43,375 nt of DNA, from NCBI RefSeq assembly GCF_014174255.1, contig NZ_JABEQJ010000038.1:1-43375 (forward strand), read 5' to 3'. A program made the position numbers and the translations under genes. Below are positions 1 through 43,375 of the stretch, in pieces. Origin of the DNA: Gluconacetobacter sacchari (GTDB lineage: Bacteria; Pseudomonadota; Alphaproteobacteria; Acetobacterales; Acetobacteraceae). Position 1 is the first letter of the stretch; the number at the start of each line of letters is the position of its first letter. The notes below the pieces were generated by a model. It made no database searches. It saw nothing but the letters and a program-made list of their open reading frames with translations, and was not told where the DNA came from.

Positions 1-38
1 GGTCAGGCGGCAGAAGATATGGCTGGGATCGGTCAAAC

Positions 39-58
39 GGGATGAAACGGCTCATCCC
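39..58. terminator. Hairpin beyond the flgH end, possible terminator
   Basis: A perfect 7-bp stem (GGGATGA/TCATCCC) with a 6-nt loop lies about 60 nt past the flgH stop, in the direction of flgH transcription. No clear T-run follows on the minus strand, so termination is only a guess. Nothing else is seen in 1-118. Confidence 0.25.
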
Positions 59-118
59 AGCATACTATACCCTCGCCACTTCAAAGGGTACCCCAACCCG
101 ACAGGCTGCTAGAGCGGA

Positions 119-841
119 TCAGAAGGGCAGGACGCTATCGAGGATCTGCTGTCCGTAGCGCGGGGTCTGGAGCTTGCTCAACTGTCCGCGGCCGCCGTAG
201 GAAATCCGTGCCTCGGCGATCTTGTCGTGGGTGATGATATTGTCTTCGGTGATGTCCTGCGGGCGGACGACGCCGCTGACCATCAACTGGCGCAATTCGC
301 CGTTCACGCGGACTTCCTGGCGGGCGACGACGACGAAATTGCCGTTGGGCAGGACCTGGGTGATCGTGCCGGCCAGGGCGAGCGTGACGGATTCGTTGCG
401 CGTGATCCTGCCGGCGGCCGTGTTGGCGCTGGCGCTGCTGGTGTCGAGTGCCGACGAACTGGACAAGGTCTTGCCCTGGGCACCGAAGAAGCTGGGAATG
501 CCGAATGTCTGCGAGCCGCTGCCCGCGGCATTCGTGTTGTCGGTCAGGGCCGCGTTGTCGGCGATGTTGACGTTGATGGTGATCAGGTCTCCGACCTGCG
601 ACGCCCGCTGGTCCTTGAAGAAGGCCCGGCTGCCCGGGCGCCACAGGCTGCCGACTTCCGTCGGCGGCGGCTGAAGCGGCGGCATGGGCATGGTGACCGG
701 GCGATAATCGGGGGTCTGCGTCGGGTCCGACGTCTTGGTCATGCGCGGCGGGTGACCGATTTCGCTGAGATCGGCTACGCCGGTGCAGCCGGACAGGCAG
801 AGCAATCCGGCCAGGGCTACCCGGGGCAGGGGCTGTTTCAT
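119..841 (-). CDS. flgH: Flagellar L-ring lipoprotein FlgH
   Basis: This is the outer-membrane lipoprotein that forms the L-ring, the bushing around the flagellar rod. The 240-aa protein begins MKQPLPR, has a short hydrophobic signal segment and a lipobox (LSGC) whose cysteine would be lipidated. The mature part carries the FlgH hallmarks: a Trp-rich stretch (SLWRPGSRAFFKDQRA), then GDLITINVNI, NESVTLALAGTI, VLPNGNFVVVARQEVRVNGE and a final RPQDITEDNII/RISYGGRG block. The start is placed at the second Met, because the seven codons before it do not look like signal peptide. A start at 862 is also possible. It is the last gene of a flgG-flgA-flgH series read leftwards. Confidence 0.93.
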   Translation of the reverse strand: MKQPLPRVALAGLLCLSGCTGVADLSEIGHPPRMTKTSDPTQTPDYRPVTMPMPPLQPPPTEVGSLWRPGSRAFFKDQRASQVGDLITINVNIADNAALTDNTNAAGSGSQTFGIPSFFGAQGKTLSSSSALDTSSASANTAAGRITRNESVTLALAGTITQVLPNGNFVVVARQEVRVNGELRQLMVSGVVRPQDITEDNIITHDKIAEARISYGGRGQLSKLQTPRYGQQILDSVLPF

Positions 842-871
842 CGCGGGCAGGCTCCAGCGCATAGGCGGCGG

Positions 872-1891
872 CTATCGAAGGGAAAGGTCCGCGCGCGACC
901 GGCCGCGCGCGGATGTCAGGCGCCGCAGCGCGTTCGAATCGGAGGGAACGGGGTTGCTGCCGGCCGCGACCTCGATTTCCGATGCGCTGATGACCCTGCC
1001 CGTCACGATCATGTTGCTCGACAGGTTGAGGATATGCACATACTGGCCGGCGCCGCCATCCTCCAGCGCGCGGCCGGTCGCCGTCAGGTGGACGCCCGGC
1101 GCGGTGAAGGTGATCACCGCCGGGTCGCCCTTGTGCATCAGCACGGTCCGTTGCAGGTCCTGGTCGAGGATCGGCGCGCCGGCGACCACACCGCGGGTCA
1201 GGGTCATGCCGTCGATGTCGGCTTCGTTGGTGAACGCCTTGGAGGTGATGTGTCCGGCATAGGAATCGTCCATCTGGGCATCCGAGGCCGAGAGTACGCT
1301 GCCGGCGGGAAGGGCATGCGCGTAGACGAGCAGGCGGCGGGTCGCGTGGATGACGCCCGTCAGCAGGAAGGAATCCCGCGTGATGTCGCCCGTGGGCTGG
1401 CCACGATAGGCCGTCGCGGAAAACCACCCGCTGCGCTGGTCCCATTTGATGTCGGACAGCACGATCGGCTTCTTGTCGTCGGGGGCGACGATGATCGGGT
1501 GGAAATCGCGGAGTTCGATGGAGACGGGGCCGTCTCCGAGATCGGGCAGGTTCTGCCGGACGAGCCCGGCAAAATAATCCTGGTCCAGCACGCGGCCGGC
1601 GCGGGTGATCGTCGCCGTGGCCGATGGCGATTGGTCGAGCCAGTCGACGCCATATTCGTCGGCGATGGCAAGCAGTTGCCTGCCGCCCACCTGGATGCTC
1701 GCGCCCGGGGCGGGGCCGGGGCCGAGGGGGCGATCCTGCCCAGGTTCCAGATCGGCGAAGAGGTCGGACAGCCTGACCGTGCCCGAGGCGATGACCGTGG
1801 CGCCGCGCAATGTCGCGGCATGCGCGTGCGCGGCGCCGCCGGCCGCGAGGCCGATCGCGAACATGCTCGCAATGGCCACGCGCATCGGCAT
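872..1891 (-). CDS. flgA: Flagellar P-ring assembly chaperone FlgA
   Basis: FlgA is a periplasmic chaperone needed to assemble the P-ring (FlgI). The 339-aa product has an N-terminal signal peptide (MRVAIASMFAIGLAAGGAAHAHA) and a C-terminal SAF-like region with RRLLVYAHALPAGSVLSASD, GMTLTRGVVAGAPILDQDLQRT and GDPAVITFTAPGVHLTATGRALEDGGAGQ. These are typical of FlgA. It is longer than the enterobacterial protein (about 220 aa), as is usual in alphaproteobacteria with an extra N-terminal domain. The start codon lies one nucleotide past the flgG stop and flgH begins about 30 nt after its end, so the three genes are probably one transcript. The first or third residue could be the true start. Confidence 0.88.
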   Translation of the reverse strand: MPMRVAIASMFAIGLAAGGAAHAHAATLRGATVIASGTVRLSDLFADLEPGQDRPLGPGPAPGASIQVGGRQLLAIADEYGVDWLDQSPSATATITRAGRVLDQDYFAGLVRQNLPDLGDGPVSIELRDFHPIIVAPDDKKPIVLSDIKWDQRSGWFSATAYRGQPTGDITRDSFLLTGVIHATRRLLVYAHALPAGSVLSASDAQMDDSYAGHITSKAFTNEADIDGMTLTRGVVAGAPILDQDLQRTVLMHKGDPAVITFTAPGVHLTATGRALEDGGAGQYVHILNLSSNMIVTGRVISASEIEVAAGSNPVPSDSNALRRLTSARGRSRADLSLR

Positions 1892-1892
1892 G

Positions 1893-2681
1893 TTACCGCA
1901 GGTTCGTCAGCGTCTGCAGCATCTCGTCGGAGGCGGTGATGACCTTGCTGTTCATTTCATAGGCGCGCTGCGCCGTGATCAGGTCGGTGATTTCGGTGAC
2001 CACGTTGACCGACGATTCCTCCACGAACCCCTGCCTGACCGTTCCATATCCCTCGCTCTCGGGCGTGCTGAGATTGGCGGTACCGGATGAGGTGGTTTCG
2101 GTGAACAGGTTCTGGCCCATCGCCGCCAGGCCGTTTTCGTTCTGGAAGGTCGCCAGCTGGATCTGGCCCGCGATCTGGGCCGTCGTCTGGCCGGACAGGG
2201 TGTACTGCACCTGGCCGGACTGGTCGATGGTGATGTTTTCGGCGTTGTTCGGCAGGGCGATGTTGGGCGACAGCGGGTAGCCGTCCGCCGAGACGATCGT
2301 GCCGTCCTGGGAGAGCGAGAAGGTGCCGTCGCGGGTATAGGCGTATTCGCCCGATGGCAGCGTCACCCGGAAATAGCCGCGTCCCTCGATGGCGAGGTCG
2401 AGGGAGTTGCCGGTCTGTTCCAGCGTGCCCTGTTCGTTGATGCGGTAGATGCCGGCGGTGCGGACGCCGAGCCCGACCTGCGCGCCGGCGGGAACGAGGT
2501 CGCCGGTGTCGGAACTCATGGTGCCGGCGCGGCGCAGATCCTGGTAGATCAGGTCCTGGAATTCGGCACGGCGGCGCTTGTAGCCCGTCGTGGTCATGTT
2601 GGCGATGTTGTTGGAGATCGTCTCGACATTCGTCGTCTGGGCCTGCATGCCCGTGTTGGCGATATCAAGCGAACGCATCAT
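1893..2681 (-). CDS. flgG: Flagellar distal rod protein FlgG
   Basis: FlgG is the main subunit of the distal rod of the flagellum. The 262-aa protein is of normal length. It opens with the rod/hook signature (SLDIANTGMQAQTTNVETIS followed by NNIANMTTTGYKRRRAEF) and closes with the conserved C-terminal helix (VNVVTEITDLITAQRAYEMN, then SKVITASDEMLQTLTNLR). The family signature GYFRVTLPSGEYAYTRDGTF is in the middle. A GGAGG-like ribosome site precedes the ATG by about 11 nt. No flgF lies immediately upstream, where it often sits; a D-amino-acid-aminotransferase gene on the same strand is there instead. The 198-nt gap between them should hold the flagellar promoter, but I see no clear sigma-54 or sigma-70 boxes. 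Confidence 0.95.
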   Translation of the reverse strand: MMRSLDIANTGMQAQTTNVETISNNIANMTTTGYKRRRAEFQDLIYQDLRRAGTMSSDTGDLVPAGAQVGLGVRTAGIYRINEQGTLEQTGNSLDLAIEGRGYFRVTLPSGEYAYTRDGTFSLSQDGTIVSADGYPLSPNIALPNNAENITIDQSGQVQYTLSGQTTAQIAGQIQLATFQNENGLAAMGQNLFTETTSSGTANLSTPESEGYGTVRQGFVEESSVNVVTEITDLITAQRAYEMNSKVITASDEMLQTLTNLR

Positions 2682-2879
2682 GGGATGAGAGTCCTCCGGG
2701 GCTGCCGCGCTGCACGGCCACCCACCCTGACCGATAGGGGTGACGGATGCAGGTCCACATTATTCGCACATGCCGTGGGCCGACCGATCGCATCCATCCC
2801 CGCATTGCCTTCGACACAGCTACGATCATGTCGCGCCCATGGCAAGGTCTTTCCCCCGTATACGATCGGTTAATTTTTT

Positions 2880-3773
2880 CTATCCGTGCCCGTCTTCCGC
2901 TGGCCAGGCTTCGGGAAGGTCCATCAGGTCGCGCATGTAGGCGGCGTACAGATCCTGGAAGACGGGACCCGGCTCGCGGTCGCCGATGGGGTGTCCGTCG
3001 ATGGTGGCGACCGGGATCGCGATGGTCGATGCGCTGGTATAGAATGCTTCCGTCGCCGCCAGCGCCTCGGCGCGGGTGAAGGGCCGCTCGACGATGGTCA
3101 GGCCGCGTGCCCGCGCGATCTTGAGGATCGTCTGGCGGGTGATGCCCGGCAGGACCGCGGGCGACAGGTCGCGGGTTATCACGTCGCCGCCGGCGGTCAC
3201 GATATAGGCGGTCGAAGACGCGCCTTCGGTGATCTGGTCGCCGCGCGTCATCCAAGCCTCGTGGGCGCCGGCCTGCGAGACGGCATGCTTGGCCATGACC
3301 TGGGCCAGCAGCGAGGTCGATTTGATGTCGCAGCGCGTCCAGCGCTGATCGGGAAGAGTGATGATCCTGGCGCCTGTCTTCGTCAGGGGGCTGTACTGGA
3401 CGGGCTGGAATTGCGGGAACAGGACCACTGTCGGCGCCAGCCCGTCCGCGTAGGCGAACGCCCGTTCCGCGACGCCGCGCGTGACCTGGATATAGATCAG
3501 GCCGTTGCGCAGGCCGTTGCGCCGCATCAGTTCCTTTTCGATCGCGGTCCATTCGGGGGCGGCGAAGGGATTGGGGATGTCGATTTCAGCCAGCGAGCGG
3601 GCGAGGCGGGCCAGATGGGGCGTGTCGTCCACCAGGCGTCCCTCGATGACCGCCGTGACTTCGTAGACGCCGTCGCCGAAGAGAAATCCCCTGTCCATGA
3701 CGGGAATGACCGCTTCGGCCAGCGGAACGAACTGTCCGCGTATGAATGCGATCCGGGTGTCTGTCGTCGTCAC
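2880..3773 (-). CDS. D-amino acid aminotransferase-like PLP enzyme (fold type IV)
   Basis: The protein is a class IV aminotransferase of 297 aa, the size of D-alanine transaminases, which move amino groups between D-amino acids and 2-oxo acids. Visible family motifs are VMDRGFLFGDGVYEVTAVIEG near the N-terminus, CDIKSTSLLAQVMAKHAVSQAG with the PLP lysine in IKS, EAWMTRGDQITEGASSTAYIV for cofactor and phosphate binding, and FYTSASTIAIPVATIDG near the end. The GTG at 3771-3773 is chosen as start because GGAGG stands 4 nt upstream and family similarity starts there; the reading frame stays open far beyond it without similarity. Branched-chain aminotransferase or aminodeoxychorismate lyase are relatives, but DAAT fits best. 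Confidence 0.85.
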   Translation of the reverse strand: MTTTDTRIAFIRGQFVPLAEAVIPVMDRGFLFGDGVYEVTAVIEGRLVDDTPHLARLARSLAEIDIPNPFAAPEWTAIEKELMRRNGLRNGLIYIQVTRGVAERAFAYADGLAPTVVLFPQFQPVQYSPLTKTGARIITLPDQRWTRCDIKSTSLLAQVMAKHAVSQAGAHEAWMTRGDQITEGASSTAYIVTAGGDVITRDLSPAVLPGITRQTILKIARARGLTIVERPFTRAEALAATEAFYTSASTIAIPVATIDGHPIGDREPGPVFQDLYAAYMRDLMDLPEAWPAEDGHG

Positions 3774-3912
3774 GATGCCTCCGCTGGCCGGTCCTGTGTC
3801 CGAGGGGCGCACCATAGAAGAGAAACGTGCATGCCGCTTATTCGGATATCGGCGTTGCCTATTCGGGCGGGTGATAGGCCTGGGCATATTCGGATAGGTC
3901 GCGGGTTGGACG

Positions 3913-4262
3913 GTGGCGGCGGTGAATGAGGGCGGTGTACACTGTATCGGATCGGACCACGCCTCGCATGCCCGCGACGCCGAGGAGCGCCCGTGGCCGC
4001 AGACCGTGGCCGGACTGACGGGCGTGCAGACGCCGGTGCCGGTCATGCTCGACCATGTCGGCGCCGGGCGGCTGTCGCTGGAGCGGATGGTGCAATTGAT
4101 GTCCGCCGGGCCGGCCCGGATATGGATATACGGTGCCGTGGGCAAGGGGCGCATTGCCGTGGGCTATGATGCCGACTTCACGATCGCCGACCTGGCGCGG
4201 CGGCGGACGATCGAGGAAAGCTGGATTGCCAGCCCGTGCGGCTGGACGCCGTTCGCCGGCGG
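3913..4262 (+). pseudogene. 3' remnant of a dihydroorotase/amidohydrolase gene
   Basis: The frame encodes the last third of a dihydroorotase-type cyclic amidohydrolase (pyrimidine synthesis). It shows GSDHASHARDAEE (normally GSDHAPH, metal site), GVQTPVPVMLDHVGAGRLSL, ARIWIYGAVGKGRIAVGYDA, DFTIADL and SWIASPCGWTPFAGGRA. The N-terminal two thirds with the HxH zinc motif are absent upstream, and the end runs into unrelated residues after about 4262. The gene is therefore a fragment. It faces the LysR fragment that follows, and both appear to be left over from one deletion. Confidence 0.75.
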
Positions 4263-4292
4263 GCGCGCTCGTGTCGTTCCGCTAGCCGGCGG

Positions 4293-4583
4293 TCAGTGGG
4301 CGGCGGGGATCTCTTTCACGATCTCCCCCAGCCGGTCGAGGAAGAAGCGTGCCAGGCGCGAGAGGGAGCGGTTTTCCGACCAGATGGCGTGGGCCGCGAC
4401 GGGAATGGCCGGTACGAACGGGCGGCTGGCCAGGCGGAAGCGGCCCGACGTCGCGGTCAGTGGATCGACGATGGCGATCCCGGCATTCGCCTCGGCCAGG
4501 ACGCAGGCACCGGACTTCGGCGGAGAAATTGAATGCCGCTCCCTCGTGGTCGAAGGCGGTGCGCGTGGCCTCGCCCATCTGGA
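4293..4583 (-). pseudogene. 3' remnant of a LysR-type regulator, cut by an IS element
   Basis: The minus strand encodes the end of a LysR effector-binding domain: GACVLAEANAGIAIVDPLTA, then a run ending SLSRLARFFLDRLGEIVKE. The part before it (GEATRTAFDHEGAAFNFSAE) is in another frame, so there is a frameshift near 4510. The reading stops at the inverted repeat of the IS element. No LysR N-terminus (HTH) is found on the far side of the IS, so insertion was accompanied or followed by deletion. Confidence 0.6.
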
Positions 4584-5863
4584 GAGATCGAAGAACCATT
4601 GATTGATGCGTCCGGCTTCTGATTTCAGAGTTGTGGCGTGTTGATTGATGGTTTCTGGGCCTGATTTTCGCACTGCGTCTGTCGCAGTGTGGAGGGAATT
4701 GGCTCTGGATTGCTACGCGGCGGCGTTCATCCTCTCGAGGAAGAGGAGGCGGCGCATGTCGTAGACGATATTTGCCGGCCCGATCCGCGTTGTGGCCTGG
4801 GTGATGCCGACGGTCCGGACGAACAGTCCCGTCTGCGATTTCTGATCGGCAAGACATGCTCGATGCGAGAGCGGATCACCGACTTCTTGGCGGTGGACCG
4901 ATGGATATGCCGGGGCATGGGCTTGAGATGCGGCTTTTTCCTATGGACCTTCGAGACGAAGCCCTTCTTTTCCATGAAGGCTTCGTTGGCTTTCGAGCGG
5001 TAGGTCGTGTCGGCCCAGACGCTTGAGGCGGTATTGGTTTATCCAGCAGGCCCGCGCGCAGCCTGGCGCCATCACTGGCGGCGGCATCCGTCACTTTCCA
5101 TTTTCGGATCAGCCGAAACTTCCGGTCGATGGCAATATGCGACTTGTAGCCAAAGAACGGGATGGTGAGATCCGTGGACGGGATCGTCCCGTCCTCCCGC
5201 CGTTTTGCCTTGGTAAACTTCAGCGTCCAGCGGGCGTGCCTGTCCTTATGCGACGCTTTGCCGGTTTGTCCTAGCAGTCTTGTGGGATCCGTCCTTCCCG
5301 AAGATCGGCTTTCTCCCCATTGGTATTGCGCTTTTTTGGAACTGCCACCAGTGTCGCATCCGGGATCCGGCCTGACATAGGCAGATAGCCGGCGTTCCGC
5401 AGGGTCGCGTCAAACCGGTCAAACAGCACGTAAATGGCGCCAGCCTGGGTCAGACGCTCACGAAACAGCCAGACCGTTTTGGCATCAGGCACGCGATCCG
5501 ATAACGCAAGGCCGAGGAAGCGCATGAAGGACAGACGATCGTTGATCAGATACTCGTTCGTTCATCGGAGAGATTGTTCAGCGTTTGGAAGGCCAGAATT
5601 TTGAACATCAGCACCGGATCGAACGGGAGACGGCGGCCTTTGCTGCGATCGGAATAAGCCAGAGCCTTCTCCAGATCAGAATGGAATGCCTCAAAATCCA
5701 CAGCCCGGGAAAACGCTTCGAACTGGTCACCAAGCCCGCTCAACCGTACCAGGCGCTCTTCAACATCAAAGAAACCCGGTTGCTTCATGAGCCATCCCCC
5801 AATTACCACACGAGGAATGGAATCACAGAGAGGGGGCCAAAATCAGGAGGTTTTTCGAACCTC
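4584..5863 (-). mobile_element. Decayed IS5-family insertion sequence
   Basis: An element of about 1.28 kb encloses a broken IS5-family transposase. Imperfect terminal inverted repeats are visible. The left end reads GAGATCGAAGAACC from 4584; the reverse complement of the right end reads GAGGTTCGAAAAACC from 5863, and both are followed a few bases on by TGATT. I could not fix a target duplication by eye. It interrupts the LysR fragment. Confidence 0.7.
4713..5788 (-). pseudogene. IS5-family transposase, multiply frameshifted
   Basis: A DDE transposase would start at the ATG at 5788 (MKQPGFFDVEERLVRLSGLG) and end at the TAG at 4713. Pieces of the family are recognisable in three frames: LPFDPVLMFKILAFQTLNNL; FMRFLGLALSDRVPDAKTVW and FDATLRNAGYLPMSGRIPDA; LTIPFFGYKSHIAIDRKFRL; MEKKGFVSKVHRKKPHLKPM; SVIRSRIEHV. 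There is a frameshift near 5555, an in-frame stop near 5273 just after IPQDC, and further shifts near 5240 and 5040. The element cannot make transposase. Confidence 0.85.
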
Positions 5864-6091
5864 TACCTATCAGTTTTATCGACCGACAATCACTCCGGTT
5901 TATAGGCGCCGCGTCATTTTCCCGCGGTGGAAAAGAGCGGCGAAGGGGTGGGCCGGCCACGGATAACCGGCAGCCGGCCGGACGTCGCCCTTTTCGTTTG
6001 GAAATCGTCCTGTCCGGAGCGGCGGAGATTCGATCCGGCGCTCCGGGAGAATGCGGGACAGGGAGCGTTGCGGGTTTGCCGGTGGGCGAGT

Positions 6092-6280
6092 TCAGCCGCG
6101 TAGGGTCTTTTTGATCTTCCGGTCGGTCTCGTATTGGCTGAGGGCGTAGACCGACCAGATGGCCGCGGGGATCCAGCCGATGATCGTGATCTGGAGCACC
6201 AGGCAGACGATGCCGGCGATGGGCCGGCCGATGGTGAAGAACTGGAGCCAGGGGAGAAGGAGCGCGAGGAGCAGGCGCAT
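6092..6280 (-). CDS. YqaE/Pmp3 family small membrane protein
   Basis: This is a 62-aa two-helix inner-membrane peptide of the Pmp3/YqaE (UPF0057) family, small stress-linked proteins thought to affect membrane potential or ion leakage. MRLLLALLLPWLQFF is the first helix, and the second contains IVCLVLQITIIGWIPAAIWSVYA with the family GWIP motif. A charged tail (ETDRKIKKTL) follows. AGAGG lies 8 nt before the ATG. It stands alone, divergent from the DUF2501 gene. The 288-nt spacer between them should hold both promoters. Confidence 0.8.
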   Translation of the reverse strand: MRLLLALLLPWLQFFTIGRPIAGIVCLVLQITIIGWIPAAIWSVYALSQYETDRKIKKTLRG

Positions 6281-6568
6281 TTGGAAAACCTCTTTATTGG
6301 ATTGTTAAGGGGATGGATCCTACACAATGCGGGTGCGGCCGTTAAGGGGCCGTCTGGCGGCCCGGCCACGACGACGCCCCGAAGACGCGCGCCGGGTTGG
6401 CGCCGGGATGACTTTGCCGGACGCCTCGTCAGTATTTTGTTTTGCGGCGATTGTTTCAGGACTGCATAGAACTGCCGGTGCATGGGGACGTTTCGTCTTC
6501 GTCTGTACGGCCCGATGTGACGGGATGTCGCGGGCTGTTGCTTATCCGAGTTGCTGAAAGGTTCGGTC

Positions 6569-7093
6569 ATGTTGAAGGGTCGTTTTGTTGCTTTTGCTGT
6601 CTCCTGTGGCCTGGTGGTTTCCGGTGCCGCGCACGCGCAGAGCGCGGCGGCGCAACTGCCGGCTGGAACGACGCTGTCTACCCCGCCGGCGGGCAGCGTG
6701 CCCGTGGCGTCGCCGGCCGATCCGGCCTCCAACCCGGCTACGCGCGGCACGCAGATCGTCAAGGGCGTGACCGGGACGACGACGGCGGCGACGCCGGGCG
6801 TGTTGGGCGAGAACGGGTTGCCGTCGCTGGCGTCGGCCAATGCGGGGAATGTCGCCGGCTTGCTAAGCTATTGCATCCACAAGAAACTGGTTTACGGCAC
6901 CACGTCGCGCAGCACCGCCCGCGCGCTGGCCAAGCGCGACGATGTGAAGAACGACCAGTTCTATTCGGTGGGTGGCCAGGGGCTGCTGGAGACCGGAACC
7001 AGCACGCCGTTCGATATCTCGACGCTCGACAGGTCGAAGCGTGTCGAACTGTGCAGCGACCTCGTCAAGAAGGGCCAGTCGCTGTCCAACTGA
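6569..7093 (+). CDS. DUF2501 family secreted protein
   Basis: A 174-aa protein with a clear signal peptide (FVAFAVSCGLVVSGAAHAQS). A low-complexity Ala/Pro/Gly/Thr linker follows, and then the conserved domain from about residue 95: SANAGNVAGLLSYCIHKKLV, GQGLLETGT and RVELCSDLVKKGQSL, with two cysteines that may pair. This matches the DUF2501 family (E. coli YjjA-like) of unknown function. The ATG at 6569 is preferred over an upstream TTG in frame because AAAGG stands 7 nt before it and the signal peptide begins directly. It converges with the next gene, 29 nt away. Confidence 0.75.
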   Translation: MLKGRFVAFAVSCGLVVSGAAHAQSAAAQLPAGTTLSTPPAGSVPVASPADPASNPATRGTQIVKGVTGTTTAATPGVLGENGLPSLASANAGNVAGLLSYCIHKKLVYGTTSRSTARALAKRDDVKNDQFYSVGGQGLLETGTSTPFDISTLDRSKRVELCSDLVKKGQSLSN

Positions 7094-7122
7094 GGACGGG
7101 CCAGGAACGCCGGCTCGGGCTG

Positions 7123-9438
7123 CTACAGTCTCGCCATCACGTCGGCGAGCGGTGTGACCAGGTGGTGGTGCAGCCATCGGTGCAGGCGCGCGAAGGGCCG
7201 TGCATAGGGATCCATCGCGGCCGACCGGAAATCGGGCGCGGCGCAGTGCCGTCCGAAATCTTTCGCGAAGGGAACGGACGGGCCCTGGCGGACATAGCGG
7301 TGATAAAGCTCCGCCCGGGCGCCGGTGCCCCAGCCGGCGGCCTGGCACAGCACGGCGGCGAAAGCCTGGGAGCGCGGGGGCAGCAGGTCCGCCGCGTTTT
7401 CCGCCTGATCGACGGCGATCGCGCGGTAATGGAAGCGCCGGTAGGGCGTGGCCTCGCTGGCGGCGAAGCGGGCGCGTTCGCCCTCGGTCACCAGCGGGCC
7501 GGGCAGGGCGATCGCGGCGCGGGCCGCCCTGGTTGTGGGGAGTGGCGCCTGGCCGTCGGCGAGGGTGCGGCCCGCGCCCATGGCGAAGCCGCCGTCGAAG
7601 ACCGCATAGTCCGGGTCCTGCTCGGTGCCCATGATGTCCATGCCGTGGGCGTGGGCAAGGTTGGCGGCGGTGAACCAGGCCTGGGCACGGCCGACGGCGG
7701 TCCAGCGGTGCGCGGCGTCGTGCAGCGCCTGGCCGTAGGTTCTGGCCCAGGCGCGGATCGGGGCACGCTGGTCGCGATCGTCGGGGAAATAGGGCAGGGC
7801 GTCCGCGACGCGGCCGGCGCGGACCAGGCGCCGGGCCAGGATCGACCGGATTTTGTCGGATTCGGCCGTGCGCGCGGCCGGGATATGGGTATCAACGTCG
7901 CGGCGCAATTCGTCGATCGTCAGGACGCGTTCGGCCAGGTAGGCGGCATCGAAGGCGATGCCGCCGTGGCTGTCCGCGTCGGCGGCGGCGTAGAGGCAGT
8001 CGAAGGCCGCGACATACTGGCCACGAGAGAGGGTCAGGACGCCCTGTTCGGCGCGGAGCCGGCTGATCTCCCGCGGTGCCAGCCCGTCTCCGATGGTGGG
8101 AAATCCCTTGACGGCTTCGGCGTATTGGCGTGCCGCGGCGGTGAGGTCGCCCTGCTGGATGGCCAGCTTGGCCAGGACCCAGTGCGACAGCGGGGTGGGC
8201 TGCATGGACGCGAATGTCCGGGCAAGGTCGGCGCGGCCGCCGCGATAGGCCAGGGCGGCCAGGCGGTCGGCATGGGCGATGCGCGCGACCCCGCGCGCGC
8301 GAATGGCATCGACCAGGGTGACGATGGCGGGATTGGGGCGGATGGTCCGGATTGCGGTGCAATAGGGGCAGCTATTGCCGGAAATGCCGCGCGCGGCATC
8401 GTAATAGCCCTGGCCGCCCCGGTCGGGGGCGGCGTAGACGGACGCTGTCCGGGGATCGTCATTGACGATGTCGCCGGTGCGGGCCAGCGCGTAGGCCACC
8501 AGGAGCTGCTGGCCGAGCGGATCGTCGATCAGGCGCCGGGCGCGCCGCGAGTCTTTCATCGCCCAGGAGGCGATGAGTTGCAGCGACGTGACGCCGCTGT
8601 TCGAGCCGCGTGCGGCCTGTTGGGCATAGAGCGCGATGGCCTGGTCGAGGTTCGCGGGGGCGATGCGATCGGCGCACGGGGCATCGGTCAGGAAGGCTTT
8701 CCAGCCGCAGGCGGTGCCGCCGTCCATCAGGTAGGACCTGGCCTGCTCGCCATAGCTGGCGACGGCCAGGGAGAGTGGATCGGGGGCGCCCTGCCGGGCG
8801 AGGGCGCGGGCCTGTGCGAAGGCGCGGGATGCGTCGTCGCGCGCCTTGCCGTCGCCGGAGGCGAACAGCCTGTCCAGGTCCAGGCGGCCGAGCATGGCGG
8901 CCGCCCAGACCGCCCGGTCCCGTCCCTGGCCGTCCGGCAGGTCCAGAACCGCCTGGAAGCGCCTGCGCGCGCGCTCGGCGGCGTCGGGGGCGCCGGTCCG
9001 GCGGGCGAGATCGGTATCGACCGCGGCGGCGGTGTAGAGGCGGATCGCGGCGGGCAGGCCGTCCGCACGGGCGTAGGCGGCATCGCCGTCGATCGCGTCG
9101 CGCATCGTCGCGACGCGGTTCTGTTGCAGGGGGGAGAGTGCCTCCATCCCGGGTTCCGGCGGGGTGGCATCGTCCTCCGGGGAGCGGAGGGGAGCGGGTG
9201 CCGACCGGGTCGCGCGGAGGGAATCGCCGGGGACGACGAGGTGGCTGGCCGCGTAGGCGAAGGAGGTGGGGGGCGTGGCCTTCAGCGTGCCTTCGCGGTC
9301 GTCGAGCAACTGGGTGGGAAAATCCATGCCGCAGGCGAGGACGATCGAGATGCCCGCGAGGCTGAACAGCGCGAAGGCGAGCCCGTGGCGCGGCAGGGCG
9401 TTGCGGATCGGCCGCGGCGGATCAGGTCTGTCGTTCAT
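7123..9438 (-). CDS. Large membrane-anchored or secreted protein of unknown function
   Basis: The 771-aa product has one hydrophobic segment near the start (GLAFALFSLAGISIVLACGM), which could anchor it or act as an uncleaved signal. The remainder is Ala/Arg-rich and helical. Pairs of helices recur (for example ADLARTFASMQPTPLSHWVL, AKLAIQQGDLTAAARQYAEA and YVAAFDCLYAAADADSHGGI), giving a TPR/SEL1-like look that suggests a solenoid scaffold. No catalytic motif is recognised. Two cysteines in CPYC may bind metal or form a disulfide. Its ATG overlaps the stop of the upstream DUF3142 gene by four bases (ATGA), so the two are translationally coupled and probably work together. Confidence 0.7.
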   Translation of the reverse strand: MNDRPDPPRPIRNALPRHGLAFALFSLAGISIVLACGMDFPTQLLDDREGTLKATPPTSFAYAASHLVVPGDSLRATRSAPAPLRSPEDDATPPEPGMEALSPLQQNRVATMRDAIDGDAAYARADGLPAAIRLYTAAAVDTDLARRTGAPDAAERARRRFQAVLDLPDGQGRDRAVWAAAMLGRLDLDRLFASGDGKARDDASRAFAQARALARQGAPDPLSLAVASYGEQARSYLMDGGTACGWKAFLTDAPCADRIAPANLDQAIALYAQQAARGSNSGVTSLQLIASWAMKDSRRARRLIDDPLGQQLLVAYALARTGDIVNDDPRTASVYAAPDRGGQGYYDAARGISGNSCPYCTAIRTIRPNPAIVTLVDAIRARGVARIAHADRLAALAYRGGRADLARTFASMQPTPLSHWVLAKLAIQQGDLTAAARQYAEAVKGFPTIGDGLAPREISRLRAEQGVLTLSRGQYVAAFDCLYAAADADSHGGIAFDAAYLAERVLTIDELRRDVDTHIPAARTAESDKIRSILARRLVRAGRVADALPYFPDDRDQRAPIRAWARTYGQALHDAAHRWTAVGRAQAWFTAANLAHAHGMDIMGTEQDPDYAVFDGGFAMGAGRTLADGQAPLPTTRAARAAIALPGPLVTEGERARFAASEATPYRRFHYRAIAVDQAENAADLLPPRSQAFAAVLCQAAGWGTGARAELYHRYVRQGPSVPFAKDFGRHCAAPDFRSAAMDPYARPFARLHRWLHHHLVTPLADVMARL

Positions 9439-10670
9439 CTCTGTCGTTCATCGGTTTCGGCATAGGCTTTGACCGTTCCCCTGTCACACCGTACCCATCC
9501 GACGACGGATTGTCGCCCCGCCCGCAGCAATCCGGGCTGGTCGCGCCGCAGCCGCATGCCCCCGGCATCATAGTCCAGGATGTAGCCGTTCATGCCGTCG
9601 GCGGCCGCCGGGCAGGGGCTTTCGATCCGGATGGCCGGCGGGCCCGGGGCATCCGCGTTGCCGTCATTGGCGAGGAGGATATCGTAAGGGGACGTGGCCG
9701 AGGGCCGGTGCAAGCGGACCGACAGTGCGGCGCGCAGGGGCTGGCGGGTGACGACCGCGCGCCATGCCGGCAGGCTCCAGGCCCGTCGGTCGTCGGCTGT
9801 CGGCAGGCGGAACCATACCCAGCCGGCCAGCCCCCGTGGCGGGGCGTGGTCGATGCGTTTCATGAAGGCGGCGATGTCGGCGGGAGCGGCCACCAGTTCG
9901 CGGCCGCCGTCGGTGCCCATGAAACGGTCCAGTTCGCTCTCGACGCCCGCGATCCGTCCGTCTGTGCCCCATGTGACGCGGGCGCCGTAGGCGGGCAGCG
10001 CGACGTGCCAGGGGCCGTGGCGGCGCTGCGCGAAAAGCCGGACCCATTCGTGGGATCTTTCCGGATCGAACAGGCCGGATTGCGGGTTCTGGACCGCATG
10101 GATCTGCAGGACCGCGTCATCGGCCCGCGCCAGCACGTCGTTCAGCGCGGGAGAGGCCAGCCAGGCCGGCAGGACGGTGACGGAAACGGGCGTGCCCGGC
10201 CCCAGGCGGCCGCGCAGCAGCGCCAGGAACCGCGCATAGGCCCGCAGGCGGGCGGTCGCGCAATCATGGTCGATTTCGATGCCGGAAAGCGGAATGCCGC
10301 TTTGGCGCCATCGGGTCTTCAGATCGAGAATGCGGGTTGCCAGCAGGCCTTCGTCCCAATCGGCGAGTTGGCCCTCGACGCGGATCACGGCGATGACCGG
10401 CCGGCGCGATCGCGCGAGGAGAGCGGCGTCGGGGTGGGTGGCCGTCCAGGTGCCATGCCCGTCCAGCTCGGCCGCGAGGATGCGCCATGCATGGATCATG
10501 TCCTGGCTGGCGGTGAGCGCCGCGCCGACGGCGGGTGTCCATTGGCGTTGCCAGATATAGGCGTCGCTGGGCAGCCGGGTGGCGCGCCGCGTGGTGAGGG
10601 CCGCGTGGATGCCGATGAGGCAGAATAAAATGGCGACGAGGATGAAGGGTCTTCGGAGAAAATCGGTCAT
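9435..10670 (-). CDS. DUF3142 domain protein
   Basis: A 411-aa protein with an N-terminal membrane segment (FILVAILFCLIGIHAAL), then the DUF3142 region starting at SDAYIWQRQWTPAVGAAL. Further family blocks are PVIAVIRVEGQLADWDEGLL, GIEIDHDCATARLRAYARFL, VSVTVLPAWL and LQIHAVQNPQSGLFDPERSH. The pattern of a predicted beta/alpha barrel with an acidic pair (EIDHD) recalls glycoside-hydrolase-like TIM barrels, but no enzymatic activity is established for the family as far as I know. It is the first gene of a two-gene coupled unit with the 771-aa protein. Confidence 0.75.
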   Translation of the reverse strand: MTDFLRRPFILVAILFCLIGIHAALTTRRATRLPSDAYIWQRQWTPAVGAALTASQDMIHAWRILAAELDGHGTWTATHPDAALLARSRRPVIAVIRVEGQLADWDEGLLATRILDLKTRWRQSGIPLSGIEIDHDCATARLRAYARFLALLRGRLGPGTPVSVTVLPAWLASPALNDVLARADDAVLQIHAVQNPQSGLFDPERSHEWVRLFAQRRHGPWHVALPAYGARVTWGTDGRIAGVESELDRFMGTDGGRELVAAPADIAAFMKRIDHAPPRGLAGWVWFRLPTADDRRAWSLPAWRAVVTRQPLRAALSVRLHRPSATSPYDILLANDGNADAPGPPAIRIESPCPAAADGMNGYILDYDAGGMRLRRDQPGLLRAGRQSVVGWVRCDRGTVKAYAETDERQR

Positions 10671-10913
10671 CGCGTTGCGTCAGGCCTGCCGACCATCCCG
10701 TTCCTTCCGGCTGCCGGACATGGCGTGAGGATAGCCCCGCGGCGTGGGGGACAGAAGCCGCTTTCGGGCGGTTTCCTCGATGGGGGGGGAGATCCGCTTT
10801 CCGCGCGGGTCGGGGCCGTTCATCGGCCTTCTTGCCGAACCGCCGCGAAACGGGCACGGCATTCCCTCTATCCGGCCCCCTGCATCCTTCCCGATTGTCC
10901 GAGAACAGACCCC

Positions 10914-11888
10914 GTGACCCATCCCGCTCCTGCTTCCTCGTCCCATGGCGGTGCCGATGCGCTGCGCGGTATCCTGCTGGCGTTCGGCGCCTTTGCCGCG
11001 TTCTCGTGCAGCGATGCCAGCGTCAAGCTGATCCGGGACGGGTTGCCGCCCTATGAATGCGCGTTTTTCGGCTCGCTCTCCGCGCTGGTGGTGTTTCCGT
11101 TCCTGCTCGGGGGGAAGGACCGGCTGACCGATGTGTTCGCGACCCGGAACCGCAGGCTGTGGATGGTCCGCTTCATCGCCTATCCGCTGGGGATCATCGG
11201 CAGTGTGACCGCGTTCAGCCATCTGTCGATGGCGGAGGCGTTTACGCTGATCTTTCTCCAGCCCTCGTTCGTGACGCTGATGTCGATCGTCTTCCTCCGG
11301 GAGCGGATCGGCCTGCCGCGCTGGGTGGCGATCGGACTGGGCTTCGTCGGCGTGCTGATCGTGCTGCGGCCCGGGCTGCGGCCCCTGTCGATCGGGCATC
11401 TGGGCGCCGTCGTCGCCGGGATGGCGGGGGCGGTCTCGGTCGTGACCTTTCGGGCGTCCGGCACCCATGAAAAGCAGATTTCGCTGTTCGGGGCCGGCAT
11501 CCTGGGCGGCATCACCATTTGCGGGCTGGTCAGCATCCCGGGCTTTGCGCTGCCCACGCCGCATCAGGCCGGCCTGCTGGCCGGTTACGGGCTGCTGGCG
11601 GCCGTGGCGAACGTGCTGCTGATGCATGCCGCGTTCCATGCCCCGGCGGGGGCGATCGCGCCGACCCAGTACAGCCAGATGATCTGGGCGCTGGCGATCG
11701 GGCATCTGGTGTTCGGCGATTCGGCGGACATGGTGACATTGAGCGGAATCGGGCTGATCATCTGTTCCGGCCTGATCACGCTGGTTCGCGAGCAGGAAAA
11801 ACATGTGCCCGGACCGCCGCCGATCGCGGTCAGCCGAGGGCATGCGGCGTCGATGCTGGTGAGCGAGGAGCAGGACGCCGCCCTCTGA
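10914..11888 (+). CDS. EamA-family (DMT) transporter
   Basis: A 324-aa inner-membrane protein with about ten hydrophobic segments arranged as two EamA repeats. The first starts at LRGILLAFGAFAAFSCSDAS, the second near GVLIVLRPGLRPL/ GHLGAVVAGMAGAVSVVTFR. Drug/metabolite exporters of this type move amino acids, bases or other metabolites out of the cell; the substrate cannot be told from sequence. The GTG at 10914 is chosen because the hydrophobic domain starts about 15 residues later and the open frame upstream (to 10725) encodes non-family sequence. No strong ribosome site is seen. The gene stands alone, convergent with the marR gene. Confidence 0.8.
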   Translation: MTHPAPASSSHGGADALRGILLAFGAFAAFSCSDASVKLIRDGLPPYECAFFGSLSALVVFPFLLGGKDRLTDVFATRNRRLWMVRFIAYPLGIIGSVTAFSHLSMAEAFTLIFLQPSFVTLMSIVFLRERIGLPRWVAIGLGFVGVLIVLRPGLRPLSIGHLGAVVAGMAGAVSVVTFRASGTHEKQISLFGAGILGGITICGLVSIPGFALPTPHQAGLLAGYGLLAAVANVLLMHAAFHAPAGAIAPTQYSQMIWALAIGHLVFGDSADMVTLSGIGLIICSGLITLVREQEKHVPGPPPIAVSRGHAASMLVSEEQDAAL

Positions 11889-11924
11889 CCGCGCGGGGGC
11901 GCCAGCATCGGGGCGCCACCAGTA

Positions 11925-12410
11925 TCAGCCGATCTCGGGAGGCAGGTTTGCCATCCCCTCGGCGAGCATGCCGACGAGGCGCACGAGCTGGTCGAAATCG
12001 CTCTCGCTCCAGTCCCGGAACAGGGAGACGGCCATGGCGGCGCGGGCGCGGTCCACGGCGTCCGTCGCGTTCCTGCCCTGCGGGGTGATCGTCGCCTCGC
12101 GCACCCGGCGGTCGGCCGCGCTGCCGTGGCGGGTCACCAGACCCAGTTCCGCCAGCCGCGCGATCTGCCGGCTGACCGTCGTGTGATCGCGGCCGACGCG
12201 GCCGGCGAGATCGACCACGCCGATCGGGCCCAGCCGCTCGACCAAAACCAGCAGCGGAAACAGCGCGCGCTCCAGCGTGAGGCCGGCGGCCTTCAGCATC
12301 GCCTCGTCCCGCTCCGGCCGGTTCATGACGCCGACGATCTCGATCAGCGACCGATGGAGCGCCGGAAGCTTCATACATATATGTGCATCATGCACATTTT
12401 TGGTTGACAT
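11925..12410 (-). CDS. MarR-family transcriptional regulator
   Basis: A 161-aa winged-helix repressor. The DNA-binding domain reads GPIGVVDLAGRVGRDHTTVS, RQIARLAELGLVTR and then the wing (SAADRRVREATITPQGR), all classic MarR. AAGGAGG lies about 8 nt before the ATG at 12410, which fixes the start; a second Met twelve codons in is also possible. It is divergent from a flavin monooxygenase gene with only 58 nt between start codons, and two copies of a palindrome flank that gap. It probably represses both genes and is released by an aromatic or other small ligand. Confidence 0.88.
   Translation of the reverse strand: MSTKNVHDAHICMKLPALHRSLIEIVGVMNRPERDEAMLKAAGLTLERALFPLLVLVERLGPIGVVDLAGRVGRDHTTVSRQIARLAELGLVTRHGSAADRRVREATITPQGRNATDAVDRARAAMAVSLFRDWSESDFDQLVRLVGMLAEGMANLPPEIG
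12381..12397. promoter_or_regulatory. Likely MarR operator 1
   Basis: A perfect 17-bp palindrome (ATGTGCAT-C-ATGCACAT) lies within the first codons of marR. Its centre is 48 bp from that of a second, imperfect copy on the other side of the promoter gap. Size and spacing fit MarR-dimer sites. Confidence 0.65.
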
Positions 12411-12430
12411 TCCGGCGCCCTCCTTAATAT
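12404..12430 (+). promoter_or_regulatory. Candidate promoter of the flavin monooxygenase gene
   Basis: A consensus TTGACA (12404-12409) and TAATAT (12425-12430) are separated by 15 bp, slightly short. The -10 box overlaps the second operator copy, so a bound MarR protein would block RNA polymerase. Confidence 0.4.
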
Positions 12431-12445
12431 GTGCAATATGCATAT
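12429..12445. promoter_or_regulatory. Likely MarR operator 2
   Basis: ATGTGCAA-T-ATGCATAT matches the perfect operator 1 with two departures from symmetry. It sits between the candidate -10 box and the start codon of the monooxygenase gene. Confidence 0.55.
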
Positions 12446-12468
12446 AATTCCCGGAGGAGGGAAGCGAA

Positions 12469-13950
12469 ATGGATGTTTCACGGGAGACGGATATTCTAAT
12501 CTGCGGCGCGGGGGCGGCCGGGCTGACGCTTGCGGTCGATCTGGCCCGCCGTGGGGTCTCGTTTCGCCTGATCGATCGGCTGGATGGTCCGTTCGCGGGG
12601 TCGCGCGGCAAGGGGATCCAGCCGCGTACCCAGGAAATATTCGAGGATCTGGGCGTGATCGACCGCCTGGCCGCGGAAGGGGGGCCATATCCGCCGCAGC
12701 GCGCGTATCGCGACGACGGCGCGCATGACGATACGCAGGGCATCGCGATGTCGCCGCCGACGGTGGACGAGCCCTATCGCGCGCCGTTGCTGGTACCGCA
12801 GTCGCGCACCGAAGCGGTCTTGCGCGACCGGCTGGCGGAATGGGGCCATCGGCCGGACTATGCCAGCCGGCTGACCGCGTTCGTCGATGATGGCGAGGGC
12901 GTGCGCGCCCATGTCACGGGCGCGGGCGGGGAGCAGGTCGTCCGCTGCCGTTACCTGATCGGCGCGGATGGCGGGCGGTCTTTCGTCCGGCATGCCCTGG
13001 AGGTCGGCTTTCCCGGCAAGACGCTCGGCATGCGCGCGATGGTTGCCGATATCGTGCTGGACGGCCTGGAACCGACGGTGTGGCACCGGTTTCACGAGGG
13101 TGACATGCAGCGGCAGATTTCGTTCTGTCCTTTGCCGCATTGCGATCTGTTCCAGCTTCAGGCGCCGATCCCGTTCGATGGCGCGGCCGATCTGTCCGTC
13201 GATGGCATCCAGGCCTTTATCGACGCCCGCCTGCCGCCGGGGGCGATCCGGGTGCGGGCGGTGCGCTGGGCGTCGGATTATGCGATGAATGCGCGCCTCG
13301 CCGATCATTATCGGGTCGGCCGGGTGTTTCTGGTGGGGGATGCCGCGCATATCCATCCGCCGACGGGCGGACAGGGGCTGAATACCAGCGTTCAGGATGC
13401 CTATAACCTGGGCTGGAAGCTGGGCGCGGTCCTGGCCGGCGCGCCGGCGGCATTGCTCGACACCTACGAGGAGGAACGCCGGCCGATCGCCGCCGGGATG
13501 CTGGGGCTGTCGACCCATCTGCTCGAACGGGCCCGGCAGGGCGAAATGCGCCGGGGGCGGGAGGTTCACCAGCTCGATCTCGGTTATCGCGGTTCGTCGC
13601 TCTCGCTGGATCGGGGCGGTGATCCTCATCGCCTGATGGCCGGCGATCGGATGCCCGACGCGGTGCTGCGCGGGGCGGGCGGGCAGGCGCGGCGGCTGTT
13701 CGACCTGATGGCCGGGCCGCATTGGACGCTGCTTCTGGGCGCGGGCGCCGCCCCCGTTGCCCCGCGTGACGGGGTGCGCGCCTGGCGTGTCGGGCTTGGG
13801 GGGGCATTGCCGGATGGGGGGGATCTATCGGGCCTGGAGGCTGGGGGGTGCGTGCTCGTGCGGCCTGACGGTTATGTCGGGGCGCGTCTGGCCGCGGGGG
13901 AGATGGGAGGGCTGGCGGCTTATCTCGCGGCGGTTTCCGTTCCTTTTTGA
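12469..13950 (+). CDS. FAD-dependent aromatic monooxygenase (class A, PheA/TfdB type)
   Basis: The 493-aa protein is a single-component flavoprotein hydroxylase that would use NAD(P)H and oxygen to hydroxylate an aromatic or similar ring. Family motifs in order: GAGAAG (residues 13-18, ADP of FAD), the DG motif in YLIGADGGRSFVR (near 167), and the GD motif VFLVGDAAHIHPPTGGQGLN (near 290). The closing domain resembles the thioredoxin-like C-terminus of phenol and 3-(3-hydroxyphenyl)propionate hydroxylases. A GGAGGAGGG stretch lies about 9 nt before the ATG. Divergence from a MarR gene suggests induction by its substrate. The exact substrate is unknown; no ring-cleavage genes are nearby. Confidence 0.85.
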   Translation: MDVSRETDILICGAGAAGLTLAVDLARRGVSFRLIDRLDGPFAGSRGKGIQPRTQEIFEDLGVIDRLAAEGGPYPPQRAYRDDGAHDDTQGIAMSPPTVDEPYRAPLLVPQSRTEAVLRDRLAEWGHRPDYASRLTAFVDDGEGVRAHVTGAGGEQVVRCRYLIGADGGRSFVRHALEVGFPGKTLGMRAMVADIVLDGLEPTVWHRFHEGDMQRQISFCPLPHCDLFQLQAPIPFDGAADLSVDGIQAFIDARLPPGAIRVRAVRWASDYAMNARLADHYRVGRVFLVGDAAHIHPPTGGQGLNTSVQDAYNLGWKLGAVLAGAPAALLDTYEEERRPIAAGMLGLSTHLLERARQGEMRRGREVHQLDLGYRGSSLSLDRGGDPHRLMAGDRMPDAVLRGAGGQARRLFDLMAGPHWTLLLGAGAAPVAPRDGVRAWRVGLGGALPDGGDLSGLEAGGCVLVRPDGYVGARLAAGEMGGLAAYLAAVSVPF

Positions 13951-14164
13951 CGAGGAGAACCAACGCCCCCTCTTTGGTCATTTCCTTCCGGGTCGATGGG
14001 CCGCCTGATCCCGCGGTGCCGGCGCCCGGGGGCCGTGGGATGACGGGGCGCGTGATGCATCCTGGTGACAGCGGAATTGCGGGGCGGCCTCTTGACGGGC
14101 GTGGGCCGGACGGCCGTTATCACACGCGTCGGGCCGGAAAAGGCCTGCTGCAAGGAAAACGACC

Positions 14165-15556
14165 ATGGCGTACGCAACGACCAACCCCTATACCGGCGAA
14201 GTGCTGGCCACCTTTCCGGATGCCACGGATGACGAGGTGCGCCAGGCGATCGACGACGCCCATACGGCCTTTCTGGCCTGGCGCGACACGCCGTTTGCCA
14301 CCCGCGCCGCCGTGATGACGAAGGCGGCCCGGATCCTGCGCGCCGAGACCGATGAATTCGCCCGCCTGCTGACGCTGGAGATGGGCAAGCTGTTCGCCGA
14401 GGCCAAGGCCGAGGTGGAATTGTCGGCGGCGATCTTCGATTACTATGCGGAACATGCCGAGCGCCTGCTGGCGCCGGAGCGGCTGCCGGTGTCCGACCCG
14501 CGTTCGGGCGAGGCGATGCTGGTGCATCAGCCGCTGGGCGTGCTGCTGGCGATCGAGCCGTGGAATTTCCCGTATTACCAGATCGCGCGGATCATCGCGC
14601 CGCAGCTTTCGGCCGGCAACACCGTGCTGCTGAAACATGCGTCGAACGTGCCGCAGAGTGCCGGGATCTTCCAGGTGCTGATGCAGCGCGCCGGGCTGCC
14701 GGACGGCGCGTTCCGCAACCTTTACCCCACGCGCGGGCAGGTCGAGATGATCCTGAACGATCCGCGCGTGTGCGGCGCCGCGCTGACCGGATCGGAAGGT
14801 GCCGGGGCGGTGATCGCGTCGCAGGCCGGCAAGGCATTGAAGAAGACGACCATGGAGCTGGGCGGTGCCGATGCCTTCGTGGTGCTGGAGGATGCGGACC
14901 TGGAGAAGACCGCGCGATGGGCGGTGTTCGGCCGGCACTGGAATGCCGGGCAGGTGTGCGTGTCGTCGAAGCGGGTGATCGTGGTCGATGCGGTCTATGA
15001 CCGGTTCATGGAACTCTATACCGCCGGCGTCGCGGCGCTGAAGGCCGGCGACCCGATGGACCCGGATACCACGCTGGCGCCGCTGTCGTCGCAGGCGGCG
15101 GCCAAGGAGATTCGCGAGAACATCGCCAAGGCGGTGACCCATGGCGCGACGGCGACCGAGGTCGGCCCCCGGGTGCCGGAGACCGGCGCCTTCGTCCAGC
15201 CGACGATCCTGACCGGGATGACGGGCGACAACCCCGCGCGCCTGTGGGAGTTCTTCGGCCCGGTGTCGATGATCTTCCGCGCCCGCGACGAGGCCGACGC
15301 GATCCGCATCGCCAACGACACGCCGTACGGCCTGGGTGGGTCGGTCTTCACCCGGGACACCGCGCGCGGGGTCGAGGTGGCGAAGAAGATCCATACCGGC
15401 ATGGTGTTCGTGAACCATCCGACGATGGTCAAGGCCGACCTGCCGTTCGGCGGCGTCGGGCGCTCCGGCTACGGCCGCGAACTGATCGGGCTCGGGATCA
15501 AGGAGTTCGTCAACCACAAGCTGATCGACGTCGTCGATATCGACGCGCCGTTCTGA
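14165..15556 (+). CDS. gabD: NAD(P)-dependent succinate-semialdehyde dehydrogenase
   Basis: An aldehyde dehydrogenase of 463 aa that should oxidise succinate semialdehyde to succinate, linking GABA or 2-oxoglutarate breakdown to the TCA cycle. The motifs are PWNFP (132-136, with the oxyanion Asn), GS-EGAG (cofactor), ELGGADAFVV with the general base Glu near 231 and GQVCVSSKR with the catalytic Cys near 265. The length and the start (AYATTNPYTGEVLATFPDAT) match the GabD1/YneI-like short SSADH class. The assignment to succinate semialdehyde rests on this subfamily likeness; other short aldehydes are possible. AAGGA is present just before the ATG. Confidence 0.82.
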   Translation: MAYATTNPYTGEVLATFPDATDDEVRQAIDDAHTAFLAWRDTPFATRAAVMTKAARILRAETDEFARLLTLEMGKLFAEAKAEVELSAAIFDYYAEHAERLLAPERLPVSDPRSGEAMLVHQPLGVLLAIEPWNFPYYQIARIIAPQLSAGNTVLLKHASNVPQSAGIFQVLMQRAGLPDGAFRNLYPTRGQVEMILNDPRVCGAALTGSEGAGAVIASQAGKALKKTTMELGGADAFVVLEDADLEKTARWAVFGRHWNAGQVCVSSKRVIVVDAVYDRFMELYTAGVAALKAGDPMDPDTTLAPLSSQAAAKEIRENIAKAVTHGATATEVGPRVPETGAFVQPTILTGMTGDNPARLWEFFGPVSMIFRARDEADAIRIANDTPYGLGGSVFTRDTARGVEVAKKIHTGMVFVNHPTMVKADLPFGGVGRSGYGRELIGLGIKEFVNHKLIDVVDIDAPF

Positions 15557-15570
15557 CGGCGTGACCGGGG

Positions 15571-15600
15571 CGCCGGCCGGTCCTGCCGGATCGGCCGGCG
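15571..15600 (+). terminator. Strong GC hairpin after gabD
   Basis: A perfect 9-bp stem (CGCCGGCCG/CGGCCGGCG) with a 12-nt loop begins 15 nt after the gabD stop and lies before tRNA-Thr. There is no T-run, so termination is plausible but not certain. Confidence 0.4.
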
Positions 15601-15659
15601 ATCCTGCCCGGAAGGGGGCTTGCAATGCCCTTTCAGGCCCGTTATACGCTCGCCTCGTT

Positions 15660-15735
15660 GCCGGTGTAGCTCAGTTGGTAGAGCACGTCATTCGTAATGA
15701 TGGGGTCGGGAGTTCGAATCTCTTCACCGGCACCA
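15660..15735 (+). tRNA. tRNA-Thr (CGU)
   Basis: A complete cloverleaf can be drawn. The acceptor stem is GCCGGTG/CACCGGC and the D arm is GCTC..GAGC. The anticodon loop TTCGTAA has anticodon CGT, and the T arm contains GTTCGAATC. The discriminator A and CCA are encoded. Confidence 0.95.
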
Positions 15736-15970
15736 CTCGGCCTTTCCTTCTGATCGTGGGCCGGGTGGTCTGGCAGGATAGTGCCGGTTCCGCCTCCGGG
15801 CCGGCGGGCCGTGTCGTCGCGCGGCGCTTCCGTTATCCAAATATTCCGGTTTTCCAGAGATGATCGCGTCATCGCCGGCCGGTCATGCGGTGGCCCGGCG
15901 GCTCTCGTCATGGCAGCAATATGCTGGATGACTATCGCGGGTCCGATTTTGATCTATAGTACGGCGGGTC

Positions 15971-17440
15971 ATGAGCGAGACGATGTCAGCGCGGACTTCA
16001 CGCATGCTCCGTCGGGGCCCCTGGCCGCGCCGGACGGCCGATTTGCGGCATGTCCGGACGATCGACGACCTGGTGGAATGTCCCGGATGCGGCCTGTTTC
16101 AGCGCCGCCCGCCGTTGGAGGCTGGCGAACTGGCCGCCTGCGCGCGTTGTGGGCAGACGCTGGAATGGCGGCGCCGGACCTCGCCCTTGCAGACGCCGCT
16201 GGCCTTCTGCATCAGTTCCTGCGCCCTGTACCTGGCCGCGCTGGCGTCGTCGCTGATGACGCTGGACGTGTATGGGCGCGAGCGCACCGTGGACCTGCTG
16301 ACCGGGCCGATGGAACTGCTGCATGAGGGGTGGGGGGAGGCCGGGCTGCTGGTCGGGCTGGTCACCATCGCGGCACCGGCGGTGGTGATCGGCATGATGT
16401 TCGCCATCCTCTATGCCGCCAGCCGGCGGCACATGCCCGACTGGGCGCCGCATCTGCTGATCTGGTACGAGAAGATGCGGCCGTGGTCGATGGTCGAGGT
16501 CTATGTCCTGGGCATCTTCGTGGCCTACACCAAGCTGACCGACCTGGCGCATGTCGATGTGGGGCCCGCGGTCTATCTGATCTCGGCCCTGATGCTGACC
16601 ATGGCGGCGACGGATTCGACCCTCGATACCGAGCGGATCTGGCGGCACCGGCGGGTGGAGGCCATCACCCGGCAGGAAGACGGCCAGCGGGTGGCGGTCA
16701 GCCACGTCCATATCGACCAGATTGCGCTGCCGCCGGTCGATCGTCTGGTGGCCTGCCCGTCATGCGGGCTGGTGGGCGAACTGGGCGCGCCGGTCAGCAA
16801 CCTGCGCTGCGTCGGCGTCTGCCCGCGCTGCGGCCATCGGGTGTGGCGCCGGGCGCCCGACACGCTGGCGCGGACCAGCGCCTTCCTGCTGTCGGCGGTC
16901 ATCTTCTATTTCCCGGCCAATCTCTACCCGGTGATGACCTTTTCCAAGCTGGGGGGCGGGGGAGGCCATACGATCATCGAAGGCGCGATCGAGTTGTGGC
17001 AGGACGGGATGATTCCGCTGTCGCTGCTGGTGTTCTTCGCCAGCATCCTGGTGCCGATGCTCAAGATCCTCAGCCTGAGCTGGATGGTGATCGGGACCTG
17101 GCGCGGATCGTCCTTCGCGCTGGTCCAGCGCACGCGGCTGTTCCGCATCGTCGATGTGATCGGCCGGTGGTCGATGATCGACGTCTTCATGGTCTCGATC
17201 CTGGTGGCGGTGGTCCGGTTCAATTCGCTGGCGAGCGTCACGGCCAATGCCGGCATGGTGGCCTTCGCCTCCGTGGTGGTGCTGACGCTGTTCGCGGCAT
17301 GGAGCTTCGACCCCAGGGTGATGTGGGATGCGGCGGGCCTGAACGGACCGTCGCCCGATGGCGTGGCCTCGGCCGCCGTGCGTCCGCGGCGCGACCGGCG
17401 CGGCGCGGAGACTGACAGGATGGAGCCCAGGCAGGCGTGA
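15971..17440 (+). CDS. pqiA: Paraquat-inducible protein A, PqiA (inner-membrane)
   Basis: PqiA is the integral membrane partner of the MCE protein PqiB in a system thought to move lipids between the two membranes. The 489-aa protein has two homologous halves. Each starts with a zinc-ribbon (CPGC at 37-40 with CARC at 57-60; later CPSC with CPRC) and continues with a four-helix membrane block. Examples are FCISSCALYLAALASSLMTL and SAVIFYFPANLYPVMTFSKL, the latter with the family PxNxxPVM motif. The frame ends in GTGA, where pqiB starts. The 235-nt region after tRNA-Thr should carry the promoter; no clear boxes were found. Confidence 0.9.
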   Translation: MSETMSARTSRMLRRGPWPRRTADLRHVRTIDDLVECPGCGLFQRRPPLEAGELAACARCGQTLEWRRRTSPLQTPLAFCISSCALYLAALASSLMTLDVYGRERTVDLLTGPMELLHEGWGEAGLLVGLVTIAAPAVVIGMMFAILYAASRRHMPDWAPHLLIWYEKMRPWSMVEVYVLGIFVAYTKLTDLAHVDVGPAVYLISALMLTMAATDSTLDTERIWRHRRVEAITRQEDGQRVAVSHVHIDQIALPPVDRLVACPSCGLVGELGAPVSNLRCVGVCPRCGHRVWRRAPDTLARTSAFLLSAVIFYFPANLYPVMTFSKLGGGGGHTIIEGAIELWQDGMIPLSLLVFFASILVPMLKILSLSWMVIGTWRGSSFALVQRTRLFRIVDVIGRWSMIDVFMVSILVAVVRFNSLASVTANAGMVAFASVVVLTLFAAWSFDPRVMWDAAGLNGPSPDGVASAAVRPRRDRRGAETDRMEPRQA

Positions 17441-19122
17441 CCGACGACCCCCAAGATCATTCCGGCGATCGCGCCGCCTCCGCCCCCGAAGCCTCGGCGC
17501 GCCGGTATCGTTTCTCGATCATCTGGCTGGTGCCGATCGTGGCGGTGGCCATTGCCGGCTATCTGGCCTGGCGGGGGATCATGGGTCGCGGTCCGGACAT
17601 CACCATCGTCTTCGATACCGCCGACGGCCTGACCAGCGGCCAGACGCAGGTGAAGAACAAGGCCGTGCCGCTGGGAACGGTCCAGGACGTGACGCTGACG
17701 CCCGACATGCGCCATGTCGAGGTGCGGGTGCGCATGAGTGCCAAGGCGGCGCCGATGCTGACCGACCATGCGCGCTTCTGGGTGGTGCGGCCGCGCCTGA
17801 ACGGCGCCAGCGTCACCGGGCTGGAGACCCTGATGACCGGGGCCTATATCGCGATGGACCCGGGCGTGGCGGGCGGCAGCAGCGCGAGCAATTTCAAGGG
17901 CCTGGAAGCGCCGCCGGGTATACGGTCGGACCAGCCGGGCAATACCTACACGCTGATCAGCCCCTCGCTGGGGTCGATCGGGCAGGGGGCGCCGGTCTTC
18001 TTCCGCGACATCGATGTGGGCGAGGTGCTGGGCTATACCATGCCGCCCGGCGGGGTGGGGCCGATCCTGATCCAGGTCTTCGTCCGCCAGCCCTATGACA
18101 CCTACCTGCGCACCGATACGCGATTCTGGAACGTGTCGGGCGTGCAGGTGGGGCTGGGGGCCGGGGGCCTGAAGGTGAAGCTGCAATCGATCCAGGCCCT
18201 GTTCTCGGGCGGGGTCGCCTTCGGCCTGCCGGACAAGCGGGAGGGCGTGGCCGCGCCGCCGGCGCCCCGGAATTCGGTCTTCCGCCTGTATGACAGCAAC
18301 GAGGCGGCGGATAATGCCGGCTATCGCGAGCGCGTGTCGCTGGTCACCTACCTGACCAGTTCCGTGTCGGGCCTGACGGCCGGGGCGCAGGTCACGATGT
18401 TCGGGATCCAATTGGGGACCGTGACCAGCGTGAAGCTGGTGCTGGACCAGGAGGGCGGAACCGCCCGGGTGCGGGTGGGGATGGAGATCCAGCCCGAGCG
18501 CATCCTGCCGCTTGGCGAGATCCGGCGCGGCACTATGGCGGCGACCACCCAGGCGCTGGTGGATAACGGGCTGCGGGCCTCGGTCGACAGTGCCAGCCTG
18601 CTGACCGGCGAATCGATGATCAGCCTGAGTTTCGTGAAGAATGCCCCCCCTGCCGTCGTGGGAACCGAAGGGTTGGCGCTCGTCATTCCCAGCAAGGCCG
18701 GCGGCATGAGCGGCATCATGGATTCGCTGTCCACGGTCGCCGACAAGATCGCCGCGATGCCGCTGACCCAGGTCGGCGACAATCTGAACAGCCTGCTGGC
18801 CCACAGCGACGCGCGGATCAATTCGCCGGAAGTGCGGCAGGCCATCGTGGCGCTGCGCGATTCGCTGCGCAGCATCCAGGCGCTGGCCGGCGATGCCCGT
18901 ACCGGCATGCATCCGCTGCTCCAGCGCCTGCCGCAGATGAGCCAGCAACTGGACGGCACGTTGAAGAACGCCAACAAGCTGATGGCGAGCTACGGCGGAG
19001 ACACCGACTTTCATCGCGATCTGCAACAGATGCTGGTGCAGTTGAACGAGGCGGCGCGATCGTTGCGCTTCCTGACCGATTTCCTCAACCGCCATCCATC
19101 GGCGCTGATTACGGGACGCTAG
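17437..19122 (+). CDS. pqiB: MCE-domain lipid transport protein PqiB
   Basis: The 561-aa protein has an N-terminal membrane helix (FSIIWLVPIVAVAIAGYLAW) and three MlaD/MCE repeats. They begin near GPDITIVFDTADGLTSGQTQ, at PSLGSIGQGAPVFFRDIDVG, and at LVTYLTSSVSGLTAGAQVTM. The C-terminal part is a long coiled coil (about 420-545). PqiB hexamers form a hydrophobic tube across the periplasm. The GTG start overlaps the pqiA stop by four bases, indicating translational coupling. Confidence 0.92.
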   Translation: MTDDPQDHSGDRAASAPEASARRYRFSIIWLVPIVAVAIAGYLAWRGIMGRGPDITIVFDTADGLTSGQTQVKNKAVPLGTVQDVTLTPDMRHVEVRVRMSAKAAPMLTDHARFWVVRPRLNGASVTGLETLMTGAYIAMDPGVAGGSSASNFKGLEAPPGIRSDQPGNTYTLISPSLGSIGQGAPVFFRDIDVGEVLGYTMPPGGVGPILIQVFVRQPYDTYLRTDTRFWNVSGVQVGLGAGGLKVKLQSIQALFSGGVAFGLPDKREGVAAPPAPRNSVFRLYDSNEAADNAGYRERVSLVTYLTSSVSGLTAGAQVTMFGIQLGTVTSVKLVLDQEGGTARVRVGMEIQPERILPLGEIRRGTMAATTQALVDNGLRASVDSASLLTGESMISLSFVKNAPPAVVGTEGLALVIPSKAGGMSGIMDSLSTVADKIAAMPLTQVGDNLNSLLAHSDARINSPEVRQAIVALRDSLRSIQALAGDARTGMHPLLQRLPQMSQQLDGTLKNANKLMASYGGDTDFHRDLQQMLVQLNEAARSLRFLTDFLNRHPSALITGR

Positions 19123-19125
19123 CCC

Positions 19126-19776
19126 ATGAGACCGCCAGGGCCCCTTTCCCCCTTGCATTCATCCCGCCGGCCTGTCTCGCGCCGGACGGTTCTGCGGGGA
19201 GCTGGCGGATTGCTTGCCGCCGCCGCGAGCCCGCTGGCCGCGTGTTCGGCGGACCCGGATTTCTACACCCTCGTGCCGTGGCCCGGCGCGGCGCAGGCGG
19301 GCGGGCCGGCGGTGGTCGAGGTTCGCACGCCCTCGGTCGCGGTATCGCTCGATCGCGAGCGGATCGTGAGCAGCGAGGGCGATTATCGCCTGCGGACGGC
19401 CGGTGGCGATGCCTGGAGCGAGGCGCTGCCCGGCATGCTGGGCCATGTGCTGACGACGGACCTGCAACAGCGTCTGCCCGGATCCGTCGTCTTCGCGCAG
19501 AACGATGCCGTGGCGACGACGGCGCTGGCGGTGGTGGAACTGACGGTGACGCGCGCCTCGCGCGATGCCGGCGGCCGGGCGGTGCTGGCGGGCAGTCTGG
19601 CGGTGCATTGGCTGGGGCATGATGGCGGCGCGTCGGACGTGCTGGCGCTGAGCCTGCCGGTCGGCGGGTCCGCGACGGGGGACCTGGTCGCGGCGCTGAG
19701 CCGGCTGCTGGGGCAGGTGGCCGATCGCGCGGCGGCGCATCTGCGGGCGATGGGCGCGGTCGTTCCGTCCGAATGA
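19126..19776 (+). CDS. pqiC: PqiC/YmbA-type outer-membrane lipoprotein
   Basis: A 216-aa protein whose N-terminus carries a twin-arginine-like SRRTVLRGAGG run, a hydrophobic stretch and a lipobox (LAAC) at about residues 37-40. The mature part has the ABC-transport-auxiliary features: FYTLVPWPGAA near the start, VEVRTPSVAVSLDRERIVSS and SEALPGMLGHVLTTDLQQRL. It begins 3 nt after pqiB and ends the operon. In E. coli, PqiC anchors the PqiB tube at the outer membrane; the same role is inferred here. The SRRTVLRG motif might also send it through the Tat path, which would be unusual for this family. Confidence 0.85.
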   Translation: MRPPGPLSPLHSSRRPVSRRTVLRGAGGLLAAAASPLAACSADPDFYTLVPWPGAAQAGGPAVVEVRTPSVAVSLDRERIVSSEGDYRLRTAGGDAWSEALPGMLGHVLTTDLQQRLPGSVVFAQNDAVATTALAVVELTVTRASRDAGGRAVLAGSLAVHWLGHDGGASDVLALSLPVGGSATGDLVAALSRLLGQVADRAAAHLRAMGAVVPSE

Positions 19777-19802
19777 GCGGTCTGGCGGGGTTCTGAAACG
19801 AG

Positions 19803-19828
19803 AACGGGGCGCCGTGAGGCGCCCCGTT
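19803..19828. terminator. Shared terminator between pqiC and nusG
   Basis: A perfect 11-bp stem (AACGGGGCGCC/GGCGCCCCGTT) with a GTGA loop lies between two convergent genes, 26 nt after pqiC and 24 nt after nusG in their own directions. This is typical of a bidirectional terminator, although T-runs are poor. Confidence 0.7.
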
Positions 19829-19852
19829 CCGTATCTGAATGGCCAGCCCGGC

Positions 19853-20383
19853 CTAGAGTTTCTCGACCTGGCTGTATTCCAGGTCGACCGGGGTCGAGCG
19901 GCCGAAGATCGAGACGCTGACCTTGAGGCGGGCCTTTTCCTCGTCCACGTCCTCGACCGTGCCGTTGAACGAGGTGAACGGCCCGTCGGACACGCGGACC
20001 TGCTCGCCGATCTCGAAGGTGACGGAGGGGCGGGGACGTTCCACGCCCTCCTGCGCCTGCTTCATGATCCGCTCGGCCTCGGCCGCGGTGATCGGCGAGG
20101 GACGGGTCTTGGTGCCCAGGAAGCCCGTGACCTTGGGCGTGTCCTTGACCAGGTGCCAGGCCTCGTCGGTCAGTTCCATGTTGACCAGGACGTAGCCGGG
20201 GAAGAATTTCCGCTCGGCGTTGACCTTCTGGCCGCGACGGACCTCGACCACCTCCTCGGAGGGGACCAGGATGTCGCCGAAATGGTCCGACAGGCCTTTC
20301 TGCGCCGCCTGCTCCTTGATGTGCTGGGCGATCTTCTTCTCGAAGCCTGAATAGACGTGAACGACGTACCAACGTTTCGCCAT
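19853..20383 (-). CDS. nusG: Transcription elongation/antitermination factor NusG
   Basis: NusG binds RNA polymerase, stimulates Rho-dependent termination and couples transcription to translation. The 176-aa protein has the NGN domain ([40 protein letters not shown]) and the KOW domain at the end ([39 protein letters not shown]). The start at 20383 is supported by a GAGGAA site 7-8 nt upstream. It follows secE by 10 nt. The gene normally next to it (rplK) is not there; transcription instead meets pqiC head-on. Confidence 0.97.
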
Positions 20384-20393
20384 GGTCCGTTCC

Positions 20394-20588
20394 TCAGCCT
20401 CCAAGCCCAAAAAGTTCACGTACGCCCAGGCCGATGATCTGGTCGACGACAAAGAAGAAAACCGATGTCATGGTGGCCATCGCCAGCACGGCCCCGGTCG
20501 TCACCAGCGTGGCGCGACGCGTGGGCCATGTGACCTTGGCCGCCTCGGCGCGGACATCTTGCACAAATTTCGCGGGACTGACCGACAC
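20394..20588 (-). CDS. secE: Preprotein translocase subunit SecE
   Basis: The small single-helix SecE of the SecYEG channel: 64 aa, with the amphipathic region [20 protein letters not shown] (family KVxWPTR motif) and one transmembrane helix ([20 protein letters not shown]). The GTG at 20586-20588 is preferred because GAAGGG stands 6 nt before it; the longer open frame runs back into tRNA-Trp. It is the first gene of secE-nusG. Confidence 0.93.
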
Positions 20589-20716
20589 GAAACACCCTTC
20601 TCGAACCGCCACGCCACCGTCCGGACCGGAGCGGCGGACAGGGCCGGACACCAACCAATACTGCATGTCGGGGGCGCCGTCACGGTCCGGGCGGGAGACC
20701 TCCCGACCGGAGCGAG

Positions 20717-20793
20717 TGGCAGGGGCGGAGGGTCTCGAACCCACAACCTCCGGTTTTGGAGACCGGCGCTCTAGCCAATTGAGCTACACCCCT
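20717..20793 (-). tRNA. tRNA-Trp (CCA)
   Basis: On the minus strand the acceptor stem AGGGGTG pairs with CGCCCCT (one G-T). The anticodon stem CCGGT/ACCGG encloses the loop CTCCAAA with anticodon CCA. The T arm contains GTTCGAGAC, and an encoded CCA follows the discriminator G. It lies directly upstream of secE, the common bacterial order. Confidence 0.95.
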
Positions 20794-21009
20794 GCAAACC
20801 GCCTACGGCGCCGACCAAATGGAATAGCGGAACGCTGTCCCCCTGGCCACCCGTGCGAACCCGGCGCAGGCAGCGGAAAAAAGTATGCCCGGCGGGCAAA
20901 GTCAAGAGGGGGGAGGCGATTCGTTCGTCCGTCGGGGGCGGGAGGTCCGTTCCGATCGCCGAGAGGGCTTGCCGCGCGGGCGGGTTCGGCGGTAAGGAAG
21001 GGGCGCTGA

Positions 21010-21083
21010 GCGGGCGTAGCATAGTGGTAATGCAGTAGCCTTCCAAGCTTCTGAGGAGGGTTCGATTCCCTTCGCCCGCTCCA
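21010..21083 (+). tRNA. tRNA-Gly (UCC), integration site of the island
   Basis: The acceptor stem GCGGGCG/CGCCCGC is perfect, the anticodon loop CTTCCAA gives anticodon TCC, the T loop is TTCGATT and CCA is encoded. The anticodon stem GTAGC/GCTTC contains one T-T mismatch at its second pair. A tyrosine integrase gene starts 232 nt downstream in the same direction, the usual layout of a tRNA-targeted island, so the 3' half of this tRNA is probably the attL copy. Confidence 0.93.
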
Positions 21084-21090
21084 AATTGTA

Positions 21091-21173
21091 TTCCATGGAT
21101 GTCCACTGAGTTCCACAAGGGCTTGAAAGCGAAGGGAAATCCCTCGGGTCTTGTTCCACCGAAGTCCATGGAA
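21091..21173. repeat. Inverted repeats between tRNA-Gly and the integrase
   Basis: TTCCATGGA (21091-21099) and TCCATGGAA (21165-21173) are inverted copies, and GTTCCAC occurs near each of them. Repeats of this kind beside attL commonly serve as integrase arm or excisionase sites; that role is inferred. Confidence 0.4.
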
Positions 21174-21314
21174 AGCTCCCCAGAGCGCCGCGATTTAAGG
21201 CCAAGATTGAGGCCATCTTTGCGGTTCCGGTGAAAGCCGGTTTGTTGGTGGAGAAGCGAGAGAGCGCAAGGAAACCATCCGTCCTGATCCGCGCATCAGG
21301 AAGGACACGAACGC

Positions 21315-23091
21315 ATGGCACTCTCCGATTTCGCCGTCAGGCAGGCAAAGCCCGCGGCGACTGCGTATTCGCTTGCCGATGGCGATGGCTTGGCCCTCTA
21401 CGTGGCTCCACCTGGGGGCAAGTCGTGGCATTTTCGCTACTACTGGCAGGAAAAGCAGAAACGGATATCTTTTGGTAGCTATCCCGAGATCGGTCTTCGA
21501 GAGGCCCGCGCCCGGCGGGACGAAGCCCGGTCGCTGCTGGCACGGGGCATTAATCCGCTCATCGAGCGCAAGCGCCAGCGACTCGCGGTCCAGCAGGCGG
21601 CGGAGCATAGCTTCGAGTCGGTCTTCGCCCTATGGCATGCTCACCGTAGCCTGTCTCTGCGTCATGGTCGCCAGACTGCGCTGTCTCAGGTGGAGCGGAT
21701 GTTTGCGAAGGACGTGCTGCCTATCCTGGGCAAGCTGTCGATCTACGATATCCGACGTGATCACCTGCTCGACGTCCTCAGCAAGATCGAGCGACGTGGT
21801 GCCCTCAGTGTAGCGAAAAAGATTCGCATCTGGTTCAACCAGATGTTCCGATTCGCGTTGGTCAAGGTGCCGGCTCTGGAGAGCAACCCGGCCGCAGACC
21901 TCGACGTGGTTGCCCGACCGCTGCCGCCAGTGCGCAACAATCCGTTCCTGAGACTGGAAGAACTGCCTGCTTTCCTACAAAGGCTACGCCGCTACCGTGG
22001 CCGCCTGCAGACCCAGCTCGGGCTGCGCTTTCTATTCCTGACGGGCGTACGCACGGGCGAGCTGCGAGCGGCGACATCCGACCAGTTCCATCTCGACGAG
22101 GGGTTGTGGGTTATCCCGCCCGAGTCGGTGAAGCAGTTGCAGCTCACGATGCGCAAGCAGCGCAAGCGTCCACAGGACATCCCGCCCTACGTCGTGCCGC
22201 TGTCCGCACAGGCGCTCGAAATCGTGCGCTACCTGCTGGCGCGGATGGCGCCGGGTCAGCGGTACCTCTTTCACCAACGACTCCAATCCCAGGAAGCGCA
22301 TCAGCGAGAACACGCTGAACGCGGCGCTGAAGCGGATGGGCTATGAGGATCGACTGACGGGCCACGGTATCCGGGGCACGATTTCCACCGCCCTCAACGA
22401 GGTTGGCTACCCCCTGAGCTGGGTGGACGCGCAGTTGTCACACGCCGATCCTCATCGAACGAGCGCGGCCTACAATCACGCGCGCTACGTTGAGCCGCGC
22501 CGGCGCATGATGCAGGACTGGGCTGACCGCCTGGCTATGCTCGAGCAAGGTCAGGTGGAGGCTGCCGGTGCCCATTTAGTCGTTCGAATCGAAGAAAGTG
22601 AAGGAGCGTCGTCGATCCCGGCTCAAGTGAGTCAGCCAGCGCATCGCTTGTCAGCCGTTAGTTGGCCTCACCCGGTGGAGAGTGCGGCGCTCTCATCGCT
22701 CCAGCGGGAACGGATGCTGCTCATGGACACGCTGGAGGCACCACACAACCTGCCTGTGGTCCAGTTCGCCAAATTGGCGGGCAAGTCCCGTCAGTGGATC
22801 AGCCAAGAAATTCAGAGGGGCAACCTGCTGGCGATTGCCGTGGGCAACCGAGGTCAACGTGTGCCTGACTGGCATCTCGATCCCATTAAGCACAAGCTGA
22901 TCCAGGCAGTACTCAGGCAGCCCAAGGACGGAGATTCGTGGCAGATTTACCACGCCTTGTCCCGTCGGAACGCGATGCTGGACGGGCGTGTGCCCGTGGA
23001 GATTGTGACGCAGGACAATCTTTCGGAAATGGTCCGCGTCGTGCGCTTCAGTCTGAAATCAGTGGCCTCGTCATTCCGCCAGTCTGCCTAA
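21315..23091 (+). pseudogene. P4-type tyrosine integrase with C-terminal extension, frameshifted
   Basis: The first frame (21315-22346) shows the DUF4102 arm-binding domain (MALSDFAVRQAKPAATAYSL, ISFGSYPEIGLREARARRDE), a core-binding domain and the first catalytic Arg (TGVRTGEL). The second frame (to 23091) supplies HGIRGT, LSHADP and the nucleophile region AAYNHARY. The frames join if one T of the TTT at 22269-22271 is removed (YLF then TNDSNPRKRISENT), so one extra base separates Arg I from the rest of the active site. After the catalytic part come about 170 extra residues: a linker, an HTH-like segment (PVVQFAKLAGKSRQWISQEI) and a tail (RVPDWHLD, NAMLDGRVPVEIVTQ) resembling MbcA/ParS antitoxin-type domains. 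It is inactive unless the frame is recoded or the base is a sequencing error. Confidence 0.85.
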
Positions 23092-23343
23092 TGCGTATCC
23101 AAATGCTCACGACCCGTTATGCGACCGCGCGGCTCGTGCCGTCGTCTACGGCCTCGGTTACGGAACAGTCCGGCATGGTGATTGGCTGAGTACCGCGGGC
23201 CGTGATCAGTGATTCCGCTTGAGGGCGATCGGCCATTCCCGTGATCGCGATCACGGTGCTGGGAAGGCATTGTGAGGCCGCCGGCACCGTGGACGGTCAG
23301 CCCTGACCATCCCGCCCGCTCCGCTTGCGCAGGCTCGCCCCTT

Positions 23344-24243
23344 TCAGGCATAGGCGATGCGCCCGACGCACGGTGCGACCGATGATGGCGTCCAGACTGC
23401 ATTGGCGATATAGGACACGGCTATATCGACATCGGCGCCCTGGCGATCCCCCTTGGAACGCGGCAGGTGGCGCGTGAGCCTGCGCGCCTCGTGCGTCACA
23501 CGTTTAATGCAAATCTCGGCCAGTTCCGAGCGGCGCATGGCGCCCACGAAGTCGACCAGCACCACGGGACTGTCGCGAACCTCGGAGAGGGCAGAAAAAT
23601 CGATCGGTGCTAGTAGCACGGTATAGCCTTGGGCGGTGGCATCGCGATGGATTCCGGCGTGGTTTGCGGCAACCACGCCGCCGCCGGTCTGCTCCGCGCA
23701 ATCTGCGAGGCGGTCAGACGAGGAGAAGGTGCCGCGGCGTGGATCGAGTGCGGGTGGGATCACGCCACAGCCGGGCTTGGCGGCGACGAAGGCGATAACG
23801 TCGGCGCTAACCGGCTCCGGACCGGCGGAAACGATGGTCGCGTTTCGTCCCGCCGCGCGTGGGCCCGGCCTCGCCCGCTGGCTGGTCGAATGGGAATGAG
23901 GAGGCCGGTGGCTGGTGCCAACGGCGGACGAAGGGGCGGTGGCGTACAACCTGGCCTGGCTGCGGCGCGTAGCCGCGGAAGCTTGGGCGAAGCGGGCGCG
24001 GCAGCCGGCACAGGCTGAACGAACGTTGGGGCACCACCTAGCCGTTGCGCAAGGTCGCGCTGACTGAGGCCGGTGATTGGGAGCGTTGTCGTTCGTATCG
24101 GGCGACCGGACGCCCAGGGCGGCGCTGCGCACAGTCCCGACCGCCTGGCCGAGGCTCTCTCTGTTTGCCCGGTGGCCGATGCCGAACGACGCGGAAGCAG
24201 GCTGCAGATGCCGGCGCGCCGGCCGGGCGTCCCGGAACTGCAT
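23344..24243 (-). pseudogene. Decayed XerC/phage-type integrase remnant
   Basis: An open minus-strand frame of 299 codons has mostly unstructured, Arg/Pro/Ala-rich sequence. However, its last third holds pieces of a tyrosine recombinase: VVLVDFVGAMRRSELAEICI (compare the usual GxRxSEL around catalytic Arg I) and HLPRSKGDRQGADVDIAVSY (compare LPRSKTDQEGxG). EPVSADVIAFVAA resembles the N-terminal SAM-like region. No HxxR, H or Tyr motif follows, so the gene is a fragment, probably frameshifted several times. It lies between the two P4-type integrase copies in opposite orientation. Confidence 0.5.
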
Positions 24244-24339
24244 TTGGAGGTTACGATGGGCCGCTTGACCTGGCGGAGCGGCGGGGAATCAATCTTGCGT
24301 GATGTCGGTCGCCAAGCCGGATGCCACCGTGGAGGACTG

Positions 24340-25119
24340 ACGTTTCGCAAGCGACAGGTTCGATGCGACCGGTATCCCCTGAACTGGATCGACGCCCAGC
24401 TGTCGCATGCCGACTCTCATCGCGTCAGCGCCACCGACAACCACGCCCGTTAGGTAGCGCCGCGCCGGCGCATGATGCAGGATTGGGCGGATCGTCTGGA
24501 TTTGCTCGAGTAGAACGAGGTGGAGGCGGTCAGCGCTCGCCTGATCGTACGGATCGGCGAGAGCGACGCGGCCGAGGAGCGCTTCGCTTTCGAGCGTCGT
24601 CTTCCATCGCAGTCGGCGTTGCGGCTTTTCACTCCTGAGAGCACGGCGCCATCGGTCGCAGGGCCCACCCATCGTCTGTCCGCAGTTCGTCGACCCGCTC
24701 CCGAAGAAAATCCGGCGCTGTAATCGCTTCAGCGCGAGCGCATGCTGCTCATGGACAAGCTGGAGGTGCCGCACAACCTGCCGGTGGCCGAGTTTGCAAA
24801 GCTTGCCGGAAAGTCCCGCCGTTGGATCGGCGACGAAATCCAGGCGAGGAATCTATTGGCGATTGTCGTCGGCAACCGGGGACAGCGTGTGCCTGACTGG
24901 CATCTCGATTCGGTCAAGCATCGGCTGATCAAGGCGGTGCTCAAACACACCTGGGATGCCGACGCCTGGCAGATCTATCACGCGCTGTCCCGTCCAAATG
25001 CGATGCTCGATGGGCGTGTGCCGGTGGATATGGTTACGCAGGAAAATCTCGCGGAAGCGGTCCGTGCCACGTGCCTCGGCCTTGAGGCGGCGTATAACCG
25101 CTTCCGCCGGTCCGCCTAA
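24340..25119 (+). pseudogene. 3' remnant of a second, diverged P4-type integrase
   Basis: This stretch matches the 3' end of the first integrase at a constant offset of 2028 bp over the last 378 nt. The catalytic region is LNWIDAQLSHADSHRVSATD. There the active-site Tyr of AAYN is now Asp (ATDN), and the Tyr of HARY has become a TAG stop (near 24452). More stops follow (near 24512 and 24721). The last 125 codons (24742-25119, from MLLMDKLEVPHNLPV) are open and about 70 % alike to the first copy by eye, including PVDMVTQENL. That piece might still be made as a small DNA-binding-like protein. The N-terminal two thirds are missing. Confidence 0.75.
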
Positions 25120-25220
25120 CACACATCCAAGTGCCCAGCGGCGAGTGGCGACGTAGCGGAGCATATGGGGGAGCTTGGCTCGCAGGGCTATCCGCAACTG
25201 TCGAGACCGTAGCGAGAGTC

Positions 25221-25817
25221 CTAGCTCGGTTGAATCAAAAGGCCTCGGAACGTGTTTTCGACCAAAGCATCAATGTAAGATTCGTCAATGTCGCGATATG
25301 GAATCGTAAATCGATAATATACCGCCCCAAATAGCATATCCAATACTAGATCAACATCACAGTCTAATCCTATTTCCCCTCGCTGGCATGCCAATTTAAG
25401 AAATTGAATCCCTTCATTACGCCTGGGTTGGATCCAGCGCTCCCAAAAGGCACCAGAGAGTTCTTCGTCCATCTGTGCCATGCCAAGCAAATTGCGGAGG
25501 AGCTGGCGTCGCTTGCCCGAGAGTGCAGTCACCAGTTGAAACAGGGCGTGGCGGAACGTTGCCGTCACAGAACCGAGGTCCTTGTATGAGATTTCTTGCG
25601 AAATGTCCGATAGGAAAGCGTCCATCAAAACAGACGCGGAATTGGGCCAACGGCGATATATCGTCGATTTTGCCGCACCAGAGCGTTGGGCGATGTTTTC
25701 AATCGTGGCATGACCGATGCCATGCTCATAGGCCAATTCAAGCGCAGCTTGCCGAACTAGAACAGAGACCTCAGTCCGACGAGGACGCCCAGATACGCGA
25801 CTGGCCACTATGTCCAC
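25221..25817 (-). CDS. TetR-family regulator of the biosynthetic cluster
   Basis: A 198-aa repressor with a TetR HTH at its start (LAYEHGIGHATIENIAQRSG, AAKSTIYRRWPNSASVLMDA) and a TetR_C-type ligand domain (ALFQLVTALSGKRRQLLRNL, LDMLFGAVYYRFTIPY). The GTG at 25817 is chosen because AGGAGG lies 5 nt upstream; an ATG at 25856 is an alternative but its ribosome site is poor. It is divergent from the FAD enzyme gene that opens the cluster, and two dyads lie in the intergenic region, so it probably controls the cluster and itself. The ligand is presumably the product or an intermediate (inference). Confidence 0.88.
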   Translation of the reverse strand: MDIVASRVSGRPRRTEVSVLVRQAALELAYEHGIGHATIENIAQRSGAAKSTIYRRWPNSASVLMDAFLSDISQEISYKDLGSVTATFRHALFQLVTALSGKRRQLLRNLLGMAQMDEELSGAFWERWIQPRRNEGIQFLKLACQRGEIGLDCDVDLVLDMLFGAVYYRFTIPYRDIDESYIDALVENTFRGLLIQPS

Positions 25818-25829
25818 AACCTCCTCCTG

Positions 25830-25846
25830 ACGGGATGAAATCCCGT
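25830..25846. promoter_or_regulatory. Palindrome in the TetR leader
   Basis: A perfect 7-bp inverted repeat (ACGGGAT-GAA-ATCCCGT) lies 13 nt upstream of the tetR start codon. It may be an autoregulatory site or an mRNA hairpin that affects tetR translation. Confidence 0.45.
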
Positions 25847-25914
25847 GAATGACCAAAATCAGTAGTTTCCAATCTTATGACAAACGGACGTTGCAACCAA
25901 GTCCGTGGTCGGGG

Positions 25915-25943
25915 TTGCCTAGAAACGATACGTCGCGTATCTA
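25915..25943 (+). promoter_or_regulatory. Candidate promoter of the biosynthetic cluster
   Basis: TTGCCT (25915-25920) and TATCTA (25938-25943) are 17 bp apart, 35 nt before the chosen start of the FAD enzyme. The spacer and -10 are covered by a long dyad. Confidence 0.4.
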
Positions 25944-25948
25944 TTCTA
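25920..25948. promoter_or_regulatory. Likely TetR operator
   Basis: A 29-bp dyad centred at 25934. The outer arms TAGAA/TTCTA and inner arms GATACG/CGTATC are perfect, with two unpaired positions between them and TCG at the centre. Its length is typical for TetR-family sites and it overlaps the candidate promoter, so binding would shut off the cluster. Confidence 0.6.
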
Positions 25949-25977
25949 AATCAGATCTCTTGGGCAGCGGGCTGACG

Positions 25978-27255
25978 ATGCAGCATTTCGATTTCGTGAT
26001 TATTGGGGCGGGCCCCGCCGGTCTTGCAGCACGACAGCGCTTGGAAGACGAAGGGTGCTCCGTTGCTCTTATCGACGCCGGTAAGCCTCTCAGTCAACGG
26101 AGTCGAGGCAATGAGAAGGAACTCGCAACCGGATATGGGGGAGCTGGGCTGTTCTCAGATGGAAAATTCTCCTTTTTCCCGTCAGCGACACGCCTCTGGC
26201 AACTTGGTCACCAGGACGCACTGCGCGCCTCCTACGATTGGGTCCAGGCGCTGCTCAAACAGCATGGCCTCGATAGCCCGCCTTATCCTGAGATCGGCCT
26301 AAGTGACGCTGCTGCTCAAGGTCGGTGGGCATTAAAAGAATATCCGTCGAGTTATCTTCCGCTGAGCAGTCGGTTTGAACTAATAACGTCTCTGTTGGCT
26401 GGCAGTCAGTCGGTTTCCTTCGACGAAACAATCGTGGAAGATTTGAATTTTTCGCGTGAATCACAGTTGTTCGGCGTAAGGCTTGTCCAAACGCATGGAA
26501 TTCGTTCGGTGATTACAGCTCGATACGTGATAGTGGCCACAGGAAGGTTTGGTCCCCTGAGCTTTCCAGGCTTGTTCCTCAATAAACATTTCCAAAGACT
26601 GGAAGTCGGATTTCGGATCGAGCAACCTTCTGACCGTGCGTTCTTTGCGAACGTCAAGCAGCTGGATCCGAAGTTCTGCTTCCGCGACGATGCGAAGGCA
26701 CTCGAGTGGCGAACATTCTGCGTATGCCGTGAGGGCACGACTGCCCTCGCTCACGTAAATGGCTTGTGGGCTGTATCCGGCCACTCGGATTGTGCACCCA
26801 CCTGTAATTCCAACGTGGGATTCAACACGCGGATATTGGATGAGGCTGTCGCATCGAGGAATCTGCCGCATTTGACGGGAGCAATGAAGGACAAGGGTTG
26901 CCATTTCAAGGTCCCTCTCCGCGACGTCTTAGCCCATAAAAAGTCGACGCTAGACATATTCCACCGTGTTTACGGTCCTGAGTTGAGTGAAAGCATGATC
27001 GTTGGGCTGCGTCATCTGATAGCTCAATTCCCTTCCATTGATCACGAAACGACGAACTTGATCGGACCTACGCTTGAAGGCGTCGGGTGGTACCCAGTCC
27101 TTGATGACTACCTAAGTCTTCGCGATGTTCCTGCTTGGGTTGCAGGTGATGCGTGCGGTCTGTTTCGTGGAATCGTCGCTGCCCTTATCAGCGGACATTA
27201 CTCTGCGTCGGAGGCCCTCCGTAAGTTCAAGTTAGAAGAAACTATTGCAGCATGA
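25978..27255 (+). CDS. FAD-dependent dehydrogenase (COG2509-like)
   Basis: A 425-aa flavoprotein. The N-terminus is a Rossmann FAD fold (FDFVIIGAGPAGLAARQRLE, GAGPAG at 10-15), followed by the signature GYGGAGLFSDGKFSFF (52-66). This signature is characteristic of the uncharacterised FAD-dependent dehydrogenases of COG2509, relatives of geranylgeranyl-reductase/HI0933-like proteins. A second FAD stretch (VIVATGRFG) and the end GLFRGIVAALISGHYSASEA support this. The ATG at 25978 is used since the fold begins at once; 43 codons upstream are open but unlike the family. Its stop overlaps the Nudix start (ATGA). It probably oxidises or reduces an intermediate of the cluster; the substrate is unknown. 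Confidence 0.75.
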   Translation: MQHFDFVIIGAGPAGLAARQRLEDEGCSVALIDAGKPLSQRSRGNEKELATGYGGAGLFSDGKFSFFPSATRLWQLGHQDALRASYDWVQALLKQHGLDSPPYPEIGLSDAAAQGRWALKEYPSSYLPLSSRFELITSLLAGSQSVSFDETIVEDLNFSRESQLFGVRLVQTHGIRSVITARYVIVATGRFGPLSFPGLFLNKHFQRLEVGFRIEQPSDRAFFANVKQLDPKFCFRDDAKALEWRTFCVCREGTTALAHVNGLWAVSGHSDCAPTCNSNVGFNTRILDEAVASRNLPHLTGAMKDKGCHFKVPLRDVLAHKKSTLDIFHRVYGPELSESMIVGLRHLIAQFPSIDHETTNLIGPTLEGVGWYPVLDDYLSLRDVPAWVAGDACGLFRGIVAALISGHYSASEALRKFKLEETIAA

Positions 27256-27719
27256 GCGTCGAGTTATATCAACGCACCTCAGTTATTGGAGTGGGTGCTA
27301 TAATCCGCAACAATAGAGGTGAGGTATTGCTCGGGCATCGGGTGAAGAGAGGAGAACACGAGACATGGTGCCTTCCTGGCGGTCACGTCGAACCTCACGA
27401 AACCTTTGAACAGACTGCACGCCGCGAAATAGCGGAAGAAACCGGGATAGCCGTCTATTCGGATCTAGACCCTATTATCCTCACAGTGGATACTACGGCC
27501 TCTATTCCGTCTGTTACTTGTGGCGTGGTCGTCACAGTGAGAGACGGCACGAAACCCGTTGTCCGCGAGCCATGCGTATTTGCTTGCTGGCAGTGGATAC
27601 ACCCCAGCCTATTCCCTCGCCCGTTTTTTCCGGCCTCCGAGGCTCTGTTGAATGCTTGGATGGGAAAGCCACCCTTAGTAGGGTGGCACACCTATTTCAT
27701 CAACTTAGAAAAAAGATAG
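27252..27719 (+). CDS. Nudix hydrolase
   Basis: A 155-aa Nudix protein with a complete Nudix box at residues 44-66 (GGHVEPHETFEQTARREIAE followed by ETGI; consensus GX5EX7REUXEEXGU). It would bind Mg or Mn and cleave a nucleoside diphosphate linked to another group. MutT/dCTP-pyrophosphatase-like features (LLGHRVKRGEHETWCLPGG) are seen. The overlap with the FAD gene implies coupled synthesis. In the cluster it could clear an adenylated or nucleotide-linked by-product, or act on a nucleotide substrate; neither can be chosen from sequence. Confidence 0.85.
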   Translation: MSVELYQRTSVIGVGAIIRNNRGEVLLGHRVKRGEHETWCLPGGHVEPHETFEQTARREIAEETGIAVYSDLDPIILTVDTTASIPSVTCGVVVTVRDGTKPVVREPCVFACWQWIHPSLFPRPFFPASEALLNAWMGKPPLVGWHTYFINLEKR

Positions 27720-27887
27720 CCGATATTCGGGCTATATACCATGTCAGGAACTGAGATGGATGGTTAATTTTGTTTAAATTGAAATCGCTCCATTTGTGAG
27801 TGGAGAGCTCGATTCGAAAGCGTACTATGAGAAGTCAGCGCGGTATTTTGTAGCTGCGATGGCATCCGAAATCAGCGAGAGAAATCA

Positions 27888-30800
27888 ATGTTAGTTAATG
27901 GCATGTCGCCAATGGCATATGATGTTCCTATTACGGGCACGAGCGTTCTCTCACTCATCTTAGATTGCGCGGCGACAAACCGTGATTCTATCGCGGTAAT
28001 CCATGGGCGTAATTCGTTAACATATTCCGAGCTCGTGGCTTGCGCCTATTACAATGCAACGAGACTAAAGGAGGTCGGAGTCGCCAAAGGAACCACGCTG
28101 CTTTGCGCGGCTCCTACCGGTGTTCAACTACCCATCTCCTGGCTTAGTTCGATGATGCTTGGGGCAATTTTTATACCCGTGGACCCGGGATGGCCACAGC
28201 ATCGCGTAGAAGAAATCATTTCCACATCAACACCAGCAGCCATCCTAACGACTGGTTCTGAAGAAAGAATCCTGAATTATCTCCATGACGCCAATTTTAT
28301 AAAAATCGAGACTAAGCTCAACGGTGACTCTTCTGAATGGGAGATGGCCGATCTATCAACCGGAGACATCATGTATGGATTTTTTACGTCAGGAACAACA
28401 GGATCTGCAAAGTGCGCGCTGAATATTCACGGGGGCGTCCAGAACAGATTTCAGTATATGACCCGTCGCTTCGGGCACGGACATGTAGCATTCCAAAATA
28501 GCTCTCCATGCTTCGACTCCTCAATATGGCAGCTTCTATGGCCGCTAGCCAGCGGCGGGTCAGTAGTGCTTCCGGACGAGCGACGTGCCGTAGACGTCAT
28601 ATCGACAGTCGCGCTCATAGAAAAACATCGCGCTACCATAACAGATTTCGTTCCGTCTCTCTTTCGGTTGCTCGTAAAATCCCTGAACGTCGGCACAGTC
28701 AAACCCGAGCAATTAACGAGCCTTCGACACATCTTGATCGGTGGCGAGGCTGCAGACGGCACTTCTATACGCGACTTTATGAGGCACGTTCCGAATTGCG
28801 CGCTCGTAAACACCTACGGTCATACTGAGGCTTCGATCGGCATGGTCTTTCACGACATTACCAGGGAAGATCTTGCTAGGATTCCGCTCGGAAGTCCGAT
28901 AGACAACACTTTCGTTTTGGTCGTCGACAAGACGATGGCTCCGGTTCCTGATGGAGAAGTCGGAGAAATCGTGGTTGGTGGCGCATGCGTAGGTCGAGGG
29001 TACTTGGGTCAACCCGAACTCACGTCGCGATGTTTTCTTCCGAATCCCTATGAGGGTACAAAAGGGGAAACAGTGTACCGGACCGGCGACTATGGACGAA
29101 TGAACGGAAAAGGATTGCTCGAATATGTCGGACGTTCCGGTGATCAAATAAAGGTGTTCGGGGTCCGCGTCGAGCTAGAAGATGTGGCTAGCGCGGCCAA
29201 AAGAACGCTTCCGGAGATAGAGCAGGCAATCCCTCTGGTGATTTCTGCGAGCGAAGGAAATGACATCCTGTGCCTCGCATACGTGGGGGAAAAGGAATAT
29301 GAGCCCAGCCTTATGCGTCAAAATCTGTCGTCCTGTCTTCCCCTGACCCACGTGCCGAAGTACTTCCTGCGTCTCGGAGATCTTCCCCTCAGCGATAATG
29401 GCAAGATAGATAAGAAAGTAATCCACGCTATATTCGAATCAAAGCTGAATGCTGTTCGTCAAGATATCGGACACCCGCAGGAGACTTCGGTCCCCGGCAG
29501 AGTCTATAGCTCATTTGCGAGAGTGCTTGGGCGAAGGAAATTTCCAACTGATGCAAACTTTTTCGATATTGGAGGGTCGTCGCTTGACGCGATAAATCTC
29601 GCGATCGACCTTGAACAGTCGACGGGATTTCACCTGGATGTCTCAACAGTATATCGTTACCCCAGCGTGCGGGCACTCGCCGATTACCTCCAAAGAGGGG
29701 GCACTCCGGAAGCACCCGATAATGAAATCACTTTACCTATTTTGGATCATTTCCGAGTCGCCGAGCCCGTGGAGCCAAGGGGGCGACCAAAGACAATCCT
29801 GATAACGGGGGCAACTGGTTTCGTGGGCGCGTCCTGCCTTGCCAACATCCTCCGCGAAACGTCGTATGATGTTTATACTATAGCCCGCGCTGATGATTCT
29901 CTTCACGCCAATGCCCGTGTATGGAAAGAGCTACACCAATTCGAGGTGAATGAGAAATCTGTGGCTTCACGGTTGACGGTAATAAAAGGCGATCTCGCTG
30001 CCGAAAGGTTCGGTTTGGATCATCAAACATTTGAGCAGCTTCTGTCCAATATTGATGAGGTGATCCATTGTGCTTCAGAGGTGAATTTCCTGAAAGAGCC
30101 TGACCTGCTATATCGATCGAACGTTACCGCGACAGAAAAGGTTCTACGATTTTGCGGGATGGTTCAGGCCAAACGCCTCCATCACATATCTTCGCTTGCC
30201 GTAGTTCCATTTCACCCACAGTCGGGCGACTCCCAAATCAAGTACAGCGCGGGTGTCGGCTCCGGCTATGGAGTAACCAAGTACCTCGCAGAGGTCATCG
30301 TCAAGAAAGCAAAAGCACTAGGACTCGAGGCCGAGATCTACCGCCTCGACGATGTCCTTCCCTCCGCGGTCTTTGGCTATCGGAACAAGCGATCGATTTT
30401 CGATATATTCGTGCGCACTTGTCTTAGGGAGGGGGTATACCCCGCTGAAGCAGGGGAAATAAGGTATCTTTCGACGGATCAGGTGTCCGAAATGATCGTG
30501 AATCGCATCGGTCTGACGGACTGGGGCGCGCCGGAAGGCTCTACAATACAGGTAGTATCTCCTATTGCAATAAGTATTGAGCAAATGTTGCTTCACGCCG
30601 CGCAGCGAAGAGGACTACTGCTACGACAGCTACCATATCAAGAGTTTCTCCATGCTCTCGAGGTTTCGTCGCATAGCGACTCGAAGCTACTGAAAACCGT
30701 AATTCCGGAGTACTCGACTGTGGTACGGGGCCGGCGGGTATTTGAAATCACCATGGTGGCCGATCAGCCTGGGAGCAGTGGCAAATGCGCTTTGCCGGTT

Positions 30801-30890
30801 GCAGACGGAGAAGCAATCCGAACTGGTTGCTTCGATCGATTTATTGACGCGGTTGTCAACGACATCACCGCGGTATCTTCTCAGGAGTAA
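27888..30890 (+). CDS. NRPS-like adenylation-carrier-reductase (A-T-R) enzyme
   Basis: A 1000-aa single-module enzyme. The adenylation domain (about 20-510) has FFTSGTTGSAK (165-175), YGHTEAS (310-316), YRTGDYG (397-403) and NGKIDKK with the A10 Lys near 506. The carrier domain (about 535-605) has FFDIGGSSLDA, with the phosphopantetheine Ser at 565. The terminal reductase (about 635-960) has TGATGFVG (640-647) and the Tyr-Lys pair in YGVTK (794/798). It lacks a condensation domain. The logic is: activate a carboxylic acid, tether it, and release it reductively as aldehyde or alcohol. By-eye pocket residues are D-S-W-D-L-G-T-I, a code I do not recognise; the acidic residue at the 278-equivalent argues against an acidic substrate and for a basic or amide one. 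A 168-nt gap precedes it; ribosome site weak. Confidence 0.9.
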   Translation: MLVNGMSPMAYDVPITGTSVLSLILDCAATNRDSIAVIHGRNSLTYSELVACAYYNATRLKEVGVAKGTTLLCAAPTGVQLPISWLSSMMLGAIFIPVDPGWPQHRVEEIISTSTPAAILTTGSEERILNYLHDANFIKIETKLNGDSSEWEMADLSTGDIMYGFFTSGTTGSAKCALNIHGGVQNRFQYMTRRFGHGHVAFQNSSPCFDSSIWQLLWPLASGGSVVLPDERRAVDVISTVALIEKHRATITDFVPSLFRLLVKSLNVGTVKPEQLTSLRHILIGGEAADGTSIRDFMRHVPNCALVNTYGHTEASIGMVFHDITREDLARIPLGSPIDNTFVLVVDKTMAPVPDGEVGEIVVGGACVGRGYLGQPELTSRCFLPNPYEGTKGETVYRTGDYGRMNGKGLLEYVGRSGDQIKVFGVRVELEDVASAAKRTLPEIEQAIPLVISASEGNDILCLAYVGEKEYEPSLMRQNLSSCLPLTHVPKYFLRLGDLPLSDNGKIDKKVIHAIFESKLNAVRQDIGHPQETSVPGRVYSSFARVLGRRKFPTDANFFDIGGSSLDAINLAIDLEQSTGFHLDVSTVYRYPSVRALADYLQRGGTPEAPDNEITLPILDHFRVAEPVEPRGRPKTILITGATGFVGASCLANILRETSYDVYTIARADDSLHANARVWKELHQFEVNEKSVASRLTVIKGDLAAERFGLDHQTFEQLLSNIDEVIHCASEVNFLKEPDLLYRSNVTATEKVLRFCGMVQAKRLHHISSLAVVPFHPQSGDSQIKYSAGVGSGYGVTKYLAEVIVKKAKALGLEAEIYRLDDVLPSAVFGYRNKRSIFDIFVRTCLREGVYPAEAGEIRYLSTDQVSEMIVNRIGLTDWGAPEGSTIQVVSPIAISIEQMLLHAAQRRGLLLRQLPYQEFLHALEVSSHSDSKLLKTVIPEYSTVVRGRRVFEITMVADQPGSSGKCALPVADGEAIRTGCFDRFIDAVVNDITAVSSQE

Positions 30891-30895
30891 TATGT

Positions 30896-32206
30896 ATGTT
30901 TAATGATAGATATCGTAAATCGAGAGAACAATTCAAGCGCGGCCTTCGCACTCTTCCTGGGGGGGTCAGTTCGCCTGGAAGAGCTTTTAGCGATGTCGTG
31001 ACCCCTCCGATTTTTGTAAGTTCCGCCCGGGGGAGTCGCTTCACCGATGAAGACGGCAACAGTTACGTGGATTTTGTGCTCGGTCTCGGCCCTGTGATCC
31101 TCGGGCACGGGCATCCAGAAGTGGTAAGAGCAATCTCGGATCAGGCTAGCAAGGGTACGGTCTATGGTATGCCGACTACAATAGAGTACGATCTTGCTGA
31201 TGAAATTATTGCGGCGTCGGAAGTGATCGACCTCGTTCGCTTTATGTGCAGCGGGACCGAGGCAGTGATGACCGCCTTTCGTTTAGCGCGTGCTGCAACC
31301 GGACGGGAGCGTATCGTAAAGTTCCGTGGAGGGTACCATGGTCACTCGGACGTTGCCATTGCACAGGCAACGAAGCCACACATGCTTTCCATCGACGGCG
31401 AAAATATCCGGAGCGGGCTGGCGACAAGTGAGAAGCAAGACGTAATTATATCAGAATACAATGACAGCGACGCAATTAAGACGCTAGTCGATGCTCATGG
31501 TGACGAGATTGCTGCGATAATTGTTGAGCCGGTGGCGACGAATATGGGGTTGGTGCCGGGGACAGGTGAGTTCCTTAGAACTCTGCGCAGTCTAACCTCT
31601 GATCGCGGAATCGTGTTGATCTTCGACGAAGTTGTCTCGGGATTTCGCTTTAGATACGGGCCTGTGGCCGATCAAATCGGCATTCTACCGGACTTGATAA
31701 CGTTCGGTAAGATCGTGGGCGGCGGCCTGCCAATCGGTGCTCTCGGGGGAAAGGCCGAAATCATGGAGTTGTTGGTCCGCCGAGGGAGTGTCTTTCAGGG
31801 AGGCACGTTTGCTGGTAGTCCACTGGCTATGGCTGCAGGGCTGGCGCAGCTTAGAGTCTTGCGGGATACGGACGCCTATGCTCATCTCGACCATCTTGGA
31901 AAGATCCTTTGTCATTCGTTAATAAATGAGTTCCGTGAACGGAATCTTCCGTTTGGGGCTCAACGCTATGGATCTTTGGTTAGTCCTATATTGCAGGTTG
32001 CCAAGGAATCCCTTCGTGATTATTCAGACGTTGGCGGTCAAGACGCAAAGTTATTTGGTCGAGTACATAAGGAGCTAATGGACCGTGGCTTTGCGATCCC
32101 TCCTTCGATTGAGGAACCGCTTTTTCTTTCGGTGGTCCACGAAGAACATCAGGTTAAGGGACTGGCTTCAGCTTACGCCGATGCGGCGTTTTCTTATTCT
32201 CGTTAA
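30896..32206 (+). CDS. Glutamate-1-semialdehyde aminomutase-like PLP aminotransferase
   Basis: A class III aminotransferase of 436 aa closest in look to glutamate-1-semialdehyde 2,1-aminomutase (HemL). Visible: LPGGVSSPGRAF near the start, FMCSGTEAVMTAFRLARAAT, VKFRGGYHGHSDVAIAQ, the PLP-binding FDEVVSGFRF (Asp 244) and Lys 272 in TFGKIVGGGLPIGALGG. Alphaproteobacteria normally make 5-aminolevulinate by the glycine/succinyl-CoA route and need no HemL, so a role in this cluster is likely. Standing 5 nt after an amino-acid reductase gene, it is well placed to aminate or isomerise the amino-aldehyde made there. AGGAG lies 8 nt before the ATG. Confidence 0.85.
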   Translation: MFNDRYRKSREQFKRGLRTLPGGVSSPGRAFSDVVTPPIFVSSARGSRFTDEDGNSYVDFVLGLGPVILGHGHPEVVRAISDQASKGTVYGMPTTIEYDLADEIIAASEVIDLVRFMCSGTEAVMTAFRLARAATGRERIVKFRGGYHGHSDVAIAQATKPHMLSIDGENIRSGLATSEKQDVIISEYNDSDAIKTLVDAHGDEIAAIIVEPVATNMGLVPGTGEFLRTLRSLTSDRGIVLIFDEVVSGFRFRYGPVADQIGILPDLITFGKIVGGGLPIGALGGKAEIMELLVRRGSVFQGGTFAGSPLAMAAGLAQLRVLRDTDAYAHLDHLGKILCHSLINEFRERNLPFGAQRYGSLVSPILQVAKESLRDYSDVGGQDAKLFGRVHKELMDRGFAIPPSIEEPLFLSVVHEEHQVKGLASAYADAAFSYSR

Positions 32207-32222
32207 GGAAGGACGAAAAATA

Positions 32223-33230
32223 ATGAATTCATCGGAAACGAACGACTTTCTCGCTATCTCGAGAGGCGAGGCTGCGGTCCTAATGGGTGGGGCTTGGCAG
32301 GAAAACTCCTGGTTCCGTCATCTCAGCAAGTTGGTAAAGAAAGGATTCTACGAGGGCGATAACGAGAGCCAACTGCAGCTTCATAGAATCCTAAATTCGA
32401 TCTACCGAGTTCTCACCGTTGTCCCTGACCCGGGAGCTGAGACACTTGAGGGGACTCCATATATAGAGAGCATTAGGTCAACCATTGAGAAGGGTTTCAT
32501 TGATTGGCTGAACGACACGTGTGTTTTAAATGGCATAGTGGTTCCGGGCGAGACGAGCTTTGCGAACTGGTTATGGCAGTTTGTAGAGACTCATCCCGCT
32601 GCTACTCATCAGGCGTATTTTGAGTTCTTGGCTAACCGGGCGACGATCGAGGATCTCCGGTTCTATTTGGTGCAAGAGTCGGCCATTGATGCAAGCACCG
32701 ACGACTTTCTCGCGTCTTTGCAAATCGGGGCTCCAGGTGAAGCAAAAATGGAGATCGCACGGAATTATTGGGATGAGATGGGTGAGGGAGACCCAAATTT
32801 TCTGCATTCCACTTTGTTTTCCGATGCTCTCGGGGCATTTTCAATCAGCAACATGGAAGCCGAGAACGCGCTTACTCTTGAAGCATTGATCTGCGGGAAC
32901 CTTCAGCAAATGGTTGGCCTGCGTAGGAACCTATTTCATATAGGCGTGGGATACTTCGGAGCTACAGAGCAACTCGTGCCAAAGCGCTTCGAAGCGCTGA
33001 AGCGCGGCTGGGAGAGGGTTGGGTTGAATCCGAGCGCGGCAAAGTATCATATGCTGCATATTGAAGTCGACGGCGGCCATTCGGAAGGTTGGTACCAAAA
33101 TGTGGTTGCGCCGCTGTCGAAGCGATCTGAACAAGTTCGGAGGGAAATAACGACGGGCGCATTATACCGCCTTGTCACGTCGCACATTTATCTCGACAAA
33201 CTCCTCCGGGATTTTCCGAGTCAGAATTAA
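32223..33230 (+). CDS. Haem-oxygenase-like diiron oxygenase (HDO)
   Basis: A 335-aa all-helical protein of the haem-oxygenase-like diiron family, which includes the N-oxygenase SznF, UndA and BesC. Candidate iron ligands with family spacing: E152 (YLVQESA), E185 and H195 (NYWDEMGEGDPNFLH, ten apart), E249 (YFGATE), H279, D283 and H286 (HIEVDGGHSEGW; 30 from E249, then 4 and 3). The spacings 10, 30, 4 and 3 equal those I recall for SznF, which uses seven ligands. The N-terminal 110 residues are less conserved. The ATG at 32223 is used since AGGAAGGA precedes it and the longer frame overlaps the PLP gene. Probable reactions are N-oxygenation, or oxidative C-C cleavage, of an amine or amino acid. 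Confidence 0.82.
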   Translation: MNSSETNDFLAISRGEAAVLMGGAWQENSWFRHLSKLVKKGFYEGDNESQLQLHRILNSIYRVLTVVPDPGAETLEGTPYIESIRSTIEKGFIDWLNDTCVLNGIVVPGETSFANWLWQFVETHPAATHQAYFEFLANRATIEDLRFYLVQESAIDASTDDFLASLQIGAPGEAKMEIARNYWDEMGEGDPNFLHSTLFSDALGAFSISNMEAENALTLEALICGNLQQMVGLRRNLFHIGVGYFGATEQLVPKRFEALKRGWERVGLNPSAAKYHMLHIEVDGGHSEGWYQNVVAPLSKRSEQVRREITTGALYRLVTSHIYLDKLLRDFPSQN

Positions 33231-33423
33231 GGTATTGCTCTGTCGGTTGACCACTTGAGGGGAGGCTTCGGGTTTTCCCTCTTGCGGTATTGAGCGGGCG
33301 GTCGGCGCGGCGTTCGATCGAGGAGCTCGTGGAAATGTTGAACCGGTTATAGGTCGAGGCCTCCTCGGCGATGATCTCTGGCGCTCGGGAAGGGCTTTGA
33401 AGCCTCGCGATTGGAGTCGCTTC

Positions 33424-34692
33424 GTGAAAAAAAAGTATGCGATCATTGTTGACCCTTATTCTAGCGGTAGCCTTCTAGCGCCGGAGTTCGTTCGGCGAGG
33501 TTTTGATTGCGTTGCCGTTCATTCGCAACCTTTGCGGATTCCGGACAATGGGGGGCGGCCCAATGGCTCCTTTTTTTTCGCGGAGCAGTATCTAGGAGCT
33601 CAGGGAGTTGAGGCACTTGGTGCGGAACTCCTACGCCTAGGCCAGCCGGTTGCTGTGGTTGCGGGGACGGAGAGCGGCGTAATTCTGTCCGACCAACTCT
33701 CCGAGTATCTAAATCTACCTGGGAACGACAGGATGTCGTCGCTAGCGCGGCGTGATAAGTTCTTAATGCACGAAGCTGTAAAGATGTCCGGCCTGGCAAG
33801 TGTCGATCAATGCGTCGTACGTACCACCTCCGAAGCTCTCAAGTGGCTCGGAATGACGGGGCACGATCAGGTGGTGTCTAAGCCTCGCTCTTCGGCGGGG
33901 TCAGACAATGTGAGGCTTTGTCGTTCTCCCGGGGAATTGGAAGCCAGCGTCGATACAATATTGAGGAGCATGAATTACGTCGGAGAAAAAAATCACGACG
34001 CTCTTTTGCAAGAATATATTCCTGGAACGGAATATGTCGTGGATACGATAAGCAGCAACGGTCGCCATCTTACGATTAATTTGTGCTGCTACACAAAGAG
34101 CATAGTCAATGGCGCTTTCTTATATCGAGAGACGCGCTTTCTTCCTCCGACGGGGGAGCTAGCGGAGAAGCTCATCAGGTATAATGATGCTGTTCTTGAT
34201 GTTCTTGGAATTGTAACGGGTCCGGCTCATAGCGAGATTATATTGTCGGGTGAGGGCTCTCCTATTCTGGTGGAGGTTGGTGCCCGCTTGCATGGCGGCG
34301 TTACCGGTCCACAGGTGGTGCGTCGCTGCAGTTCACTCGACCCGTTTGACGTGCTCGTCGACGCCTACGTAGATAACGATGGGTTTCGAGCTGCGGCTAA
34401 TGAAGGCAATCGCTTTATCAGGCATGCGACTGCCTATTGCTTTGCAAACCAAACAGAAGGGATCGTTACCGGCTTTCCCTCCAGGAACAGGTTGATGTGT
34501 CTTGCGTCATTCTTCGACTTTAAGGCTAATGTATCGGTTGGCGACAAAATCTCAAAGACAGTCGACCTCTATAGTTCTCCCGGTTGGATCGTGCTCTGTC
34601 ATCATGATGCTAAGCAACTGGCGTCAGACTTAGAGGAGGTCAAGAGGCTCGAGGCGGAAGGTTCAATCGTGGGCGTCCTCAGGGAGCCATAG
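33424..34692 (+). CDS. ATP-grasp ligase 1 (L-amino-acid ligase type)
   Basis: A carboxylate-amine ligase of 422 aa. After an N-terminal pre-ATP-grasp domain (YAIIVDPYSSGSLLAPEFVR) come the ATP-grasp motifs: VVSKPRSSAGSDNVRL (ATP-binding Lys and loop), LLQEYIPGTEYVVDTIS, and the metal/phosphate region HSEIILSGEGSPILVEVGA followed by RLHGG. This resembles BacD-like dipeptide ligases and BtrJ-like enzymes that join amino acids through an acyl phosphate. The GTG at 33424 is preferred because GGAG lies 7 nt upstream; a TTG at 33397 is also possible. The 193-nt gap after the HDO gene is GC-richer than its surroundings and shows no gene. Confidence 0.85.
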   Translation: MKKKYAIIVDPYSSGSLLAPEFVRRGFDCVAVHSQPLRIPDNGGRPNGSFFFAEQYLGAQGVEALGAELLRLGQPVAVVAGTESGVILSDQLSEYLNLPGNDRMSSLARRDKFLMHEAVKMSGLASVDQCVVRTTSEALKWLGMTGHDQVVSKPRSSAGSDNVRLCRSPGELEASVDTILRSMNYVGEKNHDALLQEYIPGTEYVVDTISSNGRHLTINLCCYTKSIVNGAFLYRETRFLPPTGELAEKLIRYNDAVLDVLGIVTGPAHSEIILSGEGSPILVEVGARLHGGVTGPQVVRRCSSLDPFDVLVDAYVDNDGFRAAANEGNRFIRHATAYCFANQTEGIVTGFPSRNRLMCLASFFDFKANVSVGDKISKTVDLYSSPGWIVLCHHDAKQLASDLEEVKRLEAEGSIVGVLREP

Positions 34693-34699
34693 AATGAGG

Positions 34700-34721
34700 C
34701 GGGCACTATACCGAGTGCCCG
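34700..34721 (+). terminator. Hairpin after ATP-grasp 1
   Basis: A perfect 8-bp stem (CGGGCACT/AGTGCCCG) with a 6-nt loop starts 8 nt after the stop codon. No T-run follows. It may reduce read-through to the exporter gene or protect the mRNA end. Confidence 0.35.
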
Positions 34722-34865
34722 ATAGGTGAGCGACCACCTGTCCCACGTCGGGCTTCACGTGTGCGCTAAATAGATTTGCAGAGTCTCCGGTTGAATTAAG
34801 CATGAGGCAACAAGTTGGGCTTGGAGAACGAGTTGATCGAGCGCGCAGGTCCAGTTGAACGTGGC

Positions 34866-36065
34866 ATGTCGCTAGAACAAAGGAAAAACGAACGCATTTT
34901 GTTGACGTCGACAATTGTGTCCTGCATTGGTAGCGGCGCGAGTTCGATCCTGATCGGAAAATTGCTTTACGAATTGACTGGATCTGTCGGTGCATTTGGT
35001 ACCCTGATCTTTGTCGATTTCGTTCTAGCGATGGTCGTGAATTTGGTGGGCGGAGGGTGGATAGATCGAGCAAATGCAAAAGCCATTCTTTGCGGAAATG
35101 AGTTAGCCCGCGGTTGTGTTCTACTGATTATAGGGTGGCTTCTATGGCTTAACGTGAAATATTGGATGCTTGTGATGTTGCTGTTGTACACCCTGCGTGT
35201 CGGGCAACACTTGAGTAAGCTATCTATGTTTTCGCTGCTGCCACGCTGTATACCTCCATCGTCGCTTGCTAGCTTTACTGCTCGAAACTCAGGTGCCATG
35301 CAAGGCGCACTTTTAGTGGGGGCCACTTTCGTCGGTTTTGCATTGGTAGGGATGTCATATGCTCCGGTGATCGTGTTCGACGCTCTCACGTTCTTTGTTT
35401 CAGCTTTCCTACTGGCAAGGCTGACGGGCATTGATGTCAAGCCACGGTTGCCGAGAGTCGCGTTCCGGTCCATAATTGAGGATTGGATGCGATTCCGCCG
35501 CGAGTTTTTCCGCGACCCACGTTTGGCGGTATTTCTAGTACTTGCCGCGGAAGTTCCGATTTGTGTTGCCCTGAGTAATCTCTGGTTAGCGCCGCTCGTA
35601 TTCGTTAGATTTAACGATAATCCAATATATTTGTCGGTCTTCGAAGGTTCTTTCTCTGTGGGCGCAATTACAGTTTTTTTCTTTAGAAACTATTTGGGTA
35701 GAGACGAGGCGGGGTATGTATTCATGTTATTGCAAGCAATTTCAATAATATTGTTGGGATTCTGTTGGTCTCCTGCGTTTGCAATTTTAGGTTTTGTCGC
35801 GCTGGGAGTCGGTCTTGCTTCCTCGAATGTATATTTCTCAGTTCGCCTGCAGAGTTGGAACCATAAGGGTGATTATGGAAAAATAATGGGATACTCATCG
35901 GTTATGAATCTTGCGGTCGCACTGGCGATTTTGCCGGTATTCTCGTTTGTGACGGACCAATCTCTCGGGGTTTCGATTGTAATGTTCGGAGTGTTGGTAT
36001 TGTCCGTAACTGCAATGCTGTTCTTAAAGGGCGGTACTAATGGGAAAGGGACCATAACGACGTGA
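34866..36065 (+). CDS. MFS exporter
   Basis: A membrane protein of 399 aa with about twelve hydrophobic helices (for example LTSTIVSCIGSGASSILIGK, MLVMLLLYTLRVGQHLSKLS, AILGFVALGVGLASSNVYFS). Its layout is that of the MFS_3/EntS-like drug and siderophore exporters. The position inside the cluster makes export of, or self-protection against, the product its likely role. The ATG at 34866 is used; in-frame TTG codons at 34815 and 34833 are possible, the latter with GGAG 7 nt before it. The last codons overlap the start of a 37-codon ORF (GTGA). Confidence 0.85.
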   Translation: MSLEQRKNERILLTSTIVSCIGSGASSILIGKLLYELTGSVGAFGTLIFVDFVLAMVVNLVGGGWIDRANAKAILCGNELARGCVLLIIGWLLWLNVKYWMLVMLLLYTLRVGQHLSKLSMFSLLPRCIPPSSLASFTARNSGAMQGALLVGATFVGFALVGMSYAPVIVFDALTFFVSAFLLARLTGIDVKPRLPRVAFRSIIEDWMRFRREFFRDPRLAVFLVLAAEVPICVALSNLWLAPLVFVRFNDNPIYLSVFEGSFSVGAITVFFFRNYLGRDEAGYVFMLLQAISIILLGFCWSPAFAILGFVALGVGLASSNVYFSVRLQSWNHKGDYGKIMGYSSVMNLAVALAILPVFSFVTDQSLGVSIVMFGVLVLSVTAMLFLKGGTNGKGTITT

Positions 36066-36175
36066 GAACTTTCATTCAATCGTCGGAACATCTCTTTACT
36101 AGGGTTCACTCGCTGCATGTGCGAGCCCTTCGCTTGCTGGATCAGGGATTCGATAATAAGGAAGTTACATTGTGA
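36062..36175 (+). CDS. Small coupled ORF (37 aa) of unknown function
   Basis: A GTG overlapping the exporter stop (GTGA) opens a 37-codon frame whose TGA in turn overlaps the GTG start of the next ligase (TTGTGA). It starts VRTFIQSSEHLFTRVHSLHV and ends LLDQGFDNKEVTL. It has no Cys, and the middle could form an amphipathic basic helix. The double overlap is what one expects of a translated, stoichiometry-coupled gene, but such a frame can also arise by chance. It could be a precursor or carrier peptide for the ATP-grasp enzymes, a small partner protein, or merely a leader for ligase 2. I know of no family for it. Confidence 0.4.
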   Translation: MRTFIQSSEHLFTRVHSLHVRALRLLDQGFDNKEVTL

Positions 36176-37380
36176 CTGAGCGAAATGCCGATTCCAACAC
36201 CATTGTGATTTTTGGTGGACGTGGCCACCTGCTTGAGCGCGCGGCAGGGCTAGGCTTGAAGACCATTCTCGTAGAGGAGCCCTCGGAGATGCAATCCGAA
36301 TGGTTTGGTCTTGCATCTAAAACATTGCTGCTACCCTATAAACGGTCCGACGATTATATCGGTTGTCTGGCGGCTCTCCATGAGCGAGACCCCCTTCTCG
36401 CGATGATTTCCGTGAACGAAATCGGCCTTTCGGCCGCTGCTGCTGCGTCTGAAGCGCTGGATCTGCCACACCTCTCGATGGAAGGCATTAGATGCATAAG
36501 GGATAAGCACCTTTTTCGGCAAGCATTGCAGGGCGACCTGGGGGTCCGCGCTGCTGCAGTGTCTAACCCCGATGACGTTGTCGAGTTCGGCGAACAAAAC
36601 GGCTGGCCTCTAGTGCTGAAGCCCCGGCAGGGTACCGGAAGCACAGGCGTAAGAAGAATTGCCAGCAGTGAAGATTGCGTTCAATTGGAACTAGCGGACG
36701 AATCAGGATATTTAGTGGAAGAATTTTTGTTTGGTCGAGAACTATCTGTCGAATCATTTAGCTTTGGTGGGCGACACTTAATCGTTGCGATAAATGAAGA
36801 GACGAATGGAGGGGGGAGTATACAGAACGAGTTTCTGGAAATTGCACATCAACTTCCGGCGTGTCTAACCGAGCGTGAAGTATCTGCGGTTCATGATGTC
36901 GTAATAAAGATGCTTGATAAGGTGAATATATCTGACGGTGCGTCGCACACGGAAGTTATACTTACGCACGGAGGGCCTCGAATTGTAGAAACCCACGCTC
37001 GCATCGGTGGAGACCATATAACAGATATGATCTATGCGCTGTCAGGCTTGGACCTCGTGCGTCTCTCTGTTGGGTGGGCCGCGAAAAAAATAGCACCGCT
37101 TGAGGTCCCTCCGCAGATGCACGGTGGCGCCGCAATTCGATACTTTACTGCGGCTCCTGGGAAAGTGGTATCTGTTGGGATGTCCGCTCCCTGGCGTTAT
37201 TATCCAGGGGTGATTGACCTGCAACTCACGGCGACTCCTGGCAGCGTAGTTGGTCCGACTGCGAAGTCTAGTGACAGGCTAGGTTATGTCATGGCTGTGG
37301 GACAGAACTCATCCGTCGCAGCGGAGACATGCAAACGTGTTGTCGAGGCCATAGAAATCAAAACTATTCCTCTATCTTAA
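36172..37380 (+). CDS. ATP-grasp ligase 2 (L-amino-acid ligase type)
   Basis: The second carboxylate-amine ligase, 402 aa. The pre-ATP-grasp domain starts IVIFGGRGHLLERAAGLGLK; a typical SVNEIGLSAAAAASEALDLP follows. The ATP-grasp core has PLVLKPRQGTGSTGVRRIAS, YLVEEFLFGRELSVESFSFG and the metal site GASHTEVILTHGGPRIVETH followed by ARIGGDHI. It is clearly different from ligase 1, so the product may contain two amide bonds made by separate enzymes. The GTG start has AAGGAAG about 8 nt upstream and overlaps the stop of the small ORF. Family relatives make dipeptides or add amino acids to unusual acids; the substrates here are unknown. Confidence 0.85.
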   Translation: MTERNADSNTIVIFGGRGHLLERAAGLGLKTILVEEPSEMQSEWFGLASKTLLLPYKRSDDYIGCLAALHERDPLLAMISVNEIGLSAAAAASEALDLPHLSMEGIRCIRDKHLFRQALQGDLGVRAAAVSNPDDVVEFGEQNGWPLVLKPRQGTGSTGVRRIASSEDCVQLELADESGYLVEEFLFGRELSVESFSFGGRHLIVAINEETNGGGSIQNEFLEIAHQLPACLTEREVSAVHDVVIKMLDKVNISDGASHTEVILTHGGPRIVETHARIGGDHITDMIYALSGLDLVRLSVGWAAKKIAPLEVPPQMHGGAAIRYFTAAPGKVVSVGMSAPWRYYPGVIDLQLTATPGSVVGPTAKSSDRLGYVMAVGQNSSVAAETCKRVVEAIEIKTIPLS

Positions 37381-37971
37381 TGGCTCAGTGTGCTAATTGT
37401 TTCTGGCGATCGTCTTGAGCGCTGGCGGGTTGACGTGATGCGCGTGGTTGACATGCCAATCTGGTGCCGGATGGCCCTTCAATGGAACCATCCGACTTGA
37501 GCCGCCCGACTATGAGCGCGTCCGTCTCTCGCCGGACGGTTGTGGCAATGTCCTTGCATGACATATTGCCTCCTTTAGCGGGAGTTTTTGCTACTGGAGC
37601 CGGGCACTCTGGAAATTCCGGCCAAATGGATCCGAAGAGGGGCGCGCGTCACATGCTCTCGACATTTTCGATGGCTCGGCCGGATGAAGAAAGTTTGTCT
37701 AATCAGTTCGGATCGGCAAAATTGTCAGTATCGAGTTAAAGTGCTATAAGGCGCTGTCACGTTGCGTGACAATCTGACGACACCGCACTGGAGACGAACT
37801 ACAATAAAACGATTTGACTAGAGCAACTCCTGTCCGGCAAGGCGGTATGGAAGATAATTGGCCACTCGGCGCCAATTGCGGAGTAGGGACGACGGTGGTG
37901 CCGTGCACGGTTTCCACTCGATTGGTAAAGCACTTAAGAAACCGTCCGTAGGACGCCCGAATGGACATGAT
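37381..37971. other. 591-nt gap inside the cluster
   Basis: No gene is supported. Open frames exist (for example 37464-37739) but lack a ribosome site, family likeness and sensible composition. The right half holds a perfect palindrome at 37755-37771. The gap suggests that the decarboxylase gene has its own promoter. Confidence 0.5.
37755..37771. promoter_or_regulatory. Palindrome upstream of the decarboxylase gene
   Basis: TGTCACG-TTG-CGTGACA is a perfect 7-bp inverted repeat about 200 nt before the decarboxylase start. It differs from the dyads near tetR, so another regulator may act here. No promoter boxes are clear around it. Confidence 0.4.
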
Positions 37972-39294
37972 ATGGAAGCCTTTAATTATCATCAGGGTGA
38001 ATTATACTGCGAAGAATGTCGTGTTGATGACATTTTGAAGGAAGTTGGGTCTCCTGTATTCATCTATTCAAAAAAATCATATGTGGAGCGTCTGGCCGCA
38101 ATTCGTGAAGCGTTCGACGTGGTCGACCCGCTGATTTGCTTTTCAGTAAAGAGCTGCCCGAATCTCCATTTGCTTCGTGTTCTACATGAGCAGGGGGCTG
38201 GTATGGACGTCGTCAGTGGTGGTGAGTTGTATCGTGCTCTTAGTGCTGGTTCACCGGCGTCAAATATCGTATTTGCTGGTGTTGGCAAGTCACGGCTCGA
38301 ACTCGAGATGGCAATTGAAGCCAAGCCTTTTTTGATTAACGTTGAGTCCGAACAGGAATTAGAACGGCTATACGAGATTTGTCTGGCACGTGAAGAGAGT
38401 ATTTCTGTAGGAATTCGTGTGAACCTCGATGTTGCGGATCCTAATACTCCGGAAAAGACGGCGACTGGTGGCCGGACTAGTAAATTTGGCGTTCCGCTCT
38501 TCGGGGTGGTTGAGCTTTTTAAGAAATATCGCGATAGAAAATTTATAAATTTAACTGCATTACATGTTCACCTTGGCTCACCGATTACGTCGGCATTGCC
38601 TTATCTTCAAGCTATAGGTAAGCTCGACTCTCTTGTCGGTGAGATCCGATCCCAGGGGTGTTCGATACAAGTATTGGATATTGGAGGCGGGTTCCCAACG
38701 GAGCCAGATTCCTCGGCAAATCGCAAGAATTTGGCTGTCCTGGCTAAGGAAATCTGTAGTCGGATCAAGCCATTAACAGAGTCCGGAATTAGAATCGTTA
38801 TTGAACCAGGGCGATCCGTGAGTGCAGATAGCGGCATTCTGGTTAGCCGGGTAGAGTATATCAAGCAAGGATGGGATAAAAAGATCATTGTTCTCGATGC
38901 GGGAATGAATGTGCTGATTAGACCAACGCTCTATGGATCCAAGCATTTTATTTGGCCATCAATTTTTCAAGACTTTTCAGGTCCGTGGACTGAGGTTGCG
39001 AAGTTAAATGGCGATACCAATAGTGAGCAACCTGATCCAGTCGATATTGTTGGTCCGATCTGTGAGTCCGGAGACTTTCTCGCGCTCAATTACCGGTGCG
39101 AGTTGCCACCTGAAGGCGGCTATATGGCCGTATTTTCGTCAGGTGCTTATGGGATGTCGATGGCTAGCCAATATAACTCGCGCCCCAGACCGGCGGAAGT
39201 ACTCGTAGACGGGGGTACGTTTAAAGTGATCCGCCGCCGGGAGGCGTATGAAGACCTTGTGAAACATGAAATCGACGACACCGATATACCATGA
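37972..39294 (+). CDS. Diaminopimelate decarboxylase-like PLP enzyme (LysA type)
   Basis: A fold-type III PLP decarboxylase of 440 aa. The start at 37972 gives the typical LysA opening (FNYHQGELYCEECRVDDILK). Motifs: PLP Lys 60 in CFSVKSCPN, MDVVSGGELYRAL, LHVHLGSPI (His 198-200), LDIGGGFP (236-242), IEPGRSVSADSG (277-288), LDAGMNVLIRPTLYGSKH (308-325) and CESGD with Cys 364. The last two motifs are those of true DAP decarboxylases. The usual HxGSQ is HLGSP here. In the cluster it could decarboxylate a DAP-, lysine- or ornithine-like unit, or a ligase product, on the D-centre; alternatively it could be a resistant spare LysA. The open frame extends to 37858 with unlike residues. Confidence 0.88.
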   Translation: MEAFNYHQGELYCEECRVDDILKEVGSPVFIYSKKSYVERLAAIREAFDVVDPLICFSVKSCPNLHLLRVLHEQGAGMDVVSGGELYRALSAGSPASNIVFAGVGKSRLELEMAIEAKPFLINVESEQELERLYEICLAREESISVGIRVNLDVADPNTPEKTATGGRTSKFGVPLFGVVELFKKYRDRKFINLTALHVHLGSPITSALPYLQAIGKLDSLVGEIRSQGCSIQVLDIGGGFPTEPDSSANRKNLAVLAKEICSRIKPLTESGIRIVIEPGRSVSADSGILVSRVEYIKQGWDKKIIVLDAGMNVLIRPTLYGSKHFIWPSIFQDFSGPWTEVAKLNGDTNSEQPDPVDIVGPICESGDFLALNYRCELPPEGGYMAVFSSGAYGMSMASQYNSRPRPAEVLVDGGTFKVIRRREAYEDLVKHEIDDTDIP

Positions 39295-40871
39295 AACGAA
39301 CTACATAGGTCCGAGAGACTTGTCCTCGAATCTACATTATGACGCGTCCTAGGTTTGCTTTTGTGAAGCAGTCGTCCAAAGAGAGCGCGGCATCGCAAAC
39401 ATGCCTTCGGCCGCGCTGCATTGGGTGAGAGGCGGAGAGGTCTCCTGGGCTAAAGGCTTTGTTCACTGCGTCTGGGATTTCACGCGGGGCATTTCGGAGA
39501 TGTACGAGGATTCAATGGTCCGGGCTCGAGGGGGCGAGTGTCTAGATGATCCGTTCGCCGTGATTGTTACGTTAGGGGCGTAGTCTTGGCGAAAGGATTC
39601 GGGATTGCGAGGTGGCATCCGCGCTGAGCCGATTGCCTTCTTCGCCAGTTCCATCGGCGTCGAAGGCGGTTAATGAACCTACACCACGGTGCGAGTGGTC
39701 CTTGGCAAAAAGCATCGTGAGCGGTAGGCGGATTATTCCGTCAGGTTTGACGTTTCTGACGTAAGTGCCGGTTGACGGTCGAATTTCGGCTGGGGGGCCG
39801 CAAGCTCGTTACGGGCCGCAGGTAGATGGCACATCCGTCGACGCGGTCGGAGGTTGCGATCCCAGAAGCGAGAGTGTGAGTCAATGGTGCAAGAGAGTTT
39901 GCGATAAGTGCTGCAATCAGGAGGGTGGCATCACGATTCGCTGGGGAAGGTCGCGGGGAAGAGCGGCTGAATGTTCGTCGTTTTCGGCAAGCAGCGGAAA
40001 TGGAAAGCGATGGCTCGACCACGGTGTTGCGGCAGCTTCCGTTGCGTCTGCATATGGATAATATCTAGAGAATCTTTAATTTTTTGGCGTGAATCGTTGA
40101 GGACCGATGGGGCATGGTCGCGTTGTGTGGGATGATGGCACGTTTGTGGATTGCGGTCGTGCTCCTGCCTGTCGGGAATTTGTCGGTCAATAATGCAGAG
40201 AGTGCCGAAACACGCGTCAGCGATCATCCATCTGTCGTCATCTCCTCTCGTTTGCTAACGACCATAGTGTTCAATGAGTGCGGCTCGCATGTAACCCCTG
40301 ATGCTTTCGAGGCACCCTCCCATGCCAACGAGATTGTGGGGCGCCAAACAGGTGCCCGCGCACAACAGACCAAAAGCGAGCTCTAATGAGCGAATCGCAA
40401 GAGAGATGCTGGCGATCAAGGCACACATTTATTCGCGAAGATCTTGAAACACGGCGGAATGGTTCGAGCTACGCCTACATGTGGGGTGCGTTGTAGGCGC
40501 CTTGCGATGTGCCACGAGGCTGGGCGGGCGATTGAAGGGATATCGTGTGCCCGAAGTTGACGATTTCCGCGGAAGTGCATGAAGCGGGTTCTGGAGACCG
40601 CTGATTGCGCCGCGACCTATTTAGGGGTCTTACAACCTGAAAGTTGGAGTTCACCGGTGATTCGATATTGGGAGTCGCCTGATCGGCGGATTTCATTGAA
40701 ACCCGAGGTGTCGATATTTTTTATTCTGGAGAAGCCTCAAGTTGCTGGTTCCGTTGGCTATGTGCGGCGCTCGGTTCCGTACACGGGAGACTGCGGCCGA
40801 TATGCACGGGTGCGGAAGGATTGTGAACGTTGATTGGTGCGACGCGGGGTAGCGAAGGCCGGCAACGCTTT
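39295..40871. other. 1.6-kb stretch with no convincing gene
   Basis: Between the decarboxylase and the efflux genes I see only short frames in several phases (60-98 codons) without family likeness. The best of them, at 40114-40386, is listed separately. The composition stays island-like. It may contain worn-out genes and the efflux promoter; nothing can be named. Confidence 0.4.
40114..40386 (+). CDS. Possible small exported protein
   Basis: A 90-codon frame with a signal-like start (MMARLWIAVVLLPVGNLSVN) and a polar remainder containing one further Cys. A GAGGA stands about 13 nt before the ATG, further than ideal. No family is recognised and the codon pattern is not decisive, so it may be a chance frame. 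Confidence 0.22.
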   Translation: MVALCGMMARLWIAVVLLPVGNLSVNNAESAETRVSDHPSVVISSRLLTTIVFNECGSHVTPDAFEAPSHANEIVGRQTGARAQQTKSEL

Positions 40872-42365
40872 ATGAAAGCGTTATTATTTCAAATTGCAGT
40901 TTTGATGTATGGAGGGCTCGATGGGTGCGCGGTCGGTCCTACTTACCGGCCTTCCAATCAACCAATTCCAGATAGTTTTGGCATATCGCGTGATTTTACC
41001 CCTTCAAGCACCAAGAACGCTCAGATACTCTTTGCGGGCAAAGATCTACCCGGTGAATGGTGGAGGTGCTTTGAAAATTCCGCTTTAAGTGGGCTTGTGG
41101 ATCGAGGCCTCGCACACAGTCCAACGCTTATCGCTGCACGCGATACGCTCCTCGCTGCACAGGAAAGCGTTCTAGCTCAATATGCTGGCCTTCTGCCTGG
41201 TATCGACGGTCAGGCAAGGGGGATTCAGCAAAAATATCCCTATGCAGAGAGCGGGATTCCTAATTCGAACGGAACTTGGACGTATTACGATCTTCATCTT
41301 GCGTTCAGCTACAATATTGACCTCTGGGGCGGGGTCAGGCGTGGCATAGAGCGTGAGACTGCGGTCCGGGATGCAGTAGAGGCACGGCTACAGGCCGCTT
41401 ATGTTGTTTTGACGGGGAATATCGTTGCTACGGTAATTAACACTGCCATGCTCGCGCGTGAGTTGGCGGAGCAGAAACGTTTGGTCAGCCTCGAAACGGA
41501 ATATCTTAGAACTATCGAGGCGCAATACGCGGTGGGAGCCGCATCGGAGACTGATCTGGCTCTTCAACATGCGCAGCTCGCGGAACAGTCTGCGCTTGTG
41601 CCAAGGTTCAGGGTCCGATTTCTTAATGCTCGACATGCATTAGCTGATCTTGTCGGCGGGTTACCGGATGACAAGGCAATGCCGGCTATTGACCTGGACG
41701 ATCTCACACTGCCTGCAGTGCTGCCACTTGGTGTCCCTTCAAGAGTCCTAGAGCATAGGCCAGATATTCGGGAGGCCGCAGCAGAGCTGCATGCGGCGAC
41801 GGCTGCGGTAGGCATTGCGGAGGCGGCACGCCTACCGTCCCTGGTAGTTTCCGGTGCCTGGGGAGACATTGCGGCGCGAGTTGCACAATTTGCCGTCCCG
41901 GGAAATGGCATGGCGGTATTGGCTGGTCAGATTACGCAGCCAATCTTTCAGGGCGGACGGCTGCTGCACGGTCAGCGTCAAGCGGAAGCAAACCTTTTGG
42001 CTGGCGCCGAGCACTGGCGTGCCGTCGTGTACTCCGCATTCCACAACGTAGCGGACGTCCTGACTCAGATTGCCGCAGATAAAGATGTATTTGATGCGGA
42101 GGTCGAAGCAGAGCGAGCTGCGTCTCAGGCGATGTTTCTGGCACAAAAGCAGTACAGTTTGGGGGGAAGCTCTTACATTGCGGTTCTTATCGCGGAAATG
42201 GCCTATCAGCGAGCCTTGATCGAACTGATCGAGGCCCGAGCAGCAAGGCTATCCGATAGTGCCGCGTTATTCGTTAGTCTCGGTGGTGGGTGGTGGAGCC
42301 GCCCCGAGGATCACGCTCTTATGCCTGAGCGAGTTTTGCCATTTAACAGGGGGATTCTCCAATGA
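40872..42365 (+). CDS. NodT-family outer-membrane efflux lipoprotein
   Basis: A TolC-like outer-membrane factor of 497 aa for an RND pump. It has a lipoprotein signal peptide with lipobox (GLDGC, start ATG at 40872) followed by AVGPTYRP, the usual NodT opening (VGPxYxxP). Two OEP repeats follow: EWWRCFENSALSGLVDRGLA and SPTLIAARDTLLAAQESVLA first, PSLVVSGAWGDIA and GQITQPIFQGGRLLHGQRQA later. AQKQYSLGGSSYIAVLIAEM is typical of the end. The stop overlaps the adaptor start (ATGA). With the adaptor it would make a tripartite pump that might export the cluster product or give resistance. Confidence 0.9.
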   Translation: MKALLFQIAVLMYGGLDGCAVGPTYRPSNQPIPDSFGISRDFTPSSTKNAQILFAGKDLPGEWWRCFENSALSGLVDRGLAHSPTLIAARDTLLAAQESVLAQYAGLLPGIDGQARGIQQKYPYAESGIPNSNGTWTYYDLHLAFSYNIDLWGGVRRGIERETAVRDAVEARLQAAYVVLTGNIVATVINTAMLARELAEQKRLVSLETEYLRTIEAQYAVGAASETDLALQHAQLAEQSALVPRFRVRFLNARHALADLVGGLPDDKAMPAIDLDDLTLPAVLPLGVPSRVLEHRPDIREAAAELHAATAAVGIAEAARLPSLVVSGAWGDIAARVAQFAVPGNGMAVLAGQITQPIFQGGRLLHGQRQAEANLLAGAEHWRAVVYSAFHNVADVLTQIAADKDVFDAEVEAERAASQAMFLAQKQYSLGGSSYIAVLIAEMAYQRALIELIEARAARLSDSAALFVSLGGGWWSRPEDHALMPERVLPFNRGILQ

Positions 42366-43288
42366 CGAGCCGAATCCTCGCGATCTGCGGCCTTACTATC
42401 TTTCTGTTCGCCGTAATCATCTTTGGCGTCCCCACGTGGCGTGCTGCTGGCCCGCTCGTTCAAGATACCCCTATAACAGTTACGGCGACGGTTGCACGGC
42501 TGGTGTCATGGCGCCCGCATCTGCATTTCGTCGGAACATTACGCGCACATTGGGGTACGGCGCTTTCTTTTCAGACGGAGGGCCTCGTTTCACAGATCGG
42601 TTTTCATTCTGGGCAGCGTGTGGAAGCTGGCACAATCCTCGCGCAACTGCAGCTTAACGACGAAACTGCGCTTTTCGCAAAGTATGCAGCACAGGCTGAC
42701 CTCGACCTAATCAACTTGAAGCGTGACACGGCTCAGCTTATGGCGCATGCTGTAAGTAGAGCACTTGTTGATCATGACCGTCTTACATTGGCTGCCGACC
42801 GAGCTCAACGCGACGCGGAACAAGCCCTTATTGCCACGAAGACCCTAAGAGCGCCATTTTCTGGTCGCCTTGGCATTCGGCGTATAGATCCTGGGCAATA
42901 TCTCACAGCCGGGTCCGAAGTCGTCACTCTGCAATCTATCGATCCGATCTACGTCGATTTCTTCGTCCCGCAACGCTATGCGGAACGTATTCATACCGGC
43001 GCGGATGTTGCTGTGTCGTTGGATTCCTCACCGGAGGATCTGGTCCGAGCGCACGTAACTGCGACGACACCTGCGCTCGATATTGCCAGTCGCACCTTGA
43101 TGGTCCGCGCTGCAATGTCAAATCCCGACGAACGCCTCTTGCCTGGAGCGTTTGCGAATGTGGATCTCGCATATGCCGAGCCTATACCGCTCGTTGTGAT
43201 TCCTCAAGCAGCGGTCCTCTATCATCCTTACGGTAAGCACCCGGCGAGTGACGCCTTGCTGAATTTTTCTGGTCTGGGTCAGCTATGA
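42362..43288 (+). CDS. RND periplasmic adaptor (HlyD/AcrA type), short C-terminus
   Basis: A membrane-fusion protein of 308 aa with an N-terminal membrane segment (ILAICGLTIFLFAVIIFGV). The lipoyl half-motifs TALSFQTEGLVSQIGFHSGQ and LRAPFSGRLGIRRIDPGQYL flank a short alpha-hairpin, and a beta-barrel follows (SIDPIYVDFFVPQRYAERIH, LPGAFANVDLAYAEPIPLVV). The usual membrane-proximal C-terminal domain of about 60 residues, expected after VIPQAAVLYHPYG, is missing; the frame ends in unrelated residues (ASDALLNFSGLGQL). It may be truncated by a frameshift near 43230, or be a naturally short form. It is coupled to the outer-membrane factor gene by ATGA. Confidence 0.82.
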   Translation: MTSRILAICGLTIFLFAVIIFGVPTWRAAGPLVQDTPITVTATVARLVSWRPHLHFVGTLRAHWGTALSFQTEGLVSQIGFHSGQRVEAGTILAQLQLNDETALFAKYAAQADLDLINLKRDTAQLMAHAVSRALVDHDRLTLAADRAQRDAEQALIATKTLRAPFSGRLGIRRIDPGQYLTAGSEVVTLQSIDPIYVDFFVPQRYAERIHTGADVAVSLDSSPEDLVRAHVTATTPALDIASRTLMVRAAMSNPDERLLPGAFANVDLAYAEPIPLVVIPQAAVLYHPYGKHPASDALLNFSGLGQL

Positions 43289-43318
43289 GGCATGAGCGAC
43301 ACAAGAGATCAGAATGGT

Positions 43319-43347
43319 ACACTACCTGCGAGCCTCGCAGGTAGTGT
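43319..43347. repeat. 29-bp perfect palindrome after the adaptor gene
   Basis: Two 14-bp arms (ACACTACCTGCGAG and its complement) surround a single C. It begins 30 nt after the adaptor stop. No T-run follows. It may be a transcription terminator or attenuator, a regulator site, or the end of a mobile element. Confidence 0.6.
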
Positions 43348-43362
43348 TGCAGACAGGCTCCA

Positions 43363-43375
43363 AAGGAGCGGTGGA
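43363..43375 (+). promoter_or_regulatory. Ribosome binding site for a gene starting at the window edge
   Basis: AAGGAG (43363-43368) ends seven bases before the window edge. A start codon beginning at or just past 43375 would have normal spacing. The expected gene is the RND pump subunit. Confidence 0.45.

What the first reader, a model, noticed from the sequence alone, without database searches (positions are those of the whole stretch)
25221..39294. Possibly undescribed biosynthetic cluster on a tRNA-Gly island
The gene set is TetR, COG2509-like FAD enzyme, Nudix, A-T-reductase NRPS-like enzyme, HemL-like PLP enzyme, diiron HDO, two ATP-grasp ligases, MFS, a small ORF and a LysA-like decarboxylase. 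It does not match any characterised pathway I know. The parts make chemical sense together: reductive release to an amino-aldehyde, amination or isomerisation, N-oxidation, ligation to amino acids, and export. A small modified di- or tripeptide-like product, perhaps an antimetabolite or metal binder, is inferred.
Basis: partly seen in the sequence, partly recalled or inferred. Interest (0 to 1): 0.92.

Follow-up and report, generated by a model that had tools for sequence, protein, structure and literature searches.

The report
Lysine-based small-molecule biosynthesis cluster
An intact set of genes on a foreign-looking stretch of a bacterial chromosome probably takes the amino acid lysine, oxidises its side-chain nitrogen, turns lysine or a derivative into a reactive aldehyde-derived amine, and joins the pieces into a small exported molecule; a decayed copy of its core sits in a distant bacterium.

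Summary
The set is more than a chance neighbourhood: a Caballeronia symbiont MAG (L095) has decayed pieces of LysA, ATR, HemL, HDO and GRASP1 in one row, the only such case among 80 HDO loci. An ATR-HemL pair recurs in an unnamed alphaproteobacterium (L153); the three HemLs form one supported clade. The HDO is of HrmI/BelK type, a family that nitrates L-lysine (model TM 0.91 to HrmI). LysA passes the DAP-decarboxylase cut-off. ATR's specificity code recurs in Tistrella and L153 beside relatives of lysine halogenases (BesD/HalD). Inferred: LysA supplies lysine, HDO oxidises the ε-amine, ATR gives an α-amino aldehyde, HemL moves or adds an amine, two ATP-grasp enzymes attach amino acids, MFS exports. 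Product, order and activity are untested. FAD-Nudix may be a separate module; the island's right end is off the contig. New variant of a known kind, moderate-high interest.

The parts
21010..21083 (+). tRNA-Gly(tcc), likely left insertion point of the island
   Evidence: ARAGORN; no attR-like copy found in the window
21315..23091 (+). tyrosine integrase split over two ORFs (21315-22346, 22336-23091); described only
   Evidence: Arm-DNA-bind_3, Phage_int_M, and Phage_integrase domain split 2-105 / 122-170 of 172
25221..25856 (-). TetR-family regulator
   Evidence: TetR_N + TetR_C_11
25920..25948 (.). 13-nt inverted repeat (85% complementary) between TetR and FAD, candidate operator (inference)
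25978..27255 (+). FAD-dependent oxidoreductase; possibly a separate module with the Nudix gene
   Evidence: PF01266; 51% identical to a Streptomyces scopuliridis plasmid protein
27252..27719 (+). Nudix hydrolase, overlaps FAD by 4 bases
   Evidence: PF00293; 48% to the Nudix beside the S. scopuliridis FAD
27888..30890 (+). ATR: adenylation - carrier - thioester-reductase (1000 aa), no condensation domain
   Evidence: AMP-binding, PP-binding, NAD_binding_4; carrier GGSS, reductase Y-x3-K, DNGKID; code DSWDLGTIG
30896..32206 (+). HemL-like class III PLP enzyme of a specialised subfamily
   Evidence: 460 bits to NF000818 (cut-off 398), 426 to TIGR00713 (cut-off 527); clade with Caballeronia and G1460 copies 95/95
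32223..33230 (+). HDO: HrmI/BelK-type diiron N-oxygenase
   Evidence: PF14518; HrmI E 1.8e-57; model pLDDT 89, TM 0.91 to HrmI 9nh9
33397..34692 (+). GRASP1: ATP-grasp ligase, PRK07206/DdaF-like
   Evidence: 336 bits to NF005543 (cut-off 302); L-amino acid ligase 30vh E 7.4e-58
34815..36065 (+). MFS transporter, presumed exporter
   Evidence: MFS_1
36172..37380 (+). GRASP2: ATP-grasp L-amino acid ligase with LAL_C2 domain
   Evidence: PF13535 + PF18603; BL00235 3vot E 7.6e-14
37972..39294 (+). LysA: diaminopimelate-decarboxylase-type enzyme (second copy in this genome)
   Evidence: 385.6 bits to TIGR01048 (cut-off 297.9); another copy at G000:C29, 39% identical

Best explanation
A lysine-based biosynthetic cluster. 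LysA supplies L-lysine. The HrmI-type HDO oxidises a lysine ε-amine (to N6-hydroxylysine and on to 6-nitronorleucine). ATR adenylates lysine or that oxidised lysine, holds it on its carrier domain and releases it by NAD(P)H reduction as an α-amino aldehyde. The specialised HemL-like enzyme then works on the aldehyde, either moving the amine (1-amino-2-ketone) or adding one (1,2-diamine). GRASP1 and GRASP2 form amide bonds to one or two amino acids, and the MFS protein exports the product under TetR control. Shown by sequence: enzyme families, intact motifs, co-linearity with the Caballeronia remnant, the ATR-HemL pairing. Inferred: lysine as ATR substrate, nitro as end state, order of steps, role of HemL (mutase or transaminase), the peptide nature of the product. 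FAD and Nudix are ancillary or separate.
For: HDO: best solved relative HrmI; the model matches four HrmI entries at TM 0.89-0.91, and no other entry of the 50 rows shown exceeds 0.75 (FlcD; SznF, next by E-value, 0.68). E152, E185, H195, H279, D283, H286 are the same in 29 of 29 aligned rows, i.e. the window and 28 of the 80 loci. HrmI and BelK oxidise L-lysine's side-chain amine to nitro (passages of PMC10764440 and PMC13108848). Lysine supply: LysA is above the curated cut-off although the genome has another lysA; 41 of 80 HDO loci hold a DapF-type gene, which in bel/hrm could supply lysine. Unit: in L095, pieces of LysA, ATR, HemL, HDO and GRASP1 lie in one row; its HDO pieces are 58% identical, the other 79 loci 29-45%. 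ATR-HemL pairing in G1460 with 49% HemL identity; the three HemLs are one clade, 95/95. ATR code: identical in the window, Tistrella and G1460, one conservative change in G982; Tistrella and G1460 have a BesD/HalD-type gene next to ATR, and all 8 solved relatives of the G1460 one are lysine halogenases, lysine hydroxylases or Halogenase B/D (the Tistrella one was not searched there).
Against: Only 1 of 80 HDO loci has the set, and it is broken. TetR, FAD, Nudix and MFS had no match on that contig at E 0.01, and GRASP2 matched only where GRASP1 does. The first Caballeronia HemL piece is nearly as close to G982's presumed housekeeping HemL (50.3%) as to the window's (51.7%), though the tree groups it with the window. 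HrmI binds lysine through its free α-amine and carboxylate, so the HDO may act on a separate lysine that never enters ATR. HemL keeps the arginine and glutamate that in true GSAM hold the substrate carboxylate (recalled roles), which fits a glutamate-like chain as well. The A-domain reading is by motif position, its mapping and any reference code are recalled, and the ATRs compared were picked for similarity. LysA is not contiguous with the others (591-base gap) and the Caballeronia LysA piece is only 55-60 residues.
Confidence: 0.5

Rival explanations
1. Two substrates: the HDO nitrates one free lysine that becomes a building block, while ATR-HemL converts a different lysine or other diamino acid into an amine cap, and the ATP-grasp enzymes join the two. 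(Overlaps the best explanation; it differs in the order of steps.)
For: HrmI anchors free lysine by its α-amine and carboxylate; the ATR code with D278 is shared with clusters that gave no HDO match in the stretch fetched; two ligases are present.
Against: No data on order.
Confidence: 0.25
2. ATR activates glutamate and, with HemL, forms glutamate-1-semialdehyde and then 5-aminolevulinate or 4,5-diaminovalerate, a tRNA-free C5 route feeding a peptide.
For: HemL passes the HemL subfamily cut-off; R in SSPGR, K in TFGK and E in PPSIEE are kept.
Against: The three cluster HemLs share changes against five of five presumed housekeeping HemLs (V28G, S63G, W64L/F, S89V, S160K, Y300F, F391H) and form their own clade; the enzyme misses the TIGR00713 equivalog cut-off; the companion enzyme in L153 is lysine-halogenase-like.
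Confidence: 0.1
3. A mosaic of independent modules (FAD-Nudix; ATR-HemL-HDO-GRASP1; MFS-GRASP2; LysA) collected on one island without a single shared product.
For: FAD and Nudix occur as a pair without the rest in S. scopuliridis; gaps of 168 bases before ATR and 591 before LysA; the core row was found in only one other genome.
Against: A LysA piece also lies directly before ATR in Caballeronia; all genes from FAD on are on one strand.
Confidence: 0.15
4. A metallophore (siderophore-like) pathway.
For: N-hydroxylated lysine is a common metal ligand (recalled); ATR plus HemL-like enzyme resembles MxcG/MxcL of the siderophore myxochelin (MxcL role: passages of PMC3870968).
Against: No aryl-acid gene, condensation domain or siderophore receptor among the 10 island proteins scanned; the HDO family is known for nitro products.
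Confidence: 0.05

Closest known systems
Belactosin / hormaomycin amino-acid cassette (BelK-BelL-BelM, HrmI-HrmJ-HrmT)
   Same: HDO of the same family (35-36% identity, TM 0.89-0.91 to HrmI); a lysine-supply gene in the cluster; belactosin also uses ATP-grasp ligation (PMC10764440, PMC11427300, passages seen)
   Different: No BelL/HrmJ-type 2OG-Fe enzyme among the 10 island proteins scanned; LysA instead of DapF; adds ATR and HemL
Mangotoxin mbo operon (MboA-E)
   Same: One HDO plus two amino-acid ligases making a small peptide (PMC13185094, section 8 read)
   Different: MboA makes an alkyne on a finished tripeptide; it needs the reductase MboB, and the operon has the deiminase MboE, neither found here; no ATR or HemL
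Myxochelin MxcG / MxcL
   Same: Reductive release by an R domain followed by a class III PLP enzyme; MxcG is the best NCBIfam match of ATR (388 bits, cut-off 2300)
   Different: No condensation domain, no catechol acid; lysine-type companions
Tistrella / G982 / Embleya ATR-AKR clusters and G1460 ATR-HemL-HalD cluster (this work, no description found)
   Same: ATR with the same or nearly the same code; G1460 shares the HemL subfamily
   Different: AKR and no HemL match in the fetched stretches of the first three; lysine-halogenase-like enzyme in place of HDO in Tistrella and G1460
Dapdiamide synthase DdaF / L-amino acid ligases
   Same: GRASP1 matches DdaF (170 bits) and 30vh
   Different: Far below the DdaF equivalog cut-off of 840; different cluster

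Membership tests
HrmI/BelK lysine N-oxygenase | Sequence and fold closest to HrmI among solved HDOs | tested here: met
   E 1.8e-57 versus 5e-4 for the next solved sequence; TM 0.91 versus at most 0.75 for any other entry of the 50 rows shown
HrmI/BelK lysine N-oxygenase | Three His and three carboxylate ligands in the HDO pattern | tested here: met
   E152, E185, H195, H279, D283, H286 in 29 of 29 rows; the assignment by spacing to SznF is recalled
HrmI/BelK lysine N-oxygenase | Oxidises L-lysine to 6-nitronorleucine | not testable with these tools
   needs an assay
Belactosin/hormaomycin nitrocyclopropane cassette | Adjacent BelL/HrmJ 2OG-Fe enzyme | tested here: not met
   no 2OG-Fe family in any of the 10 island proteins scanned; 52 of 80 HDO loci have a BelL-type match
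Mangotoxin (mbo) | HDO with redox partner MboB (flavin + Fe2S2) and deiminase MboE | tested here: not met
   no such families among the 10 island proteins; the HDO is HrmI-type
Myxochelin-type NRPS | C-A-T-R architecture (recalled) | tested here: not met
   A-T-R only
Glutamate-1-semialdehyde aminomutase (HemL) | TIGR00713 equivalog cut-off | tested here: not met
   426 bits, cut-off 527.3; NF000818 subfamily cut-off is passed, 460 against 398; W64L and other shared changes
Diaminopimelate decarboxylase (LysA) | TIGR01048 cut-off and PLP-Lys, EPGR, CESGD motifs | tested here: met
   385.6 bits, cut-off 297.9; motifs
BesC fragmentase | NF042919 cut-off | tested here: not met
   23 bits, cut-off 500
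tRNA-borne genomic island | Integrase next to tRNA and flanking repeat | tested here: inconclusive
   integrase present but split; no second att copy in the window, contig ends

The most novel reading that the evidence does not exclude
ATR plus this HemL subfamily is a reusable 'aminoaldehyde mutase' cassette that turns lysine-type amino acids into 1-amino-2-ketones or 1,2-diamines. Different lineages decorate it with different lysine-tailoring enzymes (nitration here, halogenation in G1460). In this cluster it yields a peptide with a nitroalkyl amino-ketone, which could even close to a ring through its nitronate carbon. This would be a new way to make warheads of small antimetabolite peptides.
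Probability: 0.25. Interest if true: 0.78.

Novelty: new variant of a known kind. Interest (0 to 1): 0.62.

Why it matters
It links a lysine-nitrating-type HDO, a stand-alone amino-acid reductase and a HemL-type enzyme with peptide ligases; none of the titles and abstract starts listed by my paper searches describes that combination, though subscription papers, preprints and MIBiG were not searchable. If the HemL subfamily acts on free α-amino aldehydes other than GSA, that would be a natural-product use of a haem-pathway fold worth testing. The intact copy gives a concrete, assayable six- to eight-gene pathway, and the G1460, Tistrella, G982 and Embleya clusters are ready comparators.

Tried and rejected
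Viral contigs: HDO gave no stretch, ATR gave 4 pattern matches, none a relative. Plasmids: HDO matched 49 of 72,556 records, all under 60% identity. Searches for intact clusters: ATR at E<=1e-100 in 1 of 395 genomes of the order (the own one) and 2 of 398 of the phylum (own, G982); at 1e-90 in 4 of 385 of the class (own, G1332, G1422, G1460; G1422's contig has the length of Tistrella pTM3) and 1 of 78 of G982's class. HDO at E<=0.001 in 9 of 60 relatives, outside the window's own gene 28-36% identical; at 1e-40 in 6 of 398 of the family of the Caballeronia MAG, 30-41% identical; at 1e-25 in 4 of 58 of its genus, only the MAG itself with 58-59% pieces. L019 (Actinoplanes aureus) has matches to HDO, ATR, HemL and GRASP2 types, but at 28-38% with several generic A domains; I judged it another cluster. 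BesC-type fragmentation was rejected on score. A defence role for FAD-Nudix: only a Nudix match of 39 bits to a candidate model in PADLOC, none for FAD. att-site search negative. Promoter/terminator scan: 19 promoter-like sites against 12.7 expected and 18 terminator-like against 15.1, not informative. Literature searches with combined cluster terms returned none or nothing matching in what was listed (15 of 34 and 5 of 5 listed). I could not confirm from the passages seen that 'Acor symbiont' is a leaf-nodule symbiont.


Full report
Observation. The window is a complete contig, G000:C38, 43375 bases. G+C is 0.47-0.55 in the 14 windows 25001-39000, against 0.64-0.73 in 22 of the 25 windows before. 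The stretch holds, in order, TetR(-), FAD enzyme, Nudix, ATR, HemL-like, HDO, GRASP1, MFS, GRASP2 and LysA. Start corrections and the doubtful small ORF are given under the observation check. ATR-HemL are 5 bases apart and HemL-HDO 16. Codon-based scores of the ten genes exceed shuffles by z 2.3-8.7; the small ORF also reaches 2.3 but has no codon-position bias. A 13-nt inverted repeat, 25920-25948, lies between TetR and FAD.

What the HDO is. Against solved sequences the HDO matches HrmI at E 1.8e-57; the next is 5e-4, and BesC 0.003. An AlphaFold2 model from 29 aligned rows (window plus 28 of the 80 loci below; pLDDT 89.1, pTM 0.88) matches four HrmI entries at TM 0.89-0.91; SznF comes next by E-value (0.68), and the highest other TM among the 50 rows shown is 0.75, FlcD. 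Six metal-ligand positions (by spacing to SznF, recalled) are the same in 29 of 29 rows. Of these 80, 52 have a BelL-type match at E<=1e-6 (49 within 1.5 kb of the HDO) and 41 a DapF-type one, as in the known nitrocyclopropane cassette; 3 have a LysA-type match, one of them L095. The window shows no such 2OG-Fe partner. In a tree of 31 rows the window HDO groups with the Caballeronia piece (100/99) on a long branch inside the HrmI-like family; HDOs with and without a BelL neighbour are mixed in that tree.

Is it one pathway? Of the 80 HDO loci, one, L095 from the MAG 'uncultured Caballeronia sp. isolate Acor symbiont', holds the others too: LysA piece (60 residues, 38%), ATR (32-35%), HemL (54% and 40% pieces), HDO (58%, two frames), GRASP1 (34% and 45%, two frames), in that order. 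The frames are broken, so this copy is decaying. TetR, FAD, Nudix and MFS had no match there at E 0.01; GRASP2 matched only at the GRASP1 piece. L019 also touches four of the query types, but at 28-38% and with generic A domains. A bacterium of another class thus once held the same core (the window's genome shares its class with Tistrella). Close to the host it is absent: ATR at E<=1e-100 was found only in the own genome among 395 of the order, which include 12 other genomes of the same genus.

A wider ATR family. ATR relatives at 33-36% occur in Tistrella (L016; also G1332, G1422), G982 (L114) and G1460 (L153), and at 31-32% in an Embleya record (L154). Read by motif position (mapping recalled from GrsA/EntF), the specificity residues are DSWDLGTIG in the window, Tistrella and G1460, DSWDIGTIG in G982 and DSWDVGAIG in Embleya; two other A-T-R hits, Nocardia and Azospirillum, read DVWDFILVS and DPWGLGLID. 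These ATRs were picked as best matches, so a shared code partly reflects that. The neighbour that can use the aldehyde differs. Tistrella has an aldo/keto reductase that is 64% identical to one beside G982's ATR and 62% to one beside Embleya's; the window, Caballeronia and G1460 have HemL. Tistrella and G1460 also carry a BesD/HalD-type enzyme (44.5% to each other). All 8 solved relatives of the G1460 one are lysine halogenases, lysine hydroxylases or Halogenase B/D (the Tistrella one was not searched there). Against the BesD equivalog they score 190 and 226 bits, under its cut-off of 450, so their exact reaction is open. G1460 has a transporter of the Pfam LysE family between HemL and ATR; its best NCBIfam matches are other amino-acid exporters, below cut-off, so it says little about lysine.

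HemL. The window enzyme is 49% identical to the G1460 one (400 bits) and 37-39% to five presumed housekeeping HemLs. A tree puts window, G1460 and the first Caballeronia piece in one clade (95/95), apart from those five; that piece fills only a third of the columns, and by plain identity it is nearly as close to G982's HemL (50.3%) as to the window's (51.7%). Positions identical in all five but changed in all three cluster copies include V28G, S63G, W64L/F, S89V, S160K, Y300F and F391H. The PLP lysine, the SPGR arginine and the IEE glutamate stay in the window enzyme. I read this as an enzyme that still works on an α-amino aldehyde but with another side chain. By precedent, MxcL is hypothesised to transaminate the aldehyde of the myxochelin intermediate (passages of PMC3870968).

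Mechanism. LysA (above its curated cut-off; a second copy, since another lies at C29) gives lysine; HDO oxidises the ε-amine; ATR makes the aldehyde; HemL moves or adds an amine; the two ligases add amino acids; MFS exports. The families and motifs are shown; substrates, order and product are inferred. Whether HDO acts before ATR, or on a separate lysine, is open: HrmI holds the free α-amine and carboxylate of lysine, and D278 in ATR would suit an unoxidised side-chain amine (inference).

Compared with known systems. Belactosin/hormaomycin share the HDO type and lysine supply but have BelL/HrmJ, not found here. Mangotoxin shares one HDO plus two ligases (section 8 of PMC13185094 read) but with other HDO chemistry, a reductase and a deiminase. 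Myxochelin shares reductive release plus a class III PLP enzyme. None combines all three. The ten paper searches made (listings only, 15 of 378 and 15 of 34 shown) listed no description of this cluster; MIBiG was not available. I file it as a new variant of a known kind.

FAD-Nudix. The pair is 51% and 48% identical to neighbours on a Streptomyces scopuliridis plasmid, beside prs, hpt, HAD and MFS genes, with no match to the other window proteins in the 31 kb fetched. Sixteen Rhizobium plasmid records carry an FAD relative at about 34-39%. Its part in this pathway is unproven.

Noticed in passing
L016 (Tistrella mobilis pTM3, 848000-884000): Cluster: ATR, aldo/keto reductase, HalD-type enzyme, desaturase with a weak match to guanitoxin GntB (46 bits, cut-off 380), and a GRASP1-like ligase; 92-97% identical proteins in G1332.
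   Followed up: partly
L153 (G1460:C1:2314001-2334000): ATR-LysE-HemL with HalD and PPTase genes in an unnamed alphaproteobacterium, a sister use of the ATR-HemL pair.
   Followed up: partly
L114 (G982:C107): ATR beside an aldo/keto reductase, an argininosuccinate-synthase-like protein (below cut-off) and, by eye only, two sulfotransferase-like ORFs and an ABC transporter, in a 2-Mb genome; cut by the contig end.
   Followed up: partly
L012 (Agrobacterium vitis pRvVAT039a) and L013 (Streptomyces sp. NBC_01216 plasmid): Belactosin-like runs of HDO, 2OG-Fe, DapF and molybdopterin-oxidoreductase genes on plasmids.
   Followed up: no
L017 (Streptomyces scopuliridis plasmid, 100545-131798): FAD-Nudix-HAD-MFS next to prs, hpt and a type II GAPDH: looks like a nucleotide-type biosynthesis cluster.
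   Followed up: no
L015 (Tistrella mobilis pTM3, 763057-787929): HDO (32%) with a PALP enzyme, an HMGL-like enzyme, an ATP-grasp ligase and two MFS transporters.
   Followed up: partly
G000:C12:52103-52993 (L117): A second HDO (29-30% identical) in the host genome with a TetR gene about 3.5 kb away; function unknown.
   Followed up: no
window 40830-43288: Outer-membrane efflux protein and HlyD-type fusion protein, G+C about 0.53-0.56, close to the contig end; may be on the same island.
   Followed up: partly
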